A stretch of 64,000 nucleotides of DNA from the NCBI GenBank assembly GCA_019752925.1, contig JAIELP010000006.1, forward strand, positions 62,001 to 126,000. Reading direction: 5' to 3'. Positions 1-64,000 of the stretch are shown here, piece after piece (positions within the stretch are counted from its first letter, which is position 1; the number at the start of each line of letters is the position of its first letter). A model generated the notes under the pieces. It was not told where the DNA came from, made no database searches, and worked only from the letters and a program-made list of their open reading frames with translations. The position numbers were made by a program, and so were the translations under genes. This stretch comes from a bacterium. Lineage in GTDB: Bacteria > Bdellovibrionota > Bdellovibrionia > Bdellovibrionales > Bdellovibrionaceae.

Positions 1-151
1 TAACACTATAATGAAGCAATTTAAAGAGCTCGTGGAAACCAAACTGCCGTCTCAAATGAGGCCTGAAAAATATATTCAGTTCAAAACATTGCCGCGAAAT
101 AAAAATGGAAAAATTGACCGCGAACAAATAAAACAGACAGTGTTTGTATAA
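1..151 (+). CDS. C-terminal fragment of an adenylate-forming ligase
   Basis: Only the last 49 codons lie in the window; the gene enters from the left. The tail contains LPRNKNGKIDR, the A10 motif of the AMP-binding (ANL) superfamily, whose Lys contacts the adenylate, so the protein activates a carboxylate as an acyl- or aminoacyl-AMP. The substrate cannot be told from this fragment. It converges on an SGNH protein and an MBOAT acyltransferase on the other strand. A ligase, an MBOAT and a DltD-like protein together recall the D-alanylation (dlt) module, but that is inference from context. Confidence 0.75.
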   Translation, partial: NTIMKQFKELVETKLPSQMRPEKYIQFKTLPRNKNGKIDREQIKQTVFV

Positions 152-157
152 CAAAAA

Positions 158-1300
158 TTATTTATATCTATCTTTTAAATCATGAGCCAATTTAGTCATA
201 ACTTGTTTCATAGATTCTTGTCTCAAATGCATGGCATCGGCAAAATCAGCATCTTTAAAATCAAACGATTTGGTATAATCAATGACGGTTGCCGAGGTTT
301 GTGCGGCAACTTTATTTAAAACGTAATCTTCATAGCTAAATTTATCGGCTAGTTGTTGAAAGTCAGGAGCATAAGGAACTTTTAACAAATATACGTTATC
401 CGCAAACTTTTGAGCCAACTTTACAGATTCTATATAATAGTTAATCAGACTTTCTTCATAGCCCATAAAGCCGCCATTTTCGTTAAGGCCGTTGCCCCGA
501 AAGTAATCTGCAAGCATAGCTTTCCACTCATCTGGCTCATGCATTTTATTTTGCATTTGATCAAATTCGATCTGACTCGCAGGTAAATTCCATCCAGACA
601 TTCCAAATTTTTCTAAGTTCCATTCGGGTCTTTCGTAGAACTGAGGTAAAGACCAAATATTTGCTATTCCGGCAAAGCGAGGTTTGCGTTCAAAGGAATA
701 AATACGCCCCTGAATAAATGCATAAGCTTCTAAATACTGCCAATCAAAAGCTGGCATATGACTATTCAAGAATAAATAGGTGGCGGTTGCTGGATCTGCA
801 ATGAACATATCTTTCCAAGCGGCTTTGTTCATAAAAACATCTGGGTTGCCTACATCAATCATTAATTTATGGCGATTGAATGTGCGACGATTCATGCTGG
901 CGGGGCAAATTTCTATTATTACAGCTTTAAATTTTTTTTGATTTTTTGAAAACTCGCCCATCAATCTGTTATTGAGTGCATACAAACCAAGTCCGAAGTT
1001 TCCTTCAAAGGCTAAATTATAACTGACAGACTCAATTCCCGCATCGTTCAAAGGCTTATCAAAGTCGGGAGGATATAAGAAATACTGAAAAATTGAAGTC
1101 CCTAAAAAAAGAGTAGTTACTTCGGGCTTAGCAGAAATAACCGGCAAATTTCTCATCAGTTTACCAAAGCGTTGGTTTGATTTTTTCCTTATTGTATTCG
1201 GCATAGCATGACTGAAGTGATCAATTACATAATAAATTGCCGAAAAGCTGAAAGCTAAATTTAAAACAATAAATAAAGTGGATAAATGTTTTTTATTCAT
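158..1300 (-). CDS. DltD-like SGNH-fold membrane-anchored protein
   Basis: This 380-residue protein has one N-terminal membrane segment (about residues 8-28) followed by an extracytoplasmic domain. LFLGTSIFQ near residue 64 sits where SGNH hydrolases have GDS, with Thr replacing Asp. FADAMHLRQES near the C-terminus supplies the D-x-x-H-like end of the catalytic site. Such proteins commonly pair with MBOAT acyltransferases (DltD with DltB, AlgX/AlgJ with AlgI) and complete acyl transfer outside the membrane. Here it starts 3 bases after the MBOAT stop, which supports that pairing. The acyl group and acceptor are unknown. Confidence 0.7.
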   Translation of the reverse strand: MNKKHLSTLFIVLNLAFSFSAIYYVIDHFSHAMPNTIRKKSNQRFGKLMRNLPVISAKPEVTTLFLGTSIFQYFLYPPDFDKPLNDAGIESVSYNLAFEGNFGLGLYALNNRLMGEFSKNQKKFKAVIIEICPASMNRRTFNRHKLMIDVGNPDVFMNKAAWKDMFIADPATATYLFLNSHMPAFDWQYLEAYAFIQGRIYSFERKPRFAGIANIWSLPQFYERPEWNLEKFGMSGWNLPASQIEFDQMQNKMHEPDEWKAMLADYFRGNGLNENGGFMGYEESLINYYIESVKLAQKFADNVYLLKVPYAPDFQQLADKFSYEDYVLNKVAAQTSATVIDYTKSFDFKDADFADAMHLRQESMKQVMTKLAHDLKDRYK

Positions 1301-1303
1301 AAA

Positions 1304-2689
1304 TTAGTACCCAACATAAACCGCATTGACCCCGCTGAGACCTAAAGTTATTCCGAAAAATAGCAAAATAATACAAACAACAAAATTTGCAGCAATTATC
1401 TTTTTATCTATATCTTTGTTGTAATCAGAAAGCCGATCGATAAGCTTTTCGCATAGATAGATGGCTAATAGCGAAACAACAGCAAATAGAATATTTCTGA
1501 GAGTTCTTGGATTGGTGTATTCTGCAATAGTGGCGCTGTTGGTATAAAAAGACTCCATCAATTTTATAAATGTTCCGACGGAATCAGACAAAAAAAGCGC
1601 ATTAATACAAAGTACTGCGAAGAAAGTTACAGGCCATGATATCCAGCGGGTTGTAGAGCCTTTTGGAAATAGAAACACCACAAGAAGAGCATTTATTATG
1701 GAATAAGCCAGCATTTTTAAAGACAATTGGTGCCAAAGACCGATTAAAAGAAAGGTTACAAAAACACTAAGCTTCGTCGTTACCTGAGTTGATTTAAAAA
1801 GCTTCATTCTGGCCAGGCGGTAATTGAGCGGTAAGAAAAAATACTCCCTGAACCAAGCACCTAAGGTAATATGCCAATTACGCCAGTACTCCGCCATCGA
1901 ACATGAAAAAAATGGAAATTTGAAATTTAGCGGCACATCAAAGCCCATCATCTTTGCAAGTCCCACAACTATATCAGAAAAACCTGAAAAATTAGTATAA
2001 AGGTAAAATGATAAAATAAGCATGATTGTAAAGGGGTGTCGCAAAGAAGCTGTTGCTTGTTGCTCAGTTAGCGGTATTGAGTAAAGAAAATTAGTTTTTA
2101 AAAAAATTCCAGAGAATGCAAACTTAAAAAGGCCCATGCAAAACAAACAGTAACCATGAATGCTTCTTTTATATAAATAATTGGAGTTTAAGCTGTTTTG
2201 AAAATCAGTAAATTTGTGAAAAGGACCGATTAAAAGTGTTGGAAAAAACAAAGCAGACGTCATGTAGCGGCCAAATTTTACAGGCTGTTCAATAACTTTA
2301 TTTGCGCGATCAAAAAGTAATGCTAGTGAGTGAAACATGATAAACGAAAAGCCAACAGGTAAGGCGTTTTCAAGTAATATGTTATGATCACCTGTTGTAA
2401 AAAGACCCAACTTAAAAGAAACAAACAAGGCAATAACTGCAGCTATGTAAGTTTGGTAAATCCACTTTTTTTGTATAAAATAAGAAGCAGCATGTACAAG
2501 TGCAATCCATAAAACTACAGATGAAAAAACTAATAATGAATGAGTAACATAATACAAAAACAACAGAGAAAGTGAGCCTATTGTAAATAATCTGTAATTA
2601 GTTTTTTGAGGGAAAATGTGATAAAGTATGACTCCGATCCAACCCCAAAAAACCAAAGCAATCACATTATTCAATATACTCCTCCACAA
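1304..2689 (-). CDS. MBOAT family membrane O-acyltransferase (AlgI/DltB-like)
   Basis: The protein has 461 residues and about ten hydrophobic segments. The MBOAT signature AEYWRNWHITLGAWFREYFF lies near the middle, and the probable catalytic His is in FLLIGLWHQLS, where the family usually has GLWHG. Members pass acyl groups across the membrane to polysaccharides or other envelope acceptors. It is the first gene of a two-gene unit with the SGNH protein downstream, spaced by 3 bases. The family call is firm from these motifs; the product modified is unknown. Confidence 0.88.
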   Translation of the reverse strand: MWRSILNNVIALVFWGWIGVILYHIFPQKTNYRLFTIGSLSLLFLYYVTHSLLVFSSVVLWIALVHAASYFIQKKWIYQTYIAAVIALFVSFKLGLFTTGDHNILLENALPVGFSFIMFHSLALLFDRANKVIEQPVKFGRYMTSALFFPTLLIGPFHKFTDFQNSLNSNYLYKRSIHGYCLFCMGLFKFAFSGIFLKTNFLYSIPLTEQQATASLRHPFTIMLILSFYLYTNFSGFSDIVVGLAKMMGFDVPLNFKFPFFSCSMAEYWRNWHITLGAWFREYFFLPLNYRLARMKLFKSTQVTTKLSVFVTFLLIGLWHQLSLKMLAYSIINALLVVFLFPKGSTTRWISWPVTFFAVLCINALFLSDSVGTFIKLMESFYTNSATIAEYTNPRTLRNILFAVVSLLAIYLCEKLIDRLSDYNKDIDKKIIAANFVVCIILLFFGITLGLSGVNAVYVGY

Positions 2690-2808
2690 TAAATAACGAA
2701 AAAAATTCTAACATCCGCATTTGTTTAAAGCACGACCATTGACCTGTTAACTCAACGCGTAGTATGAAATAATATACGGAACATAAGAGCGCTTGATAGC
2801 CTGAGAGC

Positions 2809-3915
2809 ATGTCATTTGTAACGCGCCGAAATTTTTTAATCAGCTTAGCAACGACGATAATTTTAAGTCGTGTGAGTGCTGGAACAAAAAAGAAAACTGC
2901 AAAAAAAATAAAAAATGAAAAGCACGAAAAGTTAATAATTTTGAATGCTCCCTACGGTGCTTACGGCAACTCCAACCAGTTTGTTGTTTCAGATCCGGGC
3001 TCGCTACGCTCTTTTGATTTAGTAAATAAAAAAATGACCGAAGTGCCGATTACTTTTTTTGGGCACACCGCTGCTCACGATCCTGAAAATCCCGATTTAG
3101 TTGTTACCTTTGAACAGTATGGAATGCGCGGAGCTTTAATAGATCTAAAATCTAAAAAAGTACTTCAGACAGTGAATACGGCCAAGGGCAATACTTTTAT
3201 GGGGCACGCTGTTTTTTTAAAAGGACAAAATCAGATTTTAACAACAGAGCACAATCATTCTCAGACTCGTGGTGAAATAGTTGTGCGTAATGCAAAAACT
3301 CTTGAAGAAGTAAGACGCTTTTCTTCAAATGGAATAAAGCCCCATGACTGTGCTTTAGCTGAAAATGATAAAGTGCTTATCGTAGCCAACGCCGGTCGCA
3401 AAAGTAATATTTCATATATTGAAGTTGCTACGGGTAAGGTGATCAGTAAAATTCAGCTAATTGATGATGATAAAGGGCCTTTTTCGCATTTTGAAATATC
3501 AAAAGACGGTTGGATGATAGTAGGTCCGCGCAGAGATACGGCTAGAGTCAATTTAGTAAGCCCGGAAAAGGAAGTTTTTACTTTGGATCACCCCAAAACA
3601 AATAAACCTGGCGTGCTGAGCTTGGCTTTTATCGACAGCACAGATTTAGTTTTAGCGACTTACCCTGAAGCCAATTTGGTTCAGATTTGGAATTATAAAA
3701 CCAAAAAAGTATTTGATACTTTGAGTTTTCCAACACCTAAAGGCGTTATTGTTGATATGAATTCAACAGCTGAAAATCCATCGGTGTATATATCTCTAGA
3801 AAATGAAAAAACTTTAAAGAAGATTGTCATTGAAAACGGTAAAAAAGCCAAAATAGTGTCGACCGACTTTGATTTTGGTGGCACCGGCTCTCATCTGACC
3901 AGAACGATCAGCTAA
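2809..3915 (+). CDS. Tat-exported DUF1513-like beta-propeller protein
   Basis: The 368-residue protein begins with a twin-arginine signal (TRRNFLISLA, Arg6-Arg7, then a hydrophobic run), so it is probably folded before export to the periplasm. The middle shows the DUF1513 pattern: GHAVFLKGQNQILTTEHNH, then GIKPHDCALAENDKVLIVAN. Repeated strands of this type suggest a YncE-like propeller. DUF1513 genes often lie in iron-uptake loci, but no such genes are visible here. A short GC stem (3909-3919) followed by a T-run overlaps the stop codon and may weakly terminate transcription. Confidence 0.75.
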   Translation: MSFVTRRNFLISLATTIILSRVSAGTKKKTAKKIKNEKHEKLIILNAPYGAYGNSNQFVVSDPGSLRSFDLVNKKMTEVPITFFGHTAAHDPENPDLVVTFEQYGMRGALIDLKSKKVLQTVNTAKGNTFMGHAVFLKGQNQILTTEHNHSQTRGEIVVRNAKTLEEVRRFSSNGIKPHDCALAENDKVLIVANAGRKSNISYIEVATGKVISKIQLIDDDKGPFSHFEISKDGWMIVGPRRDTARVNLVSPEKEVFTLDHPKTNKPGVLSLAFIDSTDLVLATYPEANLVQIWNYKTKKVFDTLSFPTPKGVIVDMNSTAENPSVYISLENEKTLKKIVIENGKKAKIVSTDFDFGGTGSHLTRTIS

Positions 3916-4259
3916 GCTGCAATTTTTTTGTAAGATATGCTAACACATAAAGTGTATGGCGAATTCGATATCGGTTAATTTTTTTTGAAAAAACATAAAA
4001 TGAGTACCCATTTAGCCCTCCAAGTGGCTTAAAGTGGTCGATTTATCATCAACTCATCGTATTAGGCCTAGACCCGCTTGAGATTATATCAAGTATTACT
4101 AATTTTTTTTTGCATTTATCTGTGAAAATTCTAAACTGTTATCAGGCAGGTAGCCTTTTTTAAGAACCACCCAAGTGGCTTTTTAAAAAGGGGGTTAAAT
4201 GATTAACCCACCACGCCCTTAGAAACATCTAAGTTTCTAACTTCTAGGAAGGAGCCACA
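3916..4259. other. Intergenic leader upstream of lon
   Basis: This 344-base stretch has no credible gene. It holds a possible promoter (4110-4137), two copies of a CCAAGTGGCTT word (about 4019 and 4171), and a hairpin GGGTTAA-ATGA-TTAACCC at 4192-4209. It ends in a strong Shine-Dalgarno, GGAAGGAG, before the lon ATG. I saw no CIRCE-type element. Confidence 0.5.
4110..4137 (+). promoter_or_regulatory. Possible sigma-70-like promoter for lon
   Basis: TTGCAT and TAAACT are separated by 16 bases, about 120 bases before the lon start codon. The match is moderate and the region is AT-rich, so chance similarity is possible. Confidence 0.3.
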
Positions 4260-6758
4260 ATGAGCGATACAAAATTACAACAGCTTCCACTGCTTCCGCT
4301 ACGCGACCTCATTATATTTCCGCATATGATGATGCCGCTATTCGTAGGCCGTGAAAAAAGTATAAACGCCCTTGAAGATGCGATGGGAAAGCAATCTGAT
4401 ATCGTATTAGCGGCTCAAAAAGATGCCAAAACCAACAATCCCGACGAAAAAGACATTTATGCAGTCGGCACAGTTGGCACCATCATCCAATTACTGAGAC
4501 TTCCGGATGGAACAGTTAAAGTTCTGGTAGAAGGTAAACGTCGTGTACGAATTAAAAACTTTGTAAGCAACGAAGGTCACTTTGTGGTTAACTGCGAAGC
4601 GATTAACGAAGAAGTATCAAATCCTACAGAAGCTTCGGCACTAGTAAGATCTGTTAAAGGTACTTTCGAAACTTACGTTAAATTAAATAAACGTATTCCA
4701 CCTGAAATTTTAATGCGCGTATCAAGCATTGAAAACCCAGGTGAATTAGCTGACATCATCGTGGCTCAGCTGAATCTTAAGTTAGAAGACAAACAGGCTG
4801 TGTTGGAAATCCTAGACCCAACTAAGCGTTTAGAACATTTATTAAACTTAATGACGGGCGAGATTGAAATTCTGGAAGTAGAAAAGAAAATCCGTACCCG
4901 TGTTAAGAAACAAATGGAAAAGTCGCAAAAAGAATACTATCTGAACGAGCAAATGCAGGCGATTCAGAAAGAGCTTGGCGAAAAAGATGATTACCAAGCC
5001 GAGTTAGACGACTTAACAGCAAAGTGTAACGATAAAAAAATGCCTAAAGAGGCAAAAGATAAAGTTCATAAAGAAATCAAAAAATTAAAAATGATGTCTC
5101 CTATGAGTGCCGAAGCCACTGTGGTTAGAAACTACATTGACTGGGTGTTGTCTTTACCTTGGCAGGAATACTCAGAAGATCGTCATGATGTTAAAAATGC
5201 TAAAAAGATTTTAGATCACGATCACTGGGGATTAGAAAAAGTTAAAGAGCGTATCTTAGAATACTTAGCTGTACTTTCACTAGCAAAAGATATGAAAGGT
5301 TCAATCATCTGTTTAGCGGGTCCTCCGGGCGTAGGTAAAACTTCACTTGCAAGATCGATCGCTGAATCTTTAGGTCGTCCATTTGCCAGAATTTCTCTGG
5401 GTGGCGTTCGTGATGAAGCTGAAATTCGTGGTCACCGTAAAACTTATGTAGGCGCTATGCCGGGTAAAATTTTACAGGCTTTACGCAAAGTAGATAAAGG
5501 CAATCCGGTAGTATTACTGGATGAAATCGACAAAATGGCTAATGACTTCCGCGGTGACCCAGCGTCAGCGATGTTAGAAGTATTAGATCCAGAACAAAAT
5601 CATAACTTCTCGGATCACTACCTTGAGTTAGAATATGACTTATCTAAAGTTATGTTCGTTGCTACAGCAAATAACTTAGGCTCTGTGCCTCGTCCATTAT
5701 TAGATCGTATGGAAGTTATTTACTTAGATGGATACATCGAGCAAGAAAAGTTCCATATTGCTAAAAACTACTTAGTTAACAAACAAATCGAAGCCCACGG
5801 CTTAAAAGATTTCAAAGTCACTATGCAGGACAAAGCCATTCGCGATGTAATCCGTTACTACACTCGCGAAGCGGGCGTGCGTAACTTAGAAAGACAATTT
5901 GCAAACGTATTCCGTAAAGTAGCTAAAGACATCGTGATGTCTCAATCTATCGAAGACTTCAGAAAAGACGGAACGGGAAGTGCAGATAAAACTGCTGGTA
6001 AAAAAGCAGCTAAAGGTAAAAAATCTACTGCAAAAAAATCTGAAGGATATGTAGTAACTCCAGAAAAAGTAGTTGAGTTGATTGGTGCTCATAAATACAA
6101 ATATGGTGAAATCGAAAAACAAAATGAAATCGGTCTTACAAATGGTATGGCGTGGACTGAGGTTGGCGGAGACTTACTCGCTGTTGAAGTGAGTGCGGTT
6201 CCAGGTAAAGGTAAATTTACAGTTACCGGCCAATTAGGTGATGTGATGAAAGAATCTTGTGTGGCGGCAATGTCTTACACGAGATCTCGCGGACCATTGT
6301 TTGAATTAGATAAAGAATTCTATGAGAACATTGATATCCACATCCATTTCCCAGATGGCGCTACTCCTAAAGACGGTCCATCAGCAGGTATCGCTTTAAC
6401 AACTTCGATTGTTTCAGCAATGTTGAAAATTCCGGTAAAACGTACGGTAGCCATGACTGGTGAAGTTTCATTACGCGGTAAAGTATTGCCAATCGGCGGC
6501 TTAAAAGAAAAAGTTTTAGCGGCTCACCGTGGTGGAATTAAAACAATCATCTGCCCTAAGGAAAATGAAAAAGACTTAAAAGACATTCCAAAAGAAGTGT
6601 TAAAAGAGTTGAAAGTTATCCTGGTTGATCACGTAGACCAAGTTTTGATCAATGCTTTAGATATCAAAAATCCGAAAGAGCTCTTCAAGGCTTCTCCGGG
6701 TCGCGATCAAGGCATCAAAGCTCACTACACAGGCCAACAGGTTCACACGACTCACTAG
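4260..6758 (+). CDS. lon: ATP-dependent Lon protease (LonA type)
   Basis: Lon unfolds and degrades damaged or regulatory proteins in the cytosol. The 832-residue protein has the N-terminal LON domain ([15 protein letters not shown]), a coiled-coil, an AAA+ module with Walker A GPPGVGKT at residue 354 and Walker [11 protein letters not shown], and the protease domain with catalytic Ser708 (KDGPSAG) and Lys751 (GGLKEK). A Lys/Ala-rich insert at about residues 575-600 separates the ATPase and protease domains and is probably a flexible linker. The start is fixed by GGAAGGAG 5 bases upstream. It stands alone, not beside clpX as in many bacteria. Confidence 0.98.
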
Positions 6759-6780
6759 TCGTCTAACTGAAAATGAGTAG

Positions 6781-6822
6781 AAAATGGCGTTATTTGCACA
6801 AAATAGCGTCATTTTTATTTTT
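6781..6822 (+). terminator. Rho-independent terminator after lon
   Basis: A 15-bp stem (6781-6795 with 6801-6815, two G-U pairs) around the loop GCACA is followed by a T-rich tail. It lies 22 bases after the lon stop. Confidence 0.85.
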
Positions 6823-7007
6823 ATACCACATCGCTTAATAATTAGGCGTGATATAAAAAATTCTTAAATGGCCCGTTAATTCACAAAAAACCCAGTGTTT
6901 TCAAGTGTTAAAATCTGTTTAAAGCAAATTGTTATTAAAAAGTATGATTGTTGATTGACCCTAGATTTCAGATTCTGTAAGAAATTGACTTCTTTGGAGT
7001 ACAAAAA

Positions 7008-8129
7008 ATGTCAAATCAATCAGAACGCCTGCTTGAAATAGGAAAGCTCTACTGCGATCGCGGAGATTACAGTCTGGCATTACCTAATCTTCAGGAAGCA
7101 GCCAAAACGCTTCTTGCGGAGAAAAATTTCAATACTTACCTGAAATCACTTCAACATATTTTAAGAATTCATGCTGAACGTGCAGAGCAAGAACAAATCA
7201 CAGAAATTAAAGAACACTTACATGATTTAGTTATCCGTGAAGGCATCGAGCTTTCATCAAAAATGTATTATATTTTAGGTTTATGTTCGAGTTTAAAAGC
7301 TCAGCCTGAAAATGCGGTTGAGTATTTAAAAAAAGCTCTTGAGTTAGGACTTAAAGATAATAATCAAGAAGATATGTGTTACGCGATCTTAGGTTTATCT
7401 ATCTGCTACCGTCAGCAAGGTAAATTCGAAGAAGCTCTAAAAGAAGTTTATAACTTAAATATTTTCTTGCAGGTTTTAGATAGCACGGAGTTAAAAATCG
7501 GCTCTGCAAACTCAAATGCACGCATCCTCATGGATATGAAAAAATATGAAAATGCGTTGGACGTTCTGTGGATGGCATATGAAGAAATTAAAAATTCAAA
7601 ACAGCTTTACACAGCTCTTGGAATCTTAATCAACATCGGAATTTGTTTATTTGAAACAGGACAAAAAGACGCTGCTAAAATTTATTTCAGTTTAGCGTAC
7701 AAATCTATCGATCCAGTTAACAACAAAGCTTACTTAAGCGTTACTGAGAAATATTTAAAAGTATTAAACGCAAATATGACAACTGAGCTTGATATGGTCT
7801 TCGATTTAGACAATCATGCCATCATTGAAAAATCTTTAGGTAAGATTGATTTCAAAAATCAGTTTATCCTTCTAGATTTATTAAAACTGTTTATCAGCAA
7901 CCAAGGTCAGATTTTCTCGAAAGAGTACCTAGTGGAGCAAGTGTGGAAACAGGATTACGATCCTGAAGTTCACGACAACAAAATTTACGTAACGATTAAA
8001 CGTTTACGTAAAATGATCGAACCGGATTATGACAAACCTAAATATATTTTTAGAGCCAAGAATGGCTATTATTTAAGTAAGAGTGCGAAAGTAGAGTTGA
8101 ACGAATCTAGGGCTGAGGGGGCTTTATAA
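7008..8129 (+). CDS. TPR-containing transcriptional regulator with OmpR-type winged helix
   Basis: The 373-residue protein has N-terminal TPR-like helical repeats (about residues 1-250; for example YCDRGDYSLALPNLQEAAK). A C-terminal OmpR/PhoB-type DNA-binding domain follows (about 285-360), with a recognition-helix region around DNKIYVTIKRLRKMIEP and a wing at YIFRAKNGYYL. No receiver domain is present, so the signal is probably sensed through the TPR part. Its TAA overlaps the next ATG (TAATG), so it is translationally coupled to a secreted protein. The start follows TGGAG. Confidence 0.85.
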   Translation: MSNQSERLLEIGKLYCDRGDYSLALPNLQEAAKTLLAEKNFNTYLKSLQHILRIHAERAEQEQITEIKEHLHDLVIREGIELSSKMYYILGLCSSLKAQPENAVEYLKKALELGLKDNNQEDMCYAILGLSICYRQQGKFEEALKEVYNLNIFLQVLDSTELKIGSANSNARILMDMKKYENALDVLWMAYEEIKNSKQLYTALGILINIGICLFETGQKDAAKIYFSLAYKSIDPVNNKAYLSVTEKYLKVLNANMTTELDMVFDLDNHAIIEKSLGKIDFKNQFILLDLLKLFISNQGQIFSKEYLVEQVWKQDYDPEVHDNKIYVTIKRLRKMIEPDYDKPKYIFRAKNGYYLSKSAKVELNESRAEGAL

Positions 8130-8722
8130 TGAAAACAATTTTTACGTTAACGACAATGATGTTGCTGAGTTTTTCTCTTTTTGCGCAGAATGCGCAAATT
8201 CAGGAAGCAAGCACCGGTGGAGCTTGCTATAGTCAGCCAATGGGTGGCGTAGATGTTTGGCCTTGGTCCGTAGCTCAACCATTCCCATGGGATAATATCC
8301 AAGGGTTTTGGAAATTGGGAGATGACGAATCTTCTTATTTAAAAGCTACAGTATTAAGCTCTACTAACCGCCGTAAGATTTTAAGTCTTTCGGTTTATGG
8401 CGAGGGGGTTTGTTCTAAGCCTTACGCCCGCGGAACAGGTTACATTGATGCATCAGAGAAAAACGTAGTAAGAGCATTGGTTGCTGACGGCACTTATAAG
8501 TACCAGCTTAAATTAGGTATGTTTGATAGCCGTGATATCTCAGGCTTAATAAATTCGTGTTCTGAAAACATTATGGGTGTTTCTATGCAGGTTATTGGAC
8601 GCGCCAGAAAATCTGATAATCCTAAGCAAATGCCTTTAGACCCAAGTGTAACCGAAACACACAATATGTTGCTGAAAAAAGTAACAATTGACCTGGGCGA
8701 AGCTTGTAAAAAAATTAATTAA
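8129..8722 (+). CDS. Secreted protein of unknown function coupled to the TPR regulator
   Basis: This 197-residue protein has a clear Sec signal peptide (MKTIFTLTTMMLLSFSLFAQ). The mature part is small and probably beta-rich, with Cys residues near the N-terminus, middle and C-terminus (GGACYSQ, SKPYA, EACKKIN). I recognise no family. Its start codon overlaps the regulator stop, so the two are made together. It may be the output or the sensor partner of that regulator; this is inference from coupling only. Confidence 0.8.
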   Translation: MKTIFTLTTMMLLSFSLFAQNAQIQEASTGGACYSQPMGGVDVWPWSVAQPFPWDNIQGFWKLGDDESSYLKATVLSSTNRRKILSLSVYGEGVCSKPYARGTGYIDASEKNVVRALVADGTYKYQLKLGMFDSRDISGLINSCSENIMGVSMQVIGRARKSDNPKQMPLDPSVTETHNMLLKKVTIDLGEACKKIN

Positions 8723-8779
8723 TTGTAAAAGTTCTTGAGTCTTAGCGTAGAGGAGTTTATAAAAACTCTTCTACTATAC

Positions 8780-8855
8780 AGGGAGTTAGCTCAGTTGGTA
8801 GAGCGCCACCCTTACAAGGTGGATGTCGCAGGTTCGAATCCTGTACTCCCTACCA
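8780..8855 (+). tRNA. tRNA-Val (anticodon UAC)
   Basis: This is a complete 76-base cloverleaf with encoded CCA. Acceptor AGGGAGU pairs with ACUCCCU; the D-arm begins GCUC; the anticodon stem is CCACC/GGUGG with loop CUUACAA, giving UAC; the T-arm is GCAGG-UUCGAAU-CCUGU. It sits alone between a secreted-protein gene and an operon on the opposite strand. Confidence 0.97.
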
Positions 8856-8880
8856 TTCTTTCCTTTAAATACTTAACAAA

Positions 8881-9687
8881 TTATATTCGTCCAGGCATAG
8901 CGAGTTTTTTAAACCAGCAGAATATTTTTTTAATTTCATCAAAACTTAATAAAGAAATATAAGTGGCCAACATAATATATCCGAATAAGCGATGGTTCAT
9001 AAATACAATAATTTCAAAATGAAGACTGCATCCAATCAGCAAAGATATATACTTGCTGTAGCGGTTAAGCTGGAAAAGAGGAAATAAGCTTTCCCAAAAT
9101 ACGATAACAATCGAATAAAAATACAGTGCTGATAGAACCAAAGGATATTCGGCTAAAAAATCTAAGTTCCATCGGTTATAAAGAGGAAGGGCCATGGCCT
9201 CAAAAGGCGCCTGTCCGATGAGCCAACTGTCGTATAGAAATTTGCTTAAGCCACAAAGGACATAAATAATAGATACATGTATTTGTATCATTCGCATAAC
9301 AAATACAGATGAAAAATCTTTTTTGTTTTTAGAAAGCAATCTATCGACAGACCAAGCGTCACCACTGCCCGAAAAAAAAAGATAAGTAAGAATTAAAATT
9401 AAAATTTTATCGCCTATATATATTAAGTTAAAATTTGTTTCGGCGAAATATGAAAAACCTATATAGAGGTAAATGATCGAAGTTCTGGTAAATAAGCCAA
9501 TGAGCAAAAGTAACGAGCTGAGTATAAGAGAATATAAGTATAGAGAAACGAAAGTGTCATTGTTATTGAAGTAAATAGACAGAGGAGTCAGCTCCAGCCA
9601 AGCTAGAAACATTAAAAATCCGAAAGTTATGCGCATTAAAGCATAATGACGATTATCGATGTTAGAAAAAAAGAATTTATCTAACAT
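8881..9687 (-). CDS. HTTM-domain integral membrane protein
   Basis: The 268-residue protein has about seven to eight membrane segments and the HTTM (vitamin K-dependent carboxylase-like) pattern: HYALMRITFGFLMF near the start, GDAWSVDRLL in the middle, then RMIQIHVSIIYVLCGLSKF. Bacterial HTTM proteins are largely uncharacterised. It is the last gene of an operon of acyl-CoA ligase, SDR, a membrane-anchored partner and this protein, with TAA directly before its ATG. That suggests a membrane step on an acyl or small-molecule substrate. Confidence 0.8.
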   Translation of the reverse strand: MLDKFFFSNIDNRHYALMRITFGFLMFLAWLELTPLSIYFNNNDTFVSLYLYSLILSSLLLLIGLFTRTSIIYLYIGFSYFAETNFNLIYIGDKILILILTYLFFSGSGDAWSVDRLLSKNKKDFSSVFVMRMIQIHVSIIYVLCGLSKFLYDSWLIGQAPFEAMALPLYNRWNLDFLAEYPLVLSALYFYSIVIVFWESLFPLFQLNRYSKYISLLIGCSLHFEIIVFMNHRLFGYIMLATYISLLSFDEIKKIFCWFKKLAMPGRI

Positions 9688-10296
9688 TTAGTTGACCTCG
9701 CCCAAATCGATTATTTGTGTAGTTTCACTACAAGGAATTTTTTTGCTCAATAAGATATTTTCAGGACAGTGTAAATCAATTTTCATATATGTTGAATCCA
9801 CTTTTTTACCGGTAGCTAGTTCAAATTTGCGAGCATAAAATTCATCAAAGGCAAAAGCGTTTTTGCCTTTGAGCGGATGGTTTAAGCTAAACACATAAGG
9901 AAATATGTGTAAAAAACGCCAATCCAGATCCATCTCGTTTAACATCATCCCATAATTGTTAACTGGCCCGGGCTTAGCATAGGTATCGTAAACTAAAATA
10001 TCTTCTGCTCCGGATTTTACATATATTTTGTACTGACGATGCGGAACTTTAAACGAAAACAAAGTCCACTTGGAGTTTGCATTGAACAAATTAACATATT
10101 TAGCAAAGCCCCGAGCAATAGTATCATTATTTCTTAATATACGGCTCACACTTTCCCATGTCTGGCGATACCATAGTGGGGACATGGTGTTTTCATATAA
10201 ATTAAAAGTATATCGGTTGGGTAATCCGTCACATATAACAATAAAAAAATGCAAAAATACAAAAAGCAAAAGTACTTTTTTAAAAAACGGCCTCAA
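9688..10296 (-). CDS. Membrane-anchored partner of HTTM protein, unknown function
   Basis: The 202-residue protein has one N-terminal membrane segment (about residues 7-23) and a soluble domain presumably outside the cytoplasm. I recognise no catalytic motif. Two Cys near the C-terminus (DLHCPENI, IPCSETT) could form a disulfide. It overlaps the SDR gene by 4 bases upstream and abuts the HTTM gene downstream. The tight packing suggests an accessory subunit of the HTTM protein. Confidence 0.72.
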   Translation of the reverse strand: MRPFFKKVLLLFVFLHFFIVICDGLPNRYTFNLYENTMSPLWYRQTWESVSRILRNNDTIARGFAKYVNLFNANSKWTLFSFKVPHRQYKIYVKSGAEDILVYDTYAKPGPVNNYGMMLNEMDLDWRFLHIFPYVFSLNHPLKGKNAFAFDEFYARKFELATGKKVDSTYMKIDLHCPENILLSKKIPCSETTQIIDLGEVN

Positions 10297-11066
10297 AGCG
10301 TTCTGCCGCCGTCAATTACAAGCACTGTACCTGTAGCAAATCTTATAGAAGTAGCACAGGCCTCAATTGTTGAAGCCACATCATTTGCTTGAGTTATGCG
10401 TTTAAGAGGTGTAGCTGCGGCAATAGTTTCGTTAACATTTGCGCCCTTAATAGCACCTGAAGTTGGTGTTTCCATGTGGCCTGGTGCAATAGCTAAGATG
10501 CGGATTTCAGGAGCCAGTGCTTTGGCCAGAGTTTGAGTCAGCATATTGATGCCAGCTTTTGCGCAGGCATAAGCTGCATTACTGTTGCTCGCACGTAAAC
10601 TTGCCGTAGAAGATAAATTTATAATTAATCCGTTACCGCTTTCTTTTAAGAGCGGAGCAAAAGTTCGAATAACCGAAAAACTTCCACGTAAATTTGTTTT
10701 TAGTATATCATCAAAAATTTCGTCGGTAAGTTCGTGTAAATTTTCAGGCTTAACATTTTTAGTAATGCCAGCGGCGTTAATTAAAATGTCACATCGTCCG
10801 GCAACTTTTTTAATTTCGTTAAATGCAGTTGTTAAAGCCGAGCTTTCTGTAACCGAAGCCAGCAATGCAAAGTGTTGCAATTTTTCGTAATGTGGGAGCT
10901 TCTGCATTTTAGAATTAGCCTGATCAAGGTCTCTTCTCACTAAGGCTATAATTTTAACTCCGCGTTCAGCCAAACGTATTGCGCTCGCATACCCTACTTG
11001 TCCGGTGCCACCGGTAATAACAGCTACTTGTCCGCTTAAATCATCTAATTTTTGAAATGTACTCAT
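10293..11066 (-). CDS. Short-chain dehydrogenase/reductase (FabG-like)
   Basis: The 257-residue protein is a classical SDR. It has the cofactor glycine motif VITGGTGQVGYA (about residues 15-26), NAAG near 96, a catalytic Ser in NLSSTASL, and YACAK as the Tyr-x-x-x-Lys pair. The closing GTVLVIDGGRTL is typical of 3-oxoacyl reductase-like members. It lies between an acyl-CoA ligase gene (33 bases upstream) and a membrane pair, which favours an acyl or ketone substrate. The substrate is not evident. Confidence 0.9.
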   Translation of the reverse strand: MSTFQKLDDLSGQVAVITGGTGQVGYASAIRLAERGVKIIALVRRDLDQANSKMQKLPHYEKLQHFALLASVTESSALTTAFNEIKKVAGRCDILINAAGITKNVKPENLHELTDEIFDDILKTNLRGSFSVIRTFAPLLKESGNGLIINLSSTASLRASNSNAAYACAKAGINMLTQTLAKALAPEIRILAIAPGHMETPTSGAIKGANVNETIAAATPLKRITQANDVASTIEACATSIRFATGTVLVIDGGRTL

Positions 11067-11098
11067 AATAAAAGTGTAAATTGAATTAATAACTTTTA

Positions 11099-12595
11099 CT
11101 AGATTTTATTTAAAAGTTCCTGCGCCATAAACTTCAAAGCACGTCGGTCTATTTTAAAAGCCAATGTAAGTGGTATTTCTTGCAGTTGCCAAATTTTACG
11201 CGGCAAATGATAAGACGGAGAGTTTTGAAGAACAAAATTTTTTAATTTGGACTCATCGAAATTTATATTTTGTTTTAAAGTTACAAATGCATAAGGTTTC
11301 GAGCCTTTAACTTCATCATCTAGTGCAATGACTACAGCCGATTCAACATCGGGGTGCCTTTCCAGAACAGTTTCAATTTCAGCAGGGTAAATATTTTCGC
11401 CACCACTGATAAACATATCATCGGCGCGCCCGTTACAAAAATAAAAGCCATTTTCATCAACATAAAAAAGATCATTAGTATTATAAAAATTTTCGAGGCC
11501 GGGTGTTTTGACATGTAATATCCCATCTACAATGCGATATTCAATTCCCGTACGAGGATAGCCAACGCTCAATTCAGGAACGGGCTTATTTTCAGGATGC
11601 CAGTGTTGAAATAATCCGGCGCCTAGTTCTGTGGAGCCGTAGGCATTAAAAACTTTTTTAGCTCGTGGAAAATGTTGTTTTATTTTACTTAGCAAAGCTG
11701 GACTCAGTGGCGCTCCGCCTAGTCGGATATCAATAATACTCGACATATCTGTGTGCGACACCAGCTCTTCATTGGAAAGAAGCATGGCCAACATAGGCGG
11801 AACTGCTTTAAGCGACGTAGGTTTATATGTTTCAATGGCTTTTGCAAAAGTCGTGGCATTAAAATAAGGTAGCAACACCATTTGACCTTTTCCTGCTAAA
11901 ACTGTTTCGGCATTAGTAAGGCCGCCCATATGAAAAAGAGGCGCCGCTAATATTTGTCGAAATTCGCCGCTGCGGATCCATCGCGCAAGAGTGCTTTTTT
12001 CCGGAAGTCTGCTTTTTATTAACCAGATGTGTTGATGATGAGTCACTGTAACACGCTTTGGTTCTCCCGAAGTAGAGCCAGATGTGAAAATTAAAAAAGC
12101 CGGATCTTTTTTTGAGGGCTTAAATGCAGAAAACTTTCCTCTGTCGACCCAAGCTTTAAAGCCCTGTTCAAAACAAACGGAGTTAAACTCGCTAAAATTG
12201 TTTTTTCTCACAAGAGAGTCGCAGAAAAGAAAAGGGACATTATTTTTTTTTAACAATTTTTTAATGTGCTCAACAGGCAGTTTATGGTTGATGAGTACGG
12301 CAACCATTCCGGCACGCATAATTCCGAAATATGTAGCTATATAATCTGATGAGTTGTGGGCGATAATTGCAATAGGTGTTTGGGGCTCAAAATTCATGTT
12401 ACTTAAGGCCCTTGCAACCGCGTCAGACAGCTCATCCAGTTGTTGATAGCTAACTTCGCGTGGAGTCTCTCCGCTCAGGTCGATTATGGCTATTTTTTCC
12501 GGGCTTTCAGATTTGCTTATAACAGAGCCCGCATTTGAGGTGTTTCCTCTAAATAAATCCGTAACAAGACGTTTGTACCATAATAAGGCGCTCAT
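11099..12595 (-). CDS. AMP-dependent acyl-CoA synthetase/ligase
   Basis: The 498-residue protein is a full-length ANL-superfamily ligase. It has the phosphate-binding loop FTSGSTSGEPKRVTVTH near residue 170, FNAYGSTELGAG near 316, the hinge region with GRADDMFISGGENIYPAEIE near 390, and a C-terminal Lys in LTLAFKIDRRAL. It activates a carboxylic acid as acyl-AMP and probably transfers it to CoA or another thiol. It is the first gene of the ligase-SDR-partner-HTTM operon. The acid used is unknown. Confidence 0.9.
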   Translation of the reverse strand: MSALLWYKRLVTDLFRGNTSNAGSVISKSESPEKIAIIDLSGETPREVSYQQLDELSDAVARALSNMNFEPQTPIAIIAHNSSDYIATYFGIMRAGMVAVLINHKLPVEHIKKLLKKNNVPFLFCDSLVRKNNFSEFNSVCFEQGFKAWVDRGKFSAFKPSKKDPAFLIFTSGSTSGEPKRVTVTHHQHIWLIKSRLPEKSTLARWIRSGEFRQILAAPLFHMGGLTNAETVLAGKGQMVLLPYFNATTFAKAIETYKPTSLKAVPPMLAMLLSNEELVSHTDMSSIIDIRLGGAPLSPALLSKIKQHFPRAKKVFNAYGSTELGAGLFQHWHPENKPVPELSVGYPRTGIEYRIVDGILHVKTPGLENFYNTNDLFYVDENGFYFCNGRADDMFISGGENIYPAEIETVLERHPDVESAVVIALDDEVKGSKPYAFVTLKQNINFDESKLKNFVLQNSPSYHLPRKIWQLQEIPLTLAFKIDRRALKFMAQELLNKI

Positions 12596-12683
12596 AATAA
12601 TTAGATTTAATCATTATATGGGCTAGTATGTCCACTTGACTAATTTTTGATTAAAATAGACAATTAAGTGTCGGAAGGTGTTT

Positions 12684-13061
12684 ATGTTTAGAAGAAGCTT
12701 TTTCAAGAAAATGACTGCTGTTTTAGGTGTATCAATGGCTGCTCCGCTTGTGCTTGCTAATGAGCAAAAAAATGCAGTTAAAGGCAACAAAAACAATACT
12801 CTTTATGTTATTTCACGCCCTGAAGAAAAGGGTGGTTTGGCTGAACAGCAAATCAACATCGTTAGAAAATTAAATGATGATTTCCGAACTAGCGGGAAGT
12901 TGGTTAAAACCGTTCTTAAAAATATTTCTGATAAACAACCTGAAAAAGGTTATGTAAGCGTTTACACTTTCGATTCAAAACAATCAAAAGAACTATACGT
13001 TAAGCAAAAAGAAGAACTATTAGCAAACCATTCTGCGACAGCGCAAAAGGGATTGGCTTAG
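12684..13061 (+). CDS. Small Tat-exported protein of unknown function
   Basis: The preferred ATG at 12684 follows GGAAGG at a normal distance; a GTG two codons earlier is possible. The 125-residue product starts MFRRSFFKKMTAVLG, a twin-arginine-type signal, ending near LVLANEQ. The mature part is charged and Lys-rich with no known motif. It is 20 bases upstream of a BKACE enzyme and may share its transcript. Confidence 0.65.
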   Translation: MFRRSFFKKMTAVLGVSMAAPLVLANEQKNAVKGNKNNTLYVISRPEEKGGLAEQQINIVRKLNDDFRTSGKLVKTVLKNISDKQPEKGYVSVYTFDSKQSKELYVKQKEELLANHSATAQKGLA

Positions 13062-13081
13062 TTTCAGTGTTTTTCTAAAAA

Positions 13082-13963
13082 ATGAAGAATCACAAAACAG
13101 TAATTACCTGTGCTATTACCGGAGCTGCCACTAAGCCTGAGCAAACTCCCTATTTACCTATTACTCCCGAGCAAATTGCTGAATCCGCATTGGAAGCCGC
13201 TGAGGCCGGTGCGGCCATAGCTCACATTCATGTTCGTAATATTGAAAATGGTCGTCCTTCAATGAGTTTGGAACTTTACCGGGATACAGTAGACCGTATT
13301 AAAAGCAGAAATAAAGAACTTATAATAAATCTAACTACAGGTCCGGGGGCGCTCTATATACCAAGTGCAGATAATCTTGCTGTTGCAGCAGAGGGCACAA
13401 GGCTCTTAAGTGCTGCTGAGCGCGTAAAACATATTGAAGTAATTAAGCCGGATATTTGTACTATGGATCTTAATACAATGAATCTGCCCGGTGCCGGAAT
13501 AAGAATTAACCATATTCGTGTTTGCAGAGAAATGATTCAGAGGGTACAGGCTGTAGGCGTAAAGCCCGAGCTGGAACTTTTTGATTCCGGTGATTTAAGA
13601 ATTGCTCTTGAATTGTTGGAAGAAGGCGTAATTCAAAAACCTGCTCTATGGCAATTTGCAATGGGTATGAAGTATGGATGGGATGCAACACCGGCTACGG
13701 TCATGTATGCATATAATCAGTTGCCGCCGGGAGCGGTCTGGTCTGCATTTGGTATCAGCCGCACTCAAATGCCAATGGTTGCACAAACTTGGATTTATGG
13801 CGGTCATGTTCGTGTCGGCATGGAAGACAATATTTATATCGAAAAAGGTGTGCTCGCAAAAAGCAACGCAGAACTTGTTCGTAAAGCGGCAAATATTGTT
13901 AAAGATCTTGGCGGTCAAATAGCAAATGCCCAAGAGGCGCGAGAGTTATTTCATTTAAAATGA
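13082..13963 (+). CDS. Beta-keto acid cleavage enzyme (BKACE, formerly DUF849)
   Basis: The 293-residue protein matches the BKACE family, which condenses a beta-keto acid with acetyl-CoA to give acetoacetate and a new acyl-CoA (the lysine-fermentation enzyme Kce is the model). The zinc-binding HIHVR (His48, His50) and the C-terminal GGHVRVGMEDNIYI with the conserved Glu are present. LTTGPGA and AFGISRTQMPM are in the expected places. It overlaps the downstream membrane-protein gene by 4 bases. The substrate is unknown. Confidence 0.9.
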   Translation: MKNHKTVITCAITGAATKPEQTPYLPITPEQIAESALEAAEAGAAIAHIHVRNIENGRPSMSLELYRDTVDRIKSRNKELIINLTTGPGALYIPSADNLAVAAEGTRLLSAAERVKHIEVIKPDICTMDLNTMNLPGAGIRINHIRVCREMIQRVQAVGVKPELELFDSGDLRIALELLEEGVIQKPALWQFAMGMKYGWDATPATVMYAYNQLPPGAVWSAFGISRTQMPMVAQTWIYGGHVRVGMEDNIYIEKGVLAKSNAELVRKAANIVKDLGGQIANAQEARELFHLK

Positions 13964-15228
13964 TTAAGTTTAAAAATCTTCTTGATGGCGAACAAATACT
14001 AAGATGGTTTTTTTCTTTCTTTTATCTAACCACACTAATTGAATGGTACTTTGGCTCTTACAATGCTGGGTTTCTATCGTTTTTAAAAAATTTTTCCAGC
14101 GATTTAAATGGCGCAAGAGTTGGTATAGAGCCAGTGGATTTATGGCTCAAAATTGATTTGGCCCCAGATGGTTTTTTACGTACAATTTTGTTTGCGGCCG
14201 GCGCAATATTTTGTATCATTTTAGCTTCTAATCGTTTCAGATTACTAAGTTCTACAGGTTTGCTTTTGGTTATAAATTTGGTGGCCTACTCCATCGGCGG
14301 AAGAATTTATATTTTTGAAGTCATCTCTTATGCTTACATTGGCTATTGGGCCGGAAACATAGCAAGCTCACTTATTTGGAAAAACTTAAACGTTAAGCGA
14401 ACTTCATTTTTTACATCGATTAATGCTGTAGGAGTTATTTATACGTCTGCCGCAATTTCTAAAGTTTTTTATTCGGGATGGAGCTGGGTTTCTTACGAAC
14501 ACTTTAGTCGGCTTCTGCATAATGCCAGATTCCGTTATGAGTTGGGCCTCATGAGTTTTCGAATGCCTGACGAAGCTTTTAATTTTATTTTATCTCAAGA
14601 GTTTTTATGCATTTTGTCGCTGTGCTTGGTAATAGTTATTGAGTTTTATGGCATTTTTACCATTTTACTAAAAAAATATTACTACACATCTATTTGGTCG
14701 CTTTTAGTTTTACATTTTGGAATGTATTTTTTGGCGGGAGTTATTTGGAACCCGTTAATGCTCATGTTGGTGATCTGGGCAATCCCATGGGGATACATTA
14801 AAGAAGTAAATGATTTTTCATTAACACAAAAAGAAATTAAATTTGTTTTTTTATTTTCCTTAGCTCTGCTTGCGACATCTTGGATAATACCTAGCTCAGA
14901 ATCTTACAGAACAAAAGTGATTTGGCCTTTTAGTAGTTTTGGAGTTTATAGCAAGACTGATCAGCAGAACAATTATTTGTATTTCAGGAGCGGAAGCGAC
15001 GTTATTTTTCAGAATACGCTGCTCATACGAGAACTCAAAATGAGCAGCCAGCAGATGCACGTTTCAGCTCCGATTATAGGTGATTATTGTGAATTTTTAA
15101 AAAATCGCCTAAGCCCGGATAGTATGTTGCGCAGAAAACGTATCAATTTATGGAAGCGAAACTTTCCATTCGATGAACAACATAACAAAATCGTCGTTAC
15201 CGACGAATTTGTTAAAAATTGTTTATAG
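13960..15228 (+). CDS. Polytopic membrane protein, HTTM-like
   Basis: The 422-residue protein has about eight to nine hydrophobic segments in the first 300 residues and a C-terminal soluble tail (about 315-422). The internal region NAVGVIYTSAAISKVFYSGWSWV resembles the Tyr-x-x-(A/S)-G-x-x-K-x-x-x-x-x-W segment of HTTM proteins. It overlaps the BKACE gene by 4 bases, an ATG-A coupling, so it probably acts on the same pathway. The HTTM assignment is tentative. Confidence 0.65.
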   Translation: MIKFKNLLDGEQILRWFFSFFYLTTLIEWYFGSYNAGFLSFLKNFSSDLNGARVGIEPVDLWLKIDLAPDGFLRTILFAAGAIFCIILASNRFRLLSSTGLLLVINLVAYSIGGRIYIFEVISYAYIGYWAGNIASSLIWKNLNVKRTSFFTSINAVGVIYTSAAISKVFYSGWSWVSYEHFSRLLHNARFRYELGLMSFRMPDEAFNFILSQEFLCILSLCLVIVIEFYGIFTILLKKYYYTSIWSLLVLHFGMYFLAGVIWNPLMLMLVIWAIPWGYIKEVNDFSLTQKEIKFVFLFSLALLATSWIIPSSESYRTKVIWPFSSFGVYSKTDQQNNYLYFRSGSDVIFQNTLLIRELKMSSQQMHVSAPIIGDYCEFLKNRLSPDSMLRRKRINLWKRNFPFDEQHNKIVVTDEFVKNCL

Positions 15229-15230
15229 AC

Positions 15231-16442
15231 CTATTTTAATTTCAGCATTTGAGGAATAGTATTAGCGAGCGCATTTGCTATTAAAGTGTGACCATCACTA
15301 TTGATCTGAAACAGATCTAGCATCAGATAAGGACTTCTGAAGTATTCATTTTGTAATAACAAAGCCTGATTTTCTGGACTGACCTCGTTCCACCAGAAAT
15401 CTTCGGGCATTTTTTTATCTTTGTATTGATCGTGCACCTGTTCAAAAATGGCAGCCCCGTTAATATAAGACACTTTTCCGACAGGGTAGGATTTAAGTAA
15501 AGACTCATAAAAAGCCGACCGAATTCGAACGGGTTTTTGTCTGATAAGTACAACAGGAATATTGTTTTGAAGAGCCATGCCAATTGTTTTTTTAAGCACT
15601 ATGCGGAACTCACGCAAGCGCTCATCAATATGGCGGTTATTCAGCTTTAACCATGTTAAATAACCAACAGAAGTGTTGTTTATTACATAGCTATATAGTC
15701 TTGCTAAGGATATTCCGAAACTTTTTTCTAATAACAAAACGGTCGGAAAAATATTATCATCAGCAATGAGAACATCAACAAAACCGTAGTCAAAAATAAT
15801 TAAATCAGGCTTCAAAACCGGAAAGTCTTTACGGAATTGTGCCAACCCGATAATGCCTGTTCCAGCATGTCGGCCGGCATTTAATACTTCAAATTTCTTA
15901 GATTTAAATTTTTCATTTAACAGATGTTCCAATTTGTATGAGTAAGTGTCTGGTTCGTTTACTCCATGTCCAAAAGCCTGATAAGATCCATAGGCTATTA
16001 TTCGTATAGAGTTTTTGTTTTTCTTAACGTCTGTTTCTTTGCATGAACGAAATCCCAAATTGTTAAAGCAAGCGGTATATTTAGTTTGCTCTTTATATTT
16101 GCGGTCTTTTAAAAAGTCGTAGCTTGTTAAAGTTACGTCTTTTAAATTACGGGTGAGTTTCGCAATTTCAGTGAGTCGTTCAGAGCGGTCAGAGTCCTGA
16201 TTAGCAAAAACAGTTAGAGGCGGCTCAAGTGGATGATCTGTATTTACGTTATCGGTGGTTGTCAGCCGGGCCCACTGTACATTGATTCGTTTATGTATAA
16301 ACTGCATATATTGGTCAGAGGCAATTGCAACTGGATCGCGGCCTAATTGTGAAAAACGCAGGTATATTTCTGTCAGTACTAATACAACAAGAACAAAACT
16401 GATAGAAAATATAATTTTGAGTAGAGATTTTTTTAATTTCAT
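15231..16442 (-). CDS. Membrane-anchored SGNH/GDSL-like hydrolase-fold protein
   Basis: The 403-residue protein has an N-terminal membrane anchor (about residues 8-26). IIAYGSYQAFG near 150 corresponds to block I, with Tyr where GDS enzymes have Asp. NAGRHAGTG supplies the block II Gly, DYGFVDVL block III, and INSDGHTLIANAL gives the D-x-x-H catalytic pair. It is thus an SGNH-fold enzyme or acyltransferase facing the periplasm. It ends 3 bases from the converging HTTM-like gene. It differs in sequence from the 158-1300 protein. Confidence 0.7.
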   Translation of the reverse strand: MKLKKSLLKIIFSISFVLVVLVLTEIYLRFSQLGRDPVAIASDQYMQFIHKRINVQWARLTTTDNVNTDHPLEPPLTVFANQDSDRSERLTEIAKLTRNLKDVTLTSYDFLKDRKYKEQTKYTACFNNLGFRSCKETDVKKNKNSIRIIAYGSYQAFGHGVNEPDTYSYKLEHLLNEKFKSKKFEVLNAGRHAGTGIIGLAQFRKDFPVLKPDLIIFDYGFVDVLIADDNIFPTVLLLEKSFGISLARLYSYVINNTSVGYLTWLKLNNRHIDERLREFRIVLKKTIGMALQNNIPVVLIRQKPVRIRSAFYESLLKSYPVGKVSYINGAAIFEQVHDQYKDKKMPEDFWWNEVSPENQALLLQNEYFRSPYLMLDLFQINSDGHTLIANALANTIPQMLKLK

Positions 16443-16571
16443 ATAGCTATGCTAACTGTAAATTACGTAACAGTGCACTCGCGGCTTGCGCGCCGAGTCA
16501 GGTGTGCGCACTAGAAATTGAAGCTGGATATTTGTTTTAGCTCATTGAACATGTATATAATCATTCTGATC

Positions 16572-17327
16572 ATGGCGAGTGGCGAAGATGTTTTTAAAAA
16601 AATTTTACAAAGTAAGTGGGCTAAGCCTTATAATGGTGAAGTTCAATCTTATTTTCCTGCTTTGTGTCCGCTACGTTATGGTTTGTACTCATCCACGCTA
16701 GATAGATTTATTGTAGTTGATTATCTTGATTTATGGTCTATGCAGCAGGCCGCGCAGGTTCTTTCTTCAAAGTTCATCTCTGTTGTTTGTATTTTTTCGA
16801 TGGCTGAACCTCCATTTAATTTACAGGATTGTATGCTTTGGACTTTAACTAACAAAGCTGCAGTATTGCCGACCAAACAAACGCCCAGTTTGCATCGTAT
16901 TTTGGATACAAAAGAATTGATGTATGCCGGTATATCACCGGATTTTAGCGACAACCCTCATAAACTTATCGAAGAGCAGGAGTTCATAATTTTTGTTTTA
17001 AAGGCTGTTGTGGCCTTGCGGTTAACGGATATTTCTTTGGGTTTTAACAGCGAGGTTAAAAATGACAATCAAAGCTATTACTTATCACTTGCAGGTTTAA
17101 CGAAAGAAACACTCAGCATTTGGGCTCCTCCCGATAGAACTAGATGGGTAGGAGGTTTTGCATTTTGGATGAATGCCTTACTCTCACGCGCTAGATCCAT
17201 TGAAGAAGTACTCGCCGAGTTAGAAAATGTTATGAATGAAGATGATGAGGGTGGAACGTCAGAAAAAGTTATTTATAAAAAAATCTATGTTCAGAATTTC
17301 TATAAGTTTTTGGGTTGGGAGCCATAA
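16572..17327 (+). CDS. Unknown cytosolic protein coupled to a PP-loop ATPase
   Basis: No family is recognised. With ATG at 16572 the product is 251 residues (MASGEDVFKK); an ATG at 16551 or TTG at 16518 would extend it. None has a clear Shine-Dalgarno. The protein has no signal peptide and ends in an acidic stretch (about residues 225-235) before FYKFLGWEP. Its TAA overlaps the ATG of the next gene, so the two are translationally coupled. It may be a carrier or partner of the ATPase; that is inference. Confidence 0.65.
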   Translation: MASGEDVFKKILQSKWAKPYNGEVQSYFPALCPLRYGLYSSTLDRFIVVDYLDLWSMQQAAQVLSSKFISVVCIFSMAEPPFNLQDCMLWTLTNKAAVLPTKQTPSLHRILDTKELMYAGISPDFSDNPHKLIEEQEFIIFVLKAVVALRLTDISLGFNSEVKNDNQSYYLSLAGLTKETLSIWAPPDRTRWVGGFAFWMNALLSRARSIEEVLAELENVMNEDDEGGTSEKVIYKKIYVQNFYKFLGWEP

Positions 17328-18556
17328 TGGTTATAAACCCGGACCATAAGTTTTATTTTGTCAGCTTTATTAGTAGACAAAGATTAAGACGAATCGACAT
17401 AACCTCGCACTATAATGATTATGGCAAAGAAGCACAGTTTTATCTGGATGTGGCTGATTTTTTTGGGGTCAACAGAATCGTACCCCGAAGTGGTGAGTGG
17501 AATCTGCCCTGGAAAATCAACTTGATGCCAGGTTTAGAGATGCCTCTGTACGATGCTGGTTTTTCTAAAAATTTTGAACAAGTATCTGATGAAAGAGCTT
17601 TGGAAATTAAAAAATTAATTCAAGCCTCCAATGCTAAAATAACATTATATTACTCTGGCGGAATTGACAGTGTGGTGAGCTTGGTGGCGCTCCTAAGAAA
17701 TCTGACCGATGAAGAGCTGCAAAATATTACGATCGCATTAAGCTCCGAAAGCATTATTGAGTATCCTGAGTTTTTCCACAAATATATTCACAACAAGCTC
17801 AAAATAGTAGACTCTGCGCACGTAAAGTATTCTGATATTCAAAATGCCGGTGGTTACGCTATTACGGCCGATCAGGGCGATAGTATTTTTGGCACCGAAC
17901 TCGCCACCGAACTCTATTATAACTATAAAGATTTACTTGCAAATCTGTCAGGGCAGATGCGTTCCAAGCTTGAAAATTACGAAAGCAAAGTTAGTAGCCG
18001 TGAAGCGCATTATTCTGATTATGCTGACATTTTGATTAAATTTTTTGAATTACCGGGCTCTCCTGAGTTCGGAGCGAAATTTTATGAAAGAATGAAGCTT
18101 AATATTCAAACCTCAGGGGCATCAGTTTACACTTTGCATGATTTCTTCTGGTGGTGGATTTTCAATTTAAAATATTCTGAGTGTGCAGTCAGGGGAGCGC
18201 TTTACTATTCGGATGGCGAAGATTTAAAGAAATGTCTGCATGAAACAACCATTAACTGGTTCAATGGCCGAGATTATCAGTTGTGGAGTATGGCTAATAA
18301 CAATACTGGTCAAAAAATTCGTGGCACCACCGCAGCCAGTTATAAGTGGGCCGCTCGAGAATACATTTACTCATTTGATAAAAACCCATGGTACTTTCGT
18401 CACAAGCTTAAGGTTTCTTCGTTAAAAAATATATTTGAGCGAACCCAGGCAAAGACGACAAGAATATTCGGTATGGACCAGGATTACAAAGTAGTTACTT
18501 ATATGGATCCAGGTATTGAAGTGTTTATGCATAACCAATTGTCAAAATTTGGTTAA
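17327..18556 (+). CDS. PP-loop ATPase, asparagine-synthetase-C-like
   Basis: With the ATG at 17327 (TAATG overlap, preceded by GGGAG) the protein has 409 residues. LYYSGGIDSVVSLVAL near residue 111 is the pyrophosphate-binding loop of N-type ATP pyrophosphatases, and ITADQGDSIFG near 185 matches the asparagine-synthetase motif that binds ATP and substrate. There is no N-terminal glutaminase (no Cys2), so ammonia or an amine must come from elsewhere. Such domains adenylate a carboxyl to form an amide or ring. The substrate is unknown. Confidence 0.75.
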   Translation: MVINPDHKFYFVSFISRQRLRRIDITSHYNDYGKEAQFYLDVADFFGVNRIVPRSGEWNLPWKINLMPGLEMPLYDAGFSKNFEQVSDERALEIKKLIQASNAKITLYYSGGIDSVVSLVALLRNLTDEELQNITIALSSESIIEYPEFFHKYIHNKLKIVDSAHVKYSDIQNAGGYAITADQGDSIFGTELATELYYNYKDLLANLSGQMRSKLENYESKVSSREAHYSDYADILIKFFELPGSPEFGAKFYERMKLNIQTSGASVYTLHDFFWWWIFNLKYSECAVRGALYYSDGEDLKKCLHETTINWFNGRDYQLWSMANNNTGQKIRGTTAASYKWAAREYIYSFDKNPWYFRHKLKVSSLKNIFERTQAKTTRIFGMDQDYKVVTYMDPGIEVFMHNQLSKFG

Positions 18557-18570
18557 TTTGTGTTACTGAG

Positions 18571-18621
18571 TGTATCAATTTGATCAAGCGCGCGATCAAA
18601 GTCTAGTTTGTATCACTTTGA
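18571..18621 (+). promoter_or_regulatory. Operator-like inverted and direct repeats
   Basis: TTTGATC (18579-18585) and GATCAAA (18594-18600) form a perfect 7-bp inverted repeat around AAGCGCGC. It overlaps one of two near-identical direct repeats TGTATCA(A/C)TTTGA (18571-18583, 18609-18621). The block lies between the PP-loop gene and the cytosolic TRAP-binding-protein gene, about 150 bases before the latter. A dimeric regulator site is the simplest reading. Confidence 0.4.
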
Positions 18622-18651
18622 GAGCCGCCGCAGCTTCAAGTCTATCAGAAA

Positions 18652-18671
18652 CCCAGTTCTGGGCCTTTTTG
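18652..18671 (+). terminator. Possible terminator after PP-loop gene
   Basis: CCCAG-TT-CTGGG is followed by CCTTTTTG. The two-base loop is tight, and a wider TATCAG/CTGATA pair flanks it. Confidence 0.4.
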
Positions 18672-18769
18672 TAACTGATAAGCATTTAATCTAAAATCTA
18701 TTGAATTGGCTGTATATATTCGTTAGACTTTTAATAAAGAGTTCTAATGTCAAACATAGGAGTTATTAC

Positions 18770-19720
18770 ATGAACGTTGTTAAAAAAATCAGATGGGTTC
18801 TTGCCCATGAGCCAATTGAATTATTTCTACGCGCAGCAACCAGATTTGCTCAAGAGATTGCGCAAAAAACGAACGGTGCTATTGAAATTGAAGTAATGAC
18901 TTTGTCTCAGTACTCAGACAGATATGCTGGCGGTAAAAAAGTTAGCAAAAACGAATTACTTGATTTAATGGATGCTGGCCAAATCGAAATGAGCCAGATG
19001 TACACAACATCATTAGGTAAGTTCAATAAAGACATGTTTGCACTTGATATGCCTTTCTTATTTAGAAGCCATGGTCATGCGTCTTCTGTATTAGACGGTC
19101 AAATCGGTAAATCTTTAATGGACGGTCTTTCTAAAAACTCAAATATTCAAGGTTTAGCTTTCACATACAGCGGTGGATACAGAATGATCGCAGCTAAAAC
19201 TGAGATTAATAAAGTTGAAGACTTTCAAGGTCTTAAAATCCGTGTTGCAAAAAGCCCTGTTGCTGAAGACTGCTTAAAAGCTGTTGGAGCAATTCCGGTT
19301 CCTATGGATTTAGAAGATACAAACGAAGCGCTTAACGCTGACATCGTATCAGGCGGCGAAAGCACATACCCTCGTTTCTATTCAATGAAACAAAACGAAG
19401 TAGCTAATGTAATCAACGATACACAACATAGTTTATTCTTAACTTCTATTTTAGTTGGTAAGAAATTCTGGGGTTCATTAGATGCGGCTACTCAGAAAAT
19501 TATGTCTGAAGCAGCTCAAATTGCAGCTCACGTTGAGCGCCAAGAGTCTATCGATGACATCAAAGTGATTCAGGATAAATGTAAACAAGACGGTATTCCG
19601 GTTGTTACATTAAGCACTGAAGAGCAAACTAAATTTAAAGCAGCTACTCAAAGCGTATATACTAAGTACGAAAGCTTCTTTACTAACGGTTTAATCGACA
19701 GTATTAAAAATACTCACTAG
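18770..19720 (+). CDS. TRAP-transporter DctP-family binding protein lacking a signal peptide
   Basis: The ATG at 18770 follows AGGAG with 7 bases spacing, giving 316 residues. The body matches DctP/TAXI-type solute-binding proteins: a variable strand, then DMFALDMPFLFRS, the family signature around KVEDFQGLKIRVAKSPV, and ADIVSGGESTYPRFYSMKQ. DctP proteins normally carry a signal peptide and serve the periplasm. Here the N-terminus begins directly with VKKIRWVLAHEP, the first strand of the fold. A TTG start 23 codons upstream adds no signal either. No TRAP membrane genes are nearby. It may act as a cytosolic ligand-binding or enzyme-like protein. Confidence 0.85.
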   Translation: MNVVKKIRWVLAHEPIELFLRAATRFAQEIAQKTNGAIEIEVMTLSQYSDRYAGGKKVSKNELLDLMDAGQIEMSQMYTTSLGKFNKDMFALDMPFLFRSHGHASSVLDGQIGKSLMDGLSKNSNIQGLAFTYSGGYRMIAAKTEINKVEDFQGLKIRVAKSPVAEDCLKAVGAIPVPMDLEDTNEALNADIVSGGESTYPRFYSMKQNEVANVINDTQHSLFLTSILVGKKFWGSLDAATQKIMSEAAQIAAHVERQESIDDIKVIQDKCKQDGIPVVTLSTEEQTKFKAATQSVYTKYESFFTNGLIDSIKNTH

Positions 19721-19742
19721 AGTATTGCCAGAGTTTAAAGTT

Positions 19743-19776
19743 AAAACCCGTGCTGAAAAGTACGGGTTTTTTTATT
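19743..19776. terminator. Terminator between convergent genes
   Basis: An 11-bp stem (19743-19753 with 19760-19770, one G-U pair) is followed by a T-run on the plus strand. It lies 22 bases after the DctP-like gene and just before the end of the convergent oxygenase operon. Confidence 0.85.
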
Positions 19777-20406
19777 TCAGTCGGTCCAACGTATAGAATT
19801 CCAGTCAAATTCATTTTGCGAAAGCTTTTTAATTAAAATCCATTGTTTTACATTTTTGATTTTTACAGGATCTTTCCAAAGGCGCATGTCTTTGTAGATA
19901 TCAGGATAGTTTTCACCGAAAAAAAATTTAAGTGGTGCATCCGAGTTTTTATTAGATCTCTCAATCAGTTTGGCAAAAGAGCTCGTGGATTCATTAAAAG
20001 AGATAATAGCCGCATCTGCAGCGCGTGCTTTAATTTTTTCAAGCTGATAGGGTAGTAAATATTGGGCTATAAGCAAATTAAAGCGATGCTCTTTGAGAAC
20101 CCAAGAACGCACGCCCATAATGTATATAGAGGGATGGAAATCAGACCGATAGTAACCGCTAACCGCCACAATTGCGTTGTCGGAGGTTAGCAAGAGTTGA
20201 AGCCCGCCAATTGAGGGCATGAAGCGCTTTTCAATTTGTAGTAAATAGAGCAGGCTTGATGTCTGATTTTGCCAGCCCTCAACCACCATATTATCGCGGG
20301 CCTCATGTTTTTGTTCTGAATAAGCCAAACGACAGAAGTCTTTAATCTTTTCAAAAAGAGATTCCTCAATCTGACCTGAAAAAACTTCAATGACTTTATA
20401 CTGCAT
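19777..20406 (-). CDS. Unknown protein, last gene of desaturase/oxygenase operon
   Basis: The 209-residue protein has no signal peptide or membrane segment. The order of predicted strands and helices, with IYIMGVRSWVLKEHRFNLL followed by a helix-rich region and ending NVKQWILIKKL, is suggestive of a GNAT-type acetyltransferase fold. The usual acetyl-CoA loop is not clear, so I do not assign it. Its ATG overlaps the TAA of the upstream oxygenase gene (TAATG), placing it in the same operon. Confidence 0.65.
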   Translation of the reverse strand: MQYKVIEVFSGQIEESLFEKIKDFCRLAYSEQKHEARDNMVVEGWQNQTSSLLYLLQIEKRFMPSIGGLQLLLTSDNAIVAVSGYYRSDFHPSIYIMGVRSWVLKEHRFNLLIAQYLLPYQLEKIKARAADAAIISFNESTSSFAKLIERSNKNSDAPLKFFFGENYPDIYKDMRLWKDPVKIKNVKQWILIKKLSQNEFDWNSIRWTD

Positions 20407-21356
20407 TAAATATCAGTGCTTTCTTCAATTTTAAATAAACCGCTTTTTAAAAAATTACGACTGTGTTCAAAATCCCAGTTGAATGTATCGTTATGCTTCA
20501 TGCCTATTTGATTTTTGAATGAATCTAGAAATTGCCCCTCAACTCTTAAAGTTAAACGGCTTTCATCTTCAATATCCAACCCGTGTGCATCGATTTCATT
20601 AAAAAAGTATGAATTCTTGTCTGGGTTAACATAAGTTTTTTTATCGCTGTGCATGTCATACAAAAAGAAAGGACGGGGTTTTTGATTTAAGCGGAAATTT
20701 ATAAAATTAACACTGTGATTGGTGGGATAGTAATCACGATGAATAAGTACCGGATTTTTGCCGCTAGATTTAAAGATCATAACATAACCGACATATTTAA
20801 AAGGTAAACTTTCTACGAATTTGTACATAGTCGGAAAATGATCCATAAAGCTCAGCCATTCGGAAGGATTGGATTTGTCTTCATAGGCGCCGTTGTACTT
20901 GCGGAACATAGCAATGCCTTCCCAGGCCGTATTAATTTTAAAATAGTCGTGTAAAAAAACTTTAATATCACCTTTGCGGCCGAGCTTCAGAATATTTTCT
21001 TTCCAGGTGTTGTCGGGAGCATATTTTTCAATGTGATGAATTAAACTATCAATACTTTTTTGACCGTTAATTCTGGCAGGCACAATACCGTTAGCTACAA
21101 TTTTATTAAAGCCGACTATATTTTTTTCTTCACCGATCAGAACCTCTTCTTTTATTTTTTTTAAGTAAGAGGTATCAATCAGATCGTCAAAATAAATAAA
21201 GGGTTGTTCCGTACCATTTTCACCTACGCCCATCAGAGGTAAATTACAGTGACGATAAGTAATAAAATCCGGAACTACCGGATGAGGTAGTGTAACTTTC
21301 ACTTCGAAGTCTTTTTTTGTAAAAGGCCCTTCCAGGTTACGGTAAATCGTGCTCAT
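20406..21356 (-). CDS. Putative Fe(II)/2-oxoglutarate-type oxygenase B
   Basis: The 316-residue protein has the facial-triad pattern of aspartyl/asparaginyl beta-hydroxylase-like oxygenases. PVLIHRDYYPTNHSVNF near residue 205 gives His-x-Asp, NEIDAHGLDIEDESR near 266 gives the distal His, and LTLRVEGQF supplies the Arg that would hold 2-oxoglutarate. It overlaps the desaturase gene upstream by 4 bases and the next gene by 1. The 256-residue protein at 22424-23194 is a distant homologue. The substrate is unknown. Confidence 0.7.
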   Translation of the reverse strand: MSTIYRNLEGPFTKKDFEVKVTLPHPVVPDFITYRHCNLPLMGVGENGTEQPFIYFDDLIDTSYLKKIKEEVLIGEEKNIVGFNKIVANGIVPARINGQKSIDSLIHHIEKYAPDNTWKENILKLGRKGDIKVFLHDYFKINTAWEGIAMFRKYNGAYEDKSNPSEWLSFMDHFPTMYKFVESLPFKYVGYVMIFKSSGKNPVLIHRDYYPTNHSVNFINFRLNQKPRPFFLYDMHSDKKTYVNPDKNSYFFNEIDAHGLDIEDESRLTLRVEGQFLDSFKNQIGMKHNDTFNWDFEHSRNFLKSGLFKIEESTDI

Positions 21357-22129
21357 GAGGGTTTTTTAACCGATTTTACAAGCAAAACAGTTGGGTCAAA
21401 TTCGTTTTCTGCATATGCAAAACTGTAGCTATTTGGTCTTGCATGATGATTATTATGATAGCCAACACCCCAGAACAACAGGCCAAAGAAGTAACGGTTT
21501 ACAGAGCGGTCTGGCAAATCAAAATTGCGATAACCTTTCCCGCTGTGGCAAAAAAGATTAACACAAAACTCCTGATGGAGCGTGATGATTTGCGCTATTA
21601 CCAAGGCAAATAAAATAGCCGGACTAATGAAATAAGCCGCAATCCAGGTTAACCACACAACAAAGAAATACATATAGTGTAAAACTCTTTGAGCTTTTTT
21701 ACGTAAAAGATCATTTACAAAATCAAACTTAATACTTCTGTAGTCGATTGTTATAGACCAAATAAAATAAGCCCACCATTTACCTTTAACAGGCGAGTGA
21801 AGATCTTTTTCGCCGTCTGAATGTGGGTGGTGATATCCACGGTGAATATTAACCCAGAAAATAGGGCTACCTTGAATTGCTAAACAGCCAAGATAGGAAA
21901 TAAAGACTTCAATTGGATACCAAGTTTTAAAAGATTTATGTGACAACAGGCGGTGAAATGCCACGCCGATGCCGTATCCGGAGGTCAGAGTCCAAAAAAA
22001 CAAAATCAAAAAAATATTCAGAACCGTGAACTCTATTTTATAAAGAGACCATAGCAGTAATAAATGTGCCGGTAAGAAAATAAGCCAGAAATAAGAGTTG
22101 AGCTTACGTAGCATATTCATTTGCCTCAA
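21353..22129 (-). CDS. Membrane fatty-acid desaturase-like di-iron protein B
   Basis: The 258-residue protein has four hydrophobic segments and the three His boxes of acyl desaturases: FHRLLSH (about residue 58), HRGYHHPH (about 95) and HNNHHARP (about 233). These bind the di-iron centre that introduces a double bond or hydroxyl. The length suits bacterial Delta9-type enzymes. It is the fourth gene of the operon, overlapping the upstream gene by 26 bases. It is clearly related to the 23184-23930 protein. Confidence 0.88.
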   Translation of the reverse strand: MRQMNMLRKLNSYFWLIFLPAHLLLLWSLYKIEFTVLNIFLILFFWTLTSGYGIGVAFHRLLSHKSFKTWYPIEVFISYLGCLAIQGSPIFWVNIHRGYHHPHSDGEKDLHSPVKGKWWAYFIWSITIDYRSIKFDFVNDLLRKKAQRVLHYMYFFVVWLTWIAAYFISPAILFALVIAQIITLHQEFCVNLFCHSGKGYRNFDLPDRSVNRYFFGLLFWGVGYHNNHHARPNSYSFAYAENEFDPTVLLVKSVKKPS

Positions 22130-22439
22130 ATGGCCCTTGTAATTCCGCGCTTATATAATTTTGGCTGTGATACTTCTCGCGAAGCTGAGTGTTTTGCGGG
22201 GTTAGTCGGCTCCATTCAGCATAGCCATTTTTATCATTCCAGAAACTTATTCTGATGTGAGTTTTGCTATCAAAGAAGTAATCGACTACCTTAATGCCGC
22301 CACAGTTTTTAAAGGCTGAACTTCTTTCGACGGCTTGAGTGGTGGCTTCCTGCGAAAGCACATAGGGTTTGCGTTCGTTTGAAAAATCGTTTTGCATAGA
22401 TTTTTCAATAAAAAAATAAACAACTACCGCGCTTGCCAT
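22104..22439 (-). CDS. Small unknown protein in desaturase/oxygenase operon
   Basis: The 111-residue protein is soluble and of unknown family. Alternating strands (VVVYFFIEKS, KVVDYFFDSKTHIRISFWND) suggest a small alpha/beta barrel such as the dimeric ferredoxin-like fold seen in ABM-type monooxygenases. No decisive motif is visible. It overlaps genes on both sides (16 and 26 bases), so it belongs to the operon. Confidence 0.65.
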   Translation of the reverse strand: MASAVVVYFFIEKSMQNDFSNERKPYVLSQEATTQAVERSSAFKNCGGIKVVDYFFDSKTHIRISFWNDKNGYAEWSRLTPQNTQLREKYHSQNYISAELQGPFEANEYAT

Positions 22440-23194
22440 AATATTCCTGTTTTTTTACAAAAATCTTCATCGAGCTGTCCGTCTACGCGCAAAGAGTAAG
22501 TCATTTTTTCAGATGGCTCTGCACCGTGGAGGTAACGCGTATTAAAAAAAGCCGACTTGCTGCTAATCGTATGTTTCTTTTTGTTGTCGTCGACCAGGAA
22601 AAATTTTTTTTGATTAAATGGGTTTAGCCACACAAAGTGATGTCGCCCATCAAAGCAATCATCTTTCCGGTCGTAATGTACGTCAGTATGTAAGTAGTGA
22701 TAAGAAACGAAAAACAAAACTCGCCCTATTTCACGAAACGGAAGGCTTTTTATAAACTCCATGGTTTTCGGAAAGTGAGGTGCGTTTTCATGCCATTCAC
22801 ACATTGAATCGTGAAAAGTTGCAAATGCATGCTGAGCACAATCTGGCTTAGTAAATTTTATTCTGACAAACTCTCCATCCCAGTAAGCATTTTTATAAAG
22901 CTGCAGAAATCTTTTTTTTTGTTCGTGCGAAAGTGAGTTAAAGTACTCCTTCTCTTGCTCTGTCTTTAAATGCTCGCTGCCTTCACTGGCTACATTACCA
23001 ATGCGCGCAGACTCGTTTGTTTTAAATTCAATTACTTTATTAAAATCAGACTGCATTTCCAGATGCGGAATAACTCGGCTCGACATATTAGTTTTAGATT
23101 TAGCAATACCGGCGCATATTTCTAGATGGCAGTCTTCAAGCTGGCTTACGTTAATATAAGAATCAAGATCGGTAATTAAAAAATCACGACTCAT
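22424..23194 (-). CDS. Putative Fe(II)/2-oxoglutarate-type oxygenase A
   Basis: The 256-residue protein has HTDVHYDRKDDCF near residue 172 (His-x-Asp), NTRYLHGAEPSEK near 220 (distal His) and MTYSLRVDGQL (Arg). The same spacing and the closing LRVxGQ match the 20406-21356 protein, so the two are paralogues. FREIGRVLFFVSYHYLH parallels FKYVGYVMIFKSSG of the paralogue. It is second in the operon, overlapping the first desaturase gene by 11 bases. The substrate is unknown. Confidence 0.68.
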   Translation of the reverse strand: MSRDFLITDLDSYINVSQLEDCHLEICAGIAKSKTNMSSRVIPHLEMQSDFNKVIEFKTNESARIGNVASEGSEHLKTEQEKEYFNSLSHEQKKRFLQLYKNAYWDGEFVRIKFTKPDCAQHAFATFHDSMCEWHENAPHFPKTMEFIKSLPFREIGRVLFFVSYHYLHTDVHYDRKDDCFDGRHHFVWLNPFNQKKFFLVDDNKKKHTISSKSAFFNTRYLHGAEPSEKMTYSLRVDGQLDEDFCKKTGILWQAR

Positions 23195-23930
23195 AAGAGT
23201 TACGCTCTTTTTCTATTAATCGGATAAAAAATCCGCCGATATCTACTTCGCTTGGTTTTCTTTTAAAGATAGGATTGGCTTGGCGAGCATGATGATTATT
23301 GTGAAGACCTTCGCCAAAAGTTAAAAAAGAAACAACGCGGTTATTTTTACTATCATCGTCTAGTTGATAATTTGTGTAGCCCCATTTGTGGCAAATTGTA
23401 TTGATAACGCTACCAGCCTCCCAAACCAAAGCCGCCGGCGCGAGATAAAAATAAATAATTAGCTTAGGGTCAATCAAGGCCAGCCCACCAGCATATCCTA
23501 AGTGTAGAAAAAAATAATTTCTGTGTAGAAATAACTGAAATTTTGAGCGCAGCATGTCGGTTACATAGCGAGGCTCTGCAACTTCAAGCATGCTGAGCCA
23601 CTGTACGCGGTACCAAGCCATAAAACGCATTGAGTGCGGATCTTTTTGCTTATCTGTGTAACGATGATGCTTGCGGTGAGTGGCTACCCAGGCAATAGGA
23701 CTACTGGCACAAGATAGCATCCCTAGCATTGAGCCTACATAATAAAACCACGTTGGTGGCTTAAAGCTGTTATGTGATAGCAAACGGTGAAAGGTGATCG
23801 TGCCACCAAAGCAATAGATAACACAATAAACTAAAAAAGAAATCAGCCAGTATTTAACAGGAAAAAATACCAACAGTACAACTAGAGCAATGTGAGCTAA
23901 AATTTGATGAAATAAAATCAAATAAGGCAT
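23184..23930 (-). CDS. Membrane fatty-acid desaturase-like di-iron protein A
   Basis: The 248-residue first gene of the operon has four membrane segments and His boxes FHRLLSHN (about residue 48), HRKHHRYTD (about 85) and HNNHHAR (about 213). It is a paralogue of the 21353-22129 protein with a similar order of segments. It probably acts on an acyl-CoA or acyl-lipid chain. Whether both paralogues act in sequence on the same product cannot be told from sequence. Confidence 0.88.
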   Translation of the reverse strand: MPYLILFHQILAHIALVVLLVFFPVKYWLISFLVYCVIYCFGGTITFHRLLSHNSFKPPTWFYYVGSMLGMLSCASSPIAWVATHRKHHRYTDKQKDPHSMRFMAWYRVQWLSMLEVAEPRYVTDMLRSKFQLFLHRNYFFLHLGYAGGLALIDPKLIIYFYLAPAALVWEAGSVINTICHKWGYTNYQLDDDSKNNRVVSFLTFGEGLHNNHHARQANPIFKRKPSEVDIGGFFIRLIEKERNSYES

Positions 23931-24010
23931 GTAAATCTAGATTCAAACTGATTGGCAAATCAGTCAAGTAGATACCAGTGAGTCACATCCGGACTTAGAG
24001 CTAAAATTAT

Positions 24011-24577
24011 CTATTTGATCGTCAACAAATTAACCAGAGAATGGCGCGCCTTTTCATTGTTTATAACGTTGAAAACAGCAAACTCACTTCCGTAAAACGA
24101 AAACACTGAATGAATCATCTTAGTGTTTATGTAGTACTACTTGTGATTTTCAAGTTTCACGAGCTCGCCGTTGAGAATCCACACTAGATTCTGGTCTTCG
24201 CAGCCATTAATCGTGTAAAGTAATCTAAAAGTTGAGCCGTCGTAATCACGATGATAAGGAAAGAAGCCGCCACTGCCTAAGCGGATTACATGGCTGCGGC
24301 CTAAATCAAAATACTGATCTAAAAAATTAAAATACTGATAATTCGGAGTTTTAGTTGCGAAATCTTTTTCAGTGTAGCTGGTGTTGTGCTCTGTGTTATA
24401 GTCGCGGAGGCTGTCTAGGTCTGGAATTCCTGTTGTTTTGCCGTCGAGGGAAGTCAGGCTTGAGCCCCAGCGTGGAATATTTTTTCGGGGATTGTATGGA
24501 ACCCAGGGCAGTTGATTACAGTCGATGGCAACTTTTGGTAAATGCAAAGAGAAATGAGGCTCGTAGTATTCTATCAT
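24011..24577 (-). pseudogene. Oxygenase-like gene interrupted by an in-frame amber codon
   Basis: The open frame from ATG 24577 runs 146 residues and stops at TAG (24137-24139), shortly after GGFFPYHRDYDGSTFRLLY, the proximal iron-ligand motif. Reading on in the same frame gives 41 further sense codons to a second TAG at 24011-24013. They include INTKMIHSVFSFYG, a good match to the distal-His segment that completes such oxygenases. The gene thus looks like a 2-oxoglutarate-type oxygenase split by a single substitution, or a readthrough gene. Without the tail it lacks the third iron ligand. Confidence 0.75.
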
Positions 24578-24705
24578 GAAATTCCCGGAAACTTGTTTAT
24601 TTTACACTGATCGGATAGAGTTATTTTGAACGAATAGGTAAGTGAGTGACAAGCTAAAATATTCACTCACAGCTTATGCATTAATACTAAGGTCACACCA
24701 CAGGA

Positions 24706-25227
24706 ATGAATTACCCTTTTTTATATCAGATTTTAGGTCATCTTGACTCTGTTAAAATCAGAAACAATCTGATTTTAACAGAACAAAAAATTACTGTTTG
24801 GGATGACTGGAAGCTAATTGGTGCAAAATCAGAACAAGTTGAAGAGTTTATAAAGCAGAACTTGAATCATCTTAAAATATTTAATGATCAAATTTATGTA
24901 AGCGACGGCACGACCTCAAATTTTCATATCGACCGGTACCGAATTTATCATCTACTTCACAGAATTTTAATACCGCTAGATGATAATTTTCATTACGAAT
25001 GGATTATTGGCGACAAAAAATTAACCTACCAGCCTAAAAAAGGTGAAGTTATACTATTTAACAATATGCAGCCACACCGGTTTGTTTCTGACGATAGCAG
25101 CAAAAGAGAAGTGATCTATTTTGATTTGTATGACCCATTAGTTGCGGATTTATTGTTAGAGGTTAAAGGTAACTACAGTTCTGTAAATGCTGAACTGGAT
25201 AAAAAATACAGTCGTAATGCAAATTAA
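24706..25227 (+). CDS. Putative aspartyl/asparaginyl hydroxylase-like oxygenase
   Basis: The 173-residue protein is compact. TSNFHIDRYRIYHLLHRIL near residue 84 gives His-x-Asp, and NMQPHRFVSDDSSKREVIYF near 128 gives the distal His and following Arg, the usual cupin-like iron and 2-oxoglutarate site. KKGEVILFNN before the distal His is typical of small dioxygenases. It is divergent from the interrupted oxygenase gene and overlaps the next gene. The substrate is unknown. Confidence 0.65.
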   Translation: MNYPFLYQILGHLDSVKIRNNLILTEQKITVWDDWKLIGAKSEQVEEFIKQNLNHLKIFNDQIYVSDGTTSNFHIDRYRIYHLLHRILIPLDDNFHYEWIIGDKKLTYQPKKGEVILFNNMQPHRFVSDDSSKREVIYFDLYDPLVADLLLEVKGNYSSVNAELDKKYSRNAN

Positions 25228-25756
25228 TTTTCAGAATATTTATGTTATCGATGAAACAATAACTCGAAAAAGTTTGAATGATTTTTTCTGGCCTCAGGAA
25301 ACTTTTAATTTTACCCGCCAAGCTCTGACCGATCAAAATAAACGGGAAGGCTGGTACTGTGAATTTACCAACAATGGTTTATCGCTAGTACTCAAAATAT
25401 TAATCAGTTCGGAAGATTATACCCATTGGCCAAAAGCGCAGCGCCCGCAAAATCCAAACATTGTGTCTTCTGAAGTAAGACTTTTCCCGGAATTTCAAAT
25501 TAAAACGTCTGAGCCCGCTCTAAGGTTGCGGAGTCCTGCCTCCATGGCTGAAATCCTGCGAAAAAAAATATATCTTTCAAGCCGCTTCGGGGAGAGCGCA
25601 GATAAAATGTGGGCGGCACAGTATTTTAACTCTCCTACAAAAGATTTTATGATTTACGAAATGGGCTTCAACAGAGAAATGCAAGCCTCAGACATTGAGA
25701 TATTGGCATCAATTAAGTCTGAAATATCTGAATTGCAGGGAATTGAATTTTTTTAA
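25217..25756 (+). CDS. Unknown protein coupled to oxygenase gene
   Basis: No family is recognised. ATG at 25217 overlaps the upstream gene end by 11 bases and gives 179 residues; an ATG at 25187 would add ten. The protein is soluble, with no signal peptide, and is rich in aromatic residues (DFFWPQETFNF, REGWYCEF). It converges on a membrane-protein gene 9 bases further on. Overlap with the oxygenase gene suggests a shared task. Confidence 0.6.
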   Translation: MQINFQNIYVIDETITRKSLNDFFWPQETFNFTRQALTDQNKREGWYCEFTNNGLSLVLKILISSEDYTHWPKAQRPQNPNIVSSEVRLFPEFQIKTSEPALRLRSPASMAEILRKKIYLSSRFGESADKMWAAQYFNSPTKDFMIYEMGFNREMQASDIEILASIKSEISELQGIEFF

Positions 25757-25765
25757 CGATTTAAT

Positions 25766-26671
25766 TTAAAGTATTGCAGTAATTTGTCGGGCCGGAACGT
25801 AACGCTGACTGAACATGTAATGATCCAGAGTGAAATGTGCAACAGTAAGCGATTTCAAAAATGGAAATACATAACTAACAACACTGCTTCCCTGATACGC
25901 TGAAATATAAACCCAGACGCCTAATGTGGTCATAAATAAAAAAGCTACAACCTGAATGCTTAAAATAAACTTGTAATCGTGAAGGTGCGAGAAATACCGT
26001 GTATTGATTCTGGCCAAAATGGTGCTGTACTCAGTACCGTGAAACATGCCGCGGGTTTTTGCTAAAAATATCGAAAATATTAAAATAATAAAGCGAAGTG
26101 AAAAAATTTTAATCACGTGATTTCTTTTAATAATGTGCTTGTAAAAAAAATAACAAAAAAACACTGCAACTAGCATGTAAAATATTGGATAATAAGCTGC
26201 AACCCATCTAAGCCAAGGAAATTCCTGAGTTAAAACTCTAAGAGTAATGAGTGCTAACAAAACCCATTTTAAAAAATCCAAAATAATTCTTAAGTTGGTA
26301 TAGCTTTCTGTTGAATACTTTTCACGAATCTTTTTAAGCAGCAAACCTTTAGACTGCTGGAAAGAGTGCTCAAGTGTTAGTATGGCAAAAGAAAGATTAT
26401 CGAGTAGTTTCAGCCACGGGATATCTAATATATTACTTACTAAGTAAAAAACTGAATAAAATACCCCAACAACAAGGACTCTATTGTATAAATTGATATT
26501 GTGTTTTTCACGGTACTGCTCCACAATAGATATTTCGCGATTGTAAAAATAGACAACAATAAAACTGAAAATAACATGAGTCAGATTAAGTAAGCCAACA
26601 TCAACTATTAACGAGAGCATGGATTTGGTCGGATAAGAATTGCGGTCCAGCGCGATTATTAAAATCAACAC
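25766..26671 (-). CDS. Polytopic membrane protein of unknown function
   Basis: The annotated ATG gives 301 residues with about seven to eight membrane segments and no catalytic motif I recognise. The open frame continues upstream without an ATG, encoding further hydrophobic residues (DAIDLIWPVFV) after an AAGGA near 26749. The true start may therefore be a GTG or rarer codon between about 26680 and 26740. The His in the C-terminal FTLDHYMFSQRYVPARQ and another in LTLEHSFQQ are noticeable. It is the distal member of the oxygenase block. Confidence 0.65.
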   Translation of the reverse strand: MLILIIALDRNSYPTKSMLSLIVDVGLLNLTHVIFSFIVVYFYNREISIVEQYREKHNINLYNRVLVVGVFYSVFYLVSNILDIPWLKLLDNLSFAILTLEHSFQQSKGLLLKKIREKYSTESYTNLRIILDFLKWVLLALITLRVLTQEFPWLRWVAAYYPIFYMLVAVFFCYFFYKHIIKRNHVIKIFSLRFIILIFSIFLAKTRGMFHGTEYSTILARINTRYFSHLHDYKFILSIQVVAFLFMTTLGVWVYISAYQGSSVVSYVFPFLKSLTVAHFTLDHYMFSQRYVPARQITAIL

Positions 26672-26733
26672 AAATACGGGCCATATTAAATCTATGGCAT
26701 CAATAATGGCTGTAGGTTTGTTTTTTACGGCTT

Positions 26734-26765
26734 CGATACAATTTCCTTATTAAGAAATTGTATCG
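26734..26765. repeat. Perfect 12-bp inverted repeat after clpX
   Basis: CGATACAATTTC and GAAATTGTATCG flank the 8-base loop CTTATTAA. It lies 33 bases after the clpX stop and could stall transcription or stabilise the 3' end, but no U-tract follows on the minus strand, so it is not a canonical terminator. Confidence 0.6.
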
Positions 26766-26797
26766 ATTGAATTAAAATTTGTATAGCGATTTATAAA

Positions 26798-28084
26798 CTA
26801 AGCGCTTTCACTTTGTTTTTTAGCAGCAGCTTCAGCACGAATTTTCATTTCTTCATCTGTGTAATACAACATTTTAGGTTGCTGGCCGTCACGGATAACG
26901 TTCTCGTCAACAATAACCTCTTTAACATTGGTCATGCCCGGAACATCAAACATTACGTCTAACATTGAAGACTCTATAACACCACGCAAGCCGCGCGCAC
27001 CGGTTTTACGCTTTAAGGCTTCCTGTGCAATAGCCTTAATCGCTGCATCGGTAAATTTCAGATCAACATTCTCGAATGAGAATAATTTTTGATACTGTTT
27101 TACTAAAGCATTTTTAGGTCTTACTAAGATATCCTGCAATACGGCTTCATTTAATGGAGCTAGTGTCGCGATACATGGTAAACGGCCGATGAACTCCGGA
27201 ATTAATCCGAACTTAGATAAGTCATCTGGTTCAACTTTAGAAAGTAAATGCTCGGTTTGATCATCATTTTTAGAAACGATATCGCCGGCAATACCCATTG
27301 ATTTATTCACTGTACGGTTTTCGATAATTTTATCTAAGCCTACGAAAGCGCCACCGCAAATAAATAAGATATTAGTCGTATCAACTTGAATAAACTCTTG
27401 TTGAGGGTGTTTACGACCACCTTTAGGTGGTAAGTTTGCAACAGTTCCCTCTAAAATTTTTAATAGCGCTTGCTGAACACCCTCACCGCTCACGTCGCGC
27501 GTGATTGACGGGTTTTCTGATTTACGTGAAATTTTATCGATCTCGTCCACGTAGATGATACCGCGTTTACATTTTTCAATATCATATTCGGAAGCTTGCA
27601 ATAAATTTAATACAACGTTTTCAACGTCTTCACCCACGTAACCGGCTTCGGTTAATGTTGTGGCGTCGGCCATAGCAAACGGTACATTTAAAATTTTAGC
27701 AATGGTCTGAGCAATTAAAGTTTTACCGGAACCCGTAGGTCCGATTAAAAGAATATTGGATTTTTGCAATTCAACATCTGAACTTTTTTTGCCTTGAAGA
27801 GCATTGATACGTTTGTAGTGATTGTGTACAGCAACTGCGATGGTTTTTTTAGCTTGCAGCTGACCGATAACATAATCGTCCAAAAAGGCTTTAATTTCTA
27901 AAGGTTTAGGAACACGGAAGGCGCCTTTTACGGCTACTTCTTTATCTTTTTCCTCGTCGATAATATCCATGCAAAGGTCAATACACTCATCACAGATGTA
28001 AACACCTGGACCCGCAATCAATTTTTTAACTTCTTTTTGGCCTTTACCGCAGAATGAGCAACGTAAGCTATTTGATGTCGACAT
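26798..28084 (-). CDS. clpX: ClpX ATPase, unfoldase of ClpXP
   Basis: The 428-residue protein is canonical. It has an N-terminal zinc-binding domain (Cys9, Cys12, Cys31, Cys34), Walker A GPTGSGKT near residue 115, Walker [12 protein letters not shown], and sensor regions ending with [14 protein letters not shown]. It recognises tagged substrates, including tmRNA-tagged proteins, and feeds them to ClpP. It lies 3 bases after the clpP stop, so the two form one operon. tig and lon, its usual neighbours, are elsewhere in the window. Confidence 0.98.
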
Positions 28085-28087
28085 GTT

Positions 28088-28693
28088 TTATACCTTTTTC
28101 GCTTTTCTTGAATCAACGATGTGATCTAATAAACCAAATTGTTTTGCAGTTTCCGGATCCATGAAGTTGTCACGTTCCATAGCTGAAAATAAAGTTTGAT
28201 AATCTTTACCTGTGTGTTTCACATAGATATTCGTTAACTTCTCTTTAGTTTTAATTAATTCTTTTGCGTGAATTTCAATATCTGTTACCTGACCAGATAA
28301 GCCACCACCTGCTAAAAGAGGTTGATGGATCATAATGCGTGAATTTGGCATCGTATAGCGTTTGCCTGGAGCGCCAGCTGTTAATAACAGGGAACCCATG
28401 CTAGCCGCCATACCCATACAATATGTTGCCACATCGCATTTTACGAATTGCATAATGTCATAAATAGCTAACCCGGCTGAAACACTTCCGCCCGGCGAGT
28501 TGATGTAAAAATGAATATCTTTTTCAGGGTTATCCACCTCTAAAAACAAAAACTGGGCAACTATGGCATTAGCCACTTCGTCAGTTACGGCGCTACCTAA
28601 GATTACGATGCGGTCTTTGAGCAATCGAGAGTAGATGTCGTACGAGCGTTCGCCTTTTGATGTCTGTTCTATAACATATGGTAGTAGTGGCAC
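28088..28693 (-). CDS. clpP: ClpP ATP-dependent protease proteolytic subunit
   Basis: The 201-residue serine protease has Ser98 (GMAASMGS) and His123 (RIMIHQP), with the catalytic Asp near 172 ([11 protein letters not shown]). [10 protein letters not shown] forms the oxyanion loop. It is first in the clpP-clpX operon. The 226 bases upstream separate it from the divergent pepA gene and presumably hold its promoter. Confidence 0.98.
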
Positions 28694-28919
28694 ACAGTCT
28701 CCTGTATTGGTGGTTGAATCGTTAACTCTATCCTTTTAAAATTCGGCTTTTTAGAGCCCAATCTTTAAATTTCTTCAAAAATACTCACTCTGGTACACGC
28801 GGTCGTTGACCAGTCTAGTCGAGTTTTCTCATAAAGGAATAGTTCTTAAACATTTTCTCAATTTGAGACATACTGTTTTCTTTCAAAATACAGACATCTT
28901 TTTAAGAAGGAGACCTTAA

Positions 28920-30440
28920 ATGTCACAATCACCATCAAATGTACAAATTCACTTACATTCTAAAGACATCAACTCCCTCAGCGGACAAAGTTTAGTAGTT
29001 TTTGCTAAAGCAAGCGCTGATAAAACTAAAGCGGCCAAGATCACGCATGCGGATACTGCAAAAGCCTTGCAGACATCTTTAGATGAAAAATTAATTTCAG
29101 GCGCAGCGAGCGAAGTTATTTCATTCCGCGAAGCCCGTTTCTTAGGTTACCGTAATGTGATCAGCTTGGGTGTAGGTAGCGATTCAAAATTAACTCACGA
29201 AGTAGTGCGCCAGGCAGGTGCAGCTTTATGTAAAGAAGTTAAAGCTTTAAAAACCACTGAAGTTTTTGTTAACTTTGACGGTCTTACAGGCGGCAAAAAA
29301 GATTTAGCTGAATATACACAAGCTTTTGTTGAAGGCATTCATTTAGCTTCATATTCTTTTGACGAATTAAAATCAGGAGATAAAAAAACAGAAGCTATCA
29401 ATATTCACTTAGTGACTAAATCTGCAAAAGACAAAGCGGTTATCAATGCTTTCCACCAAGGAACTATCCTTGCTGCATGCACTAACTTTGCTAAGCGTTT
29501 AGGTGATATGCCAGGTAACTTAATGACTCCGACTATTTTGGCTGAAGAAACTATCGCCGCAGCTAAAGGCACAGGTTTAAAAGTAACGGCTTGGGATAAA
29601 AAACGTATCGAAAAAGAAAAAATGGGCGGACTTTTAGGGGTTGCGCAAGGTTCTGCACAAGAGCCAAGATTTATCGTTATGGAATACAATGGTGGAGCTA
29701 AATCAAAAGCTCCAGTAGCTTTCGTAGGTAAAGGTTTAACTTTTGATACGGGTGGTATCAGTCTTAAGCCAGGCGCTAAAATGGAAGATATGAAATACGA
29801 TATGGGTGGCGGAGCTGCTGTTATCGGTACGATGTTGGCCATTGCTCAATTAAAATTAAAAGTAAACGCAATTGCTTTTGTTCCAGCTACTGAAAATATG
29901 CCAGGCAGCAAAGCCACTAAACCGGGCGATGTTCACACAGCACGTAACGGTAAAACTTTTGAAGTTAACAACACAGATGCAGAAGGACGTTTAATTTTAT
30001 CAGATGCTCTTTGTTATGCTTCAGAACAAAAACCAGCCATGATCGTTGACGCTGCTACTTTAACAGGTGCAATGGTTGTAGCTTTAGGTAATGTTCACAC
30101 AGGTTACTTCACTCGTAATTCTGCTTTAAAAAATAAAGTTGAAAAAGCGGCAGTTCAATCTGGCGAATTAGTATGGAATATGCCATTAACAGATGCTCAC
30201 GTAAAAGATATGAAGGGCACATTTGCTGACTTATCTAATATTTCGAGCGGTAACGGTGCCGGTTCTGCAACGGCGGCTGGCTTCTTAGAGCAGTTTGTTG
30301 ATTCAGACATTCCTTGGGCTCACTTTGATATCGCAGGAACTGCATGGGCTTGTGGTAACAGATTGAACTATTGTACACCTAAGGGTGCTACTGGTGTTAT
30401 GGTTCGTACATTCGTAGAAATTGCTAAGCAGTACGCTTAG
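28920..30440 (+). CDS. pepA: Leucyl aminopeptidase (M17)
   Basis: The 506-residue protein removes N-terminal residues from peptides in the cytosol using two metal ions. GKGLTFDTGGISLKPGAKM and MKYDMGGGAAV carry metal and substrate ligands (Lys, Asp), and NTDAEGRLILSDAL is the M17 signature. The N-terminal domain is the usual macro-like domain. AAGGAG precedes the ATG. It is divergent from clpP. Confidence 0.96.
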   Translation: MSQSPSNVQIHLHSKDINSLSGQSLVVFAKASADKTKAAKITHADTAKALQTSLDEKLISGAASEVISFREARFLGYRNVISLGVGSDSKLTHEVVRQAGAALCKEVKALKTTEVFVNFDGLTGGKKDLAEYTQAFVEGIHLASYSFDELKSGDKKTEAINIHLVTKSAKDKAVINAFHQGTILAACTNFAKRLGDMPGNLMTPTILAEETIAAAKGTGLKVTAWDKKRIEKEKMGGLLGVAQGSAQEPRFIVMEYNGGAKSKAPVAFVGKGLTFDTGGISLKPGAKMEDMKYDMGGGAAVIGTMLAIAQLKLKVNAIAFVPATENMPGSKATKPGDVHTARNGKTFEVNNTDAEGRLILSDALCYASEQKPAMIVDAATLTGAMVVALGNVHTGYFTRNSALKNKVEKAAVQSGELVWNMPLTDAHVKDMKGTFADLSNISSGNGAGSATAAGFLEQFVDSDIPWAHFDIAGTAWACGNRLNYCTPKGATGVMVRTFVEIAKQYA

Positions 30441-30442
30441 TT

Positions 30443-31039
30443 TTAGAATTCAAGAACAATAGGTTGCTCAACCGAAGCCGGTGAGCGACCGAAGTCTGCT
30501 GATTTATCTGCGCCTTGGGCGCCTTTGAATTCAACTCTTTTTAAAACCCATTGTTTTGGCCATTCATCAGCTGAGTGAGTGAATGTAACTACTGCGTTGT
30601 AACCATCGAATGAATACTCTGCATTGCGTGGTTTTTCATTTAAGATTTTTCCGATTGGCAAGTTAATGGCTGCGATCTCGGCAGGGTCTTGTCCGGCTTC
30701 GCAAGGTGTAGTTACTTTCATATGTGGAGCTTCACCGGCTACGGCAATGCCTTCTGCAGTAAACTCAATAACTATTGAAGGGTAAGACTTACAAAGAGCT
30801 GAAGAGAATCCTGAAAACGAAATAGTTTTTTTGCCATCAATTGTGGGAGTAACTTTTATCGTTTTTTGTAACTGATTCTGAATTTGCTCTGAAGTTAAAT
30901 TGGTAATCTGAAACAGCTTACCATTAATGGTAGCGGGATCTCTTTGCACGGCGATGTTTTCGGAAATGGAATAAAAAAGACTCAGACCAAATGAAAAACA
31001 TAAAACAAAAAAAGCGATATTTTTGATATTCTTAGTCAT
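30443..31039 (-). CDS. Membrane-anchored protein of unknown function
   Basis: ATG at 31039 has GAGG at normal spacing; an ATG two codons upstream lies too close to it. The roughly 198-residue product has an N-terminal hydrophobic segment (signal anchor or signal peptide) and an extracytoplasmic domain with two Cys (LCKSYPS, TPCEAGQ). No family is recognised. It follows gshA by 23 bases. Confidence 0.7.
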   Translation of the reverse strand: MTKNIKNIAFFVLCFSFGLSLFYSISENIAVQRDPATINGKLFQITNLTSEQIQNQLQKTIKVTPTIDGKKTISFSGFSSALCKSYPSIVIEFTAEGIAVAGEAPHMKVTTPCEAGQDPAEIAAINLPIGKILNEKPRNAEYSFDGYNAVVTFTHSADEWPKQWVLKRVEFKGAQGADKSADFGRSPASVEQPIVLEF

Positions 31040-31062
31040 AAACATACCTCGTTCGGATATGT

Positions 31063-32337
31063 TTATATGCTACCACAACTGGCTTTTGTGTACTTCTTAA
31101 ATTGAACATTCATGTCTTTGGCCTCTAGACCTATAGCTAGTAAACCGAGCTTTGCCGACCATCCGTAAACATTTTCACGGGGACATTTTGCGCGATCGTC
31201 ATTTAAATCAGTTACACAAAGTTTTTTATAAACCGCACCCGGAGAGTTTAGGCTTTCGGTAGAAGACTTAGCAGCATGGGTTCTTAAGAAGCCGCCGGCT
31301 AACTCGCAGCCCACCATATAAATAACAGGCTCAGCTGAAGCGTGATCGTCAGAGGTGATAATAGAAGGTACACCTTCCTGAATAATAACTTGCTCGATAT
31401 CTTTACCGCCTTTAGCGGCTTTCATTTTTTTACGTGCGTTGTAAGTCCACTCTTTAATTTCCTGAGCTGAATTCACTTTTACAACACCTAAACCGTAAGT
31501 TCCCGAATTGTTTTTAACAAAACAGAAAGGCTCTTGCGTTATTTTTTCTTCAGCGTATTTAACTTTTAATTTTTTTAAAAATTGATCAACACTTTCAGCT
31601 AAGTGATCACGGCTTACATCGCTGTTAATATCAAACTCAGAAAACTCTTCGGTTTCTACGCGGAATAGAAACGGATCAATTTTAATAGTTTTAGCAAAAT
31701 CATTTACGAGCGAATTGTAGTTTTTAAAGTAGCGTGATTTTTTGCGTTGGTACCAACCCATTTCGCGAGGCGGGTTCATCGGAGTGTGCATATTCAAAGC
31801 CCAGTCTTCTAGCGAAAGCGAAAAGTCATTATTGCTGATGACTAAGTCGGGTTTAAATTCTTGAACCCAGCTGGAGTTTTCATAGCCACTACCAAACTGT
31901 AATTGGCGACCGGTAACAGATTCTAAAGTTAAAACTTCTGGCAAGTCCTTCGGGAAAGCCAAACGCACTTCAAAACCACCTTGTGTAAGTAAATCACTGA
32001 TTGTGCCTACGTTTTCAAGATAATAGGGATTTTTCGTGTGTTCTTCAGTAATAATCAGAATTTTTTTAACATTAAATTTGTAATGTATCTCAATATATTT
32101 TTTGAATAAGTCTACAGAGGTTTCTTTATCGGTAGGGCAGATATTGTTAAATCCCGCCGGGTAAATATTGGCATCTACATTGGTAATTTTATAGCCAGAA
32201 TCGCGAATATCATAGCTCGAGTAGATAGGGTATTCCAGCTGACTTATCAGTGACTGAAACCATTTTTGTAAGTCGTGATAGTTTAAGCAAATTTGATCAT
32301 GAATATAAGAACGGATAACAGATTGTTCAATTGTCAT
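31063..32337 (-). CDS. gshA: Glutamate-cysteine ligase (GshA, PF08886 type)
   Basis: The 424-residue protein matches the Acidithiobacillus-type GshA family, unrelated in sequence to E. coli GshA. SYDIRDSGYKITNVDANIYPAGF near the N-terminus and FCFVKNNSGTYGLGVVKV near residue 270 (an ATP-grasp-like phosphate loop) are the clearest matches. It joins glutamate and cysteine, the first step to glutathione. No gshB is visible in the window. It overlaps the lipoprotein gene upstream by 4 bases. Confidence 0.82.
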   Translation of the reverse strand: MTIEQSVIRSYIHDQICLNYHDLQKWFQSLISQLEYPIYSSYDIRDSGYKITNVDANIYPAGFNNICPTDKETSVDLFKKYIEIHYKFNVKKILIITEEHTKNPYYLENVGTISDLLTQGGFEVRLAFPKDLPEVLTLESVTGRQLQFGSGYENSSWVQEFKPDLVISNNDFSLSLEDWALNMHTPMNPPREMGWYQRKKSRYFKNYNSLVNDFAKTIKIDPFLFRVETEEFSEFDINSDVSRDHLAESVDQFLKKLKVKYAEEKITQEPFCFVKNNSGTYGLGVVKVNSAQEIKEWTYNARKKMKAAKGGKDIEQVIIQEGVPSIITSDDHASAEPVIYMVGCELAGGFLRTHAAKSSTESLNSPGAVYKKLCVTDLNDDRAKCPRENVYGWSAKLGLLAIGLEAKDMNVQFKKYTKASCGSI

Positions 32338-33182
32338 TGGTGCAGGCTTTCGGTTAACTTTTTTTGCTGTTGATCGGAATATTTAGTAAAACGCAGTATG
32401 GTTTTTGGGTTAGAGGATTCGTCCATGCGAAATGAATCAAATTTACGTAGCTGATCCAAGAGAGAAACTGAAAGCTGTTTTTTAAACTCATCAGAAGTTG
32501 CAGAATTTTTCAGAGCTTCAAAAAATCTGTTATAATTCTGAATAAGTCTTTCAGTAAGTCTTTCATTTTCGGGGCTCATCTCGCTTTCCATCACAAAAAT
32601 AAAATACTTTTGAATCTCGCCTAAAAATTTAAGCTCTTCCAGCATATGGTGGTCGTAGCTTAAGTCTGTGGTGTCTATTAAAGCTTCATAAATTTCATAC
32701 AGAGAAAGCGTGCGATCCCGGTATTGTTGGTCAAGCTCCTTACGTATGCGTTCTGCTTGATAATAGTTTGTTACTCTAAAATGATTTTTAATTTGCGCAA
32801 AACGAATTTTACTTTTTGGAATCGTACTGGATGCTCTTTTGTCTAATTCATCGAGAGTTAAAAGAGCTTTAGCCGACTCATCATTTTTTTCATAAATCTG
32901 AACTAGCCTCCAAAGCGACTTATCGTAAATAGGATCAAATGCGCCCTCATTATTGCGAGTGATTTTAAAATAAATCGGTTTTGCTGATTCATCCTGATTG
33001 TTGATAAAAAACTTTTCAGCAGAATAAAATAATTTTTCACGCTCAGTAGGTTCTTTAACGGTAACAACTTCTTTTTGAAAATAAGTGCAACCGGGACTGA
33101 TAAGCAAAATGGATATCAGTAAAACATTAACTAAGCAGACGTATATTTTCGAAGTTTTTTTGTAGGCCTTTAACATCTTCAC
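32334..33182 (-). CDS. Probable lipoprotein with helical repeats
   Basis: The 282-residue protein has a signal sequence ending LLISPGCTYF, a lipobox-like site with Pro before Gly-Cys. The mature part is helical and charged, TPR-like in places (ALLTLDELDKRA), with no assigned function. Its start lies inside the end of the upstream ATPase gene (56-base overlap), which is long but open on both frames. A related outer-membrane partner for the ATPases is possible but unsupported. Confidence 0.65.
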   Translation of the reverse strand: MKMLKAYKKTSKIYVCLVNVLLISILLISPGCTYFQKEVVTVKEPTEREKLFYSAEKFFINNQDESAKPIYFKITRNNEGAFDPIYDKSLWRLVQIYEKNDESAKALLTLDELDKRASSTIPKSKIRFAQIKNHFRVTNYYQAERIRKELDQQYRDRTLSLYEIYEALIDTTDLSYDHHMLEELKFLGEIQKYFIFVMESEMSPENERLTERLIQNYNRFFEALKNSATSDEFKKQLSVSLLDQLRKFDSFRMDESSNPKTILRFTKYSDQQQKKLTESLHQ

Positions 33183-34182
33183 TATTTTGTCTTAACTCAA
33201 AGCATTTGTACACTTTTAGACTGGTTTTGAATGAATTCAGTCGACTTTGTAAGTCATTTTCAAGACTTTGATAATACTTCACCAAATCGTTTACACGCGC
33301 CGATTTTGGCTGTTTAACTGCACTAGCCCACTCAGGAACGCGATTAATAATTACCGATGTTAAACGATAGCCCTGTTTTTGAATTTCACGGCTTAACTTT
33401 TGGGCTTCGGTTATGCGAGAACTGTCTAAAGCCGTAACTAAAATAAATTCGGTTTCATTGGCTACCAACAATCGGTGGCAATTCATGATATATGTTTCAA
33501 GCGGCCCTTGCCATTTTTGGATGGCTTTAAAAAATAACGACAATTCTTTCATAAAGTGTGAGCCAGTTAAAGTTTCAAGTGCCTTTAATACCTGTGTCGT
33601 GCCCACATTTAGAATTTTTTTAAATAAACCAACACTTTCAGTGTCAGAATCTCGAAACCAGCTGGCAACACCTTCATTAAACAAAGCTGAGATTTTTTCA
33701 GGCCCTCTTAAAAAGTTCCAAGTATGTTGTGATGGTGGTGTATCTAGAATAACTAAGTCATATTTGCCGGAAGATACAAATCTATACAGACTAATTAAAG
33801 ATGTAAATTCCTGTGAACCGCTCAACCGGCCAGACAACTGCTGGTATAAGCGGTTTTTAAGTAAAGCTTCTACGTCGGTAGCCGCATCGCTTGAGGAAGC
33901 ATTACGTACAAACCACTCAAAAGTATTTTTATGATCTATCACACAAGACCATAATTCCCCACCTGCTGCGGAAACAAACTTAACCTGATGGAGTTCGCCA
34001 TCGGGTTTAATCCCGAGAGATTGTGCTAAACGCAAAGAGGGATCAATGGTTAATACTAAAACTTTTTTTCCTTGATTGGCATAACCAACAGCAAGCGAAG
34101 CCGACATTGTAGTTTTTCCAACACCACCAGAGCCTATACAAATAATGGTTTTAGTGTTTTTATTAAGTTGCAGCATTGGCAT
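33127..34182 (-). CDS. ArsA/Get3-family ATPase, copy 1
   Basis: The 351-residue protein has the deviant Walker A of the ArsA/MinD class (GSGGVGKTTMSASLAVGYA, signature Lys before GVGKT replaced by Ser), KKVLVLTIDPSLRLAQSLG as the switch I-type segment, and DLVILDTPPSQHTWNFL as Walker B/switch II. It overlaps copy 2 by 20 bases. Paired ArsA-like ATPases occur in several deltaproteobacterial-type lineages; partners and cargo are unknown. Confidence 0.82.
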   Translation of the reverse strand: MPMLQLNKNTKTIICIGSGGVGKTTMSASLAVGYANQGKKVLVLTIDPSLRLAQSLGIKPDGELHQVKFVSAAGGELWSCVIDHKNTFEWFVRNASSSDAATDVEALLKNRLYQQLSGRLSGSQEFTSLISLYRFVSSGKYDLVILDTPPSQHTWNFLRGPEKISALFNEGVASWFRDSDTESVGLFKKILNVGTTQVLKALETLTGSHFMKELSLFFKAIQKWQGPLETYIMNCHRLLVANETEFILVTALDSSRITEAQKLSREIQKQGYRLTSVIINRVPEWASAVKQPKSARVNDLVKYYQSLENDLQSRLNSFKTSLKVYKCFELRQNSEDVKGLQKNFENIRLLS

Positions 34183-35020
34183 AGACTTTCACTAAAGCAG
34201 ATATAAGTTTATTGGTGTCGATTTCGGGAATAAGCGGAAGCTCTATCCAGTTTATATTTAATTTTTTAAGTTCTGCACGTGACCAATTTTCTTTTTCAAT
34301 AGTTTCTTTAAATGATTCGCGCGCTTCCGCCGGCAGGTCATCTAAGTCAGAACTCTGCAGTTCCGACATTTTGTTTAAACACAGACTGGCGTTAATATTA
34401 AATTCTGATTTTAATTGTTTGAAGAGCTCAATTGTTTCGGTGATGGGCAGCTCTTCAGCAAGGCTCACGATATGGATCTGGGTAAAATCCGGATTGCGTA
34501 TCCATGAATTAATAGATTTTGACTGTTCTCCCATTGGCCCAAAAGGAATTGCCTCATTTAGTGCTGAAGGAGCGCGCAGCAAGCTTAAAAAGTGTCCGGT
34601 AGCATAGGAATCCACAACAAGTTGGTCATGCCTCATTGGTGGACCTACCTGGCGTGGAGACGAAGTGAGTTTTCCGAGTAGAGCCAGCTCGTGCAAGCCG
34701 GGAGCTACCTGAATTAAACTCTTGGAAACCGGATTTTCAAAAAATAATTTATAAAGACTTTCGATTTTAAGCAGGTGCAGGCAGTACTCTTTAAGGCAAT
34801 CTTCCGGGCTCCATTGGCTGATGTCTAAATTAGATTTTAGGTGCTGAGGTTTATAGGTAATTTCGTTTAAACCCAGGTAGTCTTTAAAAAAACTATGCTC
34901 CGTTAGTTCTGTGAGTAGGATTTGCTGGTTTTGGGTGCTAAAATAGTGTGCTAAAACCGTCGAAAATAACGATTTTCCTACTCCGCCTTTACCTGTTACT
35001 AGATGCGCTTTTTTTACCAT
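34163..35020 (-). CDS. ArsA/Get3-family ATPase, copy 2
   Basis: The 285-residue protein begins VKKAHLVTGKGGVGKSLFST, a complete deviant Walker A with the signature Lys. DQLVVDSYATGHFLSLLR is the Walker B region. It is shorter than copy 1 and first in the unit. The two probably form a heteromer, since one has the signature Lys and the other does not; that is inference. Confidence 0.82.
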   Translation of the reverse strand: MVKKAHLVTGKGGVGKSLFSTVLAHYFSTQNQQILLTELTEHSFFKDYLGLNEITYKPQHLKSNLDISQWSPEDCLKEYCLHLLKIESLYKLFFENPVSKSLIQVAPGLHELALLGKLTSSPRQVGPPMRHDQLVVDSYATGHFLSLLRAPSALNEAIPFGPMGEQSKSINSWIRNPDFTQIHIVSLAEELPITETIELFKQLKSEFNINASLCLNKMSELQSSDLDDLPAEARESFKETIEKENWSRAELKKLNINWIELPLIPEIDTNKLISALVKVYANAAT

Positions 35021-35092
35021 TGCTTTTGCTTAAATTATACCCTAATTTGCCTTTTCTATATTCTACATAAAATAGCACGATAAGGAGAGACT

Positions 35093-36406
35093 GTGAAAGC
35101 TCAAATTCAAGTAACTGAGGGTTTGCAAAGAAAATTGAACGTGGAAATCCCGTCAGACAAGGTTAAATCAGCCTTTGAAAAAATTTATAACGACATTCAA
35201 AGACAAGTTGAAATCAAAGGCTTCCGTAAAGGTAAAGCTCCTATCGCAACAATCAAAACTATGTACAAAGATCGCGTGCAAGGTGATGTGGCTCAAGATT
35301 TAATTTCATCTCACTACCCATTAGCACTTAAAGAACAAAATATCGATCCGATTAATTACCCTGAATTTGAATTTGAAGATCCTTCTGAAACTAAAGATTT
35401 TAAATTTTCTGCAGTTTTTGATATTCGCCCGGAAGTAAAAATCAAAAAATGGGAAGGTCTTGAAGTAGAAAAAGAAAAATTTGTTTTAGACGAAACACGC
35501 GTTGAACAAGTTATTAATAATATCCGTAATTCTAAATTAACTTATGAAGACGTTCTTGAAACACGTGGCGCAGTAATGGGCGATGTGGCGGTTATCGACT
35601 TCGAAGGTTTCGTAGATGGTAAAGCTCTTGAAAACGGTGCTGGCAAAGATCAACACTTAGAATTAGGCTCTAAACAATTCATCGAAGGTTATGAAGAAGG
35701 CGTTGTAGGAATGAAAGTTGGCGAGACTCGCACTATCGCTCTTAAGTTTCCATCTCCGTACCACTCTGCTGAGTTAGCTGGTAAGCCAGTGGATTTCAAA
35801 GTAACTTTGAACGGTCTTAAGAAAAAAGTTTTGCCAGAAATCACAGATGAACTTTTAAAAACAATTGGTTCAAACCAAACTGTTGAAGAGTTTAAAAAAA
35901 CAATCGTTGCGGACATCGAACAATCCGACAAAAAACGTATTGAAGACGGCTTTAAAAATCGTTTATTAAAAAAATTAGTTGAAGCTAATCCAGTAGACGT
36001 TCCGGCTTCATTAATGAAAGATCAAAAAGCAGCGTTAGTTGAAGACTTCAAAAAACGCATGACCGATCAAGGCATGCAACCCACTGAATTTGAAAGTTAT
36101 GTTCAGAAGTGGGACGCTGACTTTGCTAAAACAGCTAATGAGATGATTCAATCTAGCTTCTTAATTGATAAATTAGCTATTGATAACGATTTAACATGCA
36201 AAAAAGAGGATATTGAACAACGCTTTGACGAATACTCTAAACAAACTGGTATCGAGCTAGATCGTATTAAAGAGTGGTATTCTAAACCTGAACAAATGAG
36301 CCGTCTGAGCTATATGATCACTGAGGAAAAAGTAATTAAGCTTTTAACTGAAAAATCTAAAGTTAAAGAAGTAGATGCTAAAGATATCAAAGAAGAGCAA
36401 AACTAA
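35093..36406 (+). CDS. tig: Trigger factor, ribosome-associated chaperone
   Basis: The 437-residue protein starts with GTG after AAGGAGA. It has the ribosome-binding domain with the signature GFRKGKAPI near residue 44, a FKBP-type peptidyl-prolyl isomerase domain (GDVAVIDFEGFVDGKALENG, about 160-245), and a helical C-terminal chaperone domain. It holds nascent chains at the ribosome exit. It is monocistronic with its own terminator, 6.4 kb from clpP-clpX. Confidence 0.96.
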   Translation: MKAQIQVTEGLQRKLNVEIPSDKVKSAFEKIYNDIQRQVEIKGFRKGKAPIATIKTMYKDRVQGDVAQDLISSHYPLALKEQNIDPINYPEFEFEDPSETKDFKFSAVFDIRPEVKIKKWEGLEVEKEKFVLDETRVEQVINNIRNSKLTYEDVLETRGAVMGDVAVIDFEGFVDGKALENGAGKDQHLELGSKQFIEGYEEGVVGMKVGETRTIALKFPSPYHSAELAGKPVDFKVTLNGLKKKVLPEITDELLKTIGSNQTVEEFKKTIVADIEQSDKKRIEDGFKNRLLKKLVEANPVDVPASLMKDQKAALVEDFKKRMTDQGMQPTEFESYVQKWDADFAKTANEMIQSSFLIDKLAIDNDLTCKKEDIEQRFDEYSKQTGIELDRIKEWYSKPEQMSRLSYMITEEKVIKLLTEKSKVKEVDAKDIKEEQN

Positions 36407-36433
36407 TTTTTATATTTTAAGTTCTGTATAGCT

Positions 36434-36465
36434 AAGCCAGGGTAAAACCTGGCTTTTTTATTTTT
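36434..36465 (+). terminator. Rho-independent terminator after tig
   Basis: AAGCCAGG pairs with CCTGGCTT around GTAAAA and is followed by a T-rich run. Confidence 0.9.
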
Positions 36466-36489
36466 AAAGCCGAAATACACTCATTATAA

Positions 36490-37842
36490 TTACTTAGACA
36501 TGTTCTTAAGTGTTTTCCATGCTTTTAAATACGAAAAGGCCTGGTAAGCCTGATAGTCGCTTTTAAATAATTGCTCTTTTCCTGTTAATTCAGTGTCTTT
36601 TTTGCTGCCGATATCCTTCCACCAAGCCACAGTATTTTTTTCCATTGTAGTGGGGCCGTTTTTATTTTCGGCTTGTTTTTCTTTTTCACCTTTTAAGTGA
36701 CCAACTATATCGCGTTCGCGCATGCCGGTACTTTTGTTAATTGCTTTTGCAAAAGTTTCTGCGTCAACATCTTCAATTTCAATATCAGGCTTAATTCCTT
36801 CCGACTGAATAGAAACACCGCTAGGAGTGTAATAGCGTGCAACAGTGAGCTTTAAACCACTTCCATCACCGAGTTTAATAGCCGATTGAACTGAACCTTT
36901 ACCAAAGCTTCTTTCGCCCACGATAACGGCGCGCTTATTATCTTGCAAAGCTCCTGCAACAATTTCACTGGCGCTGGCAGAGTATTCATTCATCAGCACT
37001 ACAACAGGAACATCAACAAAGGGTGCACGCTTACTGGCGTAAGACACTTCTTTATTTTTAGGATCACGGCCAATTGTGCTTACAATGACGCCATCTTTAA
37101 TAAATAAATCACTGACCTTAACGGCTTGCTCTAATAGACCGCCAGGGTTTCTTCTTAAATCTAAAAGCACTCCTTCAATGTTGCCATTATTTTGTTTTTT
37201 GTATTCCGTTAAAACCTTTTCAAGATCAGAGCCTGTGTTCTCAATAAAGCTCGTAATTTTAACGTAAATGTATCCCTCATCCAGAGGCGTAGCTTTAACC
37301 GATTTAATTTTTACTCGACCACGGGTAATTACGATATCCAGAGGCTTTTCGATATTATCGCGTATGATAGATAAAGTAATTTTAGCACCGTCTTTTCCTT
37401 TTAATGCAGTTGATGCATCAACTAAGCTGAAGCCTTTAGTTGATTGCCCATTGATTGCAACGATTTTGTCACCGGGTTTAACACCGGCTTTCCATGCGGG
37501 AGTATCTTCAATTGGAGAAATAATCGTTAAAACATTGTTTTGAATAGAAATCTCAATACCGATGCCACCGAATTCACCGGATGTTTCAGACTCAAACTCT
37601 TTAAAGGCTTCTGGCGGCATATAGCTAGTGTGCGGGTCTAATTCGCGCAACATGCCCTTGATAGCGCCGTTGATCAGCTTTTTTGTATCAACTTCTTCAA
37701 CATAGTATTGCTGTGTCAGGCTTAAAATTTTACTAAAAGTCTGTAATTCAGAGTAGCGATCTTCGGCAAAAGTCATTAGCGGACGCCCACCCATAATTAA
37801 AACTGCTAAAAGCGTTATCCAGATCCATTTATTTATTTTCAT
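36490..37842 (-). CDS. ctpA: C-terminal processing protease (S41, CtpA type)
   Basis: The 450-residue periplasmic protease has a signal peptide ending near TFAED, a PDZ domain (about 95-180, IGIEISIQNNVLTIISPIED), and the S41 core with Ser in NEYSASASEIVAG and Lys in GERSFGKGSVQ. CtpA-type enzymes trim cell-wall hydrolases or their activators. It overlaps the EnvC-like gene by 4 bases, in the same operon as ftsE and ftsX, suggesting control of septal wall cleavage. Confidence 0.93.
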   Translation of the reverse strand: MKINKWIWITLLAVLIMGGRPLMTFAEDRYSELQTFSKILSLTQQYYVEEVDTKKLINGAIKGMLRELDPHTSYMPPEAFKEFESETSGEFGGIGIEISIQNNVLTIISPIEDTPAWKAGVKPGDKIVAINGQSTKGFSLVDASTALKGKDGAKITLSIIRDNIEKPLDIVITRGRVKIKSVKATPLDEGYIYVKITSFIENTGSDLEKVLTEYKKQNNGNIEGVLLDLRRNPGGLLEQAVKVSDLFIKDGVIVSTIGRDPKNKEVSYASKRAPFVDVPVVVLMNEYSASASEIVAGALQDNKRAVIVGERSFGKGSVQSAIKLGDGSGLKLTVARYYTPSGVSIQSEGIKPDIEIEDVDAETFAKAINKSTGMRERDIVGHLKGEKEKQAENKNGPTTMEKNTVAWWKDIGSKKDTELTGKEQLFKSDYQAYQAFSYLKAWKTLKNMSK

Positions 37843-38729
37843 TTTAACTCCTTGTACCAGCCTCTGGGATTAATCGGACTATCATAATGCCGTAATTCAA
37901 AATAAAACTCGTTAGCTGCAACATTCGCAAGTTGTTCACCCTGCTCAACATGATCGCCGACGGATTTCTTGCTGTTTTTAATTCCGGCGTAAACTGAGTA
38001 ATAGTTATCGTCATGCTGTATTATTAAAGTTTCCCGCCAGCGTACTAAGTCGTCACGGAAAATTACGGTTCCTGGACCGACCGATTTAACAAACGAATTT
38101 GCATTTGCGGCGTAAAGCTCTCCACGATTTATTAAGTAAAATCTGTTGTCTTGATCTTTTAGAGATCCGAACTCCTGTTTTATCGTCCCATCTAAAGGTC
38201 TTGCTAGTTTACCTTTATGAATGAGTAGCGATTTTTTATTTTCTTTTTGTAAAGACGCAATTTTAATATCTTCAAGCTTTTTAAATTCATCTTGCTGAGT
38301 TTTAAGATTTTCAACATTTTTTTGCATCAACTCTTCTGTTTCCTGTAAGTTTTTGCGCGACAGAACCAGCATTCTTAATGAAGAGTTATAATCTTTAAAT
38401 ATTTCATAATCATATTTGTTTAAATTATTAAGAATTTTAACATTGCGATCGAGATCATTAATATTATTGTTCAGCAGAAGCTCGCCCCACTTAAATTTTT
38501 TGAGCGCATAAGAAGCTTTTAACCTTTTCAGTACTAATGTTTTTTTAGTTTTAATTTTGGACTGTATTTCGCGGATTTGCTCTTCTAGCTGTTCTTTTTC
38601 AATTGTGAGCTGAATTTTATCTTCCAATAAACTATTAATCTGGTTTTCTGTGTTATGTAAAAAATCAGTATCGGCGGCAGAGGCATTCAGATAAAAGCTA
38701 AAAACTAAAAGTAGTGCAAGTTTACTCAT
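37839..38729 (-). CDS. EnvC-like coiled-coil protein with degenerate LytM domain
   Basis: The 296-residue protein has a signal peptide, a long coiled-coil (about 20-160) and a C-terminal M23-like domain. The metal ligands are missing: VRWRETLIIQHDDNYYSVYAG has Gly where active enzymes have His, and FYFELRHYDSP lacks the first His of HxH. Like E. coli EnvC, it is probably an activator of amidases rather than a hydrolase. Its position next to ftsX fits, since FtsEX controls EnvC. Confidence 0.85.
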   Translation of the reverse strand: MSKLALLLVFSFYLNASAADTDFLHNTENQINSLLEDKIQLTIEKEQLEEQIREIQSKIKTKKTLVLKRLKASYALKKFKWGELLLNNNINDLDRNVKILNNLNKYDYEIFKDYNSSLRMLVLSRKNLQETEELMQKNVENLKTQQDEFKKLEDIKIASLQKENKKSLLIHKGKLARPLDGTIKQEFGSLKDQDNRFYLINRGELYAANANSFVKSVGPGTVIFRDDLVRWRETLIIQHDDNYYSVYAGIKNSKKSVGDHVEQGEQLANVAANEFYFELRHYDSPINPRGWYKELK

Positions 38730-39606
38730 TACTGATCTGGTTTAAGCGGTTCACTGAAGATTGAATGGTTAAAAAACAATTAACATAAATAAAAACAAAT
38801 AACATGAACACAACAAAAGTAATTTCATTAAACGACAAAAAACTCATATTTTCTATAAAAGTTTCAGCTAAACCAGAGGTTACAAGTTTACTTTTTATAT
38901 AAGTGAAAGCCGCAAATAAAACTACAAACGAAACCACAAGGCTTACACACAAAAAAATGAAGACATCTTTAAGAAATAACTGATAAATCGACCAGCGAGT
39001 GGCACCGATTAAGCTGTATATTTCAATTTCTTGTTTGGAATCATCTATATATATGCGCACCATTAAAGCAACCAAATAACTTATACTTACAAGTAAAACT
39101 AAAAATGCAAATATGCCAGCAGACCGAAAAACTTGGTCAATTTTTTCAAATTTTTTAATCCAAGTGGCTCCGTAATTAATTTCTTCAACGAGAGGTTGTT
39201 CTTGAACACTTTGTGCCAGTGCTGCAAAGGCCTGATCTCTTTCTTGTAAACTCAGACTGTTTTCCAGATCAACTTCAATGCTTTCCGGAATTAGATCAAT
39301 TAGCTCATCCATAGTAACAAGGCCAGACGAAAATTCTTTAAGTGAACTTTGAAAATTAAGACCGGCTTTGTTGCGATCTACGAGTTCTGCACTCGACACA
39401 GATTTTTGCTTTTTAATAAATGCAATGAGCTTGTTGCGCTCGCTTTCTGTAGTATCTACTTTAAGATAGATATTCATTTTATTGGATTGGTTCCAAGCAC
39501 CTAAAAATCCAACAAAATTTTTGTAAACCAGTAGTCCACTTATAATCAGAGTTATTGATAGGGTTATTATAATAAATAAAGAAATTTTTAGTGAATTAAG
39601 CTTCAT
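38722..39606 (-). CDS. ftsX: FtsX, cell-division ABC permease
   Basis: The 294-residue protein has an N-terminal membrane segment, a periplasmic domain (about 45-160), then three membrane segments with YSLIGATRWSIYQLFLKDVF as the coupling region. It relays the FtsE ATP cycle to EnvC across the membrane. It overlaps ftsE by 4 and the EnvC-like gene by 8 bases. Confidence 0.92.
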   Translation of the reverse strand: MKLNSLKISLFIIITLSITLIISGLLVYKNFVGFLGAWNQSNKMNIYLKVDTTESERNKLIAFIKKQKSVSSAELVDRNKAGLNFQSSLKEFSSGLVTMDELIDLIPESIEVDLENSLSLQERDQAFAALAQSVQEQPLVEEINYGATWIKKFEKIDQVFRSAGIFAFLVLLVSISYLVALMVRIYIDDSKQEIEIYSLIGATRWSIYQLFLKDVFIFLCVSLVVSFVVLFAAFTYIKSKLVTSGLAETFIENMSFLSFNEITFVVFMLFVFIYVNCFLTIQSSVNRLNQISNE

Positions 39607-40268
39607 ACGACTGCATCTTCCACAAGCTGTCCGTTATCAACTTTAAGTAAGCGACACTTCTGTTTGTCGATCAGCCGATAGTCATGCGTAGCCACTAAAA
39701 ACGTAACGCCTTTTTTTGAAAATTCAAAAAACAGATTTAAAATTGTTTTGCTAAGTTCCGGGTCTAAATTTCCTGTGGGCTCATCGGCGATAATAATTTC
39801 AGGTTCATGAATAAGTGCGCGGGCTATGGCTACGCGTTGTTGTTCGCCGCCAGAGAGATAGTCAGGGTATTGGTCTTTAACAGTTTCAAGACCAACTTGT
39901 CTAAGCATTTCGGTTACTCGTTGTTCGCGTTCTTTTTGTGCAACATCTAAAATAACTAAAGGAAGCTCGACATTTTCATAAACAGTTTTATTTTTTAGTA
40001 ATTTGTAATTTTGTAATACAAAGCCGATTTTTCGTCTTAAAAAAGGAATCTGTCCTTTTTTAAGTTTGGCTAAACTATGTCCTAAAACAAAAACTTCACC
40101 AGAGCTTATTTTTTCATAAGCTGAAATTAATTTAAACAAAGTAGTTTTTCCGGCTCCGCTGGGGCCGGTTAAAAATACGAATTCGCCTTTATTGATATTA
40201 AAGCTGATATCCCGCAACGTGTGGCGGTCGGCTCCGTAAGTTTTATAAACATGCTTAAATTCAATCAC
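39603..40268 (-). CDS. ftsE: FtsE, cell-division ABC ATPase
   Basis: The 221-residue ATPase has Walker A GPSGAGKTT near residue 36, signature YLSGGEQQRVAIARAL near 136, and Walker B EIIIADEPTGNLD near 156. It is the first gene of ftsE-ftsX-envC-like-ctpA, all overlapping. The complex acts at the septum. Confidence 0.95.
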   Translation of the reverse strand: MIEFKHVYKTYGADRHTLRDISFNINKGEFVFLTGPSGAGKTTLFKLISAYEKISSGEVFVLGHSLAKLKKGQIPFLRRKIGFVLQNYKLLKNKTVYENVELPLVILDVAQKEREQRVTEMLRQVGLETVKDQYPDYLSGGEQQRVAIARALIHEPEIIIADEPTGNLDPELSKTILNLFFEFSKKGVTFLVATHDYRLIDKQKCRLLKVDNGQLVEDAVV

Positions 40269-40311
40269 AGTTCTAGTGTGTTAGTTTTTTAAGTAAAGGA
40301 CTAGGCTAGAT

Positions 40312-40560
40312 TTATTGAATTTCTGTGCGAGACCACTCAATAACGGTCTGATGTAATTTATCTAGAGCTTTTTTGCGCTGAATTTCGATGTCTGCTTTTT
40401 CAATTTTTTCATAGGCCAGCTTGAAGGTTTTATGAACACTTCCATCTTTAAAAACGCGGCTGATGAGAACTCGTTTTTCGGGACCCCAATCTTCAGTTTG
40501 GATATGTATCTTAAAGCCATTAATAAATAGATCGGAGTTTTCACCCTGGACTGATTTCAT
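40312..40560 (-). CDS. Small conserved-looking cytosolic protein
   Basis: The 82-residue product begins MKSVQGENSDLFINGFKIHIQTED, two strand-like segments, followed by a basic helix with AYEKIEKADIEIQRKKALDKLHQ. No family is recognised. It is 43 bases upstream of ftsE and may lead that operon. Confidence 0.65.
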   Translation of the reverse strand: MKSVQGENSDLFINGFKIHIQTEDWGPEKRVLISRVFKDGSVHKTFKLAYEKIEKADIEIQRKKALDKLHQTVIEWSRTEIQ

Positions 40561-40688
40561 CTGTTTTCAAGTTACGTTAAGCGCTTGAATTCACAATTGT
40601 TATTGCAAAGCATTAGGACTAAAGGATTAACGTTGAAATTATCATGTTAAATTACAATCATTAAAGAACTTAAAAAAGAGGAGTATTT

Positions 40689-41039
40689 ATGTTGGACGAG
40701 TTTAAGAAGTTTGTTGCACAAGGCAATGTGGTTGATTTAGCGGTAGGTGTGATCATAGGCGGAGCATTTGGTAAAATTGTTAACTCATTAGTAAATGATA
40801 TTATTATGCCGTTAGTGGGTTTAATCCTGAATGGAGTGAATGTAGCCGGGCAATTTATTGCGCTTAACGGGCAGCAATATGCTTCAGTAGAAGAAGCAAA
40901 AAAAGCCGGTACAGGTGTGCTTGCCTACGGTAGCTTTATTCAAAATACCTTAGATTTTTTGATCATCGCTTTTGTGTTATTTATTGTTGTAAAACAAGCC
41001 AACAGATTTAAAAAGCCTGCACCAGCGCCCGCGGCCTAG
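40689..41039 (+). CDS. mscL: Large-conductance mechanosensitive channel
   Basis: The 116-residue protein has the MscL signature FKKFVAQGNVVDLAVGVIIG at the N-terminus, two membrane segments and a short C-terminal helix. It opens under membrane tension to release solutes. AAGAGGAG precedes the ATG, and it has its own terminator. Confidence 0.96.
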   Translation: MLDEFKKFVAQGNVVDLAVGVIIGGAFGKIVNSLVNDIIMPLVGLILNGVNVAGQFIALNGQQYASVEEAKKAGTGVLAYGSFIQNTLDFLIIAFVLFIVVKQANRFKKPAPAPAA

Positions 41040-41065
41040 TTTAATACAAACATTCAATTTAACGT

Positions 41066-41097
41066 AAAAACCCTCTCCTAAAGAGAGGGTTTTTAAT
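41066..41097 (+). terminator. Rho-independent terminator after mscL
   Basis: AAAAACCCTCTC pairs with GAGAGGGTTTTT around CTAAA. Confidence 0.92.
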
Positions 41098-41148
41098 TTG
41101 TAATATAAGTCTATCGTCTAGATAAACTCGACTCTATTTTCTTACTTC

Positions 41149-41207
41149 GAGACAGGTCTCATTTTGAGGCGTAAAATTTTTAGATACCAGAGACAAAATT
41201 GGTCTCT
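41149..41207 (+). promoter_or_regulatory. Two GAGAC/GTCTC inverted repeats upstream of coiled-coil gene
   Basis: GAGAC-AG-GTCTC at 41149-41160 and AGAGAC-AAAATTG-GTCTCT at 41189-41207 share the same half-site, with centres about 44 bases apart. They lie 38-96 bases before the next gene and could bind a regulator twice. Confidence 0.4.
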
Positions 41208-41244
41208 ATATTGCTGCATACTTAGATTAAACGGGGAGAAGTAA

Positions 41245-42873
41245 ATGAAATCCATTTCACTATTTAAAATTTTGACACTTGTATGTTTTTTATTAGTCGG
41301 CTCGGTGGCGACTGCGCAAACTTGTGCACAGACTTGTGATGCTCAATTTAGAATTCCCACAACAGGCAGTTCGACGGATGCTGGATATTTAGCGGTCGTA
41401 AAAGCTAATTCTGATTGTAAGGCGGAATGTACAAAAAAAGAAGCGGATGACAAATTAAAACAGCGAATTACAAGATCTTGTGCTAACAATCAATGGAGAA
41501 AGACCAATTATCCAGATCAATCAACTTGTGAAGTTTGCGTTGAAGACCCGTCTACACCGATTTGCTCGGCCTCAAAAGAGGCTGATGCCAGCTGTAAAAC
41601 ATTGCTTGAAAAATACGATGAAGCGGCAGCTAAGGCATCTGAAGAATGCGAAAGAGCGAATGAAGAAAACCATGCTAAATGTTTAGCAAAAGCCAAAAGA
41701 TGTACAAGTGGCTTAGATGCTTTTGCAGAACCGGGCAGTGATGGAGAAGATTCTGTAGGCAGTGCACTTGTTAACTTAATTGGTGTTTATAGCCAAACGC
41801 AGGGTGCTACCGGAGCGAATGGTCAGTCAGTGGCTGGTTGTCTAATTGATAATAGCGATTCTGAAAGAGACCATGAAGAACGTATGGATGAAAAAATCAC
41901 GCAGCTTCGTCAGGACATTTCTAAACTTCGTAATGAAGACCCAGCTGAAGAAGACCAAAAACTGAACGAAAAAAGACAAGAAGTTGAAGAAAAAATGTTA
42001 GAAGCACGTCAAGAGATGGAAAAATCACAAAACGAAACCAAAACAAAAAATCAAGAAGAGGCCGGTCGGTTAGCTGAAAAAATAATTAAAGCTAATGCTG
42101 ACAAAAGAAATCGTTTAAATAATATTGCGAGTCTTAATGATAAAGTGGCAGACAAAGCTCTTGAGGTTCAGCAAACCGTATTACTAATGGCAGATGCATT
42201 GGTGCAAAAACAATGTAAAGACTCAACTCGTGAATACCGCGATAAAAAGTTGGCTGACAAAGCGAAAACAGGTGCCAAATTTTCAAAAGCTGAATCTGCA
42301 GCTTTTTCTGCGGAGTTGGTAGAATTAGAGGGAACTTGTTTAAAAGCCCAAGCAATGGAAAAACAGAAAAAAATTAATGCTATTAATAACGAAAAAAGAG
42401 CTATTCAACGCGAAATAGCAAATTTACAAGCTAAAAATGTAGATGATGCGAATTCAATGGCCAACGATCAAAAACAAATCGAAGCTCTTAAAACCATTGC
42501 ATCTGAAAAAGAAAAGAAAGACCTTGAAAATTTAACGACAAAACTAACAAACTTAAATAAGTCAGTTACAGATATGGAAACGTCTGTTGCCGCAAGAAAA
42601 AAAGCTTTTGAAGAAAAAGCAAAGGCTAAAGAAGACCAGATCAATAAAATTTTACAAGATCGCCAGAATGTAAAACCTAAGTTTGCCAAAGTATCAGTCA
42701 AGGTTCAAGCGGGCTCGCGAGCAGCAGAAAACTTTGTTGGTAAGTGTTGCGTAAGTAAATATTCAACAGCAGTGTCTCGAAACTATGACGAAAGAGCTTG
42801 TGAGCGCGTAAGAAAAGATTACGACATTAAAGATGTAAAACCACGCTCAACCAAAACTGGTTCCAGTAAATAA
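41245..42873 (+). CDS. Secreted Cys-containing coiled-coil protein
   Basis: The 542-residue protein has a Sec signal peptide ending VATAQT, a Cys-rich region to about residue 160 (CAQTCDAQF, CKAECTKK, CEVCVED), then a long coiled-coil (about 205-480) rich in Lys, Glu and Gln, and a short Cys-containing end (GKCCVSKY). No family is recognised. The shape suggests a periplasmic structural or surface filament protein. It ends exactly where a convergent gene ends. Confidence 0.8.
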   Translation: MKSISLFKILTLVCFLLVGSVATAQTCAQTCDAQFRIPTTGSSTDAGYLAVVKANSDCKAECTKKEADDKLKQRITRSCANNQWRKTNYPDQSTCEVCVEDPSTPICSASKEADASCKTLLEKYDEAAAKASEECERANEENHAKCLAKAKRCTSGLDAFAEPGSDGEDSVGSALVNLIGVYSQTQGATGANGQSVAGCLIDNSDSERDHEERMDEKITQLRQDISKLRNEDPAEEDQKLNEKRQEVEEKMLEARQEMEKSQNETKTKNQEEAGRLAEKIIKANADKRNRLNNIASLNDKVADKALEVQQTVLLMADALVQKQCKDSTREYRDKKLADKAKTGAKFSKAESAAFSAELVELEGTCLKAQAMEKQKKINAINNEKRAIQREIANLQAKNVDDANSMANDQKQIEALKTIASEKEKKDLENLTTKLTNLNKSVTDMETSVAARKKAFEEKAKAKEDQINKILQDRQNVKPKFAKVSVKVQAGSRAAENFVGKCCVSKYSTAVSRNYDERACERVRKDYDIKDVKPRSTKTGSSK

Positions 42874-43263
42874 TTAACCCGTTGGTAATAAATCCATCAA
42901 GCATTCGCGCCAGTACTCTGGTGCGTCTGCTGTATAATCAACAGCAACAACAAAGCCTTCTTTGCCTAAAAATTTTGTACGGGCTACTTTTCCGGTAATT
43001 TCCAGATTCATTTCGTGAATGTTAAAAAAGATATTTTGTCCTACTAACTGATCAAGACTTAAATTAGAGCGCAATTCTTTTGAAACAAAGTCATCGCGTT
43101 TAAATTTAATTAAAATACCTGAAGAAGACGCTTCAATAATTTGTCCGTATTTAGCCAGTTTTTGTAAACTGTCCAAAGATGAAAAAGAATCGAGAGTTAG
43201 CTTTGCGAGTTCTTTTCCCACCTCTTTGCGGGGAGCGGCTCTATATTTTCTTTGTGTTCTCAT
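42874..43263 (-). CDS. PilZ-domain-like protein
   Basis: The 129-residue protein has RRKYRAAPRKE at the N-terminus and EASSSGILIKFK in the middle, resembling the Arg-x-x-x-Arg and (D/N)-x-S-x-x-G motifs of c-di-GMP-binding PilZ domains, with GKVARTKFLGKEGFVVAVDY as the following strands. The first acidic residue of the second motif is Glu, so binding is uncertain. Confidence 0.6.
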   Translation of the reverse strand: MRTQRKYRAAPRKEVGKELAKLTLDSFSSLDSLQKLAKYGQIIEASSSGILIKFKRDDFVSKELRSNLSLDQLVGQNIFFNIHEMNLEITGKVARTKFLGKEGFVVAVDYTADAPEYWRECLMDLLPTG

Positions 43264-43381
43264 GGCTTGGTTCCTCCCAAACTTATTTGTTATAACTAAT
43301 ATATCGGTGCTACCTAGACCAAAGTTTATAATCCAAAATGATAAATTACAGAAAAAGTACTCAAAACGAATTTAAGGTAGG

Positions 43382-43987
43382 CTATCTGAAGTAAATAGCA
43401 AAGAGGCAGTCGGCTTCTGAAAAAATAAAACCCTTATTTAGACTAAAGTCTAAAGCTTTTTCGGATTTTAGCCGAAAGCTAAAAACCTGATTCTCAAAAT
43501 GAGATTCCCAACCTGTGCAGTGCAAATCGCTGATCACTAAATTAGAAACAGTGTCTGAAAGAGCCTTATAGCCTGACTCTTTAGCCCCCCATAAAAACTC
43601 CGCGCGCGGCACATTTTCAAGTTCCTCGGAAGAGCTTGTGCGTTTTAATATATCCAGTGAAATACGTTTACTTTCTTCCATATCAAATCCGCACTTGAAT
43701 TTAGAAAAAGCAAATCCGCCGAGAGTGCGGCAATGGGAAATTGAAAAATATCCGCTGCTGGCCTGCGGAAGCCAGTTAAGATCACTTAGCATAACCAGTT
43801 GTTCACGCGAAAAGTGGGCTGAAAATTCAGTTGAAAGACATTCTCGTATTTCTTTTCGGTGCTCCGCATTTTTTGAGTTCCAGTTTTGATCCAGGATTAG
43901 TCGGAAATTTTGATCAACGGATTTTTGAATGAATAAAATTTTATGCAGCAATTTTTCGGTACTGAAGGGCCCAGCAATCTTGCTCAT
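43382..43987 (-). CDS. 4'-phosphopantetheinyl transferase (Sfp-like)
   Basis: The 201-residue enzyme would attach the phosphopantetheine arm to carrier proteins. YFSISHCRTLGGFAFSK, GFDMEESKRIS (Mg-binding Asp-x-Glu) and AEFLWGAKESGYKALS (Trp-x-x-Lys-Glu-x-x-x-Lys) are in canonical order. It overlaps nadA by 4 bases. No carrier-protein gene is visible nearby. Confidence 0.85.
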   Translation of the reverse strand: MSKIAGPFSTEKLLHKILFIQKSVDQNFRLILDQNWNSKNAEHRKEIRECLSTEFSAHFSREQLVMLSDLNWLPQASSGYFSISHCRTLGGFAFSKFKCGFDMEESKRISLDILKRTSSSEELENVPRAEFLWGAKESGYKALSDTVSNLVISDLHCTGWESHFENQVFSFRLKSEKALDFSLNKGFIFSEADCLFAIYFR

Positions 43988-44949
43988 GCTTCAAATTTTT
44001 CGGGCCATTTAACAGGCTGATTAGAAGTAATTTTCATCATACGGTCTAATGAAACAGATGCTTTTTGGCGTAAAGCTTCATCGAGCTTAACTTCAGGCTT
44101 AAATGTTTCTAAAGCGCGTTTGATTTTTTCGAGAGTATTCATTTTCATGAATGGACAGTCATTGCACATACAGTTTTCATCTACTACTGGTGCCTGAATT
44201 AATTCTGCATCAGGGCGTAACTTATGCATTTGATGAAAAATTCCTGTTTCAGTTGCAACAATAAATTTTTTAGCTGGATTGGACTTAACTTCTTCCAGTA
44301 GGCGCGAAGTCGATCCAATAACAGAAGCATATTTTAAAATTTCATCGTCGCATTCAGGATGCGCAATAACTACTGCATCAGGGTGTTGCTTAATCAACTC
44401 TACTAAGCGGCCGGCATTAAATAAAATATGAACCTGGCAGGCTCCCGGCCAAAGAATAAATTCACGACCGAGCTGTTTACTGAGCCACTTACCCAAATGC
44501 TGATCGGGGCCAAACAAAATACGACGGTCTTTCGGAATTGCAGCAACAATCTGAGCCGCATTACTAGAGGTAATAATAGCATCTGAAATAGATTTAACTT
44601 CAGCACTGGAATTGATGTAGGTTACGCAAATAGCATCAGGATACTGACGTCGCCATGCTAAGTATTTATCAAACGGAGCTCCTTCAACCAAAGAACAACT
44701 AGCACCGAGATCAGGAACTAAAACTGTTTTTTCAGGATTCATGATTTTCACGCTTTCAGCCATAAAAACAACACCAGCTAAAAGAATATTTTTATTAGGA
44801 ACCTGCTGACCCATTTTAGCGAGATAAAAACTATCGCCGACATAATCAGCTATATCCTGAATAGCACCGTCTTCGTAATAGTGGGCCAGTAAAGCCACAT
44901 CTTTTTCTTTTTTTAAACGTTGAATTTCAGAAACCAGATCAGCAGACAT
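43984..44949 (-). CDS. nadA: Quinolinate synthase A
   Basis: The 321-residue enzyme makes quinolinate from iminoaspartate and dihydroxyacetone phosphate for NAD synthesis. LLAHYYEDGAIQDIADYVGDS marks the N-terminus, and the 4Fe-4S Cys are in ASCSLVEGAP, WPGACQVH and CMCNDCPFM. nadB is not in the window. It abuts the MglA-like gene (1-base overlap). Confidence 0.96.
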   Translation of the reverse strand: MSADLVSEIQRLKKEKDVALLAHYYEDGAIQDIADYVGDSFYLAKMGQQVPNKNILLAGVVFMAESVKIMNPEKTVLVPDLGASCSLVEGAPFDKYLAWRRQYPDAICVTYINSSAEVKSISDAIITSSNAAQIVAAIPKDRRILFGPDQHLGKWLSKQLGREFILWPGACQVHILFNAGRLVELIKQHPDAVVIAHPECDDEILKYASVIGSTSRLLEEVKSNPAKKFIVATETGIFHQMHKLRPDAELIQAPVVDENCMCNDCPFMKMNTLEKIKRALETFKPEVKLDEALRQKASVSLDRMMKITSNQPVKWPEKFEA

Positions 44950-45542
44950 TAAACCGCCGCTCCACCTTTTAAGATTTGAATAATATTTTTTGAAACAAGT
45001 TTAAAGCTGTCTAATACGCCCTTACCCTCAAAAGCCGAAGCTTCAACTTCTTCAGCATTAAAATGATTTAAATGTTTACGAAGCTCTGCAATTGGCAAAG
45101 CATTAGGTAAATCGCGCTTGTTGTATTGAATAACCAAAGGAACTTCACGAATGTTGTAACCTTGTTGTTCCAAGTTTTTTTCAAGGTTCTTCATAGACTC
45201 AATATTTTCTTCTAAACGATCTGCTTGTGAGTCCACTACAAATACAACGCCATCTAAACCTTTTAAGATTAATTTTCTTGAAGCATCGTAAATAACCTGC
45301 CCGGGAACAGTGTAGAGGTGAAAGCGAGTTTGAAAGCCGCGAATCTCGCCAACCTCAAGTGGCAAGAAGTCAAAAAACAGAGTTCTTTCAATTTCAGTAT
45401 TTAATGCGACCAGTTTAGAACGCTGATCATTAGCTAAAGACTGGTAAACCCATTGAATGTTAGTTGTTTTACCGCCCAACGAGGGACCGTAATAAACAAT
45501 CTTACAGTGAATTTCTTTAGCGTTATGATTTATAAACGACAT
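44949..45542 (-). CDS. mglA: MglA-like small GTPase
   Basis: The 197-residue protein has a P-loop GPSLGGKTTN near residue 19, switch region FQTRFHLYTVPGQVIYD with the MglA-type PGQ, and the base motif NKRDLP. MglA sets cell polarity and motility in Myxococcus and Bdellovibrio-type bacteria. No MglB partner is adjacent. Confidence 0.9.
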   Translation of the reverse strand: MSFINHNAKEIHCKIVYYGPSLGGKTTNIQWVYQSLANDQRSKLVALNTEIERTLFFDFLPLEVGEIRGFQTRFHLYTVPGQVIYDASRKLILKGLDGVVFVVDSQADRLEENIESMKNLEKNLEQQGYNIREVPLVIQYNKRDLPNALPIAELRKHLNHFNAEEVEASAFEGKGVLDSFKLVSKNIIQILKGGAAV

Positions 45543-45554
45543 TCAAGCTCCGTT

Positions 45555-46169
45555 TTACAATTCTACGCGATTATCTAAAGCGCGGCCCATAGTGCGATCA
45601 TCAATAAAATCAATATCAGAACCCATAGGGATTCCGTGTGCTATACGTGAAATTTTTAAGCCTTTACCTTGCAAAATTTTAGTGAGGTAAAGAGCCGTCG
45701 TATCACCCTCTAAGTCTGCATCAAAAGCAAAAATTACTTCTTTGATGGTTGTTTTTTCCCCGGCAACTCCAGCGTCGATTTTTTTCATAAGTTCATTAAT
45801 TTTTAAATCTTTTGCGGTGATTCCCTCTAAAGGCGAAATCACTCCATGTAAAACATGGTAACGGCCACGGAAAGCACCAGAAGATTCTATACGCGAAATA
45901 TCAGAAGGTTCTTCCACTAAGCAGAGAATTTCGCTATTGCGGTGACTGTCATCACAGTATTTGCAAATAGTGCGGTCGGTGTAATTAAAACATTCAGTAC
46001 AAGTGTGAACTTCAGTTTGAACACGAAGCAAAGCTTCTGTTAACTGAGCCGGATAAGTATCTTTAGATTTTAAAACATAGTAAGCCAAACGCTGAGCGGT
46101 TTTAGGACCAATCCCAGGCAGTCGGCTTAACTCATGAACTAATTTTTCTAAAGCAGGTATATTTAACAA
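45555..46169 (-). CDS. recR: RecR recombination mediator
   Basis: The 204-residue protein has the helix-hairpin-helix LPGIGPKTAQR, a Cys4 zinc finger (CTECFNYTDRTICKYC) and a Toprim domain (FAFDADLEGDTTA). It helps load RecA at gaps. It follows ybaB by 1 base. Confidence 0.97.
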   Translation of the reverse strand: MLNIPALEKLVHELSRLPGIGPKTAQRLAYYVLKSKDTYPAQLTEALLRVQTEVHTCTECFNYTDRTICKYCDDSHRNSEILCLVEEPSDISRIESSGAFRGRYHVLHGVISPLEGITAKDLKINELMKKIDAGVAGEKTTIKEVIFAFDADLEGDTTALYLTKILQGKGLKISRIAHGIPMGSDIDFIDDRTMGRALDNRVEL

Positions 46170-46170
46170 A

Positions 46171-46497
46171 CTAGAATCCCGGTAAGTTCATTCCGCCTGT
46201 GATTTTTGACATCTCAGCGCTAGAAGTATCTTTAGCCGTTTTTAAAGCGTCGTTAACTGCCGAAATAACCATGTCGGTTAACATTTCAGCGTCGCCAGCT
46301 TTAATAACTTCAGGATTAATTGTTAAAGATAACACTTTATTTTCGCCGTTTACTTTTGCAGTAACAGCGCCGCCACCAGAAGTTCCAGAGAACTCACGTG
46401 TAGCTAATTCTTCTTGAAGCTTTTTCATTTTCATTTGCATTTGGTTAGCTTGCTTCATTAAGCCGGCCATTCCGCCCATCATGCCTTTCATACTCAC
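46171..46497 (-). CDS. ybaB: YbaB/EbfC nucleoid-associated protein
   Basis: The 108-residue protein starts MSMKGMMGGMAGLMKQANQM and has the family core EFSGTSGGGAVTAKVNGENK. It binds DNA as a dimer. It sits between dnaX and recR, the standard order. Confidence 0.94.
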   Translation of the reverse strand: MSMKGMMGGMAGLMKQANQMQMKMKKLQEELATREFSGTSGGGAVTAKVNGENKVLSLTINPEVIKAGDAEMLTDMVISAVNDALKTAKDTSSAEMSKITGGMNLPGF

Positions 46498-46500
46498 TCC

Positions 46501-48141
46501 TTAGATATTTTTTTTAATCAGTTTTATATCGCCCTTAAAAACTTCTTTGGCTTTTTGTACGCGCGGATCGGTTTGCCATTTGGCCATTTTGTTTTCTTCC
46601 GCTTGCACTTGCTTTTTGCTTGCGAGCGAAGAAGCACTATCGCCAGAGGCCTGCGCGCTACTTTTCAGCACTTCAAAAGTGTAGCCCTCTGCTAACTCTG
46701 AATCAATAAATCCTTGAAGTTTTTGGCGCATTTCCGCGTTTTGTAATTGAGTAGCCAAAAAGGCCAAATTGGCGGGGGCCTGAACAGTTATTTTGAGTTT
46801 TTCGCAGCCAGCGAATAAAAGATTTTCAATTTTTGCCGCGAAAAAAGCATCTTTAGTTTTGATAGTTTCTACAAAAGACAGCCACTCATCAGCGTTTATA
46901 TCCTGTGCTTGTTTAGGAGCAGCTTTAGGGGCTGGTTCTGTGGCTTTAACTTCTATTGGGCGGCTTTGTTGCTGAGGAGCGGCCGCCTCAGATTGCTTTG
47001 GGCGCGGGCTTGAGCTGGGCGCCTGAGCCAATAGTTGTTTGAGTTCCGCAATGCGTGGAGCCTGACTCATGCGGAGTAAGGCCACTTCAAAAACAATTTG
47101 TGAATCGCTGGCGCGGCTTAAATCTTGCGAAGCTTTAATTGTCATATCAAATAACATATGCAGATCTGCGTCCGAAAAATCCGCTATTTTCTGAGTTAAT
47201 AAAGTAATTTCATCAGCGGGAAGATCAATTAAATCAGTGGCATTAGAGTCTGCTTTTAATAACAAACTGTGGCGTAAAAGTTTTGATAAATCTTCTAAAA
47301 ATAAATTAGGGTTTTGTCCTGAAATACTTAATTTTTCAAGGCAACCAACTAATTCAAAAGCTTTGCGGCCGATTAAGCAGTCAAATACTTCAAATACCAG
47401 CGCCCGCGAAGTTAAACCTAGAACTTGGCTCACTTCAGTTTCAGTTAAGTTAGAATTAGTAAAGCTGATAACCTGATCCAGCAAACTCAAACTGTCGCGC
47501 ATAGAGCCGTCGCCCTGTTTGGCGATCAACCATAAAGCCGCGTCGTCCGATTTAATATTTTCAAGCCCGCAGATTTTTTTAAGGTAATCGGCAATTTGTT
47601 TCAGAGGAATTCGTCTGAAATCAAAGCGCTGACAGCGCGATAAAATAGTCTGTGGAATTTTGTGAACCTCAGTGGTTGCGAGAATGAAAATCACATGTGC
47701 CGGTGGCTCTTCTAGCGTTTTTAATAAAGCATTAAAAGCACTGGTAGAAAGCATGTGAACTTCGTCGATAATAAAGATTTTATATTTACCGGAAGAAGGA
47801 GCAAACATAACGTTGTCGCGCAAATCACGAATAGCATCCACACCATTGTTAGAAGCTCCATCGATTTCAATGACATCAACCGCGCGTCCAGAAGAAATTT
47901 CCTGACAGCTCTGGCATTGGTTACACGGAGTAAAGTTTTGCGGATTAGTACAACGTAAAATTTTAGCTAAGATACGAGCCGAAGAAGTTTTTCCGGTTCC
48001 ACGTAGTCCCGTGAAAAGTAAAGCGTGTGGAAGGCGGTCGTACTTAAGAGCGTTACTAATAGTTTGAGTAATATGATTTTGCCCGACCATTTGGTCGAAA
48101 GATTGCGGACGATATTTTCTGGCAATCACTTGGTAAGACAA
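46501..48141 (-). CDS. dnaX: DNA polymerase III subunits gamma/tau
   Basis: The 546-residue clamp-loader protein has Walker A FTGLRGTGKTSSARI near residue 45, four zinc Cys (CTNPQNFTPCNQCQSC), IFIIDEVHML as Walker B, and LLKTLEEPPAHVIF. The C-terminal tau-like part (about 380-546) is Ala/Pro/Gln-rich. I saw no obvious slippery site, so separate gamma is not supported. Confidence 0.97.
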   Translation of the reverse strand: MSYQVIARKYRPQSFDQMVGQNHITQTISNALKYDRLPHALLFTGLRGTGKTSSARILAKILRCTNPQNFTPCNQCQSCQEISSGRAVDVIEIDGASNNGVDAIRDLRDNVMFAPSSGKYKIFIIDEVHMLSTSAFNALLKTLEEPPAHVIFILATTEVHKIPQTILSRCQRFDFRRIPLKQIADYLKKICGLENIKSDDAALWLIAKQGDGSMRDSLSLLDQVISFTNSNLTETEVSQVLGLTSRALVFEVFDCLIGRKAFELVGCLEKLSISGQNPNLFLEDLSKLLRHSLLLKADSNATDLIDLPADEITLLTQKIADFSDADLHMLFDMTIKASQDLSRASDSQIVFEVALLRMSQAPRIAELKQLLAQAPSSSPRPKQSEAAAPQQQSRPIEVKATEPAPKAAPKQAQDINADEWLSFVETIKTKDAFFAAKIENLLFAGCEKLKITVQAPANLAFLATQLQNAEMRQKLQGFIDSELAEGYTFEVLKSSAQASGDSASSLASKKQVQAEENKMAKWQTDPRVQKAKEVFKGDIKLIKKNI

Positions 48142-48183
48142 AAGAATTTCCCCTCAACTAACTTCAATAAATCAAAAAATTAA

Positions 48184-48283
48184 GTGGCTGAGCACCCCAT
48201 ATCGCAATGCTCGCTAAACACCGTTGCTTCCTTCCGGACCTAGCGGAATTCAATAGTAAGTCAGTCGTATGGGACCCAGCCAT
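48184..48283 (-). ncRNA. ffs: Signal recognition particle 4.5S RNA
   Basis: On the minus strand the conserved domain IV core reads GGTCCGGAAGGAAGCAACG with the GGAA tetraloop. The ends pair (GGCTGGGTCCCATA with TATGGGGTGCTCAGCC, allowing G-U), giving a roughly 100-base hairpin. It lies just upstream of dnaX, the classic ffs position. Confidence 0.93.
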
Positions 48284-48519
48284 CATTGGGTGTATATGAT
48301 AGGGTGAATTGATTCAGTCCTTAACGCTTGCAGCCATGTAAAAATTAGCAAAAGCGGGCGGCTTCTATCCAAACTTTATACAGTTTTTCTGGTGCGATTT
48401 GATCTCAATTTGATTCAAAACCCGAATATGTGGTGTCAAATCCGTTATAAACGTTTTAAAGACGAATACAGACTTTGGTCCGATTTTTGGATAGGAAATG
48501 CCCTAAGGAGACTATTCTT

Positions 48520-49626
48520 ATGAAAAACCTATTATCAAAATCGCTACTTTGCGGCGTTTTGGCTTCGACCTTTTTGATCGTGAATTGTCAAAAAGCTCCA
48601 AACCGCGCTGTTAAAGCTGAAGTAACCCCACCTGCTAAGCTTACCGCTGTAAAATCTGCGGCTTGTTCTGAAGGTGCAGTAAAAGAATCTGCTGAAGCAC
48701 AAAAATTAAATGATGCTTTAGATACAATCATGAAGGCACTTAAAGATAAGCCAAAGTTAGAGCAGACAGAAATTGATAATTTAAATAAAGCTATTAATGA
48801 TTATGCCGCTCAAGTAAAAAAATTGATCGCCGCAATCAAATTAATCGAAGTGGGCGATAAGAAAGAAGCTGCTGAAGCTTGTACTAGCGGTAAAGATACT
48901 TACAACATCGTAGCTCTTCAAGGCCACGTAGCTCAAAAAGGTAAAGAAGTTAAAGCTAAAACAGGCGTAGATAACGACGCTACTAAAGAACAACCAGTTC
49001 AAGCTGAAGAAGCTTTAACAGATGGTCTTGTTTTAAAAATTAAAAAAGAATTAGCAGATTTCTTATCTGATGTTAAAAATATCAGAGGTCAAAACTCTGC
49101 TATCGTTGCTGGTGCAATCCTTTCTGGTGATGCTGCTGCGGCTGCTTTAAAAGATGTAAACGTAACAGCGTGTGCATTAATGAGTGAAAACGTTGTGGCT
49201 GTTGCTGCTGATGCAGCAATGACTGTTTTAACAACTACTGCTGTTGAACAAGACGCTGCAACAAAAAGAAATTTTTCTAGAGTTGCTGTTGAAGTTCAAG
49301 TTGCTACTGGCACACATGGTTTAATTTTAAGTTGTAATATCGCTGATAAAAAAGAAGCGAAAGCAACTGTAGAAATGCGTAAGGCATTAGGTGCTTTAGC
49401 TGCTAAAGCTGAGGTTCAAACTCAAGTTCAACCAACTGCTCCGGTAACACCAGTACTTCCGAACTCAGGAGATGATTCTCAGGCTCCTTCTTCTGATGAT
49501 ACACCTGTTGCATCAGGCGACTCATCTGTAGCTTCTGGCGACAGCTCTACAGCATCAGGCGATCAATCAAAAGCGGCAGCTCAAGAAGGTCTTGATATCT
49601 TGAACAACGCTCAAGCTAGACAGTAA
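48520..49626 (+). CDS. Putative lipoprotein with Ser/Asp-rich C-terminal repeats
   Basis: ATG at 48520 follows AAGGAG, giving 368 residues. The signal sequence ends FLIVNCQKAP, a lipobox with an unusual Asn before Cys. The body is Ala/Lys-rich and helical with scattered Cys, and the tail repeats ASGDSS-type units (about 320-355). No family is recognised. It is monocistronic with a clear terminator. Confidence 0.75.
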   Translation: MKNLLSKSLLCGVLASTFLIVNCQKAPNRAVKAEVTPPAKLTAVKSAACSEGAVKESAEAQKLNDALDTIMKALKDKPKLEQTEIDNLNKAINDYAAQVKKLIAAIKLIEVGDKKEAAEACTSGKDTYNIVALQGHVAQKGKEVKAKTGVDNDATKEQPVQAEEALTDGLVLKIKKELADFLSDVKNIRGQNSAIVAGAILSGDAAAAALKDVNVTACALMSENVVAVAADAAMTVLTTTAVEQDAATKRNFSRVAVEVQVATGTHGLILSCNIADKKEAKATVEMRKALGALAAKAEVQTQVQPTAPVTPVLPNSGDDSQAPSSDDTPVASGDSSVASGDSSTASGDQSKAAAQEGLDILNNAQARQ

Positions 49627-49652
49627 TTTTAATCATAAGTAAATTAGTCCGA

Positions 49653-49687
49653 AAAACGCAGGTCGCAAAGCCTGCGTTTTTTATTTT
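49653..49687 (+). terminator. Rho-independent terminator
   Basis: AAAACGCAGG pairs with CCTGCGTTTT around TCGCAAAG, then a T-rich tail. Confidence 0.92.
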
Positions 49688-49738
49688 GTAGTCTGTTGGT
49701 TTAAATCAAATAACTTAAAGATAAATTCTAAATTCAAT

Positions 49739-50746
49739 TTAAAACTTATAGGAAATTTTTTCGAGATTTTCTGTTTCTTCTGCCCAGTAGCTGTAGCTTC
49801 CGTAGTCTGGAAACAGGCGTGGAAAGCTTGGGTCAGTCCAGCGGTTCATAATCCACATGGCGTAAGTTAAAATACGATAACCACGCAGTAACGGAATTAG
49901 CTCCAATTGTTCGTAAGGAAACTCACGTAGTTCAGAATAACTTTCAATTAAACAATTAAACTCAGGGCTGTCGGTATCGGCATTGGGCATCAGCATCCAA
50001 AAATCCTGAACTTCTGGGCCGTTAATCATATCGTCAAAGTCCACCATTACAAATTCGCCTGAAGAATCTTCTAAAATATTTCCGCGATGGAGGTCTCCGT
50101 GCAGACGTATGAAGTTAAAATTATTTAATTGGTCATCTAAGGCTTCAAAAATTTTAACTGCAGATTCTTCATAGCGGCCTACAACTTCGGGTGAAACTTG
50201 CGAGAGCATTTTTTCAAGCTGTTCCCACTTGTTATCGTTAGTCGGGCCTATATAAGCACGGTGTTCAGCAGTTTTTTTACTTCCGACGTTGTGCAATCTG
50301 GCCAGCCAGCGGCCGAGTTTTTTAAAATGCTGTTCGCTGAGCTCTTGAATTAATCGACCCCGTACTTTTTCAAAAAAAGTAAAATGAATTCCGTCGGCTG
50401 TGTCCACTGAAGAATTGTTTTTTAATTTTAAGGTGCCTGCTACCTCGATCGATTCGGATTTCAATTCTTGAATGAACTGATGTTCGTCTAAAATAGTTTC
50501 AAGGCTCCAGCGGTTAGGGCGATAGAACTTAGCGATAATAGAAGTGTTCTGTTCGTCCGGATTGTTAGAAGAAAAGTGCCAGCTACTTTTTTCGAGCTTG
50601 ATATCAAAAACGCGGTTCTCGTAGGAATTTAATTGGATCAATTCTCCTGTTACATTAAAGCCGTTTTTTTCAGCAGTATGCAGAATAAGATTCGGATCGA
50701 GATTGTAAAAATTGTTTTTGTCGGCCACGAAATTACAGTACTCCAC
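49739..50746 (-). CDS. srkA: Stress response kinase A (SrkA/YihE)
   Basis: The 335-residue protein is close to the 328 of E. coli SrkA. FIRLHGDLHRGNILED near residue 213 is the catalytic loop (HGDLHRGN) and FVMVDFDDMINGPEVQDFW the metal-binding Asp region of the aminoglycoside-phosphotransferase-like kinases. It phosphorylates Ser/Thr and counters stress-induced death. It is monocistronic. Confidence 0.9.
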   Translation of the reverse strand: MEYCNFVADKNNFYNLDPNLILHTAEKNGFNVTGELIQLNSYENRVFDIKLEKSSWHFSSNNPDEQNTSIIAKFYRPNRWSLETILDEHQFIQELKSESIEVAGTLKLKNNSSVDTADGIHFTFFEKVRGRLIQELSEQHFKKLGRWLARLHNVGSKKTAEHRAYIGPTNDNKWEQLEKMLSQVSPEVVGRYEESAVKIFEALDDQLNNFNFIRLHGDLHRGNILEDSSGEFVMVDFDDMINGPEVQDFWMLMPNADTDSPEFNCLIESYSELREFPYEQLELIPLLRGYRILTYAMWIMNRWTDPSFPRLFPDYGSYSYWAEETENLEKISYKF

Positions 50747-50852
50747 CTGAGTGTTGATGTCAGCTTGGCCCTGTATTGTTTTAAAAATCAGGGCACGCCT
50801 GTTGCTTTAGTTCCTTGATGTCCAATTAAAATAATTTCGGGGGAAATTACAC

Positions 50853-51815
50853 ATGAAAAATGCCATTAATTTATTTTTGTTAGTTATATCAATGAGTTGG
50901 GTAGCGCAAGCTTACCTAGTTCCCGGCCCTCCGGGCGGCGGCGGACAGCCAGCTCCTTACCCAGGAAACCCAGGCGGCGGCCATGGTGGTGGCGGTTTAG
51001 TACCAGGTCCACGTCCACAGCCACCTCGTCCTATGCCTCCGCGCCCACCGCCACGCCCACCAGCACCTCCATATAATCCACCCTACAATCCTCCATACAA
51101 CCCACCGGCTCCTCCTCCACATAATCCAGGTTATGGCGCTGAAGTTAAATCTGTATGGATAGGTCGCGATGTTTATAACCAATCAATCCGTATTCAGGCT
51201 TTAGCTGGAATCGGTCGTCAGTATAATGGTTGGGAAGTTGTTTCTGCACGTGCGAATACTCGCCCTAACAGCCCAGCAAGAACTGATGTTGCGTTGATCG
51301 CAGACGGTCGCGTTGTAGCTTCGCAAATTAATCCGGGCTACCAAATTAATTTATATCCGCAAGTGAGAACTGTTCTTAGCGACTATTCTGATCTGCAATT
51401 GAATATCGGCGGCAGCACTTACATTAATGATGTGTTAATTGAAATCCGTTACGGCGGCGGTGGATATAATCCTCCGCACAATCCGGGTTACGGACAAAAC
51501 ATTGATCTTAATGTTTACCGCTCTGTATATGGTAACGACAGAATTGATTTAACTCAGTACTTCAACTTAGCAAGCTACCGTGGTTATTCAATTCAATCTG
51601 TAATCATCACAGCAACTTCACGTTACAACACTGGTTTTGTGAGCTTGTTAATTAACGGTAATAATATGGGACAAGTAGCTTTCAGCAGCAACTACTCACA
51701 ACAGGGAAGCATTTACTTGAATCGTCCAGCAATTATCGGTCAGGGTGCTGACAGCTTAGTGCTTTACACTCAAGGCGACATGACTATTGAGCGCGTAACG
51801 ATTGTTGTAAGATAG
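50853..51815 (+). CDS. Secreted protein with Pro/Gly-rich linker and two beta domains
   Basis: The 320-residue protein has a signal peptide ending WVAQA, a Pro/Gly-rich region (about 22-95) containing NPPY repeats, and two related beta-rich domains (about 96-203 and 215-320) joined by YNPPHNPGYG. The domains share patterns such as VLIEIRY and VTIVVR at their ends. No family is recognised. Confidence 0.8.
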   Translation: MKNAINLFLLVISMSWVAQAYLVPGPPGGGGQPAPYPGNPGGGHGGGGLVPGPRPQPPRPMPPRPPPRPPAPPYNPPYNPPYNPPAPPPHNPGYGAEVKSVWIGRDVYNQSIRIQALAGIGRQYNGWEVVSARANTRPNSPARTDVALIADGRVVASQINPGYQINLYPQVRTVLSDYSDLQLNIGGSTYINDVLIEIRYGGGGYNPPHNPGYGQNIDLNVYRSVYGNDRIDLTQYFNLASYRGYSIQSVIITATSRYNTGFVSLLINGNNMGQVAFSSNYSQQGSIYLNRPAIIGQGADSLVLYTQGDMTIERVTIVVR

Positions 51816-51860
51816 TTTTAAAAATATTCAAAATCAGACAGCAATTTTGTTGTCAAAACT

Positions 51861-51897
51861 AACGCCTCATGCGATGAAAATATGAGGCGTTTTTTTG
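51861..51897 (+). terminator. Rho-independent terminator
   Basis: AACGCCTCAT pairs with ATGAGGCGTT around an 11-base loop, then a T-run. Confidence 0.9.
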
Positions 51898-51916
51898 TAC
51901 CTAAATGGGGGCTTAA

Positions 51917-52828
51917 GTGGAAACTCAGTTAAATCAAAAGCTAGAAAATTCAACAACTTCAGTTACTATGCCTGTTCTATCAGAGTATATGGACTACCGC
52001 TTATTTTTAGCTGATTTTTACCATGCAAAGAAGCAGCAAACTAAGCTGGCGATACGTCCGTACTCTTATGCTATTTTTTCGGCTGCAGCCGATATTAAAT
52101 CTCCAAATTATTTAAAAATGATTATCGAAAACAAACGTAATTTATCTCTCGATATGGTTTCTAAGTTTGCAAAGGCATGTTCATTTAACAAAGCGCAAAC
52201 AGATGAATTTCGGTTGTTAGTTATTTTCAATCAAGCGGAAGATCCGGCAGACCGCAACTACGCTTTAAAACAATTATCTGAATACCGTGTAGAGCAAAAA
52301 TTAAAACACGGTGAGCTCGACAGAAAAGTTTTTGAAAAAGTTCCTAATTGGATCGGATGGATTATTTACGCCATGGTTGATCAAGAGGGAGTGGTGTTTG
52401 AAACCTCTCAGCTTAAAGATTTACTACGCGGAAAAGCCGCCGAATCAGAAATTAATGAAGCTCTTGAAAATTTAATTAAGTCAGGCGAACTATCACGTGA
52501 CCCAGTAACTAATATTATTTCCAAAGGTAAACCAACTGAGGCACCTGAAGAAATTCCATCAGCATTAGTGCGTAAACTGCAAATGCAGCTCATGTACTTA
52601 GGACTTGAGAGTTTGTATCAGGACACAGCTACTGAGCGCGAATTCGGGGCTTTAACCTTGTCGTTAACTGAAAAAGAATTTGAAGATATTAAATTCAAAC
52701 TTCGCCAATTACGTAAATCTTTGCACAAAGATAACTCTATCGCACGTATGAGTTCTAAAGGTGAAAGAGTTTACCAATTAAACTTACAACTCTTCCCTGT
52801 AAGCAACGCGTCTAAAAAGTTAAATTGA
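51917..52828 (+). CDS. TIGR02147-family regulator-like protein
   Basis: The 303-residue protein starts with GTG. LSEYMDYRLFLADFYHAKKQ near the N-terminus, SPNYLKMIIENKRNLS (HTH-like) and the following helices match TIGR02147/DUF4423, a family expanded in Bdellovibrio and Fibrobacter. The N-terminal HTH suggests DNA binding. It is followed by a 419-base gene-free region. Confidence 0.85.
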   Translation: METQLNQKLENSTTSVTMPVLSEYMDYRLFLADFYHAKKQQTKLAIRPYSYAIFSAAADIKSPNYLKMIIENKRNLSLDMVSKFAKACSFNKAQTDEFRLLVIFNQAEDPADRNYALKQLSEYRVEQKLKHGELDRKVFEKVPNWIGWIIYAMVDQEGVVFETSQLKDLLRGKAAESEINEALENLIKSGELSRDPVTNIISKGKPTEAPEEIPSALVRKLQMQLMYLGLESLYQDTATEREFGALTLSLTEKEFEDIKFKLRQLRKSLHKDNSIARMSSKGERVYQLNLQLFPVSNASKKLN

Positions 52829-53247
52829 TTTCAGATTTTGAACTGATGCTTAATTTATAAAGATATTTTTTAACAAAATCTTAATAAGTGAAATTTCAGT
52901 TAAAGTGTTAGTTTGACACTGGAAAAACCTTTGGATTGTGGAAAACTCTGTGGGTTTGGTTGATAACTCACTCGTAAATTCGACTTTTAAACCATAGTTA
53001 GATTGATTGGCAACGCAATTTATATTGCGCGTCTAAAGTTACAATTAAAAAAGTCCAGTGCCTTTTTTTCACATTAAATCTTAAAAAAGTGAAATTTTCT
53101 GTAAGATTTAGAGTTAAAACTCAGTGTAAAAATTGACTTAAAGTGTGTGCAAACATTGCTTATAGGTAGGGCTATCACACGAGTTAATTTGGCCAGTTTT
53201 TGGATTATTTTGTATGAAATTTATGCGTTTAAACTAATAATAATAGA
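52829..53247. other. Gene-free AT-rich region with repeats
   Basis: I see no gene. It contains a direct repeat (52876-52896 and 53076-53097, AAATCTTA-A-AAGTGAAATTT type), a perfect 9-bp inverted repeat TAAATCTTA/TAAGATTTA (53075-53083, 53102-53110), and a sigma-28-like promoter (53139-53165). Confidence 0.6.
53139..53165 (+). promoter_or_regulatory. Possible sigma-28 (FliA) promoter
   Basis: TAAAGTGT-N11-GCTTATAG matches the FliA consensus TAAAGTTT-N11-GCCGATAA at 7 of 8 and 5 of 8 positions. It lies 83 bases before a small secreted-protein gene. Confidence 0.4.
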
Positions 53248-53601
53248 ATGAATCAATCAAAAATCTTTTTAGCAAGTCTTCTATTATTAACCTCTACGAC
53301 CTGGGCACAGCCGGATGAATATCTTCAAGATGTTGAAGATTCGCCTACTTCTATGACAGCACTTTTTGAAGACAGTGCTGTTGAATCCAAACCTACCTTG
53401 GTAGCAACTACTGAAGAAGTTACTGCAGAGCCCGTGGCTGTAAAAACAGTTCCAGTGCAAACAACTACTCGAGCTAGAAAAGCAAACAGAGGCATAGCTT
53501 CTGTTGCTGAGTATGATTGTGCAGGTGTCTCTCAGAAAATTAATAAAGGCGAAACACTATCTAAAAAAGAAATGTCGTCGTACACAAAAAATTGTAAGTA
53601 A
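53248..53601 (+). CDS. Small secreted protein
   Basis: The 117-residue protein has a Sec signal peptide ending TTWAQ, a Thr/Val-rich middle and a C-terminal segment YDCAGVSQKINKGETLSKKE with two Cys likely to bond (second in YTKNCK). No family is recognised. A sigma-28-like promoter lies upstream. Confidence 0.75.
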   Translation: MNQSKIFLASLLLLTSTTWAQPDEYLQDVEDSPTSMTALFEDSAVESKPTLVATTEEVTAEPVAVKTVPVQTTTRARKANRGIASVAEYDCAGVSQKINKGETLSKKEMSSYTKNCK

Positions 53602-53617
53602 GACGCCAAGTAATGTT

Positions 53618-53986
53618 TTAGTTTGATTTTTCCCAAACAAAAATAATATTTTCTTCGCCTAACGGTAAAGTTAAATACAATTTTTCATCTTTAATTTCGT
53701 AAGGTGTATTAGAAATATTTCCTAATTGCATATCGGTGTCTTGCGAGCAGTAGTCAGCATTGTTTTCATCAAGGGCTATTACTTCTTGATGTAAAATTCC
53801 GTCCTTTACTGAGTAGTTAGCGGTGCGCTTACAAAAGCCCGGTTCATTTTTACGGTAGTAAAGTATTTCATTGGTAGCCGAGTTTAAAAAACTGATTTGC
53901 ATAATTAAATCGGGGTTGGGCTTATTCATAGGTGTACCTTGATATATCAAAGAGGCGTAAAACCAAATCCCCATGAGTGCGCCCAT
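53618..53986 (-). CDS. Small lipocalin-like protein
   Basis: The 122-residue product has a hydrophobic start (MGALMGIWFYASLIYQG). GIWFY followed by strands ending LYLTLPLGEENIIFVWEK suggests a small beta-barrel of the lipocalin type (the GxW motif), though it lacks a clear signal peptide. Its start lies 1 base from the stop of the metallopeptidase gene, so they are co-transcribed. Confidence 0.6.
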   Translation of the reverse strand: MGALMGIWFYASLIYQGTPMNKPNPDLIMQISFLNSATNEILYYRKNEPGFCKRTANYSVKDGILHQEVIALDENNADYCSQDTDMQLGNISNTPYEIKDEKLYLTLPLGEENIIFVWEKSN

Positions 53987-53987
53987 A

Positions 53988-55337
53988 CTAAAATCCCTTA
54001 TTGCTTACAGACTGCAAAATTATATTTTGTTCGTCCACGCTTAAATTTTTTGAGGACTCAATCAGTTTTTGTGAAAATGTTTTAAGATCGCTGGCGGGGT
54101 TGAGTTGAATTAAAGTTTCGATAGCCAGTGTTTTTGCTTTTTCGCTGCCAAGTTTTTCTTTTAATTCCCAAAGTAAACTGCTGACGATTAACGAGTCGTG
54201 ATAAAGACCACCGGTCTTTTCACTGTACTTAAAGCCTAAGGTTAAATTTCGTTTAAAGGGCCCTTTTAAGTAGCTCGATTCGCCCAGCAGCGGGCGGTCT
54301 GTCATGAGGCAGGTAAAAAAGTCGGCGAAAGCTTCGTTTAAAGAGCCGTTTTCACCTTCAAAAGATAAATGGGCCACGCTGTCTATCAACGCATGAAAAG
54401 ATTCATGATAAATGATCGAAGCGTCCTGCGGAATATTTGAGTAAGTCACATCATCGCCTTTACCGATACGGATTTTATTTTGGTAATAAAAAGCCGAATT
54501 GGTTTTTTCGGGGTAACCCATATGTACAACGGCATTAATCCGGGTTGGAATGCGCACATTCAAATTATCTTTCATCCACTGAAATGATTTATCTAGGTAA
54601 TAAAATACCTGAAGCTGGTCAAAGCGTTCGTCTTTAGGATCAAATTTTAAAACCGGGCTCAGTGTGGTAATTTTTTTTTCGGCCTCAGAGGTTACTGCAA
54701 TAACAGAATTAGACAGCGAAGGAGTGGCGCTTACAGATTTAAGCAGTAGTTCGGTTAATCCACCCAACTTAGGCCCTTCTACATATAAAGAAGTGCTTAT
54801 GTCGGCAAATTGCGATCCTGTTCTTTTTAAATCTAAAAGTGAGCCATCAAACTTAAAAAAAGCCTGATAGGGTGTGCCAGTGCGGTCAAAAAAGCTGACC
54901 GACATTAAATGTAAAGGCTTAGAGTTTTCTAAATAAATAATTTCTTCGCTATTTATGATTTCAATTTTATTAAAGCTAGCGGATTTATTTTTAAGTAAAG
55001 ACGCAAAATCAAGAGCTGAATCATTATTTTTACTTAAGCTTTTAAATTCTTTAAGTTGTGCTGTTTGAGCCTGTATCTGCTGCAATCCTTTTGTATCTGA
55101 TAGAGTTTTAAAAAAAGAATTATATACAGGTAGTCCAGAATAACTTTGGCGGTAAAATGAAATTGTTTTATTTTTGTAATTAGCTGTTACGGAAGATTTT
55201 TCGTGATCTATATTAAGCAGAGCGGCTTTGGTGCTTTCCGGCTGGCCCGCAGACCATTCGGTGTATTCAAGCTTTTGTTTTTTTTGGCAGCTTAAACCAA
55301 CAACTGTTATAAAACTCAGAAATAATATCTTTTTCAT
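53988..55337 (-). CDS. Putative zinc metallopeptidase lipoprotein
   Basis: The 449-residue protein has a signal ending VVGLSCQKK, a probable lipoprotein site. IIYHESFHALIDS near residue 320 is HExxH, and GSLNEAFADFFTC 20 residues later supplies the third Glu ligand, as in gluzincins such as M4 peptidases. FTP-like propeptide features precede it. It is probably an envelope or surface protease. It is followed by the lipocalin-like gene. Confidence 0.82.
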   Translation of the reverse strand: MKKILFLSFITVVGLSCQKKQKLEYTEWSAGQPESTKAALLNIDHEKSSVTANYKNKTISFYRQSYSGLPVYNSFFKTLSDTKGLQQIQAQTAQLKEFKSLSKNNDSALDFASLLKNKSASFNKIEIINSEEIIYLENSKPLHLMSVSFFDRTGTPYQAFFKFDGSLLDLKRTGSQFADISTSLYVEGPKLGGLTELLLKSVSATPSLSNSVIAVTSEAEKKITTLSPVLKFDPKDERFDQLQVFYYLDKSFQWMKDNLNVRIPTRINAVVHMGYPEKTNSAFYYQNKIRIGKGDDVTYSNIPQDASIIYHESFHALIDSVAHLSFEGENGSLNEAFADFFTCLMTDRPLLGESSYLKGPFKRNLTLGFKYSEKTGGLYHDSLIVSSLLWELKEKLGSEKAKTLAIETLIQLNPASDLKTFSQKLIESSKNLSVDEQNIILQSVSNKGF

Positions 55338-55345
55338 ATAACATC

Positions 55346-55387
55346 CTAAAAATAAGGAGTCTGCAGGGTTGAGGGGCTACAGACTCC
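55346..55387 (-). terminator. Terminator between two secreted-protein genes
   Basis: On the minus strand GGAGTCTG pairs with CAGACTCC around 16 bases, followed by TTATTTTT. Confidence 0.75.
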
Positions 55388-55416
55388 GTGTTGAACTTAA
55401 CTGTTAAATAAAAATA

Positions 55417-55809
55417 TTATTCAACCAGTAAAGTTTTTTCGAGATAAGTTCCGTCGCCGTTAACAAATTTTAAATTGTGTTTTCCGGCAGGTAATTGGCC
55501 CAAGCGCACTTCTTTTTGGAATGGTATTAAAACCATGATGCACATACCTTGAGTTACCGAAGCTATCGAGCGAATTTCATGGTTAAATTCATCACGCGTT
55601 GTGCGCTCTGCGCGGCTCCATTTGTAACATCCGTTCTGAAACACACCGTTAACAACTACATAAGCATCTGCAGAAGAATCAAATCCACCTGGTACAAATA
55701 CTCCACTGATTCCTACAGCCACTTCTTTTTCCTCATTGCGAGCGGCTGGCGCTGCAAATGCAAAGTTGGCTAACATTAAACTGGCTGCTACTAATAAAAA
55801 TTTTTTCAT
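55417..55809 (-). CDS. Small secreted protein
   Basis: The 130-residue protein has a Sec signal peptide ending FAFAAPA and a beta-rich mature domain with two Cys (NGCYKWS, TQGMCIM). No family is recognised. It has its own terminator and lies upstream of the metallopeptidase gene. Confidence 0.78.
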   Translation of the reverse strand: MKKFLLVAASLMLANFAFAAPAARNEEKEVAVGISGVFVPGGFDSSADAYVVVNGVFQNGCYKWSRAERTTRDEFNHEIRSIASVTQGMCIMVLIPFQKEVRLGQLPAGKHNLKFVNGDGTYLEKTLLVE

Positions 55810-55977
55810 AAAAACCCTTTCTGGTTGTGGTTATGTTCTAAAGACCTTTTCCGTTTGGTTTGTGTCTTTGGAACAGCCTCAACATACGCCCGCCAGGTGA
55901 AAAGAATATGACCTAAGTCATAAGTGCGGAGCGCTATTTTACCCAGAAAGGGCTTTAATTCGATTTGGATTAGCTGT

Positions 55978-56009
55978 ATGACAACTCTTACAAAATCATT
56001 TAGTATAAA
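55978..56009 (+). promoter_or_regulatory. Possible ssrA promoter
   Basis: ATGACA and TATAAA are about 20 bases apart, 13 bases before the tmRNA 5' end. An alternative -10 is TAGTAT. Spacing is loose. Confidence 0.3.
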
Positions 56010-56021
56010 TTTTTACTTTGT

Positions 56022-56371
56022 GGGGGCGACATGGTTTCGACGTGGGCGCTGAAGTAAGAGGAGCATACCGGGGCGTACGAGGACCTCGATAAAAACGTGC
56101 AAACTTGTATTATCTAACGATAATTACGCTTTAGCAGCTTAGTTCTGCTTTCGGATTTTGGGTGAATCGCCGGTGTTGATTCAACGTCCGTAAATAATGC
56201 CGGACCGATTGTGTGGGTTTTCTCCAGCAGCACAATTTAAATTTACTGGGGGAATGTTGGCGAATATTTTGTTCGTAGAAGCTTCGCCAACAAATAAAAT
56301 ACGAACTAAGTATGTAGCGCCTTTCTATGGATCACTTGCGGACGAGGGTTCGATTCCCTCCGCCTCCACCA
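56022..56371 (+). ncRNA. ssrA: Transfer-messenger RNA
   Basis: The 5' end GGGGGCGACATGGTTTCGAC and 3' end GGACGAGGGTTCGATTCCC...CCA are the tRNA-like halves; their ends pair as the acceptor. The tag ends NDNYALAA before TAG (56146-56148 region). tmRNA rescues stalled ribosomes and tags proteins for ClpXP. The resume codon is not certain. Foreign DNA begins right after the CCA. Confidence 0.96.
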
Positions 56372-56452
56372 TTTTCTTAAGCTTCACAGGACATTTTTCT
56401 TGTGGAGCGATTTCTAAAAAAAACAGCTACTTAGATCCGATGACTACTCACA

Positions 56453-56468
56453 TTAGGGTAGTAAAATT
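56453..56468 (+). repeat. TTAGGGTA-N-TAAAA motif, copy 1
   Basis: TTAGGGTAGTAAAATT lies 82 bases after the ssrA CCA. Copies 2 and 3 (61238-61253, 61350-61365) flank the recombinase 3' end. Confidence 0.55.
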
Positions 56469-56574
56469 CATTTAAAATCACCTCAAAATGGGTCGAGTGC
56501 AATTAGTTGTAGTCATAGGGCTGTAGTAAGGAAACGAAGAACTACAACGGTAACTAGAAGCAAACACGTCAAGT

Positions 56575-56622
56575 CAGTCCACCAGTCAGTTCACCTCCCA
56601 GTTACCCGAGCAGTCACCCGAC
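56575..56622 (+). repeat. Degenerate 12-bp tandem repeat, four copies
   Basis: Units CAGTCCACCAGT, CAGTTCACCTCC, CAGTTACCCGAG and CAGTCACCCGAC are exactly in register and more GC-rich than the surroundings. They resemble iterons or a decayed repeat protein. Confidence 0.65.
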
Positions 56623-57032
56623 TGAACATACAATTTAAATCAAAATATTTACATTAATGGCTAAGATACAAGTAATTCATCTCTGTTCGCAGAATTCGAT
56701 AAATCACAAGGCGGCGCACGGTTCCCGATGAACACGAACCACTCGACACCCCCCCCCGGTACCTCGATATATGGTCAGATTTTATTTGAACATCGACGCT
56801 CCAAGGTGGCGCTTGGTCTGAGTTACTTCTGTATACGCGCGTCTTTTGCTTCAGGTTTAAAAATGACGATCGCTAATTTTTAGAGAGCTTCAGACTTAAT
56901 ATAACGTCGTTTTATTTTCTCAAATAAAATTCATTCCAATACATTTTTACATCAGACTAAAGAAGATTGTATTAGAGCCACTGTATGAAGCTCTACGATG
57001 TACAATCTAAGCAGTCGATTTAAAATAAATAT

Positions 57033-57248
57033 GTGAACACGTATTTAACAAACAAAACAAAATGTACAAACCTTTATGAAGGCAACACAGTTTTTATCTT
57101 CAATGATCCTCTTGCAAAAACAGACCTAGAGGGCAAAGCAACACTTATTGAACCTTTTATTAAAAATGTAGAATTAGAATTTTGGATGGTTTCATTCTTA
57201 TCAAATCCAGAAGCTATTTGTTTTAGATGGGTGGCTAAAAATGAGTGA
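57033..57248 (+). CDS. Small unknown protein of the element
   Basis: The 71-residue frame needs a GTG start. It encodes LYEGNTVFIFNDPLAKTDLEGK and ends FRWVAKNE. No family is recognised. It overlaps the DUF3768 gene by 8 bases, which supports it being real. Confidence 0.5.
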   Translation: MNTYLTNKTKCTNLYEGNTVFIFNDPLAKTDLEGKATLIEPFIKNVELEFWMVSFLSNPEAICFRWVAKNE

Positions 57249-57552
57249 ATCAATTATTTCAAATAAAGAGATTGCTAAAATAAACGATCAACTTAGAAGC
57301 AATCTCAGCTGCAAAGTATATCTTACCAGATCCGTTGCCTATAGTAGTCAGCGTGTTCAAATTGTACAATTTGTACAAGAATTTAACCAATTCAATAATG
57401 GTAATGACCCCTATGGTGAACATGATTTTGGTTCGTTTGAATTAAATGGAACTAAATACTTTTGGAAATTCGATTACTACGATAACAACTACGAATTTTT
57501 TCAACATAATGGCAATCGAGTTCTTACAATTGGTCAGTTAAATGAATACTAA
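57241..57552 (+). CDS. DUF3768-family protein
   Basis: The 103-residue protein has the DUF3768 pattern: KINDQLRSN, VYLTRSVA, NDPYGEHDFGSFELNGTKYF and WKFDYYDNN, ending VLTIGQLNEY. The family is common on plasmids and integrative elements and its function is not known. Its presence supports the mobile nature of this region. Confidence 0.8.
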   Translation: MSESIISNKEIAKINDQLRSNLSCKVYLTRSVAYSSQRVQIVQFVQEFNQFNNGNDPYGEHDFGSFELNGTKYFWKFDYYDNNYEFFQHNGNRVLTIGQLNEY

Positions 57553-57646
57553 AGACCTGTTCGATGATTCAGTTGATGTTCGATTCTACGAAATAGATGA
57601 AGATACGCAGCATACTTTCCGAATTAAGAGACAGAAGTATGTCTAG
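57542..57646 (+). CDS. Possible 34-residue ORF overlapping the HTH gene
   Basis: ATG at 57542 overlaps the end of the DUF3768 gene and TAG at 57644 overlaps the HTH start. It encodes MNTKDLFDDSVDVRFYEIDE and a basic tail. The double overlap is typical of coupled genes, but the frame is too short to be sure. Confidence 0.3.
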   Translation: MNTKDLFDDSVDVRFYEIDEDTQHTFRIKRQKYV

Positions 57647-57983
57647 AAAACAACGAAAGAAAACACCTTTTGCAGCTAACCTCGTTTCTTTAATGGAAGA
57701 GAAAGCTATTGGTGTTCGTGAAGCAGCTAAGATTTCTGGTGTTTCGCCTTCCACAATTTCAGAATGGAAAAAAGGCAGTCACCCTGATGACTATATAGCA
57801 GTGAAGAAATTAGCAAAGGCTTTAGGAACAACCCTTTCATTTCTCTTAACTGGTGAAGATGACAATAGAGTTGGAATCCCTGCTATTTCTGAAGTCTTTA
57901 CCGATGGTGGAGATTTGTTTCAAGGTTTTGCTGAAATTCATATTAAACGATTGATTCCAAGAGATCCGAAGAAAAAAGATTAG
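57639..57983 (+). CDS. Cro/CI-type (HTH_XRE) transcriptional regulator
   Basis: ATG at 57639 after AAGAG gives 114 residues; an ATG at 57597 adds 14. GVREAAKISGVSPSTISEWKKG is the helix-turn-helix, followed by LAKALGTTLSFLLTGEDD. It probably represses or controls the element. Confidence 0.82.
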   Translation: MSRKQRKKTPFAANLVSLMEEKAIGVREAAKISGVSPSTISEWKKGSHPDDYIAVKKLAKALGTTLSFLLTGEDDNRVGIPAISEVFTDGGDLFQGFAEIHIKRLIPRDPKKKD

Positions 57984-57992
57984 GAGAATTTA

Positions 57993-58802
57993 ATGGGAGC
58001 ATTAAAAAATAATTTTGATCAAGAAGAAACTCCAAGTTCAAAAGATAAATCTACTGGATATGTCGGAAGTGTTTTTGCTTCTATAATAATTTCTACAATA
58101 TTGAGTGTTCTTGGGGTCAATTATCCAATAATAATGACCATTCTTTGTGGACTATTAGTTCTAGGTGGAATTGGTCAGGTGTTTAAAAAGGATCAGTCTA
58201 ATCAAAAGAGATTTCAAACTCTGATGATTACAGCGGCAACTGGGTTTGCATTGGCAATTGCTATTGCTGCATCAAAGGCTAAATCTGTATCTAACTCCCC
58301 ACCAACTACCACACAACCTCATATCGTCACTGTGCCATCAACCAATACTGGTGAATATGAACCATTAAAAGCTGAAGACGTTGATCAGGGCAAACTTGCA
58401 GATGTTAAAAAAGAAATGGAAAATAAGAAATCAACATCAGAAGAAGAACGAAACAGGCAGCTTCAGATACTTAAGAATCAAGATAAGAGTTTTGAAAATA
58501 ACTCATTAACGAAACCTGAGCAATTTTTTAACAAACTTAGAATGAGTGGCATTGGGCTAGAAACTGTGGAAAAGGTTCAGAATGGTTCTTTACCTAATAT
58601 TGTGAGAATCACTGTTTCTAATACTTGGCACTCTCAACCCTATCAGATTAGACTAAATGCAGCTCAGGGACTTCAAAAGTTATGGGGTAACCTATATTCA
58701 CCAGAAACACCTGATCGTGGCAGAATTCAACTTATAGACATGAACAGTAATGAAGTTGGTGGAAGCAAAACATTAGGCGGGGTATGGGTCAGCGACAAAT
58801 AA
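57993..58802 (+). CDS. Membrane protein of the element, unknown function
   Basis: The 269-residue protein has about three hydrophobic segments in residues 22-95, a charged linker and a soluble C-terminal domain (about 165-269). No family is recognised. It follows the HTH gene by 9 bases and overlaps the thermonuclease-like gene by 19. Confidence 0.7.
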   Translation: MGALKNNFDQEETPSSKDKSTGYVGSVFASIIISTILSVLGVNYPIIMTILCGLLVLGGIGQVFKKDQSNQKRFQTLMITAATGFALAIAIAASKAKSVSNSPPTTTQPHIVTVPSTNTGEYEPLKAEDVDQGKLADVKKEMENKKSTSEEERNRQLQILKNQDKSFENNSLTKPEQFFNKLRMSGIGLETVEKVQNGSLPNIVRITVSNTWHSQPYQIRLNAAQGLQKLWGNLYSPETPDRGRIQLIDMNSNEVGGSKTLGGVWVSDK

Positions 58803-59281
58803 TTTCTGTTTTATTATCAATTCAATTTCTATTTGGTTTCTGCACTATTGTAAATGCGTCTGAGACGAGTAACTGCCAACACGATAAAGATACCTTTAGG
58901 TGTGTGAAGTTCATAAAGAACTACGATGCTGACACAATTACAGTGAATATCCCAAATGTTCACCCACTTATTGGCGAAAAGGTTTCTGTTCGAGTTCTTG
59001 GAATCGACTCTCCTGAAATCAAAGGTAAAAATAGCTGTGAAAAAGATAAAGCTCGAATTGCACAGCGACTGGTTGAGAATCTTCTAAAAAATGCAAAAAA
59101 TATTGAACTTCAACATGTTCAAAGGGATAAGTACTTTCGAATTTTGGCCGACGTAATTGCTGATGGCAAAAGTATAAAAGACCTAGTGATTAAAAACCAC
59201 CTTGCCTATGAATATAACGGTGGCACCAAGCTAAATGTGAATTGGTGTAAAACTTTAAATCGAGTTCCAGCTGAACAATAA
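58784..59281 (+). CDS. Exported thermonuclease (SNase-like) protein
   Basis: The 165-residue protein has a signal peptide ending TIVNASE. YDADTITVNIP, VRVLGIDSPEIKGK and RDKYFRILADVIADG give the Ca-binding Asp and catalytic Arg-Glu/Arg residues of staphylococcal nuclease-like enzymes. It would cleave nucleic acid outside the cytoplasm. It is translationally coupled to the membrane protein. Confidence 0.85.
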   Translation: MGQRQIISVLLSIQFLFGFCTIVNASETSNCQHDKDTFRCVKFIKNYDADTITVNIPNVHPLIGEKVSVRVLGIDSPEIKGKNSCEKDKARIAQRLVENLLKNAKNIELQHVQRDKYFRILADVIADGKSIKDLVIKNHLAYEYNGGTKLNVNWCKTLNRVPAEQ

Positions 59282-59292
59282 ACTGAAAACGC

Positions 59293-60045
59293 CTATTTAG
59301 GTAAAATAACCTTGTATGCTGAAATGCGTTTTCTAGCTCTTTCAAAATAACCAGAAGCATTTGACCTGACGTCAACTTTTTCTTTTTGAAGTTCAAAAAG
59401 CATATAATCTACAAAGGCTTTAGATTGGCGAATCCCGATCATTTTAGATAGATCAATAAAGGAAACCCACTCATTTCTATTATATTGGTGTCTCTCCGAA
59501 TATACATTTATTTGCCGATATATATCTATTGCCTCAGTAAAACTGTTTTTTGATTTCAAAAAAAGCTCTTTTGATCTCGGCGGGGCTGAGGATGATACCT
59601 GCACTAAGCTGTCAAATATTTGCAATTGTTTTATTAGTCTGTTCATTTTTAAATACAAACTGTCTGTAAGATGTTTGTTTTTGTTCGAGCCCTTGTATTT
59701 TGAACCAGCACCCTTTTGTATTTCTGGGTTGATAAATGTTAATCCGATTGTAAACAAATACCCTATAACAAGTTCGATCTTGTTTTTTGTGTTTAGATTG
59801 AGAGATTTTTGCAGTTTTAAGTTGGTACTTAAGCTGCAAAATAATGGAACTAAAGCTGATATAAGTACATCTCTTTTTTCTTCTAGATTTCTTCCTAGAA
59901 ACTTGTCTAGATCTTTTTCTTTTTGGCATTCAAATCTAAAAGATTTTTTTAATACAGTAAAATTTTTCTTATGTTTAATTTTACTTATTGGAAAACTAGG
60001 GACAAAACTCCCTACCGCTCCATTATTAGTTTTTCTGTTTTTCAT
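59293..60045 (-). CDS. Unknown basic protein of the element
   Basis: The 250-residue protein is Lys-rich and helical with no signal peptide. A hydrophobic stretch (ELVIGYLFTIGLTFI) lies near residue 92. The C-terminal segment (EWVSFIDLSKMIGIRQSKAF) could be HTH-like but is not decisive. It is the only gene of the element on the minus strand. Confidence 0.6.
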   Translation of the reverse strand: MKNRKTNNGAVGSFVPSFPISKIKHKKNFTVLKKSFRFECQKEKDLDKFLGRNLEEKRDVLISALVPLFCSLSTNLKLQKSLNLNTKNKIELVIGYLFTIGLTFINPEIQKGAGSKYKGSNKNKHLTDSLYLKMNRLIKQLQIFDSLVQVSSSAPPRSKELFLKSKNSFTEAIDIYRQINVYSERHQYNRNEWVSFIDLSKMIGIRQSKAFVDYMLFELQKEKVDVRSNASGYFERARKRISAYKVILPK

Positions 60046-60116
60046 GTATAAATCCTAAGCAGTAAAGAAGAGTTTAAATAACTTCGACAATTAAGTCGAC
60101 AACGAAAGGATAAATT

Positions 60117-60494
60117 ATGTTTGTAAGTATGGAAAAACCAATAGCTGAGGGTGTTTATCAAGTAGAGGTAAATAGTATTCTTGCCTCTGAGGACACAACA
60201 GAAAAGCCTATCAAGGTAATCTTTAAAATTGTGGATAAGCCTGAGTTTAGTAGGGAAGTTTATGGCAACATTTCACGCCAACATCACCATAAGCTAGTAA
60301 GTTGGGTTGAAACTTTATTAGGTACAGAGGTGACTGGTAAAAAAACAATTGATCTGCGTGACTTAATAGGAAAAAGGGCAATGGCAAAATTGATTTACAC
60401 TGCCAAAGGTGATTTGCGGACATACGAGCTGCTTCCACTCAATTCAAAAAAAGATCCCAGAATTCTTTTAAAAGCAGAAAACTCAATTTTATAA
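60117..60494 (+). CDS. Small phage/plasmid-type protein, unknown
   Basis: The 125-residue protein follows AAAGGA. EGVYQVEVNSILASED and KVIFKIVDKPEFSREVYGNIS recall the beta-barrel single-strand-binding-like DUF669 group, but the match is weak. It lies between the divergent unknown gene and the recombinase. Confidence 0.55.
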   Translation: MFVSMEKPIAEGVYQVEVNSILASEDTTEKPIKVIFKIVDKPEFSREVYGNISRQHHHKLVSWVETLLGTEVTGKKTIDLRDLIGKRAMAKLIYTAKGDLRTYELLPLNSKKDPRILLKAENSIL

Positions 60495-60557
60495 AAAGAG
60501 CCATCGTTAGCTTTCGTTATAGCCAAGACAAACGATTTACAAGTTTAGAGAGTGAAT

Positions 60558-60604
60558 TATAGTTATCTCCGTTAATACAGATTTACGTATTGGAGGTAAC
60601 TATA
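60558..60604 (+). promoter_or_regulatory. Hairpin sequestering the recombinase ribosome-binding site
   Basis: TATAGTTATCTCC (60558-60570) pairs with GGAGGTAACTATA (60592-60604) as 13 pairs including one U-G; a 3-base bulge and AATAC/GTATT add 5 more around an 8-base loop. GGAGG is the Shine-Dalgarno for the ATG at 60606, so folding would block translation. It could also be a DNA operator. Confidence 0.75.
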
Positions 60605-60605
60605 A

Positions 60606-61241
60606 ATGGAGCAAACAAAAAGAATTTCTGAATTTCTTGAGCCAGAGGAGATTAAAAAATTGTTGGAGTGTCCTGATCGAAGATCCCTTAGAGGGAAACG
60701 TGATTATGCAATTCTTAGATTTTTATTAGAGACGGGGCTAAGAAAAAGCGAACTCAGGTCTTTACGTTACAGCAACATTCAGAATTTCAACGGAACTAAA
60801 ATTTTGATTGTGAAGTGTCTTAAAAAACGAAAACTAAAAGGCAAAGATGGCTTTAGAGACAAAGCTTTGTACAGAGAGATACCATTAAATGAATCGTTGG
60901 TTTTCGCAGTAGAACGATATAGGGACGCACACGGACTTAGCCATGATGATTACTTATTTCATACAATAACAAGTGGCTGCTATCGAAGCAGACCACTTAC
61001 AACAAAAGCTGTTGATATTGTCTGCCGTAATTACTTATCGGCGGCAAAGATTGAAAAAAGGATTACGCCTCATTCATTTAGAAGAAGCTTTGCAACTAAT
61101 GTGCTTCGTAACGGAGGAGATTTGGCAACAGTCAGAGAATTGCTTGGTCACGAACATATATCATCTACTCAGTGTTACCTATTAACAAGCTATAAACATA
61201 AACGAACAGCAGTCGAGGGAGTTGATTATGGATTAACTTAG
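60606..61241 (+). CDS. Tyrosine recombinase, catalytic domain only
   Basis: The 211-residue protein has ETGLRKSELRSLRY (catalytic Arg), TPHSFRRSFATN (His-x-x-Arg), LLGHEHISS (His) and TQCYLLTS (nucleophile Tyr). The N-terminal core-binding domain (about 100 residues) of typical integrases is missing; a short N-terminus precedes the fold. It is probably the element's integrase or resolvase, alone or with an unseen partner. Confidence 0.9.
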   Translation: MEQTKRISEFLEPEEIKKLLECPDRRSLRGKRDYAILRFLLETGLRKSELRSLRYSNIQNFNGTKILIVKCLKKRKLKGKDGFRDKALYREIPLNESLVFAVERYRDAHGLSHDDYLFHTITSGCYRSRPLTTKAVDIVCRNYLSAAKIEKRITPHSFRRSFATNVLRNGGDLATVRELLGHEHISSTQCYLLTSYKHKRTAVEGVDYGLT

Positions 61242-61253
61242 GGTATTAAAATT
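61238..61253 (+). repeat. TTAGGGTA-N-TAAAA motif, copy 2
   Basis: TTAGGGTATTAAAATT overlaps the recombinase stop. It shares 15 of 16 bases with copy 1. Confidence 0.55.
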
Positions 61254-61349
61254 TATATTTTGTTACCCCGTTTTTGTATCTGCTCATGTGAAATCAACGG
61301 GTTAGCAAGATTTTACAATCGTAAATTGATAAAAAAATAAAATGGAACA

Positions 61350-61365
61350 TTAGGGTAATAAAAAA
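61350..61365 (+). repeat. TTAGGGTA-N-TAAAA motif, copy 3
   Basis: TTAGGGTAATAAAAAA lies 112 bases after copy 2, directly before an inverted repeat. Confidence 0.5.
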
Positions 61366-61405
61366 TGGATTAAGTGCTTGATTTGACGACCATTCACTTA
61401 ATCCA
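61366..61405 (+). repeat. Perfect 11-bp inverted repeat
   Basis: TGGATTAAGTG (61366-61376) and CACTTAATCCA (61395-61405) flank 18 bases. Confidence 0.75.
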
Positions 61406-61408
61406 CCC

Positions 61409-61479
61409 AGATCAAAAGAATTTAGATAATCAACCATACTCAAATTGAGAGTGGAAGGACACCCTTTTTCTTTTGATCT
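61409..61479 (+). repeat. Perfect 12-bp inverted repeat
   Basis: AGATCAAAAGAA (61409-61420) and TTCTTTTGATCT (61468-61479) flank 47 bases that contain a CTCAA/TTGAG palindrome. It sits 35 bases before the primase-helicase ATG. Confidence 0.75.
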
Positions 61480-61514
61480 CCGAAACTAGCAACACATATG
61501 ACGGAGGTCAATAA

Positions 61515-64000
61515 ATGGATACCACAATTGAAGAAAATAATTTTAATCGGTTAAAGAAATTTAAAAAGAAACAACCAGCAGCATCGGCAAAACAATTCGA
61601 CTTGGATATGGCAGCTAAGTTTCTATTGGCTCTTGGGGGTGGCAAAGATGAGAAATTTAGCTTTCAGACATTTGATGAAGTAAAATCTGATAAAGTTAAA
61701 GGGCTGGCTCAGATTATTCATGGAACTTTTGATGAATGTAAGCAAAAGCTTCAAGAATTAAACAGCAAAGGGGCTGGTGTCTTTGTAACAGTCAATCAAA
61801 CCAATCTCAAGGGTAGAACAAATAATGATATAGTCGGATTACGTGCTTTGTTTGTTGATAAAGACGATGGTCCTCTGACTAACCTACCCTTGAAGCCCTC
61901 ATTACTTGTTAGGACAGGACGTGGTGAGCACGCATATTGGCTACTAGATCCTAAAGAAAGCATTTCTGAATTTCGTGAAGCTCAGACACAGCTAATTAAA
62001 TATTTAGATACTGATAAAGCACCTAAAGACCTTGCTCGTGTGATGAGAGTTCCGGGATTTTGTTATAACAAAGAATATCGAAGAGGATTTATTCCAACAT
62101 TTGAACAAATTGATTTACGAAAATTTAAAATCAAAGAGATTCTAAGTTTTTTCCCATCCAACGCGAAAACCAGCAATTCTAAAGATTTAGATATTATTCA
62201 GACACAAAAGATTCCGGAGAACTTTAGAAACTTTTACTTGAGATTACCCACAGAAGAGGGTGAAAGAAACGACACAGTTTTGAAATTGGTTAGAGAGGGG
62301 CTTGGTTACGGAATATCGGAGCATCAGCTTAGTACAGTAATAGAAAACTATTGTAGTAGGTCTGGATTACCTGAAAAAGAAGCTTTTGATATTTTGAAAC
62401 GACAAGCAGAACAACATAAGCTTGACCCATTTAAGTCAAATTTGAAACGAAAAGAATTTGAGGTTAGTGAGTCAGGAGTTTTTCTAATAAAAACTGATAA
62501 GAATGGGAACGAAGTTCCAGAGTGGATTTGTGATAAATTAGAAATAATAGCAAAAACAAGAGATGCTCAAGGCTGTAATTGGGGTCATTTGGCAGCATGG
62601 AAAGATCAAGATGGAACTTTACATGAACGTGCCATTCCAGCCTCTTTGTTGGCGGGCGAGAATCAACAGTTTATTCAAATGCTTTTAGATCGTGGTTTGA
62701 AAATATCGAATAATAAAAAACACAGAGAAATTTTGGCTGACTACATTCAAAGATCTGATCCAGAAAAAAGAGTTAGATGTGTTGATCAGACAGGGTGGCA
62801 CGAAGGTAATTTTATTTTTCCAACTGAAAGTTTTGGCGTAGGTGTGGCTGGCGAAAATGAAACTGAAAAAATAATTCTTCAAACACTAGCAACAGTTCAG
62901 AAAAAATTTAAATCAAAAGGCACTTTAAAACAATGGCAAGATCATGTTGGTAAGTATTGTGAAAGTAACTCACGTCTTGTAATGGCGGTTTCTATGGCTT
63001 TTGCTGGGCCTTTACTTAAAGTAGTTGGCGAAAATGGTGGAGGCGTCCATTTCTATGGGGGAACTTCAATCGGAAAAACAACTATGGCATTTGTAGGTGG
63101 AAGTATATGGGGTGGGGGAGACGAACGTGGGTTTATTGAAAGCTGGAGAGCTACGGCTAACGGCATTGAATCTGTAGCAGCAACACACAACGATTCACTT
63201 TTAATTTTAGATGAAATTAATGAAATTGACCCAAGCCAACTAGCTCAAGTGGCCTACATGTTGGCGAATGGTGCAGGAAAACTACGGTCAACAAAATTAG
63301 GAGGCCTAAGAGATAGATTGGAGTGGAGATTGATTTTTCATTCCACGGGTGAAAGAACACTTAGTGAGTTGCTTAGACAGGGCGGGCGGGTTATTCAAGG
63401 CGGTCAAAGTGTTAGAATGATAGATTTGCCAGCAGCCGCAGAATCTAAACTTGGGGTATTTGAAAATATTCATGAATTTGAAAGTTCAAGGGTATTTGCA
63501 AATCATCTTGGACAGGAGTCACGAAAATATTTTGGTACACCGATCAGATCGTTTATCGAACTTCTTGTTAAAGAAGCACAACAACTTGAACCAGCTATTC
63601 AGAAATCCAGAGAAGAATTTGTTTTTAAAGTAACTCCAGATGGAACAGAAAATGAAAGCCCTGAAATTTCTCGAATTAGAGACAGATTTTCATTAATAGC
63701 AGCCGCAGGGGAATTGGCGATTCAATTTGGGGTTCTCCCTTGGAAAGGCGGAGAAGCTTTCAATGGGGTTTCGAAATGCTACTTTGATTGGATTGCCGAA
63801 CGTGGTGGTACTGGTAGAGCAGATGAAGAAGCAGCACTTATTCAAATTCGGCAGTTTCTTCAAGAATACGGAAACGCCACCAGATTCCCTGAATTTTCAA
63901 GTTTAAAAAGCAGCGATACTGACAGTCGTTTTACGCGACAAGCTGGCGTTAAGCTAGAGAAGTCCGTAAAGCGCGAATCTCAATTAGTTAAAGAAACAGA
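61515..64000 (+). CDS. RepB-like primase/DUF927 helicase, partial
   Basis: The open frame from ATG 61515 (after GGAGG) continues past the window end, at least 828 codons. The N-terminal part contains ALFVDKDDGPLTN and LVRTGRGEHAYWLL, matching a RepB-like primase catalytic core (about 110-150). The C-terminal DUF927 helicase has GGGVHFYGGTSIGKTTMAF near residue 510 (Walker A GTSIGKTT) and SLLILDEINEIDP (Walker B). It would start element replication. It is the largest gene of the element. Confidence 0.88.
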   Translation, partial: MDTTIEENNFNRLKKFKKKQPAASAKQFDLDMAAKFLLALGGGKDEKFSFQTFDEVKSDKVKGLAQIIHGTFDECKQKLQELNSKGAGVFVTVNQTNLKGRTNNDIVGLRALFVDKDDGPLTNLPLKPSLLVRTGRGEHAYWLLDPKESISEFREAQTQLIKYLDTDKAPKDLARVMRVPGFCYNKEYRRGFIPTFEQIDLRKFKIKEILSFFPSNAKTSNSKDLDIIQTQKIPENFRNFYLRLPTEEGERNDTVLKLVREGLGYGISEHQLSTVIENYCSRSGLPEKEAFDILKRQAEQHKLDPFKSNLKRKEFEVSESGVFLIKTDKNGNEVPEWICDKLEIIAKTRDAQGCNWGHLAAWKDQDGTLHERAIPASLLAGENQQFIQMLLDRGLKISNNKKHREILADYIQRSDPEKRVRCVDQTGWHEGNFIFPTESFGVGVAGENETEKIILQTLATVQKKFKSKGTLKQWQDHVGKYCESNSRLVMAVSMAFAGPLLKVVGENGGGVHFYGGTSIGKTTMAFVGGSIWGGGDERGFIESWRATANGIESVAATHNDSLLILDEINEIDPSQLAQVAYMLANGAGKLRSTKLGGLRDRLEWRLIFHSTGERTLSELLRQGGRVIQGGQSVRMIDLPAAAESKLGVFENIHEFESSRVFANHLGQESRKYFGTPIRSFIELLVKEAQQLEPAIQKSREEFVFKVTPDGTENESPEISRIRDRFSLIAAAGELAIQFGVLPWKGGEAFNGVSKCYFDWIAERGGTGRADEEAALIQIRQFLQEYGNATRFPEFSSLKSSDTDSRFTRQAGVKLEKSVKRESQLVKET

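Follow-up and report, generated by a model that had tools for sequence, protein, structure and literature searches.

In ornithine-lipid and lipid A tailoring (OlsB/OlsC and LpxO), a GNAT acyltransferase and Asp/Asn-hydroxylase-like oxygenases act on acyl chains; LpxO and OlsC are members of the Asp_Arg_Hydrox family. Phages, too, encode desaturases that act on acyl lipids. The cyanophage lipid desaturases (Roitman et al., 2018) reportedly act alone, without an accompanying oxygenase, GNAT, and PP-loop set. In Pelagibacter phage Mosig EXVC030M, an oxygenase adjoins a desaturase, with an annotated N-acetyltransferase, TauD, and a second Asp_Arg_Hydrox protein close by. The freshwater pelagimyophages called fonsimyophages are aquatic myophages with lipid-type genes, among them fabF, a stearoyl-CoA desaturase, and a 2OGFeDO protein (PMC7029224).

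Here, we describe a 64,000-nt stretch of a Bdellovibrionaceae genome (the window) in which six overlapping genes, D1-O1-S1-D2-O2-G, encode two desaturases, two 2-oxoglutarate (2OG) oxygenase-like proteins, a GNAT-like protein, and a small protein (Table 1). We propose that these six genes form one module (module B) of a biosynthetic island of phage type that was acquired horizontally and covers about 10.3 to 24.6 kb of the window. Module A would comprise an AMP ligase, a short-chain dehydrogenase (SDR), a BKACE protein, P269, the PP-loop protein Q413, and the signal-less DctP-like protein T. We give a probability of about 0.5 to the reading that the island is an acquired phage-type cassette in which module A makes or activates an acyl compound that module B oxidizes and transfers.

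The fonsimyophages share the desaturase and the 2OG oxygenase, but the parts of that paper available to us describe no pathway, DctP, BKACE, ligase, or paired oxygenases, and the genes do not lie in a bacterial chromosome (PMC7029224). The Mosig oxygenase and desaturase resemble X146 (Table 1) and D1, respectively; however, identity is only 29%, the set includes an aminotransferase, an FMN reductase, and a peroxiredoxin, and O1, O2, and T had no match in that phage. A GNAT protein and an oxygenase are shared with OlsB/OlsC and LpxO, but the link through O1 is weak (14.3 bits to Asp_Arg_Hydrox, PF05118, under the cut-off of 22.6); the Pfam scan gave no PF05118 match for O2. None of ten proteins scanned with Pfam, NCBIfam, and PHROGs belonged to a described system. 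Judging by titles and abstract openings, and with some searches narrowly worded, no description of the whole gene set was found. The view of the first-pass annotation that no such pathway had been described stands at that level, with the qualification that a partial set (fabF, desaturase, and 2OG oxygenase) is known from pelagimyophages (PMC7029224).

Table 1. Features of the island and its left boundary (window coordinates)
Feature	Position	Strand	Description	Basis
tRNA-Val	8780..8855	+	left edge of variable block	
SDR	10293..11066	-	short-chain dehydrogenase/ketoreductase	Pfam adh_short_C2
Ligase	11099..12595	-	AMP-forming acyl ligase	Pfam AMP-binding
BKACE	13082..13963	+	beta-keto acid cleavage enzyme family	Pfam BKACE, 317 bits
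P269	16518..17327	+	unknown protein 5' of Q413	
Q413	17315..18556	+	PP-loop (SGGxDS) ATP-pyrophosphatase-like protein	motif read in sequence
T	18770..19720	+	DctP-family solute-binding protein without signal peptide, 316 aa	Pfam DctP
Hairpin	19743..19770	+	terminator-like, 12-pair stem and T-rich tail, between two convergent gene blocks	
D1-O1-S1-D2-O2-G	19777-23930	-	six-gene operon	ORF listing
G	19777..20406	-	predicted GNAT-fold acyltransferase, 209 aa	structure model
O2	20406..21356	-	second predicted 2OG-Fe(II)-type oxygenase, 316 aa	homology to O1, HxD...H motif
D2	21353..22129	-	second desaturase, 258 aa, TTG start	Pfam, His motifs
S1	22104..22439	-	small protein, 111 aa	relative at equivalent place in L203
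O1	22424..23194	-	2OG-Fe(II) oxygenase, 256 aa	invariant HxD...H, structure model
D1	23184..23930	-	membrane di-iron fatty-acyl desaturase, 248 aa	Pfam, His motifs
X146	24137..24577	-	2OG-oxygenase-like ORF, early in-frame TAG	

Proteins of the six-gene operon

The claim of six real genes, each overlapping the next by 1 to 26 bases, was borne out by the ORF coordinates, which give successive overlaps of 11, 16, 26, 4, and 1 bases. In the profile searches that had been suggested for all six proteins, Pfam passed D1 and D2, placed O1 below the Asp_Arg_Hydrox cut-off, and had no match for S1 and no GNAT match for G. D1 and D2, first noted as paralogous three-His-box desaturases, scored 65 and 51.9 bits against FA_desaturase (PF00487; cut-off, 29.7); their paralogy was confirmed by an alignment with 32% identity (E = 9e-29). 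Both contain three His boxes and an Asn-x3-His motif, and stearoyl-CoA desaturase 4ymk, a 339-aa protein compared with 248 and 258 aa for D1 and D2, aligns with each across all of these His boxes. The motifs of D1 are HRLLSH, HRKHH, NTICH, and HNNHH; the second box of D2, HRGYHH, has one residue more than HxxHH. Both proteins retain the metal-ligand motifs of the stearoyl-CoA-desaturase type.

A paralogous HxD...H oxygenase beside each desaturase had likewise been claimed correctly: O1 and O2 are 32% identical across 126 aa, with HYD173/H223 in O1 and HRD206/H258 in O2. H173, D175, and H223 of O1 are invariant among 25 aligned sequences. The distal His is followed by an Arg (R236 in O1 and R271 in O2), replaced by Lys in some relatives, which we take to be the 2OG-binding residue. 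The structure model of O1 (pLDDT, 85.3) had 2OG-Fe(II) oxygenases as its top PDB matches (E = 1.8e-5), with low query-normalized TM-scores of 0.26 to 0.40 among the matches listed, and O1 is predicted from this model to have the double-stranded beta-helix 2OG-Fe(II) fold.

Of the two small proteins first described as unknown, G (pLDDT, 86.5) models as a GNAT fold: 280 PDB matches had E values of ≤0.001, and the 50 listed were mostly named acetyl- or acyltransferases, although the Pfam GNAT model did not match. S1 is a real gene, because a relative (29% identity; E = 2e-7) lies between O1 and D2 on the IMG/VR contig described below. Searched singly by short patterns, S1 and G gave no relatives in viral contigs; an alignment-led scan of these contigs recovered relatives of both.

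Recurrence of the gene set on phage contigs

A 43.5-kb IMG/VR contig (G368, locus L203) carries relatives of P269, Q413, T, G, O2, D2, O1, and S1. O1, S1, D2, G, and O2 recur there on one strand, and this recurrence on a single contig excludes chance as the origin of the gene set. The module B arrangement differs in having an extra radical SAM gene and G and O2 swapped, and the sole desaturase found is of the D2 type. The phage status of this contig rests on IMG/VR and on PHROGs matches; no gp23 or terminase match was found on it. A 345-kb contig with both gp23 and terminase (G369) carries relatives of seven genes, namely, the ligase, SDR, BKACE, P269, Q413, T, and one desaturase. The presence of the same genes on this virion-gene-bearing contig argues that the island belongs to a phage auxiliary-metabolism gene set, and we regard its phage link as strong. 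The six genes therefore stand as first delimited, but not as the full extent of the unit, since the block shared with phages is larger than the operon.

The desaturase and oxygenase trees, both unrooted, bear on how the two enzyme pairs arose. D2 (47% identity), O1 (51%), and O2 are each sister to their own L203 relative (support of 99, 100, and 99, respectively). D1 and D2 lie in separate parts of the desaturase tree (thinned to 73 of 145 viral rows; 35 cellular desaturases retained beforehand, 22 of them in the tree), and O1 and O2 lie in separate parts of the oxygenase tree. The closest relatives of D1 are in G053 (50%) and in IMG/VR locus L026 (47%). On this evidence we rejected a recent origin of the two desaturase-oxygenase pairs by tandem duplication, and with it the duplicated pair of the annotation; D1, D2, O1, and O2 are instead members of old, separate families that were assembled together.

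A census compared phage and cellular desaturase loci, using models trained on the same phage loci that they count and after removal of 19 near-identical loci prior to clustering. The 62 nonredundant phage loci included 34 with 2OG oxygenase, 29 with GNAT, 10 with KAS, 11 with ACP, and 8 with AcpS genes, and 42 had at least two desaturases. At 79 cellular loci, the counts were 2 for 2OG, 2 for GNAT, 2 for KAS, and 1 for AcpS, and 9 loci had at least two desaturases. The isolated-phage collection yielded three desaturase matches, two sharing one organism name; the one examined looks bacterial and was kept outside the clusters, census, and tree but was included in one 79-locus set.

These counts weigh on a membrane-lipid remodeling explanation, under which D1 and D2 would desaturate lipids in the ordinary way and O1 and O2 would hydroxylate acyl chains of the membrane or of lipid A, much like LpxO and OlsC, so as to adapt the envelope to cold, phage, or prey. 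The alignment of an acyl-CoA desaturase with D1 and D2 and the weak likeness of O1 to Asp_Arg_Hydrox are in its favor. However, the GNAT, PP-loop, radical SAM, KAS, ACP, and AcpS companions seen at phage loci are rare at ordinary cellular desaturase loci, and a further desaturase ORF (G000:C3), longer at 374 aa, is already present in this genome; we consider this explanation doubtful.

Neighboring genes and chromosomal setting

T starts at 18770 and, as read from the sequence, has no signal peptide. Its PDB sequence matches are the TRAP receptors DctP and SiaP, with which it shares the Pfam DctP domain, but it lacks the signal peptide and DctM partner of a TRAP receptor; no DctM was found in the host genome, which is 94% complete. 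A viral-contig search with T alone gave no relative, whereas an alignment-based scan gave 126 IMG/VR contigs, the best 80 of which encode relatives at 51 to 58% identity. Among phage T-type ORFs, 62 of 82 begin ≤8 residues from the first conserved motif; the best relatives within the order are 42 to 44% identical, with longer N termini in the six loci examined. The isolated-phage collection had 17 records matching T, to which we gave no weight because identities were <31% and the two annotated matches were DctP genes in large Salmonella-labeled records. Q413, which had no Pfam match, adjoins T in phages and has relatives on G368 (41%) and in L319 and L322 (47%); no homologue was found among isolated phages. 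P269 has relatives in G368, L319, and L353 (about 28 to 31%) and another in L322. Relatives of BKACE (56 to 69%) occur on 19 IMG/VR contigs, and the ligase and SDR have relatives in 17 and 16, respectively, of the 19 phage BKACE loci, near-copies included; the SDR relative on G369 is 62% identical. In L353, ligase-SDR-BKACE faces T-Q413-P269 in a single block.

The island lies in a variable block between conserved tRNA-Val and clpX that is absent from the equivalent place in three congeners. The window genes at 8.9 to 26.7 kb had no relatives in the three congener regions examined, in all of which tRNA-Val adjoins a relative of the gene at 8129 to 8722. A Pfam scan of 20 island proteins found no integrase, and the tRNA-Val end showed no att-like direct repeat of ≥18 nt. 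An integrated prophage was rejected on the lack of virion and integration genes among these 20 proteins, which exclude ORF 9688-10296 and smaller ORFs and 10 of which were also scanned with PHROGs.

That lack of virion genes also tells against the idea that the phage 2OG, GNAT, radical SAM, and PP-loop enzymes modify a macromolecule of the virion or host RNA (a tail fiber, another protein, or a nucleic acid) and that the bacterium retains part of the set. Such a role is a poor fit to membrane acyl desaturases, ACP, AcpS, and KAS, and we think it unlikely, even though several phage loci adjoin ORFs that read as tail-fiber-like, the Mosig set adjoins annotated tail fibers, and the pelagimyophage variable region HRC contains radical SAM cassettes, according to the parts of that report available to us (PMC7029224).

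It is possible that the chemistry is as we propose but that the direction of transfer was the reverse, with phages repeatedly sampling a bacterial secondary-metabolite cluster. Short related desaturases with 2OG, GNAT-like, and PP-loop neighbors occur in the same order at L109-L115, and the T relatives with longer N termini occur in bacteria. On the other hand, phages commonly carry the genes (at least 146 IMG/VR contigs with a D-type desaturase and 126 with T), and genomes seldom have this exact set. The O family was present in 4 of 140 genomes of the order, the host's own included, and in none of the 13 other listed genomes of the genus. A genome-contig scan for the O1/O2 clade gave 34 pattern matches and no relatives, by a short-pattern method that can miss them; in the scan with D1, the best 80 matches were kept. 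No homologues of O1 or O2 were found in plasmids or isolated phages.

A proposed acyl-tailoring pathway

Returning to the acquired phage-type cassette, we infer a substrate, an order of steps, a product, and transfer from phage to bacterium as follows. Module A would supply an acid, either carboxylic or beta-keto/hydroxy, or activate it in thioester or amide form. T would bind carboxylates in the cytosol and would be a carrier or sensor, not a transporter component. Module B would tailor the acyl chain through desaturation by D1 and by D2 and hydroxylation by O1 and by O2, each using 2-oxoglutarate and O2 (dioxygen), and G would move an acyl group, most likely to an amine. Oxidative tailoring, probably of an acyl group, thus survives from the earlier suggestion of sequential acyl or lipid-linked oxidation, in agreement with the 4ymk alignments, the phage KAS, ACP, and AcpS genes, and the O1 fold; the paired duplication does not. 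Modules A and B appear often to be separate in phages, because T-associated phage loci mostly lack desaturases (present, within the flanks covered, at 6 of the best 80 of 126), and we infer their joint function here from neighborhood.

Uncultured phages hold most of the closest relatives of the cluster, a sign that phages and bacteria share an oxidative biosynthetic pathway not described so far. A tentative extension is that a complete pathway of this kind resides in large T4-like phages and has reached one or more bacteria from them. T would be an intracellular carrier or sensor of a carboxylate intermediate that the ligase, SDR, BKACE, and PP-loop enzyme assemble and activate, and the two desaturases, two 2OG oxygenases, and an N-acyltransferase would convert this intermediate to a doubly desaturated, doubly hydroxylated acyl-amide. 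If so, the acyl-amide would serve virus-host or host-neighbor interaction. The locus ties a bacterial chromosome to a large set of genes in uncultured phages that still lack an explanation, and the product of these phage genes becomes testable through a single bacterial locus. A solute receptor that stays within the cell and, in phages, accompanies a PP-loop enzyme would put a familiar protein family to a new use.

The scan for promoters in the sequence did no better than shuffles. Terminator-like sites numbered 12, versus 6.6 (standard deviation, 2.8) in shuffles, and the hairpin between the convergent blocks is a consensus match only.

The island may be partly decayed, because X146 is interrupted. 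That the whole is a nonfunctional, decaying remnant of phage DNA, as the in-frame TAG in X146 might suggest, is very unlikely given that all six reading frames of the operon are uninterrupted and overlap and that catalytic motifs are preserved in the desaturases and oxygenases. Beyond the TAG, the X146 frame continues with a distal-His-like stretch until about 24011. Its relative in congener G005 is 189 aa long and 56% identical, and phage relatives occur in L031 (50%) and L024 (35%).

The operon and its encoded proteins

The ORF listing bore out the six overlapping genes of the first-pass annotation (module B), which lie on the minus strand, are transcribed in the order D1, O1, S1, D2, O2, G (D, desaturases; O, 2OG-Fe(II)-type oxygenases; S1, a small protein; G, a GNAT-fold protein) and overlap successively by 11, 16, 26, 4, and 1 bases. 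The desaturases proved paralogous, as proposed: both score above the Pfam FA_desaturase cutoff, are 32% identical to each other, and retain HRLLSH, N-x3-H, and HNNHH, with the second His box reading HRKHH in D1 versus HRGYHH in D2. Each could be aligned with the acyl-CoA desaturase 4ymk across the His motifs and N-x3-H. The oxygenases, also annotated as paralogs, are indeed homologous over 126 residues. O1 scored below the cutoff of Pfam Asp_Arg_Hydrox, and the Pfam scan gave no meaningful match for O2, S1, or G. Across 25 aligned O-family sequences (23 taken from IMG/VR loci, plus O1 and O2), only the columns of O1 residues G157, H173, D175, H223, and G239 are invariant; the Arg beyond the distal His (R236 in O1, R271 in O2) is Lys in some relatives. 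The top PDB matches of the predicted O1 structure (mean pLDDT, 85.3) were 2OG-Fe(II) oxygenases (E value of 1.8e-5 at best), with proline cis-4-hydroxylase, P4H, AlkB, and AspH among the hits and query TM-scores of 0.26 to 0.40 among the matches listed. The predicted structure of G (pLDDT, 86.5) matched GNATs, including FeeM; since many GNATs match, the fold does not indicate a substrate.

Relatives on phage contigs

IMG/VR contig 3300031539_000091 (G368; 43.5 kb) carries, on a single strand, relatives of O1 (51% identity), S1 (29%), and D2 (47%), a B12-type radical SAM gene (so assigned by our own model), relatives of G (28%) and O2 (33%), and a gene with weak methyltransferase likeness. This arrangement differs from that of the window in the extra radical SAM gene and in the placement of G before O2. 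In trees, the G368 copy is the sister of the window protein for D2 (SH-aLRT, 99), O1 (100), and O2 (99). The D2 relative is the sole desaturase found on G368; D1 groups with phage sequences and one from a genome of the same order on a branch of 90, below the tool's star level, and lies in no starred set. Relatives of the D1 type lie off G368, at 50% identity in the same-order genome and 47% in a phage locus, L026. Neither a terminase nor a gp23 (T4-type capsid) match was found on G368, so its phage status is based on its listing in IMG/VR and on PHROGs, where 6 of the 10 proteins tested had a match; the families hit were DNA ligase, endolysin, a polymerase exonuclease family, and others of unknown function.

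G368 also encodes P269 (31%), Q413 (41%), and T (63%) of the adjoining module A, which comprises an AMP ligase, an SDR, a BKACE, P269, the PP-loop protein Q413, and the signal-less DctP-like protein T; in all, eight window genes have relatives there, split into two blocks. On contig 3300027782_000120, module A forms one block, with ligase-SDR-BKACE facing T-Q413-P269. The 345-kb contig 3300027708_000012, which bears terminase and gp23, encodes the ligase (40%), SDR (62%), BKACE (67%), P269 (29%), Q413 (47%), T (53%), and one desaturase (36%). Terminase matches were obtained on 9 of 22 tested contigs (7 above the cutoff) and gp23 matches on 8 of 22. Identity to the phage copies, together with gene neighborhood, argues for phage kinship of module A, and we place the probability that the block is of phage kinship at roughly 0.93.

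A pattern scan for the D type found relatives on at least 146 contigs, of which 80 were kept, giving 77 loci. Among 79 loci encoding desaturases of this kind, including two that came from the phage collection, 27 have one desaturase, 28 have two, and 24 have three to seven. A model census of 62 nonredundant phage loci, 42 of which have at least two desaturases, counted 2OG (34), GNAT (29), radical SAM (22), PP-loop (18), ACP (11), KAS (10), TauD (9), SDR (8), and AcpS (8) genes; in 79 cellular desaturase loci, the same models, which were built mostly from phage loci and so bias the contrast toward them, counted 2OG, GNAT, PP-loop, and KAS (2 each) and radical SAM and AcpS (1 each). The cellular loci are of greater median length; nine have at least two desaturases, five have none by model, and an 80th, from an Oligoflexia MAG, was excluded. 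T relatives occur on 126 contigs, and among the best 80 loci a Q413-like model matched in 55 and desaturases occurred in 6. Where BLAST found both T and Q413 (43 loci, near-copies included), they share a strand in every case and lie within 141 bp in 34. On the 19 contigs of the BKACE scan (near-copies included), we found the ligase on 17, SDR on 16, T on 5, Q413 on 4, and P269 on 3.

ACP, AcpS-like (below the Pfam cutoff), and ketoacyl synthase genes adjoin desaturases in phage loci (L033 5732-5962, L081 6429-6728, and L039 7259-8473). Three similar phage clusters (L065, L336, and L359) have TctC-like receptors with apparent signal peptides, judged by eye. The window's ClpP has relatives in two phage loci (51% in L094); the phage intervals noted for it and for the window gene at 58784-59281 are L094 1150-1767 and L267 6058-6456.

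Rarity among bacteria

Within the order, the O profile matched 4 of 140 genomes, counting the own genome; the 13 other listed genomes of the genus gave no match, and phylum-wide there were 5 matches in 368 genomes, one of them weak and with stops. A scan of genome contigs for the O1/O2 clade, by a method that relies on short runs of conservation and can overlook members, returned 34 pattern matches and no relatives. Of 138 genomes of the order, 11, counting the own genome, have a T relative (best, 42 to 44% identity), as do none of the 13 others listed for the genus; in the six bacterial loci read, the N termini are longer and signal-like. DctM had no match in the own genome. Two contigs labeled Nitrososphaerales archaeon (L128 and L129) carry a G relative, together with a desaturase that nests among sequences of phages and of the Bdellovibrio order, and are possibly misbinned phage contigs. 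One "Acinetobacter phage" record (CAKLQH020000002.1) looks bacterial, with trpB, trpC, btuB, and baeSR flanking the desaturase.

Proposed functions

Desaturases of the D1/D2 type act on acyl chains by means of O2 and a di-iron center, 2OG oxygenases carry out hydroxylation or desaturation, and GNATs transfer acyl groups. AMP ligases activate carboxylates, and BKACE converts a beta-keto acid and acetyl-CoA to acetoacetate and an acyl-CoA. Module A would activate and convert a carboxylic acid, T may hold a carboxylate in the cytosol, and module B would desaturate, hydroxylate, and acylate a substrate that is probably acyl or lipid-like. We give even odds to the two modules forming such a joint pathway. 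Freshwater pelagimyophages encode fabF, a stearoyl-CoA desaturase, and a 2OGFeDO protein, and their variable region HRC holds radical SAM cassettes; the sections of that report consulted propose no pathway (PMC7029224).

Chromosomal location

In five of six congeners, lon and clpX lie 0.3 to 2.2 kb apart on the same strand (separate contigs in the sixth), and three regions read have the order clpP-clpX-one gene-lon-regulator-gene-tRNA-Val. In the window, tRNA-Val is followed by ~18 kb without relatives in those three regions and then by clpX on the opposite strand, so the block occupies a variable, tRNA-linked place with a rearrangement; sequence past tRNA-Val varies among the congeners themselves. 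The rearrangement would be an insertion plus an inversion, in either order. That the contig is foreign and misassembled is argued against by lon and clpX, which share 93% and 94% identity with their counterparts in one congener (G005). GC content gives no indication.

Elsewhere in its genome, G005 groups PP-loop, HTTM-like, and GNAT-like genes (assigned by eye, the last without a Pfam match) with a PhyH oxygenase, a D2-type desaturase (40%), and an intact 189-aa relative (56%) of the 2OG-oxygenase-like ORF X146. The window's X146 has an in-frame TAG followed by a C-terminus-like stretch in the same frame, so it is either broken or read through.

Features of the window
Feature	Position	Strand	Remarks
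tRNA-Val	8780-8855		after lon, regulator, and gene
HTTM-domain protein	8881-9687		
Small Tat-signal-like protein	12678-13061
HTTM-like membrane protein	13960-15228		by reading; no Pfam match
Module B	19777-23930	-	six genes
X146	24137-24577	-
Two 2OG-like genes	24706-25756	+	beside block; weak Asp_Arg_Hydrox, weak FlmC-like
Repressor-like and tyrosine-recombinase-like ORFs	57597-61241		by eye
Gene	58784-59281		weak relative in four phage loci

None of the phage loci retrieved contains a relative of the two plus-strand 2OG-like genes. HTTM-like genes adjoin desaturase clusters in three genomes or contigs (G202, G121, and G005; mostly by eye), and small exported proteins comparable to the Tat-signal-like one lie near clusters in L113, L114, L115, and L119 (by eye). 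The repressor-like and recombinase-like ORFs suggest a mobile element close to the window's end.
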